The position numbers and the translations under genes were made by a program. Source: a virus. From it: a stretch of 20,564 nt of DNA. The notes under the pieces were generated by a model, which was not told the DNA's origin, searched no databases, and was given only the letters and a program-made list of their open reading frames with translations. The stretch's first letter is position 1; every line of letters starts with the position of its first letter. Positions 1-20,564 of the stretch are shown piece by piece. The stretch is taken from the IMG/VR virus record IMGVR_UViG_3300021962_007699, positions 1-20,564 of that record; one strand, given 5' to 3'.

Positions 1-478
1 CAGTTACTTTAGTCTCCCAGATAAAATCAACACCTTTAGACACTAAATAATCGTACCAATTTTTACCAATCTCGTGTAGATAATCTGTACCAACGTGCCA
101 TACTGGAAATAATCGCAAACCGAAATATGGTTTAATAAAATCTGGTTCTGCTTGAGGATCTGAGCATTGTACTTCCTCTGGTTTAGGGTGGAAGCGTTTG
201 AAATTGGTAATTACCTGATCAAACAATTCCATTGCTTTTTCTTCACCACAATACTTAGACATATGACCTCCGATAGCAGTGTGGTAAGTTAGTTTACCAT
301 CACTCCAACCACCAGCACCTAAAAATCCTTCCATTACTTCGGAATATTTTCGGTTGTATGGGTCTTTACCCATATCAATGATAGTGATCATTTCACCAGG
401 ATAACCATTGTCTACTAGTTTAGTAGCAGCATTAACGCCTGCTACTCCAGCTCCTACGATTACGATTTTTTCCATCAT
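1..478 (-). CDS. FAD-dependent dehydrogenase, COG2509-like (C-terminus beyond window)
   Basis: The start codon is seen and the frame stays open to base 1, so about 159 N-terminal residues are present. Residues 5-14 (IVIVGAGVAG) are a Rossmann dinucleotide-binding loop GxGxxG, with an acidic residue (D35) ending the second strand, where FAD ribose is bound. Residues 54-63 (GAGGWSDGKL) resemble the conserved GGAGxxSDGKL stretch of COG2509 FAD-utilizing dehydrogenases. There are two adjacent ATG codons (478 and 475) and either could start translation. The gene follows a 105-base gap that carries a promoter-like element, so it probably begins its own transcription unit. The substrate is unknown. 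It may be an auxiliary metabolic or protein/RNA-modifying oxidoreductase. A thioredoxin reductase-like flavoprotein is the less likely alternative. The fold is secure, the subfamily fairly so. Confidence 0.8.
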   Translation of the reverse strand, partial: MMEKIVIVGAGVAGVNAATKLVDNGYPGEMITIIDMGKDPYNRKYSEVMEGFLGAGGWSDGKLTYHTAIGGHMSKYCGEEKAMELFDQVITNFKRFHPKPEEVQCSDPQAEPDFIKPYFGLRLFPVWHVGTDYLHEIGKNWYDYLVSKGVDFIWETKVT

Positions 479-499
479 TTACTTTTAATTTTTAACCCC

Positions 500-531
500 T
501 AAATATACGAATGATATGTTAGGAGATCAAG
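500..531 (-). promoter_or_regulatory. Bacteroidota-type promoter candidate for the FAD dehydrogenase
   Basis: On the coding strand CTTG (531-528) is followed after 20 bases by TATATTTAG (507-499). This is close to the Bacteroidota consensus TTTG-N19-21-TAnnTTTG. The box ends 21 bases before the ATG at 478, which allows a short leader. The rest of the 479-583 gap shows no convincing hairpin terminator, tRNA or gene. Confidence 0.45.
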
Positions 532-583
532 TTATTGGGGCCACAGCTCCCAGAAAATTTAACTTGAATCGACTGGCTATGAA

Positions 584-889
584 TCAGTCTAAATGTATTT
601 TGAGTAATAGATTGCCTGTGCCTTTTATTACTCTGTGCCACTCGTGACGTGGTATAAATATATGACCTTCAAATGGAATAGGCAAGGAATTGTCAAATTG
701 GAATTTCCAATCTGTTTCTCTTAGAATTTCAAGGGTGCGGTCTTCATCATCGCGATGCCACATTAACTCGATTGGGTCAATGTCTTGGAAAAATTCTCTA
801 ATGATGTATTTGTTGTTGATTTCTATATCAACATATGGTTTATCACCAGAAACCTGAGAAGTTTGATTTGAGTCCGAGTAATTTTGCAT
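584..889 (-). CDS. small conserved phage-type protein, function unknown
   Basis: This encodes about 101 residues if the internal ATG at 889 is the start. An upstream in-frame ATG at 964 would add 25 residues (MPHVTIVLKRKIK...) that lie inside the preceding gene and look like an out-of-frame reading of it. I prefer 889 because the protein then opens with MQNYSDSNQ and runs straight into the well-formed stretch SGDKPYVDIEINNKYIIREF. The centre has DPIELMWHRDDEDRTLEI and the C-terminal half GHIFIPRHEWHRVIKGTG, a beta-rich, histidine-containing pattern that could be a small cupin-like barrel. That is a guess from pattern only. The gene ends with TGA and overlaps the 3' end of the upstream gene by 47 bases. 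Confidence 0.65.
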   Translation of the reverse strand: MQNYSDSNQTSQVSGDKPYVDIEINNKYIIREFFQDIDPIELMWHRDDEDRTLEILRETDWKFQFDNSLPIPFEGHIFIPRHEWHRVIKGTGNLLLKIHLD

Positions 890-1454
890 AACGTGGTAAT
901 CTACAGCTCCAGTATGAAGCTTTAGTTTTATCTTTCTTTTGAGCACAATTGTGACGTGCGGCAAATGCTTTACGTGCTTTTGGGTTATTGATTTTTGCTC
1001 TTAAACCACCTGAACCAAAACGTACAGTTTTAATTTTCTTGGTTTTAGGGTCGCGGACATATACTTTATAAGCTTTACCACCTGAAGCAGAGCGCATTGG
1101 TTTACCAATTTTTTTCTTTTCTTCTTCGTTGATTTCTGCTTCTGTAAGTTCCATAGGAAAATCTAAAGGAACTTGAACACCTTCAACTAATGCAAAATGG
1201 CCGAGATCTGTTTCAGTTAATACCTCTAAATCATCACCTTGCACCTCAATAATATTACGAGTGTAAAGTGCGCGGGCTTCAGCCCATAAATTGAAATACT
1301 TATCCGAACCTGCACGGTATACGTGCTCTGTAAGAGGTCGTGCGTTATCTAAGTGATATTTTAATCCTTCAGAAAGGATTTCTTTTGGTGCTAAACTTTC
1401 GTTTAACACTACAGGCTTTGAAGCACTACAAGTTCCACATCCACAGCTACACAT
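843..1454 (-). CDS. phage protein with N-terminal Cys cluster and C-terminal two-Cys basic module
   Basis: The protein has 203 residues. It opens with MCSCGCGTCS, four cysteines in nine residues (C2, C4, C6, C9), which suggests metal binding. Residues 28-100 contain SEGLKYHLDN and an ETDLGHF stretch that I associate from memory with T4-like marine phages, without a known function. The C-terminus is lysine/arginine-rich: YKVYVRDPKTKKIKTVRFGS at 129-148, then a module with ARHNC (C170) and SYWSC (C184). [L/I]-x-E sites lie at 17-19 and 27-29. The start is supported by the preceding stop being only 11 bases upstream. A T-rich box, AATATTTA, lies five bases before the ATG. The 3' end overlaps the next gene. 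It is probably a virion-associated protein, by context only. Confidence 0.75.
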   Translation of the reverse strand: MCSCGCGTCSASKPVVLNESLAPKEILSEGLKYHLDNARPLTEHVYRAGSDKYFNLWAEARALYTRNIIEVQGDDLEVLTETDLGHFALVEGVQVPLDFPMELTEAEINEEEKKKIGKPMRSASGGKAYKVYVRDPKTKKIKTVRFGSGGLRAKINNPKARKAFAARHNCAQKKDKTKASYWSCRLPRYAKLLGLKSNFSGFW

Positions 1455-1459
1455 ATCTA

Positions 1460-1467
1460 TAAATATT
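1460..1467 (-). promoter_or_regulatory. AATATTTA box five bases before a start codon
   Basis: Coding-strand AATATTTA is followed by five bases and the ATG at 1454. The same box and spacing occur at 7900-7907, and a variant at 13240-13247. No TTTG lies 19-21 bases upstream here, so promoter activity is uncertain. The box overlaps the TAA stop of the upstream gene. Confidence 0.25.
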
Positions 1468-2905
1468 AAGAGGCTTTAACAAATACTGCACTATCATTAG
1501 TGCTTGATGAAGCATAGTTAATTAAATCATTAACAATTTCTTCAGGGTCATCTGAATTAGCTATAGAATTAACTACTTCTAAGGCTAAGTATTTTGATAC
1601 TCTGTAAAGTAAGTTTTGGTTAGGTGTTTTTTTAGGATTGTCATAATTTATTTCAAAATCAGCACTATCCAAACCTTCAGTTGAATCCCATAATTTTTTA
1701 AATCTAGCTTTAAATTCGGGATCGTCGTTAATTACTTGAGTTTTAATTTCTTCTGGTGGGGTAAGTTGAATATCATTATCGCTTAATGCTTTTTTAATCA
1801 TAGAATATCCTACTTTACCTCCAGCAGCTTTTTTACCTATAATCTCACCCATAAATCCAGTTAAACCACTAAAGTTTCTAAATTCAATAGCAGCATCATC
1901 AAATAAAACATAGGTTTTAGCAGCATTAGCTCTAGGATCTATACCTTTGTATTCATATCTACTTGTTTCTGCTTGGGGATCGTTAAATACCTTTAAAGAA
2001 GCATTTTTGCCTGCTTTTTTAAGTGATACTCCAATTATTTTACCTTCATTATATTTACTTAATAATAAAGAATTTATTTCTTCTAGAGTATCAGGCCATG
2101 TAATGTTCATCTCATCAGGTGATACCATCCAAATGTCAGCTGGGCTCCATTTGTTAATATCACTTATACCTACTTCTTTTAGTTTAGGTTTAACTGCTGA
2201 TTCTAAGTTCTTAACCCATTCAGATCCTCTATGTTGAATAAAAGGACCACTATAGGCTGAAGCTAGAGTATTTGCTATACTAACACTTGAAGTTAACCAT
2301 CCTGGATTAGTAAGTAATAATTCAGCAGCTCCTTCAAAGTCAGTAACATCTGTTTTAGATTTTGAGCCTTGAATTGATTTTTCTGTAATATCTTCTTCAG
2401 TAATATTTCCTGATGATGAATATCTAATAGCATTAGCTATGGCTTGGGCTGATTCTGCTTTAGCAGTTAATTCAGCTCCACCTCTCATACCCCCACCTCC
2501 ACCAAATTCAGCAGTTTTCTTTAAGTTAGATGTAGTGATTTTATTACCATCTTTATCTACTAAAGTAATAGGGGTAGTAATTTGAGTTTTACCTTCTAAT
2601 TGACCAATAACTTCTTCTTTATTATCAACTATAAATGTTTCTCCAGAATTTAATTCTAATTCTTCATCATTTTGAATCTTTTTTATTAGAATTTCAATTC
2701 TTGGGGTTTTAACACCACCTGGTAAGGTTGCGTCTTTACTTAATTCGGTGGGGGACAAAGCTGTTTCTTCAATTGTTACTTCTTCTCCTAGGATTTTGCT
2801 TAATAGTGATTCAAGTAAAAGAATATCCTGTTCATTTTTCATGTCAGGATATCCTTTATCGAATTTGTAAGCGAACTTACGAAAGAATTTATCAAAAACG
2901 TCCAT
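1466..2905 (-). CDS. uncharacterised phage protein, possible PD-(D/E)XK-like fold
   Basis: The protein has 479 residues. The N-terminus (MDVFDKFFRKFAYKFDKGYP) is amphipathic and is followed by LLLESLLSKILGEE. A short glycine run (GGGGGMRGG, about 135-143) links to the main domain at about 200-400. That domain has HRGSEWVKNLESA (E229), KWSPADIWMVSP (D257) and GKIIGVSLKKAGK (K296). The spacing E - D - SLK, with predicted helix then strands, is what a divergent restriction-endonuclease fold would show, but I cannot confirm homology. FRNFSGLTGFMGEIIGKKA follows at about 347-365. It overlaps the upstream gene by one base (TAATG), so the two are translationally coupled. The function is unknown. Its place among proteins with capsid-targeting-like leaders makes a virion role plausible. 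Confidence 0.8.
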   Translation of the reverse strand: MDVFDKFFRKFAYKFDKGYPDMKNEQDILLLESLLSKILGEEVTIEETALSPTELSKDATLPGGVKTPRIEILIKKIQNDEELELNSGETFIVDNKEEVIGQLEGKTQITTPITLVDKDGNKITTSNLKKTAEFGGGGGMRGGAELTAKAESAQAIANAIRYSSSGNITEEDITEKSIQGSKSKTDVTDFEGAAELLLTNPGWLTSSVSIANTLASAYSGPFIQHRGSEWVKNLESAVKPKLKEVGISDINKWSPADIWMVSPDEMNITWPDTLEEINSLLLSKYNEGKIIGVSLKKAGKNASLKVFNDPQAETSRYEYKGIDPRANAAKTYVLFDDAAIEFRNFSGLTGFMGEIIGKKAAGGKVGYSMIKKALSDNDIQLTPPEEIKTQVINDDPEFKARFKKLWDSTEGLDSADFEINYDNPKKTPNQNLLYRVSKYLALEVVNSIANSDDPEEIVNDLINYASSSTNDSAVFVKAS

Positions 2906-3435
2906 TAAACTTCTGTATCTACTGTTACATCTACTTCTTCAGCTCCACCACCTCCAGCAGTATCACCGCCTCCAGGTGCAGCAGCTTCAGAACCACCTCC
3001 ACTATCACTACCTGGGAAGGAACCTCCACCACCTGTTGAATATGAAGCTTCATCTTGTTCACCCATAATGTTAGGGGCACCATGTCTCAAAATACGAGAA
3101 ATTGCTTGTTCACAATTTTCTTGTTCATTTAGATTGAGTAAATAATATTTTTTACCTTCTACTTCAGCAATCCAACTTCTAGTATTGTATACTAAATAAA
3201 AGTTTTCACCGTTTTTAAGGTTGATGCGGAATGTAGTTGGTTTTGGAGCTACCCAATCAATTGAAGCTAAGAAAACATCGAATTGTGGGCCGAGTAGGTC
3301 TACAATGATGTCCTTTAGTTCTGGGAATTTGGTGAGTTCGTCGTATTTTTCAGCTGTAATGTCTACAAGCTTTTTCTCACCATAAACCGTTTTGACTAAA
3401 AGTTTAATTTTTTCTCTTAGTTCCGATTTTTTCAT
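2905..3435 (-). CDS. phage protein with MKKSEL leader and glycine-rich tail, function unknown
   Basis: The protein has 176 residues. The first residues, MKKSELREKIKLLVKTV, nearly match the leader of the 311-residue protein starting at 6164 (MKKSELKEMIKAAFLAE). Both contain L-x-E at 6-8. A compact middle domain (about 25-115) has TTFRINLKNGENFYLVY and EVEGKKYYLLNLNEQENCE, a beta-rich pattern. From about residue 124 the chain is low-complexity, rich in Gly, Ser, Ala and acidic residues, and ends VDVTVDTEV. The stop and start codons are shared with both neighbours (TAATG at 3435 and 2905), indicating coupled translation. No enzyme motif was recognised. A minor virion or internal-head protein is possible by context. 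Confidence 0.75.
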   Translation of the reverse strand: MKKSELREKIKLLVKTVYGEKKLVDITAEKYDELTKFPELKDIIVDLLGPQFDVFLASIDWVAPKPTTFRINLKNGENFYLVYNTRSWIAEVEGKKYYLLNLNEQENCEQAISRILRHGAPNIMGEQDEASYSTGGGGSFPGSDSGGGSEAAAPGGGDTAGGGGAEEVDVTVDTEV

Positions 3436-4712
3436 TATCTAGCTTGTTGTTTTTTAGTTGGGCCTTTACCACCACCTTTTGCTTTGTAGTTAGCTACAGC
3501 ACCTGCAATAGCAGTAGCTGCTTTTTTAGATTTACCTTGTTTTTCTAATTTACCAACAAGTTTTTCGAATGATTCGTCTACTGATTCAGAGGTTGTTTTA
3601 CCTGGGAGGATTACAAGTCTTTTGGTTTTTGCACCATTCCAAGTTCTCCCATCACCACCGTCTTTAAATTCAAATTGGGGGAAACCTTTTTGTATTTGGT
3701 CATAGAATCCAATTGCTTTATCACCTACTAAGTCGGCTACGACTCTATCGTCTTCAGAGTATAGAAAAACGTCTTTTGAATCCATAGTTCCATCAGCAGG
3801 TTTTTTATTTAATACTACTTCACCTTTTACTAATTCGACATCAGCACCCATTTTTTTAAACCCTAAATATAGTTGTTTAGCTACATTTTTAAGTTCTAAA
3901 TTACTAGCTGCACTTTCGTCTAATTCAGCTGTTGCTTTTTTAAAGTAACCTTTTGGTAAACCTTCTTCAACACCTACATTATCTAAAGTGCCTGACATAT
4001 CAATAACGTCTACAGCAGCATCGATTTCTGGTTCTTTGATTTCAAAATCAAGATAGTGTTTAGCACCTACTAAGTTATTTTTAGCTGTGATAACTTTAGC
4101 TTGCCACCAATGTGGAAAATCAACCTCACCTTTACCTTCAAACTCATCTACCATTTGGTAAAGTTCCATAGCGTATTTTCCAATACGGTATAGATCAGCT
4201 TTTAGCATGTGTGGTTCGTTGTCTTGGTGACCTAAATCTAGATCTTCTTCTAAACTTGGATCTTCGTAATCAGCATCTTCTAAATCAACTTCAAAGTCTT
4301 TAAGAGAAACTACAATAGTTTGACCACCCACGTTTACGGCTACAGAGCCGTTTCTTATAAGATTTTGGTGATCTTCGTCTGTTAAAACAACAGCTTGTTT
4401 TAGCTCATCGATAACGCCTCTACCTTTTAAGATATCGGCTTTGGTCACTTTACCATCACCTGTTAAGTCAGGAAATTCTTTTTTTTCTGGGATTGGTTGG
4501 CTTAAAGCAGCTTTAACCATTTCTCTAAGTTTATTTTGTTCCATGTCTTGTTCAGCTAATTTTTTGGCTAGGTTTGTTGCGCGACCATACATTACTTTCT
4601 CAGCGTCAGCACCATATTTTTTAACTAAGTTGCGCTTATTTTTCTTCATACTCATGATGAGATCTTCGCGCTTGGCTAATTCTGCTTTTGAAAGTTTTTT
4701 TTCGTTGAGCAT
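3435..4712 (-). CDS. phage protein with EF-hand-like loop and duplicated leader motif
   Basis: The protein has 425 residues. Residues 19-54 (KKYGADAEKVMYGRATNLAK and flanks) form a basic helical segment I recognise from T4-like marine phage proteins of unknown function. Residues 60-71 (NKLREMVKAALS) repeat the leader motif seen at the N-terminus of the 311-residue protein (SELKEMIKAAFL). Residues 82-93 (DLTGDGKVTKAD) fit a dockerin/EF-hand calcium loop, with D82, T84, D86 and D93 in ligand positions. The middle is acidic. The C-terminus from about 385 is lysine-rich (KLEKQGKSKKAATAIAGAVA then GGGKGPTKKQQAR). The start at 4712 follows the previous stop by seven bases in an A-rich, SD-less context. 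The function is unknown. It is likely virion-associated. Confidence 0.78.
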   Translation of the reverse strand: MLNEKKLSKAELAKREDLIMSMKKNKRNLVKKYGADAEKVMYGRATNLAKKLAEQDMEQNKLREMVKAALSQPIPEKKEFPDLTGDGKVTKADILKGRGVIDELKQAVVLTDEDHQNLIRNGSVAVNVGGQTIVVSLKDFEVDLEDADYEDPSLEEDLDLGHQDNEPHMLKADLYRIGKYAMELYQMVDEFEGKGEVDFPHWWQAKVITAKNNLVGAKHYLDFEIKEPEIDAAVDVIDMSGTLDNVGVEEGLPKGYFKKATAELDESAASNLELKNVAKQLYLGFKKMGADVELVKGEVVLNKKPADGTMDSKDVFLYSEDDRVVADLVGDKAIGFYDQIQKGFPQFEFKDGGDGRTWNGAKTKRLVILPGKTTSESVDESFEKLVGKLEKQGKSKKAATAIAGAVANYKAKGGGKGPTKKQQAR

Positions 4713-4719
4713 TTTTTAT

Positions 4720-5037
4720 TTAGTCAAGTGTAACGTCAGCAAACCACTTGATATCACCACTTGGTAATAATTCAATTTTGATATCAGGATTACCTTCTAA
4801 CGTAGCTTTACCACCAATTTCATCTAAGTAAGATGAAAGAGCAATAAACTGATCAGCATCTTCATATTGTTCGCTATCACCATATTCATCTTTTTCCCAT
4901 ACACCTGTTGTAGGGCCTTCAGCGTCTTGAGGTACGCTAAAATTATACAAAGCTGAGATGTAATCCTCAAATTGAGAGATGTTTTCTTTTAGTAAGCGAC
5001 CTTCAGCGAGGTATTTTCTTAAATCGAAGTTATCCAT
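4720..5037 (-). CDS. small acidic phage protein with leader-like N-terminus
   Basis: The protein has 105 residues and is strongly acidic after the N-terminus. It starts MDNFDLRKYLAEGRLLKEN, an amphipathic helix with L-A-E (10-12) and L-K-E (16-18), the kind of site cut by T4-type prohead protease. The MDxFD opening is shared with the 173-residue protein starting at 7695 (MDKFDTSRWMKNNLL). The body has EKDEYGDSEQYEDADQFIAL and ends with a short beta-like segment, IKIELLPSGDIKWFADVTLD. No known domain was recognised. It sits six bases after the histone H1-like gene and seven before the EF-hand protein gene, so the three probably share a transcript. Confidence 0.7.
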   Translation of the reverse strand: MDNFDLRKYLAEGRLLKENISQFEDYISALYNFSVPQDAEGPTTGVWEKDEYGDSEQYEDADQFIALSSYLDEIGGKATLEGNPDIKIELLPSGDIKWFADVTLD

Positions 5038-5043
5038 TTTATT

Positions 5044-5214
5044 TTATTTTTTGTCTTCAGCAATTGAAGCAGCTCTGTAGTCTTTAGTGAGTTTTTTAAT
5101 TTCACCTAAAGCTTTACGAGCACGTCCGTGTGCTGCTTTTGATGTTTTTGAATGTTCAGTTGAGAACTCGACCCATAATTCGGCCATTTGCTTATAAATT
5201 TCGTTTGATTCCAT
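5044..5214 (-). CDS. histone H1-like (Hc1-type) small DNA-binding protein
   Basis: This 56-residue gene is easy to miss because it is short. It starts with ATG at 5214 and ends with TAA at 5046-5044. The protein begins MESNEIYKQMAELWVEFSTE and contains SKAAHGRARKALGEIKKLTK at about 24-43, then KDYRAAS. The pattern K-AA-x-RARKAL-x-E-[IL]KKL matches the core of the Hc1/histone H1-like family (Pfam Hc1, PF07432), whose bacterial members bind and compact DNA. It fits exactly between the 105-residue gene (six bases) and the 311-residue gene (14 bases), with the same codon style. The likely role is DNA binding, in the host cell or packaged with phage DNA. The latter is inference. Confidence 0.72.
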   Translation of the reverse strand: MESNEIYKQMAELWVEFSTEHSKTSKAAHGRARKALGEIKKLTKDYRAASIAEDKK

Positions 5215-5228
5215 GTTTATAGATTTTA

Positions 5229-6164
5229 TTATTTAATTTTGTTCCACATTGGGAATATTGATTCGTTTAAAGATTCTTTAAGACCAGCCATTTTAGCAAC
5301 ATTTGGAAGGGCTTCGAGAGCATCGCTATTGTTTTTGAGGAAGTTTTGAGCCCAATCCATGCCTGGGGTGATATCGTCACGGAATTGTTTTTTAACTTCC
5401 ATGTAGTCTTCGATACTCATTTTTTCAATTTCATCTTTCTTTCTTACTGTGTCTTTGTGGTCATGAGAGCCATTTCCACCACCATTATAAAAAATCCAAT
5501 CTTTAATCCCATTAAGAATTTCTATGTCTTTTTTCTTTTGTTCTTCAGCTTTCTTTTTACCACCGCCAAATAAGCCAAATAATTCGTTTACTTCTTCTTC
5601 AAGTCCTAAACCAGCTTCCATTTCTGCAGTTGATTTTTCTGAGTCGATGTTTACATCAAGCTCACCATCACCTTCTTCAATACCTTGTGGGTTTGGAGCA
5701 TCACCTGCAACTACGAAGTCACGAGTAAAGAAAGTGATTGTATTACCAACCTGAGTGATGAACTTTTGGTCACCAAACTCTTCGGCTTCAGCTCTTAAAG
5801 TTTCAAGGGTGTCTAAGATTTTTCTTGTAGCACTAGGAAGTGAAGATAAAGAAACAATTTTCTTATCTACTACGATTGAATCGTTAGCTGTTTCTACTTC
5901 TTCGTCGTCAGCAGATAAGTCAGTATCAGCAGCATCGATTTCTTCGCCAGCGTCTATATCAACGTCTTCTTCGTCTTTAACTTTAACTTTAACTTTAACG
6001 TCTTCTTCTTCAGCTTCGGCTACTACTTCTTCTTCAGAAAGACGAGCTAATAACTCGTCGAGGTCTTCTTCACCTTCAGCCATATATGGATCTACTACGT
6101 CGCCGTCAGCTTTTTCAGCTAAGAAAGCGGCTTTGATCATTTCTTTTAATTCAGATTTTTTCAT
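5229..6164 (-). CDS. acidic phage protein with MKKSEL leader, function unknown
   Basis: The protein has 311 residues. The leader MKKSELKEMIKAAFLAEKA has L-x-E sites at 6-8 and 15-17. Residues 30-95 are extremely acidic, with an alternating KVKVKVK insert (DVKVKVKVKDEEDVDIDAGE). A folded segment follows at about 98-155 (SLPSATRKILDTLETLRAEA then FITQVGNTITFFTRDFVV). A second low-complexity region with GGGKKKAEEQKKKD precedes a C-terminal helical part ending GLKESLNESIFPMWNKIK. The long acidic stretch resembles scaffold/core or internal-head proteins in style, but no homology is proven. The gene has a 33-base upstream gap with a CATATTTA box 25 bases before the ATG. Confidence 0.75.
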   Translation of the reverse strand: MKKSELKEMIKAAFLAEKADGDVVDPYMAEGEEDLDELLARLSEEEVVAEAEEEDVKVKVKVKDEEDVDIDAGEEIDAADTDLSADDEEVETANDSIVVDKKIVSLSSLPSATRKILDTLETLRAEAEEFGDQKFITQVGNTITFFTRDFVVAGDAPNPQGIEEGDGELDVNIDSEKSTAEMEAGLGLEEEVNELFGLFGGGKKKAEEQKKKDIEILNGIKDWIFYNGGGNGSHDHKDTVRKKDEIEKMSIEDYMEVKKQFRDDITPGMDWAQNFLKNNSDALEALPNVAKMAGLKESLNESIFPMWNKIK

Positions 6165-6189
6165 TGCAATGTATATTGAGTATATGTGA

Positions 6190-6197
6190 TAAATATG
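6190..6197 (-). promoter_or_regulatory. CATATTTA box upstream of the acidic protein gene
   Basis: Coding-strand CATATTTA, then TC, lies 25 bases before the ATG at 6164, in the 33-base gap after the upstream stop. It shares the ATATTTA core with the other boxes, but no TTTG lies at the expected upstream distance, so this is weak. Confidence 0.2.
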
Positions 6198-6488
6198 TTA
6201 TTTTTTGTGATACGTACCCTTTTTGTACTTAGCTTTGTTAGTATTGGAAACAAATTGTTTTCCTTTACGAGACGCAGCTGCTTTTTTGCGAGATGTTTTA
6301 GCTCTTTCTGCTTTAGTTAGTGATTGGGCTTTTTTCTTAGGCAAACAACGTGTTGTAGCATCGCCTTTTTTCATTGTACCACAAGGGCCGGTAATATTAC
6401 CAGCCGTATCAATTCTCACCCACTCTTCTTTTTTGAACCAATCGCGGAGAGATTCTTGAATTATTTCTTGTAGACGTTCGTGTGTCAT
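6198..6488 (-). CDS. small lysine-rich phage protein with two conserved cysteines
   Basis: The protein has 96 residues and is very basic. It opens with an amphipathic helix, MTHERLQEIIQESLRDWFKK, holding L-Q-E (6-8) and I-Q-E (10-12). The rest is a compact module: WVRIDTAGNITGPCGTMKKG (C36), TTRCLPKKKAQSLTKAERAK (C48), then a Lys/Arg-rich tail with KGKQFVSNTNKAKYKKGTYH. The CGT-x-RCLP-x-KA pattern is one I have seen in proteins of T4-like phages and cannot assign a function to. The composition suggests nucleic-acid binding. The start overlaps the preceding stop by four bases (ATGA at 6488-6485). Confidence 0.75.
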   Translation of the reverse strand: MTHERLQEIIQESLRDWFKKEEWVRIDTAGNITGPCGTMKKGDATTRCLPKKKAQSLTKAERAKTSRKKAAASRKGKQFVSNTNKAKYKKGTYHKK

Positions 6489-7174
6489 CCTTTCATTTGA
6501 CCTTTACATACCTTAACAGCACGACCTGAAAGGTAGGCGGATGATTTTTCACCAGCAGCCATTCTCTTTTTAAGGTATGCTTTACCTTTTGGGCAAAGTT
6601 CCTCGTTTAGGTTTTCTCCTAATTGTTTTGTTTCGTCAATGTCTTGAACAATTTTCATTAAAATTTTGTTCATTACGTCTGGTGTAAGGCCTTTAGTTTT
6701 ACCGTCTGGGAATTCAGGATCGTCTTTTAAGTATTTTGAGTAGCCTTCAACTTCTTGAATTTCAGCTTCTGGGTCTAAATTTTTATAAACGTCTCTAACT
6801 GCTTTTTTTAAGATTTCAATAGCTTCACCTTTATCAGCTTTTGATGTAAAGAATTTAGCTGCGATATCACGAGCCATTCTTTCAATTTTATCTTTAGGAA
6901 CTAACATCTTTTCGTCTAATTCCTCTTTAGGTGGAACTAAAGTTTCATAATCGTCCATTGATAATACACCTCTTGCTTTTACAGCTTCGATAGCGCGTTC
7001 AGCTACCTCGTGTAAATCCATATCATCGCCAGCGTCTTCTCTAGCGAATTCAAGTAAACGGATAAATAAAGGAACGTCTACGGCAATGATGTCTGGGATA
7101 TCGTTTGATACATTGGTTTCGGCTTCACCAATTCCTTTTAAAAAGAATTCTTTAATTTTTTGTAAATCTTCCAT
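6485..7174 (-). CDS. phage protein with acidic helical body and two-Cys basic C-terminal module
   Basis: The protein has 229 residues. The N-terminus MEDLQKIKEFFLKGIGEAET is amphipathic, with I-x-E sites at 7-9 and 15-17. Residues 25-180 are mostly helical and acidic, with EYGxS-type order-breaking segments (VEGYSKYLKDDPEFPDGKTK). The C-terminal 37 residues form a separate basic module, ELCPKGKAYLKKRMAAGEKS (C194) to RAVKVCKGQMKG (C223), which looks like a portable small domain because the linker before it is acidic. The gene sits between TAATG (7174, with the upstream gene) and ATGA (6488, with the downstream gene) overlaps, so it is translationally coupled on both sides. The function is unknown. 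Confidence 0.75.
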   Translation of the reverse strand: MEDLQKIKEFFLKGIGEAETNVSNDIPDIIAVDVPLFIRLLEFAREDAGDDMDLHEVAERAIEAVKARGVLSMDDYETLVPPKEELDEKMLVPKDKIERMARDIAAKFFTSKADKGEAIEILKKAVRDVYKNLDPEAEIQEVEGYSKYLKDDPEFPDGKTKGLTPDVMNKILMKIVQDIDETKQLGENLNEELCPKGKAYLKKRMAAGEKSSAYLSGRAVKVCKGQMKG

Positions 7175-7695
7175 TATTTCATCATTTTAGATAATTCGGG
7201 ATTCTTTGAAGCGTAATAACGGAACAATGCTTTACCTAAAGTACCTTTAACTTTATCAGAAACATATTGTTTAAATGGTAAACCTTCTAAATCAGCGTCA
7301 ATTAAAGCATTAAGCTCTTTTTGCATTTCACTTGATTTATTAGCTTGACCCTCATATTTGTCAGCAATAGTTTTAATGCTTGCTTTATGTTTATCTAAGA
7401 TTTCTCTTGCTTTAGCTGTAGCAGATGAAAGAGCTTCGGGTGAGTCTGGGTAGTAATCGTCTTTAACTTCATTTACAGATTCTTCTATGCCTAATTCAGC
7501 ATGAAGAACTTCCATAAAATTATTATAGTTGTGAGTGCCATAATCTTCTCTTAAGATTTTAGCTACAGCTTTTGCAAAATCAGAGTATGAAGTATCCTCA
7601 GGAATTACTTTTCCTAACTCGTTGGCGAGGCTTTCGCTTAGGTGCCTGTTCAATAGATTGTTCTTCATCCACCTGCTCGTGTCGAATTTGTCCAT
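7174..7695 (-). CDS. helical phage protein of unknown function
   Basis: The protein has 173 residues. It opens MDKFDTSRWMKNNLLNRHLS, with L-S-E at 19-21, like the leader of the 105-residue protein at 5037. The body is nearly all helical by composition (ATAKAREILDKHKASIKTIA, SEMQKELNALIDADLEGLPF) and it ends YYASKNPELSKMMK. Its 5' end overlaps the 3' end of the 98-residue gene by 98 bases in another frame. Both starts look genuine because each protein begins with a well-formed N-terminus. No catalytic motif was seen. Confidence 0.72.
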   Translation of the reverse strand: MDKFDTSRWMKNNLLNRHLSESLANELGKVIPEDTSYSDFAKAVAKILREDYGTHNYNNFMEVLHAELGIEESVNEVKDDYYPDSPEALSSATAKAREILDKHKASIKTIADKYEGQANKSSEMQKELNALIDADLEGLPFKQYVSDKVKGTLGKALFRYYASKNPELSKMMK

Positions 7696-7894
7696 CAGTA
7701 TTTTTTTTAGTTTCGTTTACAATTTCTTCGATAACGGGTTCTAAAGAAGGTTCACCACTCATTTTTACTTTAATTTGTGGTTTTTCTTCTTTTTGTTCTT
7801 CTACTTGTGGAGGATCTACTTGAACTTGGTATGTGTCTTTAACATACTTGGGTCCACCATACATTCTTCTATATTCTCCTAAGTTAAATTTCAT
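7598..7894 (-). CDS. small charged phage protein, function unknown
   Basis: The protein has 98 residues. The N-terminus MKFNLGEYRRMYGGPKYVKD looks folded. From about residue 28 the chain is proline/charge-rich and probably disordered (VEEQKEEKPQIKVK), ending with the basic tail APKRKPRQRVRKSNS. The last 98 bases overlap the start of the downstream 173-residue gene. The start is the first ATG after a promoter-like element, with only five bases between the -7-like box and the ATG. The gene could instead end earlier if the overlap were a sequencing frameshift, but the neighbour's independent start argues against that. The function is unknown. Confidence 0.6.
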   Translation of the reverse strand: MKFNLGEYRRMYGGPKYVKDTYQVQVDPPQVEEQKEEKPQIKVKMSGEPSLEPVIEEIVNETKKNTDGQIRHEQVDEEQSIEQAPKRKPRQRVRKSNS

Positions 7895-7899
7895 ATATA

Positions 7900-7930
7900 T
7901 AAATATTAAAAAATTTACTATTGTTTCAAA
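7900..7930 (-). promoter_or_regulatory. Bacteroidota-type promoter candidate heading the small-protein block
   Basis: Coding-strand TTTG (7930-7927) is followed after exactly 19 bases by AATATTTA (7907-7900). The ATG at 7894 lies five bases further. A start site at the usual distance from the -7 box would fall within about two bases of the ATG, predicting a nearly leaderless message. The -33 part lies inside the 3' end of the upstream gene. Confidence 0.45.
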
Positions 7931-8487
7931 GATTCGAGGTATTCAATAGTTTCTTGCATACTTTTATAAGCTAGTTCTTTATTTATACCACCTTTCCAAT
8001 TTTCAACATCACCAGCTTCAGTTACAAATCCTTGATTTGATGATGTAAGCATATCTTCAGCCCAACTTTTATATTCCTGAATGAAATCTTCTACAGCATT
8101 ATTAACCATTGCTTTTTTCCAGTCATCCCATAAACCATTTAGTTTTAGTTCGTGTTCAAAATCAACATGACAATTAAAACAACGTCTATAGTTGTTCCAA
8201 AATAATTTATCGTTATTACTTTTCATTACTTTTTTACAAGAAGGACAAAACATTGGCATAGCTAATGATTTTGCTTTATCTAATTTAGTAATGTTTTGTT
8301 TAATACCATCCTTAATAGTCCACTCACGACCACTTTCAGTCCAAATATCACCTTCTTGACGGTGTTCTTGTTTTTTAGAATAACCAGTACCTACGGTTGT
8401 TTTTTCTCCGTATTTACCAGTCATAATATTTCTTAGTCGTTGTACGTCTTTTTCAACAAATTGTTTTTTTAAAACGTTATCTTTCAT
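7918..8487 (-). CDS. zinc-ribbon phage protein, function unknown
   Basis: The protein has 189 residues. Two CxxC pairs, CPSC (81-84) and CFNC (103-106), set 18 residues apart, form a probable four-cysteine zinc ribbon. It is flanked by KSLAMPMF and an acidic HVDFEHELK stretch. Upstream of the ribbon, GDIWTESGREWTIKDGIKQN at about 47-66 is conserved in T4-like phage proteins as I remember them, without a known role. The C-terminal third is helical and acidic (VNNAVEDFIQEYKSWAEDML). The start overlaps the preceding stop by four bases (ATGA at 8487-8484), coupling it to the four-module enzyme gene. It could bind DNA or act as a small structural protein. Confidence 0.78.
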   Translation of the reverse strand: MKDNVLKKQFVEKDVQRLRNIMTGKYGEKTTVGTGYSKKQEHRQEGDIWTESGREWTIKDGIKQNITKLDKAKSLAMPMFCPSCKKVMKSNNDKLFWNNYRRCFNCHVDFEHELKLNGLWDDWKKAMVNNAVEDFIQEYKSWAEDMLTSSNQGFVTEAGDVENWKGGINKELAYKSMQETIEYLESLKQ

Positions 8488-10718
8488 AAACCTAATTCTT
8501 TTAAATCTTGTATAACCTGACTTGCTGATTTATAGTGGATACCTATACCACCTTTAGATTTCCAAGCATCAATTGTATCTTGTCTATCATCAATCAAAAT
8601 GTAATTTTGATGTGAAAATTTAGCTTTGTTTTTAGCAGCTGCAAAATAGATTTTTTTCATATTGGGTAAACGCTTAACCCAATCTAATTTACCTAAAATT
8701 GATTCATTAACGTCTCTATCATAACGTAATTCTTCTGGGAAGTCGAAATTTACTGCTGGGGCTGTTAGCACATATGGGTTGTATGGAGCAATAAAGTCCC
8801 ATAATTCTTTTCCACCTGGTTGCCAGTCTAAGTTAGCCCAAAATGATTCTTCACTAATATCTTTATCTTTTAGACCTTGTCTAAATGCTTTCCAAAATTC
8901 TTTTTTTTCTTGAACATCAGCATGGTGAGTTTCTTTACCAGTTAATTCTTTGTATCCTTTATCAAAGTCAACTAATACACCATCCATGTCACAAAATATA
9001 ACGGGCTTTTTCAATAGTTTTTTTTCTTCAGTTTCTTCAAATAAGGGTAAAGCTAATGCTTTATTTCGTTTTCTCCAAAGATTAAGTATTTCTTCTTTAT
9101 CTTCGGCACTAATAGGTTGAGTGGCTAAATAAGCTGCTATTACGTCTTTAAATGGACGTCTTGATTTTTTAGCTTTGTAATATAAACCTTGAAGCATTGC
9201 ATCTACTTCTTTTTCTAATTTAAAGTATTCTTTTTTAGGAAGTAGATCCATTTTGATCATCTTACGAAGCATAGAATCATCAGATAATTGCTTTCCACTG
9301 CGTACATTAGCACCATCTTGAGTTAAATGTTCAAGTTCGTGTCTAATAACGTCTTTTAAATCGAATGAAACTGTTTGCCAGTCTATATCTTTTGGAATTT
9401 TAAAGCGAACTGAAAGAAGTGGTTGGATTTCATCTCCCTCATCATCAAATCCAGCATTTGCACCTCCATCTACTGTATAGGTGTCTTCTGTATATGTAGC
9501 CTGAACATTAAAATCAAATTCAAAATCATCAGATATAATATCTGAGTCTTCATCTTCAGGGCCTATTGTAAATGTTTCATCTACTACTTTTCTATTTACA
9601 TCATATCCATCTTTTATTACCCCAAAGGCTAAACGTGACAGTTGGTTTGTAAATTTATCGTAGCGACCTTCATTTAAAGGTTCTTCATCTAAACGAGCTA
9701 ATTCATAAGCAAAAGCATTTAGACCGAATGGGTCTTTTACTTTTTTTTCTTGTAAACTATCAGTCCAATTTCTAAAAGCGATATTACCTTCCTCGTATGC
9801 TTCTCTTTCAATACTATCTAAGTGGTCGTCTTCAGTAGTGTTTGTAGTAGTAATATTACCTAATCTATCTTCTAGATTTTGGATGTGATGTATCATTTCA
9901 TGTGCGTAAGAACGCACAATATCTTTGGGATGACGCCCTTGAGTATATAGGACAATGAGTTGCTCGTTAGGATCGTAGTATGCGGTTTTACCGAAGAAAT
10001 CTTGTGAATTGTCTACGTCACTATCTATAACTTTAAGGCCAGGTAATGGTTCAATTTTGTAACCTTTATCAATCATGTGTTTAGTTAATTGTCCACATTT
10101 TTCAATAAGATCTACTGTGTTAGTATGAGCCATATGTTCTTTGAGAATAGATTTATCTACAATGTTGTAAATTTCTTCTTTTTCACCTGGTGGTACTTCA
10201 TCTGGGAGGAATGTAAGGAATGCTTCTTTATCTCCCTTTGATGCTGCTTTACGAGCGTTAGTTCCACTAACTTCAGGGTCTGAAGTGGAAATTACTTTAA
10301 CTTCTAGGTTAGGGTATTTGTCTTCTACCCCTTTAGTTCTAGCAGCAACGTCTTGTAAATCATCTTGTCTACCTTCACGATACCCAATTACAAAATAAAC
10401 TTCTTCTGTTGGGTGATCTTTAGCATATCTTAATACATCGCGAATAGGTTGAGATGAAGGGACAATTTTAACTTTAGGACCTAATACTTCTGTGTAAATA
10501 TCCCAAATAGCTAGGGATGCTTCTTGGGTAAGACCATCTCGAACACCACCACCTACATAGATAATAAATTCATCAATTTCAGGAAATTCTTTTAATGCTT
10601 TTTTTACTAAGTTAAAGTGTCCTTTAATAGGAGGTTTAAAACCACCACCATATACAGCAGTGACTCTTCTATCATCTTCTAATAAAGGGTGGATAAGTTC
10701 TTTAACTAATTGATTCAC
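8484..10718 (-). CDS. four-module protein: nucleotidyltransferase, two HExxH modules, NT5C-type HAD phosphatase
   Basis: The protein has 744 residues and starts with GTG at 10718 (GTGA overlap with the kinase gene). A leader (MNQLVKELIHPLLED, L-L-E at 12-14) precedes a cytidylyltransferase-like domain at about 18-195. That domain has VYGGGFKPPIKGHF (22-35, the GxFxPxHxGH-type nucleotide site) and EVSGTNARKA (149-158, equivalent to the ISSTxIR motif). Residues 200-345 carry YAHEMIHHIQ (HExxH at 273-277) with a following DSIEREAYEE that could give the third zinc ligand. Residues 350-550 carry VIRHELEHLTQ (HExxH at 460-464) and a later KEVDAMLQGLYYKAKK. Residues 571-744 are a HAD fold of the 5'(3')-deoxyribonucleotidase type: CDMDGVLVDFD (576-586), LTAP (651-654), AAKNKAKF and LIDDRQDTIDAW (709-719). 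The key residues of all modules are present. The substrates are unknown. Confidence 0.85.
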   Translation of the reverse strand: MNQLVKELIHPLLEDDRRVTAVYGGGFKPPIKGHFNLVKKALKEFPEIDEFIIYVGGGVRDGLTQEASLAIWDIYTEVLGPKVKIVPSSQPIRDVLRYAKDHPTEEVYFVIGYREGRQDDLQDVAARTKGVEDKYPNLEVKVISTSDPEVSGTNARKAASKGDKEAFLTFLPDEVPPGEKEEIYNIVDKSILKEHMAHTNTVDLIEKCGQLTKHMIDKGYKIEPLPGLKVIDSDVDNSQDFFGKTAYYDPNEQLIVLYTQGRHPKDIVRSYAHEMIHHIQNLEDRLGNITTTNTTEDDHLDSIEREAYEEGNIAFRNWTDSLQEKKVKDPFGLNAFAYELARLDEEPLNEGRYDKFTNQLSRLAFGVIKDGYDVNRKVVDETFTIGPEDEDSDIISDDFEFDFNVQATYTEDTYTVDGGANAGFDDEGDEIQPLLSVRFKIPKDIDWQTVSFDLKDVIRHELEHLTQDGANVRSGKQLSDDSMLRKMIKMDLLPKKEYFKLEKEVDAMLQGLYYKAKKSRRPFKDVIAAYLATQPISAEDKEEILNLWRKRNKALALPLFEETEEKKLLKKPVIFCDMDGVLVDFDKGYKELTGKETHHADVQEKKEFWKAFRQGLKDKDISEESFWANLDWQPGGKELWDFIAPYNPYVLTAPAVNFDFPEELRYDRDVNESILGKLDWVKRLPNMKKIYFAAAKNKAKFSHQNYILIDDRQDTIDAWKSKGGIGIHYKSASQVIQDLKELGL

Positions 10719-11512
10719 GATGCTAAGAATGACTTTAATTTTTGTTGTGCTTCTTCAGCGCTTACTACTTGTTGAACTGCTTTAGTAACGTTTTCTTTTG
10801 ACATTAAATCACGAACTTCATCTTCAAGTTTTTCTCTTTGAGCAATAGAGCGTGCTTGTTCTTTTTCTGATTTTTCTTTAGTATCAGTAGGAATATAAGG
10901 TTTAATATATTGATCAATAATATCCTCTAAGTCTCTAGCGTCTACTAATTTTTTATCTTTTGTAGTAGCAACAAAATTATTACCAAATAAATCTAAATAT
11001 GGAATAAAATTTTTAGTTACATTAGCCCATGTTTGCATTACAATAGAAGGCATTAAGCTTCTATCTTCACCTCCTGAGCGGTCAAATCTATCTTCGTTTT
11101 TACGTAATGATTTTTCTAATGAAGCATAAACGTAAACCATAAACACTTCATAGCCAGCAGCTTCTAATTTTTCTTTTAGTTGTTTTGTTTTATTATATGA
11201 AGCAGCAGTACCATCGATTACGATATCTTCTCTATTTTGAATTTCTTGATCTAATTTTTGTTGATATGATTTTTGAGCAGCTTGCATTGCTTTGGCAGCT
11301 TTACTTCTACCTTCAGAGTCTGCTTTTTTTAGATCTAATGATACACCTGATGCTTTTAGATTAGTAATAAAGTCATCATCAATGTTTAATACTTTGAGTC
11401 CACTGATAATGTCACCTACAATAGATGATTTACCAGCGCCTGGGGCACCAGCTAAAATAATAGCTTTAGGAGCACCTTGTGCTTCTTTTAAAAGTTCCAT
11501 AAGTGAAATCAT
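10715..11512 (-). CDS. P-loop kinase (zeta-toxin/AAA_33-like)
   Basis: The protein has 265 residues. The short leader MISLMELLKEAQ (L-K-E at 8-10) directly precedes KAIILAGAPGAGKSSIVGDI, a strand plus Walker A (GxxxxGKS, 22-29). NIDDDFI at about 43-49 follows and may bind the acceptor. REDIVIDGTAA at about 94-104 is the Walker B-like strand, and KNEDRFDRSGGEDRSL looks like the arginine-rich lid. This order matches small-molecule/polynucleotide kinases of the zeta-toxin and AAA_33 type. The C-terminal 50 residues are a charged coiled-coil-like tail. The gene overlaps the four-module gene by four bases, so the two enzymes are made together. Possible substrates are nucleosides, NAD precursors or nucleic-acid ends. 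A UDP-sugar toxin role is less likely because no antitoxin is seen. Confidence 0.82.
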   Translation of the reverse strand: MISLMELLKEAQGAPKAIILAGAPGAGKSSIVGDIISGLKVLNIDDDFITNLKASGVSLDLKKADSEGRSKAAKAMQAAQKSYQQKLDQEIQNREDIVIDGTAASYNKTKQLKEKLEAAGYEVFMVYVYASLEKSLRKNEDRFDRSGGEDRSLMPSIVMQTWANVTKNFIPYLDLFGNNFVATTKDKKLVDARDLEDIIDQYIKPYIPTDTKEKSEKEQARSIAQREKLEDEVRDLMSKENVTKAVQQVVSAEEAQQKLKSFLAS

Positions 11513-11526
11513 AAACGCGCGTTTAT
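11511..11526. promoter_or_regulatory. 16-bp perfect palindrome over the kinase start codon
   Basis: ATAAACGC-GCGTTTAT is a perfect inverted repeat with a CGCGCG centre, unusual in this AT-rich sequence. It includes two bases of the kinase ATG (11512-11510). It could be an operator, or an RNA hairpin that hides the start codon. Dimeric repressor binding and translational control are both plausible. Confidence 0.4.
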
Positions 11527-11528
11527 AA

Positions 11529-11536
11529 TAAATATT
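11529..11536 (-). promoter_or_regulatory. AATATTTA box upstream of the kinase gene
   Basis: Coding-strand AATATTTA sits 16 bases before the ATG at 11512, just upstream of the palindrome. It has the shared ATATTTA core but no TTTG at the expected distance. A transcript starting here would carry the palindrome in its leader. Confidence 0.25.
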
Positions 11537-12308
11537 AAAGCTTTCTTTTAACTGATGTTCTAAATTCCGTAAAAATTGGTTTGTGAGTTGGGTTTTCTAA
11601 ATCAAAAAGTTTCTTAACTGTTTTGAATATATCTAAATTTTCCTCCTGAGAGCGTTTAGATTCATAGATTTCCCATCCCTTACCTTGCATAGATCCGTCT
11701 TTCGGACCACGCTTAGATGATTTAAGCCATAAAACTCCAGTGCGGTCAACCGATTTGCCGTAGCATTCTTCATAGCACTTAGCATAGATAGCTGTTTGTA
11801 AATCGTATGTAGTTTGTAAATTATTTGACGTTTTAAAGTCAATAACCCACAATTCACCCTCGATCTCGCAAACCATATCACAAGTACCAGCTACCTTAAG
11901 TTGGTCGGAGAACAAGTGGACCTCCGTTTCGATCAATTTAGGATCATAAGTCTCCCAAAAATCAACGAAACGAAGGAACATTTGCCATACATCTGGGTTG
12001 TATGATGGGTTTCCGAGCGAGTTTAAAAAGTTTAATTCTTTACCGTTAAGATAGTCTTCAATCATTTCATGTACTTGAGTACCTTCTTCACCTGCTTTTT
12101 TAACAATGTGTTCAGATGAATAACCTACTTTTTTAAGCCAGTCTTCAAAGAATTTACCTTTTGGATAGTATTGTAAAACATATGTAATTGAAGGATAGTA
12201 TTTACCATTACGTCTGTAATAACGTGAATCTGGCATAGTAATTTGCTTTGCATCCTCCGAGATCTCTAAGATACGGTTGTAAGAATGTTTGATGTTTCTC
12301 TTACTCAT
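11535..12308 (-). CDS. PD-(D/E)XK nuclease, RecB/Cas4-like
   Basis: The protein has 257 residues. The RecB-type nuclease motifs appear in order: GTQVHEMIEDYL (76-87, helix with the conserved His), LIETEVHLFSDQLKVAGTCD (125-144, with D144), LWVIDFKTS (153-161, giving D157 and K159) and YDLQTAIYAKC (168-178, the QxxxY motif with Q171 and Y175). All catalytic residues of the superfamily are present, so it should be an active Mg-dependent DNA nuclease. The start overlaps the primase stop by four bases (ATGA at 12308-12305), which ties it to replication or recombination. It could serve as a phage recombination exonuclease or in host DNA breakdown. No Cas4-type four-cysteine cluster is seen, so it is not a typical Cas4. 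Confidence 0.88.
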   Translation of the reverse strand: MSKRNIKHSYNRILEISEDAKQITMPDSRYYRRNGKYYPSITYVLQYYPKGKFFEDWLKKVGYSSEHIVKKAGEEGTQVHEMIEDYLNGKELNFLNSLGNPSYNPDVWQMFLRFVDFWETYDPKLIETEVHLFSDQLKVAGTCDMVCEIEGELWVIDFKTSNNLQTTYDLQTAIYAKCYEECYGKSVDRTGVLWLKSSKRGPKDGSMQGKGWEIYESKRSQEENLDIFKTVKKLFDLENPTHKPIFTEFRTSVKRKL

Positions 12309-13234
12309 ACTAATTGTAATTTTTTAGCCATTAAATCGTATTGAGATAATGGATGTGTATTTTGAATTAAGGTAGTAATAGCTTTGAATCCCATTTCACT
12401 TGGGTCTTTTTCTTCTAAATCAACTAAATATACTTCTTTACCTTCATTCATTAACTGTTCACAAAACTTAACGGAAACTTTTTGAGCGTCCTTATCTAAA
12501 GCTATATATATTTTTTCTACTTGTGAAGTAACAATTTTCTTCATTAATTCTCTTTGAATATGCTTTCCTAAAAGTGGAATAGCATTTCGTTTGATAGCTA
12601 AAGCATCAAACATACCCTCACACAATACTAAAGGAGAAGACCAATTGATAAACAATTCAAATGGCACCATATCCTTACTCATTGGTGGATTTTTATATTT
12701 TACTGGGGAGTGTGGGTTAAAATTACGAGCAACAAAATAATTTAGAGTTCCTTCGTGAGAATACGACGGTATAACAATCATATAATCGTAAACACCGCCA
12801 TCGCAATAACCAATATTGTAGCGCAGTATATCCGATTTAGTTACACCTCTACGCTTTAGGTAAGATAGTGCTTGTCTACCTTTGATATCGGATTTTGTAA
12901 GTTCAAGTAGCGATTTGAATTCCTTAGGTAAATCAATCGCTTCAATTTTTTGAACACGATCTGTATAATTGTCGTTTGAGATATGTTTTCTAATCTCAGT
13001 AATCTTGTCTTCTGGGGCTTTAGCTTGCTTGAATAAAATGGCTAAATTAGTTCCTTTTTTACCACAAACCCAACAATGCCAAGGATTACCCTTGACAGCG
13101 TCATCAAAATTAATTTCGAGTTTTGGTTTAGTATGATGGCAAAAGGGGCAGTGGTATGCTTGATTACCACGAGCAGTAGGTTTTCCTATCCCCAAAACCG
13201 AATTTACAATATTAACTAATAGATGGTTTACCAT
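12305..13234 (-). CDS. DNA primase, DnaG/gp61-type
   Basis: The protein has 309 residues and makes RNA primers for lagging-strand synthesis. The N-terminus has a zinc ribbon: HCPFC (28-32) and HCWVC (53-57). The central part, RQALSYLKRRGVTKSDILRY (about 120-139), is the DnaG-type linker motif. The TOPRIM domain has PLVLCEGMFDAL (201-212, E206) and IYIALDKDA (242-250, D247 and D249), and it ends with EEKDPSEMG, matching the DPxxxG motif near the end of TOPRIM in primases. At 309 residues it is about the size of T4 gene 61 primase, so the helicase is probably a separate gene outside the window. A promoter-like element lies directly upstream, five bases before the ATG. Confidence 0.9.
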   Translation of the reverse strand: MVNHLLVNIVNSVLGIGKPTARGNQAYHCPFCHHTKPKLEINFDDAVKGNPWHCWVCGKKGTNLAILFKQAKAPEDKITEIRKHISNDNYTDRVQKIEAIDLPKEFKSLLELTKSDIKGRQALSYLKRRGVTKSDILRYNIGYCDGGVYDYMIVIPSYSHEGTLNYFVARNFNPHSPVKYKNPPMSKDMVPFELFINWSSPLVLCEGMFDALAIKRNAIPLLGKHIQRELMKKIVTSQVEKIYIALDKDAQKVSVKFCEQLMNEGKEVYLVDLEEKDPSEMGFKAITTLIQNTHPLSQYDLMAKKLQLV

Positions 13235-13239
13235 ATAGG

Positions 13240-13270
13240 TGAATATACGAAATAAATTTCGCTACTCAAA
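13240..13270 (-). promoter_or_regulatory. Bacteroidota-type promoter candidate for primase and nuclease
   Basis: Coding-strand TTTG (13270-13267) is followed after exactly 19 bases by TATATTCA (13247-13240), six of eight matches to TAnnTTTG if N is counted as matching. The ATG at 13234 is five bases beyond the box, again predicting a near-leaderless message. The spacer holds a 14-base inverted repeat. Confidence 0.45.
13248..13261. repeat. 14-base inverted repeat in the promoter spacer
   Basis: CGAAAT-AA-ATTTCG is a perfect inverted repeat in the 27-base gap between the GIY-YIG-like gene and the primase gene. It lies between the -33-like and -7-like boxes, so an operator role is possible. 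The two-base loop and lack of a following T-run make it a poor intrinsic terminator. Confidence 0.3.
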
Positions 13271-13705
13271 GTCTTTTCTAAAAAACTTACCTAAAATGTT
13301 GTCGTTAAAATATTCATTTGGTTTTTGTAATACCTCATAAATGAATAATGCTTTTGTTTCCTCGTAAGTTAATAACTTTTTATTTGGAACACACGTTAAA
13401 ATTTCACGTCTAAAATCTGATTGTTTACCTTCTTTAATTAGCGCCATAATTTCTTTATGGGAACCATAGTAGGTTTTCCAATCCGATTCTGAAATAACTT
13501 GTTTGTAGGTTGGTCTACGTCCTTTTTCACCTTCGTAAATAGCCAAATCTTTTTTAGTTAATTTAGCTTTACGAGTAAATTGTAGGACTTTTTTTCCTAT
13601 ATAAATTTTTCCTGAAGGTTTATGGATAACTCTGTAAACAAAACCAAAGGTTTGAGGAGGTAAATCCTCAATCGAAGTTATTTCTTCGCCTTTATAATAC
13701 CACAT
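13262..13705 (-). CDS. GIY-YIG-like protein, SegE-type
   Basis: The protein has 147 residues. GFVYRVIHKPSGKIYIGKK (21-39) is the GIY...YIG pair of strands, in the degenerate form GFVY...YIG. After an insert with KLTKKDLAIYEGEKGRRPTY comes DWKTYYGSHKEI (75-86), as in T4 SegE-like proteins where W-x-x-Y-x-GS follows the YIG strand. FRREILTCVPNK at about 98-109 supplies the conserved arginine, and ALFIYEVLQKPNEYFN carries the expected glutamate. The enzyme would nick or cut DNA. It could be a free-standing homing endonuclease or a domesticated phage nuclease. It lies between the tail block and the primase. It is free-standing, and no intron is visible. The start at 13705 is SD-less (ACACTAAAAT before ATG). 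Confidence 0.75.
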   Translation of the reverse strand: MWYYKGEEITSIEDLPPQTFGFVYRVIHKPSGKIYIGKKVLQFTRKAKLTKKDLAIYEGEKGRRPTYKQVISESDWKTYYGSHKEIMALIKEGKQSDFRREILTCVPNKKLLTYEETKALFIYEVLQKPNEYFNDNILGKFFRKDFE

Positions 13706-13722
13706 ATTTTAGTGTTTGGTTA

Positions 13723-15456
13723 TTATGTTGTAGATGTTAACACCCATCTAGACTGATTAGTAGCAGCTCCAATTGTCAATCCTGTGAGATATACAAAAGT
13801 TGCTGTTTGGTTTATACCAATAGTTTTATTAGCTACTCCTAATACAAATCGGTTTGAAGCTGAGGATGCTGTATCTTCTTGGGAGAATGTTACGTTAGCA
13901 CTTGTAGTATTAGCTATAACAATAAGACGTCCTGAGGTACCATTTGCAAATCCGTTTATATCAATACCTCCATCTCCAGTAAGCTTAAATAAAGATTCAG
14001 ATCCTAAGTTGTAATTGTTTATATCACCAGATTCACTATCAGCAGGGATATTATCACCTTCACTTAAAGTAACGTTTCCTGAAAATGATGTACCACTTGA
14101 ACCAGATGAACCTGATGTACCTGAAGTGCCATTAATACCTGAAAGGCCTGATGTGCCTGAAGAACCTGAGGTACCAGAAGTTGTACCAAAGAAAGATATA
14201 CCTGAAGTTCCTGAAGTACCATTTATACCTGAAAGACCTGAAGTACCGGATGAACCTGAACTGCCTGATGTACCGCTTGAACCAGATGAACCGGAAGTTC
14301 CACTTGAACCAGATGTTCCTGATGAACCTGAAGATCCACTAGTTCCTGATGTACCTGATGTACCATTAATACCACTTAAACCAGAAGTACCTGAAGAGCC
14401 ACTTGTGCCAGATGAGCCTGATGAACCAGAAGTTCCTGATGAGCCTGAAGAACCACTTGTACCTGATGAACCACTTGAACCTGATGTTCCTGAAGTACCT
14501 GAAGTTCCGTTAATACCTGAAAGACCTGATGTACCTGATGAGCCTGAGCTACCTGATGTACCACTTGATCCAGATGAACCTGAGGTACCTGATGAACCGG
14601 AGGTACCTGATGAACCTGAAGATCCACTAGTTCCTGAAGTACCTGAAGTACCATTTATACCTGAAAGACCTGATGTACCTGATGAGCCTGAGCTACCTGA
14701 TGTGCCTGAAGAGCCGGATGATCCACTAGTACCTGAAGTACCATTGCCTGAGGTACCTGAAGATCCACTAGTTCCTGAAGTACCTGAAGTACCATTAATG
14801 CCACTTAAACCTGAAGTACCACTTGAACCAGATGAACCTGAAGAACCACTTGTACCTGAAGAACCTGAAGAACCACTTGTACCTGAAGAACCTGAGGTTC
14901 CTGATGAACCTGATGAACCGCTAGTACCTGATGAGCCTGATGTTCCATTAATACCACTTAAACCTGATGTACCTGATGAGCCTGATGAACCGCTTGATCC
15001 TGAAGTACCAGATGTACCAGATGTACCATTAATTCCTGAAGTACCAGATGAACCACTTGAACCTGAAGTGCCCGATGAACCTGAAGATCCACTAGTGCCT
15101 GATGTTCCTGAAGTTCCACTTGAACCTGATGAACCGCTTGATCCTGAAGTACCTGAAGTACCAGATGTTCCTGATGTAAATGATGTTGCAGCGCCCCAAG
15201 CCCTTAATTCTCCTGTAGAATTGTTACGAACTATTATATTATATCCTGTAGCAGGTTCGGGAGCATCTAAAATGTCTTCGTTATATAATGAACCGCTAAT
15301 AGTTAAACTACCACTAATTTCAATATCATAGCTAGCTTCACCTGTAAATGCTTCTACAGACTGAGAAACATGCCATGCGTTAATAGTATAACTCTGATCT
15401 ATTTGATCGCTTCCTGAGTTAAAAATGTCTAGTAGTCTATTGGTTCCTTTTGCCAT
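13723..15456 (-). CDS. collagen-like repeat virion protein (tail fibre/adhesin candidate)
   Basis: The protein has 577 residues. The N-terminal 94 residues form a folded head (MAKGTNRLLDIFNSGS; later GYNIIVRNNSTGELRAWGAA) that probably attaches to the virion. Residues 95-458 are Gly-x-Ser triplets, mostly GTS and GSS, nearly without proline, with GLSGING spacers about every 48 residues. The C-terminal 119 residues form a compact beta domain (GDGGIDINGFANGTSGRLIV, FVYLTGLTIGAATNQSRWVL) that may trimerise and bind receptor. This head-stalk-tip order is typical of phage fibres. Two breaks in triplet phase occur, at the SGNGTSG site and the GISFFGTT site. The gene lies seven bases from the next structural gene, in the same transcript. 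The long opposite-strand open frame here is a by-product of the repeat. Confidence 0.85.
   Translation of the reverse strand: MAKGTNRLLDIFNSGSDQIDQSYTINAWHVSQSVEAFTGEASYDIEISGSLTISGSLYNEDILDAPEPATGYNIIVRNNSTGELRAWGAATSFTSGTSGTSGTSGSSGSSGSSGTSGTSGTSGSSGSSGTSGSSGSSGTSGINGTSGTSGTSGSSGSSGSSGTSGLSGINGTSGSSGTSGSSGSSGTSGSSGTSGSSGSSGTSGSSGSSGSSGTSGLSGINGTSGTSGTSGSSGTSGNGTSGTSGSSGSSGTSGSSGSSGTSGLSGINGTSGTSGTSGSSGSSGTSGSSGTSGSSGSSGTSGSSGSSGTSGLSGINGTSGTSGTSGSSGSSGTSGSSGSSGTSGSSGSSGTSGSSGTSGLSGINGTSGTSGTSGSSGSSGTSGSSGTSGSSGSSGTSGSSGSSGTSGLSGINGTSGTSGISFFGTTSGTSGSSGTSGLSGINGTSGTSGSSGSSGTSFSGNVTLSEGDNIPADSESGDINNYNLGSESLFKLTGDGGIDINGFANGTSGRLIVIANTTSANVTFSQEDTASSASNRFVLGVANKTIGINQTATFVYLTGLTIGAATNQSRWVLTSTT
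14083..15174 (-). repeat. collagen-like Gly-[T/S]-Ser coding repeat with about 145-base higher-order unit
   Basis: About 1.09 kb encodes tripeptides GTS/GSS. The GLSGING spacer occurs seven times, and a GTSGING form once. On the plus strand the matching cca-tta/ttt-ata stretches start near 14131, 14219, 14363, 14504, 14651, 14793, 14945 and 15027, mostly 141-152 bases apart with shorter end units. Third positions vary freely, so the protein pattern is kept more strictly than the DNA. Confidence 0.9.
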
Positions 15457-15462
15457 GATTTA

Positions 15463-16434
15463 TTACCTATCTATGTTTATAAATATAGTAGTATCTGTTG
15501 TTCTTGAGGTAGGAAGTGGTTGTGATAGTTTTCCTACAGCTAATAAATTTTGGGCATCATCATATAAACCTACGGTTGTAACATAAGGAGCAAAATAAGA
15601 ACTAGTTGCAAAATTATATATAGTACCATCTAATGAAGATGATATTATACTAGGGTTTTGAGAAAAGTTAAATTCATTTTCTCTAATAGTAGCTTTATAT
15701 TGAGTTTCATAAATTGTTAATGAACTTGAAAATGAACAAGTTGCATTAGTAGATAAGAAATCTTCTAAACTTAAACCACCTCCATATATTCCTACTCCAT
15801 ATGATGAAGTTCCATATCCTTCTGGGGCTGGAGGTTGGTTATCAGTTAGGTATGTAAAAGTAGCTATACCGTGAGTGTATATAATATTACCTACATATGT
15901 ACCATTATTATATAAATTACCATTTCCATCATCAGTAATAATATGTGTTATATTATCTGTATCAGTTAATTGGTATATAAATGAATTTGGTTGGATATAA
16001 TCACCCCATAAACGGGAAGGGATAGATAAAACTCCAATTACATCATTAGATTCAGTAGGCCAATACCTAACAATGTCAGTACTTTGTAAATAATTTTCAA
16101 ATCTGCCTACTGAGTTAGAACTTCCAATATAGACATCTCCTGCTGTGTTTTCACCAGGGAACAAACTTTGGGTTTGTAATGGTGAACCATGGGATGAAGT
16201 AGTAAAGTTAGAATAATATAATTCTTTAATTGAATTATAAATTAGTACTTGGTATTGGGTAGATAAAGTACCAGTAGTATCTTGATTAGTTAGAAAATTA
16301 CCATTGATACCTTCAAATCTGTCGATTTGTACATCAAAGTTAGAAAATTCGCTTACCGGAAAGGTAAAACTTTTGTTCACCTCAAAGGGTGAAACTATAA
16401 TATCTTGAGATAGAAATTGTTTGTAAGCGCTCAT
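15463..16434 (-). CDS. virion structural protein, tail-block paralog 2
   Basis: The protein has 323 residues, rich in Ser, Thr, Tyr and Asn, as phage tail/fibre proteins often are. The C-terminal 65-70 residues (FNFSQNPSIISSS; YVTTVGLYDDAQNLLAVGKL) are clearly similar to the C-terminus of the next gene upstream. The N-terminal part (MSAYKQFLSQDIIVSPFEVN) and the middle (NDVIGVLSIPSRLWGDYIQP, NIIYTHGIATFTYL) look like a conserved marine-phage structural family that I recall without a firm name. It is likely a baseplate or fibre-base component. It follows the paralog by five bases. Confidence 0.75.
   Translation of the reverse strand: MSAYKQFLSQDIIVSPFEVNKSFTFPVSEFSNFDVQIDRFEGINGNFLTNQDTTGTLSTQYQVLIYNSIKELYYSNFTTSSHGSPLQTQSLFPGENTAGDVYIGSSNSVGRFENYLQSTDIVRYWPTESNDVIGVLSIPSRLWGDYIQPNSFIYQLTDTDNITHIITDDGNGNLYNNGTYVGNIIYTHGIATFTYLTDNQPPAPEGYGTSSYGVGIYGGGLSLEDFLSTNATCSFSSSLTIYETQYKATIRENEFNFSQNPSIISSSLDGTIYNFATSSYFAPYVTTVGLYDDAQNLLAVGKLSQPLPTSRTTDTTIFINIDR
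15480..15487 (-). promoter_or_regulatory. TATATTTA box upstream of the collagen-like gene
   Basis: Coding-strand TATATTTA lies 23 bases before the ATG at 15456, inside the 3' end of the upstream gene. It has the shared core and matches TAnnTTT, but no TTG is seen 19-21 bases upstream, so it is only a weak promoter candidate. Confidence 0.25.
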
Positions 16435-16439
16435 TCATT

Positions 16440-17456
16440 TTAGAAATCTAGCTTAACGCGAATTAATGCTTCTTTAGTAAAGTCTTTTTGCAATGGTCTT
16501 GATAGTTTAGCTACAGCTAATAGTTCATTAGTATCGTTATATAATCCTACAGTTGTAATATAAGTAGTAGGATTATTGATAAATGATGGGAATAAAACTT
16601 CACCAGTTGAACCCGAAATAAATGATGGGTTTTCAGAATAGTTATATTGTGAACTTCTAGGTCTTACAAAAATGTAATCTGAGGTAATTGTTTCTGATGA
16701 ATTAGCTGTAAATGAAGCTCCACCTTTGATTGCTTCATAAATTTTTCTTGGGTTTTGACCATTAGAGTTTGAACCTGTAGTTGGGTTTAAGCTAATACCT
16801 CCACCAGCAGGAAGTGAACCTAAAGCTCTTGGGTTTAAGATATAAGTAGCAATATCAGGGAGGAACCAACCATATGAACCTGAGGCGTCTGAATATCCTT
16901 GGTTGTTTCTTCCTGTAAATACCGTACCAGCTGAACCTGATACTAATTGGAATACTCTACCAGCATCATTGAATTGGACAGAAGTAACAACATTACTATC
17001 ATCAGTTAAAGAAATTATACCACCTAAAGAACTTGAAATAAATAAAGTAGTTGAACCAGCAAGTAATGATTCTTTATAACGGTTTCTATCTACTGATATA
17101 ACCCAAAAATCTGATGAGGTTACTCCACCAAAAGCAAACTGAGCGTTTTCATCACCTAATACTAATGATCTATATTGACCATAAATTGTTGATGAATATG
17201 ATTTACCATTTACAGCAGCATTATATAATTCACTACCACTGCCTAATTGGTTACCATAAGTAACTGCAAATTCTAAAGATGAAGTTGCGGCATTAGAAAA
17301 TACATTTAAATAATAATTTCCTGATGCTCCAGCAGCTTGAGTTGATGATGTAAAAAAGGTGGAGATAGTAGGAATTTCACTATCAGTCCATAATCCTGCT
17401 GTAATACTATCAGCTGATACTACAAAATCTCCTGCTTCTAATCTATTAAATGACAT
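16440..17456 (-). CDS. virion structural protein, tail-block paralog 1
   Basis: The protein has 338 residues. It opens MSFNRLEAGDFVVSADSITA. A middle region has YGWFLPDIATYILNPRALGS, and the C-terminus reads YNYSENPSFISGS, then YITTVGLYNDTNELLAVAKL, then EALIRVKLDF. That last part aligns almost residue by residue with the C-terminus of the neighbouring 323-residue protein, while the N-terminal parts differ. This suggests duplication followed by replacement of the front half, or a shared docking domain. The composition (Ser/Thr/Asn/Gly-rich, no signal peptide, no catalytic motif) and position point to a tail or baseplate protein. The start at 17456 lies 12 bases after the preceding stop, without a ribosome-binding purine run. 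Confidence 0.78.
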   Translation of the reverse strand: MSFNRLEAGDFVVSADSITAGLWTDSEIPTISTFFTSSTQAAGASGNYYLNVFSNAATSSLEFAVTYGNQLGSGSELYNAAVNGKSYSSTIYGQYRSLVLGDENAQFAFGGVTSSDFWVISVDRNRYKESLLAGSTTLFISSSLGGIISLTDDSNVVTSVQFNDAGRVFQLVSGSAGTVFTGRNNQGYSDASGSYGWFLPDIATYILNPRALGSLPAGGGISLNPTTGSNSNGQNPRKIYEAIKGGASFTANSSETITSDYIFVRPRSSQYNYSENPSFISGSTGEVLFPSFINNPTTYITTVGLYNDTNELLAVAKLSRPLQKDFTKEALIRVKLDF

Positions 17457-17468
17457 AATTTATACTTA

Positions 17469-18137
17469 TTAAGAGTTTATAGCTGATACTCTAGTTACTG
17501 TTACTGGAATTTGAGCTCTTGCTCCACTATCTCTTCCTACAATTGTTAATGTAGCATATAATGCTGTATTGTTTCCAAATAACGTGTTAACTGTGGTAGC
17601 TGTGATGTTAATTGTAGTTCCAACTACTGTTGCAGATACGTTTGTACCTAATGTAGTTGTTGAAGTAGTATTTAAAGCTGTTGTAGCTGCATTTGTAATA
17701 CCTACACCTTCAAATGTTGACATTAAACGAACGTCAGAAATAGTAGCTGTATATCCACCTGCTTCTGCTTGGTTTCCACCTAAATAATTTAATGTTTGTG
17801 GAGTAATTGCTTGTGAAGCACCTTGTTTAATTACAATAGAAGCTGGTATACTAAGGATTGGCATTTTCGCTGTACCACGTGGTAATGTAGTAAGCAAGTA
17901 TTTCATAATTTGAGTTTCTTCAGGAAATGCTTCTAATAAAGGCATGTTTTCAATTGCCTGACCATAGTAAGCTGAGCCTGAAGGGTGGGTTGGATTATAT
18001 AAAGTATAATCAATTTCATCATCAGCTAAAGAAAACTGCGTGATACGGAATGTACCATCGTTTTTAGCTAATAATTCTCTACCTTTAGTAGTTAAGATAG
18101 CATCTACTGTTACTACCGAATTATTTAAATATCCCAT
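17469..18137 (-). CDS. conserved virion structural protein
   Basis: The protein has 222 residues. The first 45 residues (MGYLNNSVVTVDAILTTKGR, LAKNDGTFRITQFSLADDEI) form a motif I recognise from phage structural proteins in tail-fibre clusters. IMKYLLTTLPRGTAKMPILS follows. The C-terminal half is Thr/Ala-rich beta (TTTLGTNVSATVVGTTINIT, ATLTIVGRDSGARAQIPVTV) and resembles an immunoglobulin-like surface domain in composition. The gene heads a cluster (18137 to 13723) with a promoter-like element in the 59-base gap upstream, which supports an independent transcript start. The exact place in the virion is unknown. Confidence 0.78.
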   Translation of the reverse strand: MGYLNNSVVTVDAILTTKGRELLAKNDGTFRITQFSLADDEIDYTLYNPTHPSGSAYYGQAIENMPLLEAFPEETQIMKYLLTTLPRGTAKMPILSIPASIVIKQGASQAITPQTLNYLGGNQAEAGGYTATISDVRLMSTFEGVGITNAATTALNTTSTTTLGTNVSATVVGTTINITATTVNTLFGNNTALYATLTIVGRDSGARAQIPVTVTRVSAINS

Positions 18138-18158
18138 GTTTTAATACGTATTTAGTTA

Positions 18159-18189
18159 TAAATATATGTTATTTTTAAAATTTGCCAAG
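18159..18189 (-). promoter_or_regulatory. Bacteroidota-type promoter candidate for the structural cluster
   Basis: Coding-strand CTTG (18189-18186) is followed after exactly 19 bases by TATATTTA (18166-18159), seven of eight to TAnnTTTG if N is counted as matching. The ATG at 18137 is 21 bases beyond the box. The whole element is in a non-coding gap, so it is not constrained by protein sequence. A 10-base palindrome, AATACGTATT (18143-18152), lies between box and start and could be an operator. Confidence 0.5.
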
Positions 18190-18196
18190 TTTAAAT

Positions 18197-20564
18197 TTAA
18201 TTTCCTGTACCCGAAGTAATTACTCCAGCATCTCTTAAAATAGTAAATCCTTTTTGAAGGTTTTTATTTGCAGATGAAAGTTCTAATCCTGCAGGATAAA
18301 TCATACCACCACCAAATCCATATTCACCTGTAAATGTTGAGTTATTAGAAGCTCTTAGATAATAATTACCATTACTAACCTTAGCTTCAAGATTAGTCAT
18401 TTCTTGAGGATCTAATGAACTTGAAAATGGTAATGTATATCCTGTATATACCCCTGCAGCATTACTACAAAAGTTCTGGTTTAATAGTTGCAACCATTGA
18501 TCATCTTGTGTATTAGCTATTACATTTCCATCAGGAGTAATCATATGAGTAACCCAAATATTAGCATATGATGTTGGTGATGAATTTATTGCTTGAATTC
18601 TACTATAAAAGCCAATATAAGTACCTACTGAATATTGGGAATTCCATCCACTACCTGTATTGAAATTTTCTACAGTGTTTTTACTACCTTCATAACGTGG
18701 GATTGTACTACGTCTAGCATAGTAATTATAATCTTGAACAAATGCTTTAGGTAAATTACCTCCCTGTTGAGAAGCAGTTATAATAGTTTGATAATTAACT
18801 GCTTGGATTGCATTTGAATTATAATCTAAATCCCAAAATAAACTACTTTGTCTTGGTGCTAATTCATTATTTAATATTGCATTAAATTCAGAATATGCAA
18901 AATTAGGTTCGTTGATATAAGGGTTTAAATAAACAGTTGAAGAACCACTATTAAATTGAAGAACTGTCCCAGGATCAAAAGAAACTAATTGATAAATTGA
19001 ATCATTTGTAAATGTAATTTTCCACACATCAGGTGTATAGATACTAATAGTTTCAATTCTTTGGGTAACTGTATTAGATCTATTTCCAATAAGAGGAGGA
19101 GTACCCCCATACCAAGGAATAGTAAATGTTAAAGTATCTCCTGGGGTAAGATTATTTAGTGCTGATTCTATAAAAATACTATTTTTACTAGTTTCATTTA
19201 TATAAAGTTCGTCTACTCCATATCCTGAAAGAGCATAACTAATATTCCCAAATTTATCAACTTCTATAACATATAAACCACCAAAATTATAATAGATTAT
19301 TCCATCTCCTGGTGAGGTTAAATTAGAACCTGATATATCGTATGTTACTGTTTGGGTATTTGGGTGTAAGAATGGATTATTAGGGTTTAAACTTTGAGTT
19401 GTAGCTACCAGTACCGAACCACTAAATTCTCCGTCTACAAATTCTTTAGCTGTGTTATCTGTGAATGGTTGAAAACCAAATGGTGTTATGTTTGAACCTT
19501 CCCAACTTTGACTAACGTTTACTATGTTAGTAGTTGTATAACCAAAATCAGTACCATAATCTACTATTAGATTAGGTAGTGTTCCACCTTGTGAACCTGT
19601 TATGGATTCAATTGGGAAAGATTCATAAGCGGTAGAGGCGGTGTAGATACGTTGACCGTCAAGTAAACCCGCTATTTCACCAATACTTCCCGTATATTGT
19701 GGTTCAGAGTATGATGCAGATGGAACAGGGTATTTATTTCTTTCTAATAAGTGTTGTTTGATAGAAACGCCTGAAGCTAAAGATGTTTTAGCCGGAACAT
19801 AATCTTTAATTAGTTTGAATAATGAATTATCAAAAAATCTAACTAAATTAGTAAAATCGGCCCAATCATAACTTTTAGTATATTTTAAGAAATAGTCATT
19901 TCTTAGATGATCTAAATCAGGGTAAGTAAATGATCCTGAGATTTGTTGTCTTGGGTCTCCAATGTATTCTCCTATGTTCAAATAACCAATTGAATTAAGG
20001 ATGTCATCATTAATTTGGTTAGTTGGAGAAAATACTACTTCAAGCAAATCAATATTAGGAGTGTAGGCTTGATTACCAATACTGTTTTGTTGAATTGAAG
20101 CTATATTAGATAATTGTTGATTACCTTCAGGTAAATCTAAACTTACAGCTTTGATTTTATCTGAAATTCTGTTTTTTATACCTACTGCGGGTTGGTCTGC
20201 TAAAACGTATTCAGTATTGCTTATAAATCCTCCATTATTTATGGTAAAATTACTATCACTAGCGAAGGAATTTACAGGAACCCATGATCCTGTTATTTTA
20301 GGATGTATTGAAACTGATCCTGTATATAATTCACCTCCTAATGAAGCTCTAAATACTAATTCGTCTGGGGCACTATTAATAGTATTACCTTCAATGGATT
20401 GAGGATTCATTACATAATCATCAAATACACTTTGTGATAATTGTACTGAATAGTACCTAATTTCTTGATATGAACCACTGAATGCTGAGTATCCATTTAG
20501 ATCAGTTCTACCAACTGATGGGAAATAGGAATTATTACCGTTAATCCATTGGTTAGGATCAAAT
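18197..20564 (-). CDS. large tail protein with LamG-like segment (N-terminus beyond window)
   Basis: At least 788 residues are encoded. The frame is open through base 20564, so the internal ATG at 20410 is not the real start. The 51 residues before it read FDPNQWINGNNSYFPSVGRT and then AFSGSYQEIRYYSVQLSQSV, continuing smoothly into FDDYVMNPQSIEGN. That is a typical end strand of concanavalin/LamG-like domains in phage fibre proteins. After it come DHLRNDYFLKYTKSYDWADF and NSLFKLIKDYVPAKTSLASG, then long Ser/Thr/Asn/Tyr-rich beta regions, and a C-terminal GFTILRDAGVITSGTGN. No peptidase or lysozyme motif was seen. The role is most likely a tail fibre or baseplate protein that binds a host surface glycan. 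It precedes the 222-residue gene by 59 bases. Confidence 0.8.
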   Translation of the reverse strand, partial: FDPNQWINGNNSYFPSVGRTDLNGYSAFSGSYQEIRYYSVQLSQSVFDDYVMNPQSIEGNTINSAPDELVFRASLGGELYTGSVSIHPKITGSWVPVNSFASDSNFTINNGGFISNTEYVLADQPAVGIKNRISDKIKAVSLDLPEGNQQLSNIASIQQNSIGNQAYTPNIDLLEVVFSPTNQINDDILNSIGYLNIGEYIGDPRQQISGSFTYPDLDHLRNDYFLKYTKSYDWADFTNLVRFFDNSLFKLIKDYVPAKTSLASGVSIKQHLLERNKYPVPSASYSEPQYTGSIGEIAGLLDGQRIYTASTAYESFPIESITGSQGGTLPNLIVDYGTDFGYTTTNIVNVSQSWEGSNITPFGFQPFTDNTAKEFVDGEFSGSVLVATTQSLNPNNPFLHPNTQTVTYDISGSNLTSPGDGIIYYNFGGLYVIEVDKFGNISYALSGYGVDELYINETSKNSIFIESALNNLTPGDTLTFTIPWYGGTPPLIGNRSNTVTQRIETISIYTPDVWKITFTNDSIYQLVSFDPGTVLQFNSGSSTVYLNPYINEPNFAYSEFNAILNNELAPRQSSLFWDLDYNSNAIQAVNYQTIITASQQGGNLPKAFVQDYNYYARRSTIPRYEGSKNTVENFNTGSGWNSQYSVGTYIGFYSRIQAINSSPTSYANIWVTHMITPDGNVIANTQDDQWLQLLNQNFCSNAAGVYTGYTLPFSSSLDPQEMTNLEAKVSNGNYYLRASNNSTFTGEYGFGGGMIYPAGLELSSANKNLQKGFTILRDAGVITSGTGN

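What the first reader, a model, noticed from the sequence alone, without database searches (positions are those of the whole stretch)
2905..11512. Shared leader helices with [L/I]-x-E sites suggest a set of capsid-packaged proteins
Otherwise unrelated proteins begin with short amphipathic helices carrying [L/I]-x-E: MKKSELRE, MKKSELKE...FLAE, NKLREMVKAAL (internal), MDNFDLRKYLAE, MDKFD...HLSE, MTHERLQEIIQE, MEDLQKIKE, MISLMELLKE and MNQLVKELIHPLLE. In T4, capsid-targeting sequences of internal proteins and Alt are cut by the gp21 protease at this type of site. In the kinase and the four-module protein the site falls just before the first domain strand, as expected for a removable leader. Caution: the 257-residue nuclease also has an I-L-E near its start.
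Basis: partly seen in the sequence, partly recalled or inferred. Interest (0 to 1): 0.75.

Follow-up and report, generated by a model that had tools for sequence, protein, structure and literature searches.

The report
Swappable capsid-delivery leaders on phage proteins
Many unrelated proteins of this marine T4-type phage lineage begin with a few short, interchangeable leader peptides ending in a head-protease cutting motif, which very likely load them into the virus head so they can be injected into the next host; this extends a trick known from phage T4 to about a hundred new protein families.

Summary
The window is a fragment of a T4-type phage related to the cultured Flavobacterium phage immuto (160 kb). 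The syntenic gene block there lies between the tail fibres and the terminase/gp20/gp21/gp23 head genes. [L/I]-x-E within residues 2-25 occurs in 15/19 immuto block genes versus 39/181 elsewhere (p=9e-7), and in 66/113 versus 113/430 in five relatives (p=3e-10). [LI]xD, [LI]xQ and [VMF]xE are not enriched.

At least three leader families (A MKKSxLKxxIKxEL; B MDNFDLRKYLAEGKLLKE; C KKQILSEQFRRMQKLAGIITE) sit on unrelated bodies. Homologous bodies swap leaders, and 81/103 replacement N-termini keep [LI]xE (31% expected). A T4 gp21-type (S77) protease with the catalytic triad conserved is present in immuto and many relatives.

One example fails: MKKSELRE of the 176-aa protein is not a conserved site. 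The nuclease ILE belongs to a conserved N-terminal block. The 744-aa protein carries [LI]xE in its inter-domain linkers, suggesting a polyprotein.

Best explanation: T4-style capsid-targeting propeptides, removed by the prohead protease, on injected effectors. Packaging and cutting remain inferred. Novelty: new variant of a known kind.

The parts
11483..11512 (-). Leader (type D, MISLMELLKE|A) of the zeta-toxin/nucleotide-kinase-like protein (gene 10715-11512)
   Evidence: L8 and E10 invariant in 33/33 aligned unique leaders while P2 takes 7 different residues; P1' is A/V/G; [LI]xE in 47/48 homologue N-termini; residues 5-11 are the only pLDDT<50 segment, core strand starts at 16; Zeta_toxin Pfam 2e-17, zeta-toxin fold best in PDB
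10677..10718 (-). Leader MNQLVKELIHPLLE|D of the four-module 744-aa protein (gene 8484-10718)
   Evidence: [LI]xE in 30/40 homologue N-termini; first strand at residue 19
10110..10169 (-). Linker 1 of the 744-aa protein, between the adenylyltransferase-like module and the first metalloprotease-like (HEMIH) module; site LKE194|H
   Evidence: pLDDT<50 at residues 192-202; homologues insert whole cassettes here, commonly after [LI]xE
9666..9755 (-). Linker 2 of the 744-aa protein, sites LQE324, LDE345, LNE350|G
   Evidence: pLDDT<50 at 322-351; [LI]xE 4.25 per 100 aa in this linker across homologues versus 0.70 in domains
9015..9038 (-). Linker 3 of the 744-aa protein, site LFE561|E, before the 5'-nucleotidase (HAD) module
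   Evidence: pLDDT<50 at 561-568; in phage immuto this module is a separate gene with its own leader MKKVMGNLADLLLEE|SDF
7633..7695 (-). Leader (B-like, MDKFDTSRWMKNNLLNRHLSE|S) of the 173-aa protein (gene 7174-7695)
   Evidence: 15/16 homologues keep [LI]xE, e.g. MSFNVHKWNKRRYLAEAGLLQES; one homologous body carries the 229-aa protein's leader type instead (MEDIKKIQEFFSKPLNE, L015)
7124..7174 (-). Leader MEDLQKIKEFFLKGIGE|A of the 229-aa protein (gene 6485-7174)
   Evidence: 10/13 homologues keep [LI]xE; in some homologues the leader is replaced by an A-type leader (MKKSDFVKLITETLSSKLNEE)
6488..6601 (-). Basic C-terminal cassette of the 229-aa protein, right after LNE191
   Evidence: a homologous cassette follows a short N-terminal leader in its own gene, MDKIKKLVKE|KLCKKGEAYRKRRMAAGEKSSAYLSGRAVKVCKGQM (L139); sites listed
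6453..6488 (-). Leader MTHERLQEIIQE|S of the basic 96-aa protein (gene 6198-6488)
   Evidence: 8/9 homologues keep [LI]xE with variable P2 (EII[QTSKD]ESLRDWF)
6114..6164 (-). Leader (type A, MKKSELKEMIKAAFLAE|K) of the acidic 311-aa protein (gene 5229-6164)
   Evidence: 11/11 homologues keep [LI]xE, most as [FY][LM][AS]E; type A sits on 21 unrelated body clusters
4984..5037 (-). Leader (type B, MDNFDLRKYLAE|GRLLKE|N) of the 105-aa protein (gene 4720-5037)
   Evidence: 17/17; homologous body carries leader C in L261 (62% identity); type B on 77 unrelated body clusters
4503..4535 (-). Internal A-like helix NKLREMVKAAL of the 425-aa protein (gene 3435-4712); weak candidate
   Evidence: LRE/LKE kept in the six printed homologues, just before the conserved DLTGDGKVTKADIL module; tandem leaders (C then A, B then A) occur in relatives
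1398..1454 (-).
   Evidence: 30/31 homologues keep [LI]xE; distant ones add an N-terminal leader MERLRKLIKEVLS
2905..3435 (-).
   Evidence: [LI]xE in only 20/44 homologues; most of the failures are this family

Best explanation
The block encodes cargo proteins of the phage head. Each cargo has a short N-terminal amphipathic propeptide (one of several interchangeable leader families) that docks it to the prohead core. During head maturation the gp21-type S77 protease cuts after the Glu of [L/I]-x-E, the leader is released, and the mature protein stays in the head with the DNA and is delivered into the next host at infection. Shown here: shared leaders on unrelated bodies, leader exchange between homologous bodies, selective retention of exactly [LI]xE, concentration of such genes next to the head genes and inside the gp20-gp21-gp23 cluster, and an S77 protease with its triad intact in the same genomes. 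Inferred from T4: docking to the core, cutting, packaging and ejection. Inferred for the 744-aa protein: it is a polyprotein cut into separate enzymes at its linkers.
For: Enrichment: immuto block 15/19 and head core 7/7 versus 39/181 other genes; five relatives 66/113 versus 113/430, with sliding-window peaks at the head-adjacent block in the 166-kb relative and in immuto. Specificity: [LI]xE is 2.85-fold over internal windows in block N-termini, [LI]xD 0.66, [LI]xQ 0.93, [VMF]xE 0.85; in other genes [LI]xE is 0.94. Modularity: type B 165 proteins/77 body clusters, C 39/24, A 33/21; mixed-leader clusters and leader swaps. Retention: 81/103 homologues with unrelated or diverged leaders keep [LI]xE versus 0.31 expected. 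Leader C: a scan ending at LAG and without a start codon found it at the N-terminus in every assessable case, followed by [LI]xE in 35 of 37. Protease. Phage restriction: one leader-B hit in 84,980 bacterial/archaeal genomes versus at least 119 stretches in viral contigs. T4 controls in the same format: IPII/IPIII MKTYQEFIAE|A, gp24 MAKINELLRE|S (the gp24 cut position is from own knowledge); IP propeptides are the capsid-targeting sequence, residues 4 and 7 target, 8 and 10 process, Asp at 10 blocks processing (PMC9026906).
Against: No proteomics was found for any relative; neither packaging nor cutting was observed. The window itself (20.6 kb) holds no gp21, as expected for a fragment. Some leader genes lie far from the head cluster (immuto 1.8, 24.6, 25.1, 60 kb). 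Single proteins cannot be assigned on the motif alone, since about a quarter of all genes have it by chance. In two of the five relatives the enrichment alone is not significant. In the 744-aa family the first site is sometimes lost (LVDG). P1' is not always a small residue.
Confidence: 0.87

Rival explanations
1. The leaders are docking tags for head or another virion part (neck, tail, portal) but are not cut: the conserved Glu serves binding, not proteolysis.
For: Some leaders stay partly conserved beyond the predicted cut (type B GKLLKE), so the stretch after the first site also matters. No cleavage data.
Against: Conservation of P3 [LI] and P1 E with free P2 is the documented gp21 rule; Asp is not accepted in place of Glu, as in T4 where Asp at position 10 blocks processing but not targeting (PMC9026906). 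Junctions of leader swaps lie at or just after the motif.
Confidence: 0.07
2. The leaders are regulatory or host-directed N-terminal helices (for example degrons, membrane anchors, translation elements) unrelated to the head.
For: They are short, amphipathic and Lys/Glu rich; [LI]xK is also raised 1.8-fold in block N-termini.
Against: The same leaders occur on small genes inside the gp20-gp21-gp23 cluster (immuto gp072 MKKSQIVKAVQEVLEEM, gp069 MENNFDIHKWQAKFLKES). They are nearly confined to phages and found with S77 proteases in both ~150-kb leader-C genomes.
Confidence: 0.04
3. The motif is a chance product of Glu- and Leu-rich N-termini.
For: A quarter of all phage genes carry [LI]xE near the start, and one reader example (176 aa) is such a chance case.
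Against: Shuffles, same-genome controls, near-miss motifs and homologue retention all exclude this for the set.
Confidence: 0.02

Closest known systems
T4 / T-even internal proteins IPI-III and Alt with capsid-targeting sequences (CTS), cut by gp21
   Same: Short N-terminal propeptide ending in [L/I]-x-E, shared by proteins of unrelated sequence; gp21-type S77 protease; related gene order gp20-core proteins-gp21-gp22-gp23; T4 leader EFIAE|A resembles type B KYLAE|G and FLAE of type A; T4 gp24 ELLRE|S resembles type D. Signal-based discovery of many IPs and their anti-restriction role is published for T-even phages (PMC3012670, PMC12373910).
   Different: Here there are at least three unrelated, interchangeable leader families in one lineage instead of one; about a hundred body clusters; cargo includes enzymes (kinase, adenylyltransferase, metalloprotease-like, nucleotidase); double sites (LAE...LLKE), tandem leaders, and cassettes joined by [LI]xE. 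Homology of the leaders to those of T4 was not tested and is not claimed.
phiKZ / SPN3US head propeptides cut by gp175 / gp245
   Same: Many ejected head proteins with propeptides removed by an S77-related prohead protease (PMC9026906, PMC5694885).
   Different: Different lineage; here one set of leaders is reused on unrelated proteins and swapped between them.
Polyvalent proteins (Iyer et al. 2017, PMC5512222)
   Same: The 744-aa protein strings together effector-type enzyme modules (zincin-like motifs; the immuto homologue adds a nucleotidyltransferase-like N-terminus, by eye only), as in proteins predicted to be packaged and injected.
   Different: The paper proposes release by embedded peptidases or an assemblin-like C-terminal domain; here the linkers carry prohead-protease-type sites and modules also occur as separate leader-bearing genes.

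Membership tests
T4-type capsid-targeted internal proteins | Short (10-19 aa) N-terminal propeptide shared by otherwise unrelated proteins | tested here: met
T4-type capsid-targeted internal proteins | Leader ends in [L/I]-x-E, selectively conserved | tested here: met
   not met for the 176-aa protein
T4-type capsid-targeted internal proteins | gp21-type S77 prohead protease with His/Ser/Asp triad in the genome | tested here: met
   In relatives: PF03420 in immuto, 6 further relatives, 13 of 25 leader-bearing contigs; H85, S140, D168 columns invariant. Not on the 20.6-kb window fragment itself.
T4-type capsid-targeted internal proteins | T4-type head (gp20, gp23) in the genome | tested here: met
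   Gp23 PF07068 283 bits in immuto; terL, gp20 and MCP neighbours in relatives
T4-type capsid-targeted internal proteins | Aromatic targeting residues as in T4 IPIII (positions 4 and 7) | tested here: inconclusive
   Type B has F4 and Y/F9 (before LAE), but these positions were partly fixed by the search pattern; types A and C lack this layout
T4-type capsid-targeted internal proteins | Protein present in the mature virion, cut after [LI]xE | not testable with these tools
   needs virion proteomics
T4-type capsid-targeted internal proteins | Ejection into the host | not testable with these tools
   needs an infection assay
Polyvalent proteins (744-aa protein) | Two or more effector-type catalytic domains in one phage polypeptide near virion genes | tested here: met
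   adenylyltransferase fold, 5'-nucleotidase, two HExxH-like zincin motifs read from sequence (HEMIH, HELEH), head-adjacent block. The metalloprotease assignment itself rests on motifs only.

The most novel reading that the evidence does not exclude
The four-module protein and its relatives are packaged polyproteins that the prohead protease cuts inside the capsid into separate enzymes. Cassettes of [LI]xE + module move freely between independent leader-bearing genes and fusion proteins, so this lineage has a plug-in system for loading effectors into heads.
Probability: 0.5. Interest if true: 0.85.

Novelty: new variant of a known kind. Interest (0 to 1): 0.73.

Why it matters
If true, injected phage proteins of a large, almost uncultured marine clade can be read straight from sequence. 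A defined set of leaders marks the ejectome, where anti-restriction and host-takeover functions are expected by analogy with T-even IPs. The interchangeable leaders would be ready-made tags for studying protein loading into non-T4 heads, and the polyprotein form would be a new way to deliver enzyme sets. Phage immuto and its Flavobacterium host have been cultured, so all of it is testable at once.

Tried and rejected
Chance origin (rejected). The 176-aa MKKSELRE as a leader (rejected: 20/44 homologues). Leaders as a general property of all phage genes (rejected). Finding a cultured phage with published virion proteomics that bears leader A, B or C: only the four immuto records matched B and C, and nothing reliable matched A; the paper searches found no immuto proteome. 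Naming the cargo bodies by Pfam and PHROGs: nearly all 72 representatives gave nothing (4 Pfam families, one member each: DUF5661, DUF5872, a below-cutoff Tox-ART-HYD1, and NPV_P10). Placing the MCP cut in this lineage: the stretch near the T4 cut reads VSE/VTE/VVE rather than [LI]xE, while LLE and ILE sites lie upstream, so the exact MCP cut stays open.
Full report
WHAT THE WINDOW IS. The window is one 20,564-base viral contig. Genes run on the minus strand: tail proteins (20.6-13.7 kb), a 147-aa protein, DnaG-like primase and exonuclease, then a block of small unknown proteins down to 0.6 kb. The nearest cultured phage is Flavobacterium phage vB_FspM_immuto (160,410 bp; the 744-aa protein matches over 97% of its length, 36% identity). 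In immuto the syntenic block (101.3-118.9 kb) lies between tail fibres and terL-gp20-...-gp21 protease-...-major capsid protein. Homologous anchors connect the two phages.

IS THE MOTIF MORE THAN CHANCE? Window block: 11/15 proteins have [LI]xE in residues 2-25; shuffles of the same proteins give 3.9 +/- 1.7. Immuto, where gene starts come from the deposited annotation and the block was defined by synteny, not by the motif: 15/19 in the block and 7/7 in the head core versus 39/181 in all other genes (Fisher p = 9e-7). In those other genes the frequency is about that of internal windows. Five further relatives: 66/113 versus 113/430 (p = 3e-10), with one simple gene caller for all; two of the five are not significant alone. 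A 15-gene sliding window peaks at the head-adjacent block: 13/15 in the 166-kb relative, 11/15 in immuto. The effect is specific: in 140 distinct block N-termini [LI]xE is 2.85-fold over internal windows and [LI]xE followed by A/G/S/N/T 3.7-fold, while [LI]xD is 0.66, [LI]xQ 0.93, [VMF]xE 0.85 and [AG]xE 0.51. [LI]xK is 1.8, which reflects the Lys-rich helices.

LEADER FAMILIES AND SWAPS. Immuto N-termini show repeated leaders on unrelated genes: MKKSELVKLIKEEL, MKKSQLREIIRKEL, MKKSQLRQIIKEAL (type A); MENFDLKKFLVENKLTTNSKILKE and MADNFNLRSFLTENKLTKNAQLLKE (type B); MKKQILSEQF(R/K)RMQ(K/F)LAGIITES on two genes 86 kb apart (type C). Unanchored searches in ten records (eight relatives, the window and immuto) found types B and C only at the N-terminus (type A was searched anchored). 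Across the fetched loci: type B 165 proteins with 77 body clusters, type C 39 with 24, type A 33 with 21. Because the type-B loci were fetched with a pattern that includes a start codon and LAE, its first ten columns and its N-terminal position are partly imposed; the next column (G/N/S in 162 of 165) is not. The type-C scan had no start codon and ended at LAG; every assessable match was N-terminal and 35 of 37 continue with [LI]xE. Homologous bodies carry different leaders. The window 105-aa body with leader B occurs with leader C in L261 (62% identity). Immuto hyp095 (A) matches a leader-B protein (70% identity over 174 aa). Immuto tiaS082 and the CPLPTQN-type bodies swap B with short D leaders (MxLLxLLxE). 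Of 103 distinct homologue N-termini outside types A-C (unrelated leaders or diverged variants), 81 keep [LI]xE, against 31% expected from equal-length internal windows; most failures belong to the family of the window's 176-aa protein.

PROTEIN-BY-PROTEIN VERDICT. Convincing: kinase, 105, 311, 173, 229, 96 aa. Likely: 744 aa and the unlisted 203 aa. The kinase is the clearest: in 33 aligned leaders of the form MISLxxLLxE, L8 and E10 never change, while the residue between them takes seven values. The AlphaFold model puts residues 4-11 in a low-confidence helix apart from the core, whose first strand starts at 16. Weak: the internal helix of the 425-aa protein, though tandem leaders (C then A, B then A) in relatives give it a plausible reading. 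Rejected: 176 aa. Not leaders: 189, 479, 56 aa; the exonuclease site is part of a conserved N-terminal block.

THE PROTEASE. Immuto gp070 is a Peptidase_S77 (PF03420, 120 bits versus cut-off 27; PHROG head maturation protease). The same search finds it in six relatives holding the block or head region, and PF03420 in 13 of 25 other leader-bearing contigs, including both of about 150 kb; the negative contigs are records of 36-64 kb. Aligned with T4 gp21 the columns H85, S140 and D168 are invariant. I identify these with the published His/Ser/Asp triad from the alignment and own knowledge; the paper read here confirms a three-residue triad but does not print the T4 numbers. gp20-gp21-gp23 order with small core genes between is kept. 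Two of those small core genes in immuto carry type A and B-like leaders themselves, which ties the leaders to the prohead.

THE 744-aa PROTEIN. Four modules: adenylyltransferase fold, two zincin-like HExxH stretches (sequence motif only), and a 5'-nucleotidase. Across its aligned homologues [LI]xE followed by A/G/S/N/T occurs 1.16 times per 100 aa in leader and linkers versus 0.08 in domains. The segments of pLDDT < 50 include 192-202, 322-351 and 561-568, holding sites 194, 324, 345, 350 and 561. Homologues insert cassettes (DUF5872-like, zinc ribbon) in linker 1, commonly right after [LI]xE (e.g. VLKE|GDPKTGTGKKPKG), and the same cassette exists as a separate gene behind a leader (MIKLIDILLE|KDPKTGTGKKPKG). 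In immuto the nucleotidase is a separate gene with its own leader. A prohead-protease-cut polyprotein fits best, but this step is inferred.

COMPARISON WITH THE KNOWN. In T4, IP propeptides of 10-19 residues target proteins to the core and are cut by gp21 at L/I-x-E; Asp in place of Glu blocks processing, not targeting (PMC9026906). T-even internal proteins are a diverse set with only the CTS conserved (PMC3012670), and IP1-3 block type IV restriction enzymes (PMC12373910). The present set works in the same way as far as sequence can show. It differs in the number and exchangeability of leader families, the number of cargo families, enzyme cargo and cassette fusions. Hence: new variant of a known kind. 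I found no description of these leaders in the papers searched; that library lacks most subscription journals.

LIMITS. No virion data. Gene starts in IMG/VR loci come from a simple caller. Sequences within families are related, so counts are not independent events. The leader-type definitions are hand-made patterns. P1' preference and the MCP cut in this lineage are not established.

Noticed in passing
window 13723-15456: 577-aa tail-type protein with a long GTSGTSGSSG / SGLSGINGTSG repeat, making the local GC 0.445 against about 0.34 elsewhere.
   Followed up: no
window 13262-13705: Annotated 'NAD synthetase' in immuto and PHROG 447, but it also matches homing endonuclease PHROGs; the name is doubtful.
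   Followed up: no
window 2-478: Start of a FAD-dependent oxidoreductase-like protein (by eye) cut by the contig end, next to the cargo block.
   Followed up: no
L147, L270, L193, L166, L261 and others: A short mobile linker KE(T/S/A)xxPQ(S/A)GKAAPYGSGYxxxK recurs behind several different cassettes, often starting right after LKE; a second recurrent linker is KDPFGLNxYARELAxGLEE. Both look like standard spacers between packaged modules.
   Followed up: partly
L142:12869-13501, L275:2854-3753: Leader-bearing proteins with ADP-ribosyltransferase-like starts (LYHFT / VVYHGSS; Tox-ART-HYD1 E=6e-4, below cut-off, for the first only), reminiscent of the packaged ART Alt of T4.
   Followed up: partly
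NC_055915 18.6-37.0 kb (L002): Immuto carries queC/D/E/F-like genes and dpdA (7-deazaguanine in DNA), so modification-dependent restriction may be a target of its injected proteins.
   Followed up: no
gp21 termini in L105, L113, L104, L089: Conserved ILTE|ILCA-like (also VNE) tail in the S77 protease plus N-terminal LIE|T and LTE|G, possible self-cleavage sites as proposed for T4 gp21.
   Followed up: no
L280 (JAAEPJ010000459.1): The only leader-B hit among bacterial/archaeal genomes, on a 14-kb contig of a metagenome-assembled genome; possibly a phage contig binned with it.
   Followed up: no

Follow-up and report, generated by a model that had tools for sequence, protein, structure and literature searches.

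The analysed stretch of viral DNA (20.6 kb, the window) carries an ORF at 8484-10718 whose start overlaps the upstream gene by 4 nt; the plus strand across the same interval is full of stops. The ORF is a real coding gene, because relatives are encoded by 228 candidate stretches found in an IMG/VR search (80 of which were kept) and dN/dS, calculated against two relatives (L002 and L008), is about 0.2 in every module. The source is probably a T4-like phage related to Flavobacterium phage Immuto. A preliminary description of this DNA had reported four enzyme-like modules in one 744-residue chain, and these are seen in the minus-strand ORF. All of the motifs it named are present and intact in the translation: GGGFKPPIKGHF in the first module, SGTNAR at residue 151, HEMIH at 273 and HELEH at 460 in two separate HExxH modules, DMDGV at 577 and LIDDR near the C-terminus. 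The features of the gene, in the order of the protein, are as follows.

8484-10718, minus strand: complete gene for a 744-aa product, running from a GTG start codon at 10718 to the stop at 8484.
10677-10718, minus strand: tag at the N-terminus (residues 1-14, MNQLVKELIHPLLE), which ends in LLE and is predicted to be a capsid-targeting propeptide.
10146-10667, minus strand: HIGH-superfamily nucleotidyltransferase (NTase) module, residues 18-191.
10137-10145, minus strand: joint 1, LKE (192-194), predicted cleavage site before M1.
9726-10136, minus strand: M1, zincin module, residues 195-331.
9888-9902, minus strand: HEMIH (273-277) in M1, nearly invariant in A2/A3.
9669-9677, minus strand: joint 2, LNE (348-350), followed by GRYD; predicted site of the cut in front of M2.
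9039-9668, minus strand: M2, zincin-like module, residues 351-560.
9327-9341, minus strand: HELEH (460-464) in M2.
9036-9044, minus strand: joint 3, LFE (559-561) at the M2-HAD border, the weakest predicted site.
8487-9011, minus strand: NT5C-type HAD phosphatase module, residues 570-744.

Library support is uneven over the chain, with Pfam matches below the curated cut-offs and almost no signal for the two HExxH modules. An AlphaFold prediction of the full chain with 50 sequences gave a mean pLDDT of 84 and a pTM of 0.38; in this model the modules appear well formed and their mutual arrangement does not appear fixed. The pLDDT fell below 50 at residues 11-14, 192-201, 325-328, 332-349 and 562-568, the first of these stretches following a predicted helix (2-9) in the N-terminal tag. 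The first module had been called cytidylyltransferase-like, and the family name bears this out (phrog_3041 cytidyltransferase, 4.7e-7). The predicted fold, however, is like that of the CoaD/NadD adenylyltransferases (CoaD 6b7b, VIA Z 18.0, rmsd 2.3, 154 aligned; NadD, Z 14.7), so that the label would apply by family name only. The module has the GxFxPxxxGH-type (GGGFKPPIKGHF) and SxTxxR-type (SGTNAR) motifs of the HIGH superfamily, and it scored 20 bits with the CoaD equivalog NCBIfam TIGR01510, under the cut-off of 103.3. The last module, described as an NT5C-type HAD phosphatase, kept that assignment: it has the DxDGV and DD motifs (DMDGV and LIDDR) and matched PHROG_2643, a 5´-3´ deoxyribonucleotidase family (1.2e-22), and, by profile, the mitochondrial 5´ nucleotidase 4mum (1.4e-4), with 17.6 bits for Pfam NT5C, under the cut-off of 24.8.

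The two HExxH modules were modelled together (residues 195-565, pLDDT 81), and the candidates from a Foldseek search with this model were re-aligned by VIA. The top rows for M1 were nearly all zincin metallopeptidases (Wss1, Z 8.6; BepA, 7.7; IrrE, 7.2; Spartan, 6.9; ArdC, Z 6.2, rmsd 3.7, 97 aligned). These scores are moderate; even so, the rows all point the same way and fit the HExxH motif, which suggests that M1 is zincin-type. Foldseek alone gave no significant match of M1-M2 in the PDB, and a PDB sequence search with the M1-M2 alignment gave no relevant one. The fold hits of the 195-565 model in the PDB were zincins for M1, with none covering M2. In the full-chain model, M2 has a helix, strands, the HELEH helix and a helix with KLEKEVDA, which holds a conserved Glu. 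Compared with the zincin-like MPTase arrangement (a HExxH helix after a sheet, then a Glu helix), M1 thus agrees in topology and fold and M2 in topology. The Pfam family MPTase-PolyVal (PF18818) weakly matched 8 of 72 members, with a best E of 0.017. Structure prediction with a fold search, which had been proposed as a check on the modules, recovered the NTase and the M1 zincin and gave the topology of M2 without fold hits.

Among the relatives, the order of the modules varies. IMG/VR was also searched with M1 alone, which returned 242 stretches, and with M2 alone, which returned just two loci because the patterns were too specific. In complete ORFs from 164 loci (identical sequences counted once, some loci from one contig), the orders were NT-M1-HAD (31), NT-M1-M2-HAD as here (28), NT-M1-M2 (15), NT-M2-M1-HAD (3), NT-M1-M2-M2-HAD (3) and still rarer ones. 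M2 can be absent, doubled or ahead of M1, and HAD is a gene of its own in several relatives; the NTase stands ahead of the zincins and HAD last, with a variable middle. A survey of homologs for the same order thus found it repeatedly, but not as a fixed order. The preliminary description had matched the chain to no standard pathway enzyme, and the varying order and number of modules agree with this and rule out a pathway enzyme of fixed order; the order seen here is one state of a shuffling set rather than a fixed enzyme architecture. An assembly error or chance fusion, which had been named as what would overturn the observation, is excluded: the same order occurs in 28 complete ORFs and relatives number more than 200, with the fusion on many independent contigs. 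The related objection, that the modules are separate genes, holds for HAD in some relatives, Immuto included, while the fusion is real elsewhere. Against the closest relative (L001), codons 1-580 are nearly identical, differing at 12 nucleotides, and codons 581-744 differ at 68. This sharp rise from codon 581 on makes the HAD module (8484-9011) look recently exchanged by recombination, with a break near the M2-HAD joint.

Further cassettes are inserted in relatives, including superoxide dismutase, plastocyanin, zinc ribbon and basic peptides, and the long relatives are strings of units between [LIVM]xE motifs. One 1253-aa protein (L029 3071-6832), a chain of up to ten or so cassettes, has between LxE motifs a superoxide dismutase of the Fe/Mn type (4.5e-29) and a domain resembling plastocyanin (6.8e-14). 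Other inserts gave weak matches to GNAT and ADP-ribosyltransferase models, which we treat as leads only. The same cassette can stand inside a chain or alone: in L132 an IGDLSQ cassette lies within the protein, after LNE, and in L022 it directly follows the tag MKLTDIIFEKLNE in a stand-alone 219-aa gene. A GLWANI peptide follows LxE in several proteins and contexts. Multi-cassette proteins with the same LxE joints and no HExxH motif were also observed (L031 10488-13412, L077 7545-9743, L014 11553-13121 and L026 8544-9743); their loci also carry the zincin fusion.

The linkers ahead of the modules differ widely among relatives, yet end in the same short motif. In the protein studied here, LLE (12-14), the end of the tag MNQLVKELIHPLLE and followed by D, precedes the NTase, and the joints match the low-pLDDT stretches 11-14, 192-201, 332-349 and 562-568. 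Using 18-residue windows around the module starts, we found [LIVM]xE in 20 of 21 independent contexts at the tag-NTase border (a count that covers tagged proteins only), 36 of 37 before M1, 19 of 19 before M2 and 23 of 28 before HAD. The corresponding shuffled-window means were 9.9, 9.2, 7.3 and 13.9, and not one of 2000 composition shuffles gave counts as high as those found, for module start coordinates picked after the alignment had been looked at. The frequency in module interiors was 9-14%. Before M2, [LIVM]xE was followed by G in all 21-23 independent upstream contexts, and the HAD joint was less regular than the others. The motif is short, with 15 [LIVM]xE triplets in the 744-aa protein, most of them inside folded modules, and the P1´ residues at the joints (N, H, G, D and E) are not all confirmable as T4 sites. 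BLAST breakpoints were tried as unbiased cassette borders and rejected, as their ends were too fuzzy (35% at the 5´ side and 44% at the 3´ side lay ≤4 residues from LxE, versus 14% at random). Of 100 NTase-first relatives, 77 have a tag ending in an L/I-x-E type motif and 23 start directly at the NTase; nothing else speaks as strongly as these tagless relatives against N-terminal targeting as a universal feature.

Tags of this kind are not confined to the fusion gene; most same-strand genes around it in the window carry them.

10715-11512, minus strand: upstream zeta-toxin-like P-loop kinase (PF06414, 2e-17) with its own short tag, MISLMELLKE.
7174-7695, minus strand: downstream gene with an FD-type N-terminal tag (MDKFDTSRWMKNNLLNRHLSE).
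6198-6488, minus strand: downstream small basic gene with the tag MTHERLQEIIQE.
5229-6164, minus strand: downstream gene with a KKSEL-type tag (MKKSELKEMIKAAFLAE).
4720-5037, minus strand: downstream gene with an FDL-type tag (MDNFDLRKYLAE).

Elsewhere in the window, the gene at 13262-13705 has the PHROG family label 'NAD synthetase', as does the annotation of its Immuto homolog; the label looks wrong because Pfam matches SegE GIY-YIG endonuclease at 1.2e-27. Between this gene and tail-type genes, 13723-15456 encodes a 577-aa protein consisting mostly of GTSGSSG/GINGTSG repeats. The product of 3435-4712 has a dockerin-like loop (DLTGDGKVTKADI), similar to one in Immuto gp192.

In T4, the gp21 protease cuts after L/I-X-E, and internal proteins carry targeting propeptides of 10-19 residues (PMC9026906). 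Twelve long contigs with the family were examined, and Peptidase_S77 (the gp21 homolog) was found in 10 and Gp23 in 9. The capsid protein propeptides of relatives hold LLE/S, LLE/G and ILE/N (the slash marks the presumed cut), and the gp21 homologs hold LNE/S, LTE/N or LTE/G near the N-terminus and LNE/GK, LVKE/GK or similar near the C-terminus; the module joints carry this motif as well. The window itself is a fragment without head genes and has no gp21, and we therefore infer gp21 in the source phage from relatives. A gp21 search of the closest relative's contig, an 18.9 kb fragment, was empty and uninformative.

The cultured phage Immuto provides the context that the window does not, four records of it being the only relatives in the phage collection that cover most of the query. 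In Immutovirus immuto (MW353175), gp183 and gp184 likewise comprise NTase, M1, M2 and HAD homologs in the same gene neighbourhood, and gp183 has MAE then GRYD at the M2 joint, as in this family. The two differ in that gp183 is 907 aa long with an extra N-terminal domain of ~290 aa, and HAD is the separate next gene, gp184, with its own tag (MGNLADLLLEE). By eye, the N-terminal ~290 residues of gp183 (L084 45132-47855) resemble a Pol-beta-type nucleotidyltransferase (GSxxAGSKxDFGDLDIIV); a Pfam search with them gave no match. Immuto encodes gp20, Peptidase_S77 (8.9e-35) and gp23, and its fusion gene is part of a block that extends to the terminase, portal, protease (gp21) and capsid (gp23) genes. 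N-terminal [LIVM]xE tags are found in 23 of the 28 genes in this block and in 36 of the 137 genes outside it (Fisher p = 4e-8). The product gp204 (L083 15216-16457), encoded between protease and capsid genes, ends in RWQKLAGIIK, resembling other Immuto N-terminal tags (FRRMQKLAGIITE), and the two could perhaps share a core-binding motif. A literature search for Immuto virion proteomics found none; a paper on phages from strains including LMO8, the host of Immuto, mentions neither Immuto nor mass spectrometry.

Because the joints carry the cutting signal of T4-like head proteins, a packaged polyprotein is probable. We give a probability of roughly 0.62 to the reading of the gene product as a T4-like phage's head-cargo polyprotein, which is cut by gp21 in the prohead and whose units are ejected with the DNA. 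The first ~14 residues would serve as a propeptide that targets the chain to the capsid, taking it into the prohead core. There a gp21-type serine protease would cut after L/I/V/M-x-E at the disordered joints, which would strip off the tag and free the NTase, the zincin-type modules and the HAD nucleotidase. Once ejected into the host alongside the DNA, the freed proteins would work separately as effectors early in infection, acting on nucleotides and on proteins of the host. We infer packaging, cleavage, ejection and each enzyme activity from sequence and predicted structure; the joint motif, the head-gene context in the cultured relative and the gp21 homologs in relatives lend indirect support to packaging and processing, an idea that the preliminary description had raised conditionally before this evidence was available.

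Parts of this scheme are known from other systems. Polyvalent proteins (Iyer et al., 2017, PMC5512222) likewise combine several unrelated enzyme domains in one phage chain (2-15 domains of disparate activity, compared with four modules in one ORF here), have zincin-type HExxH modules in one or more copies, recombine in cassette-like fashion, are encoded near head genes (here in a relative) and are predicted to be injected. Unlike this family, a term search of that paper gave no cytidylyl- or adenylyltransferase, HAD or phosphatase, superoxide dismutase or plastocyanin. T4 IPI-III and Alt (PMC9026906) have, as here, an N-terminal propeptide of about 10-19 residues and an L/I-x-E motif, and T4-type gp20, gp21 and gp23 also occur in relatives of this family; the T4 internal proteins are described as single cargos with a terminal propeptide, whereas here the motif recurs between the folded modules of one chain. 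The ejection proteins of SPN3US/phiKZ are similar in being packaged head proteins cut by a prohead protease C-terminal to Glu, but in the parts of that report consulted (PMC5694885) the SPN3US motif is A-x-E and processing is mostly removal of an N-terminal propeptide, and these parts describe no chain of several enzymes that has a cut site between every two of them. The chain thus fits polyvalent proteins in the features compared and would work like T4 internal proteins. A literature search of open-licence papers found no cargo polyprotein described in which every joint carries a head-protease motif. What is new is the gp21-type motif at the joints of a multi-enzyme chain; polyvalent proteins and the processing of T4 internal proteins were known.

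For polyvalent proteins, autoprocessing by the zincin metallopeptidases has been proposed (Iyer et al., 2017, PMC5512222), and here too the zincin modules of the chain, rather than gp21, could process it, either ahead of packaging or inside the host. M1 is present in nearly every relative fetched, although in part due to the search queries, and in the fold comparison it matched zincins best, ArdC among them. We nevertheless regard this as unlikely, given that zincin-free multi-cassette proteins of the same phages have the same joints and that stand-alone tagged genes, the capsid protein and gp21 carry the same motif. It also seems improbable that the product is one uncut multi-domain enzyme, packaged or expressed, with LxE as a recurrent linker feature of mobile modules. 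The joint counts exceed those of composition shuffles, and the motif is the same before unrelated modules and at the N-terminal tags of separate genes; such a reading would nonetheless accommodate the chance frequency of the motif, linkers rich in Glu and Lys, the relatives without a tag and the N4 virion RNA polymerase, which is packaged unprocessed despite a zincin domain (PMC5512222). Least likely is a metabolic fusion protein that stays inside the infected cell, where it would repair the pools of nucleotides or NAD, and is never part of the virion. Although the NTase fold is near CoaD/NadD, HAD is NT5C-like and phages carry HIGH-superfamily NadM/NadR enzymes (PMC9503650), two zincin-type modules and inserted cassettes fit no such pathway and the surrounding genes are tagged and adjoin head genes in Immuto.

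Returning to the packaged and gp21-cut polyprotein, we tentatively extend it to many T4-like phages, which may make head-cargo polyproteins with a gp21 site at each joint and cassettes exchanged with tagged single genes. In the broad reading, to which we give a little less than even odds, targeted chains of exchangeable enzyme, metal-protein and basic-peptide cassettes would be cut in the prohead into a mixed payload. The cut sites predict the exact peptides to be expected in virion mass spectrometry, making packaging and processing testable in a cultured phage. If the reading is true, a single targeting tag would suffice to load several enzymes into one head at a fixed ratio, new cargo would be gained by inserting a cassette between two cleavage sites, and tags and joints would provide a sequence rule to predict injected proteins among the unknown genes of T4-like phages. 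The broad system, if true, would be the dsDNA-phage counterpart of animal-virus polyproteins, cut by the capsid maturation protease.
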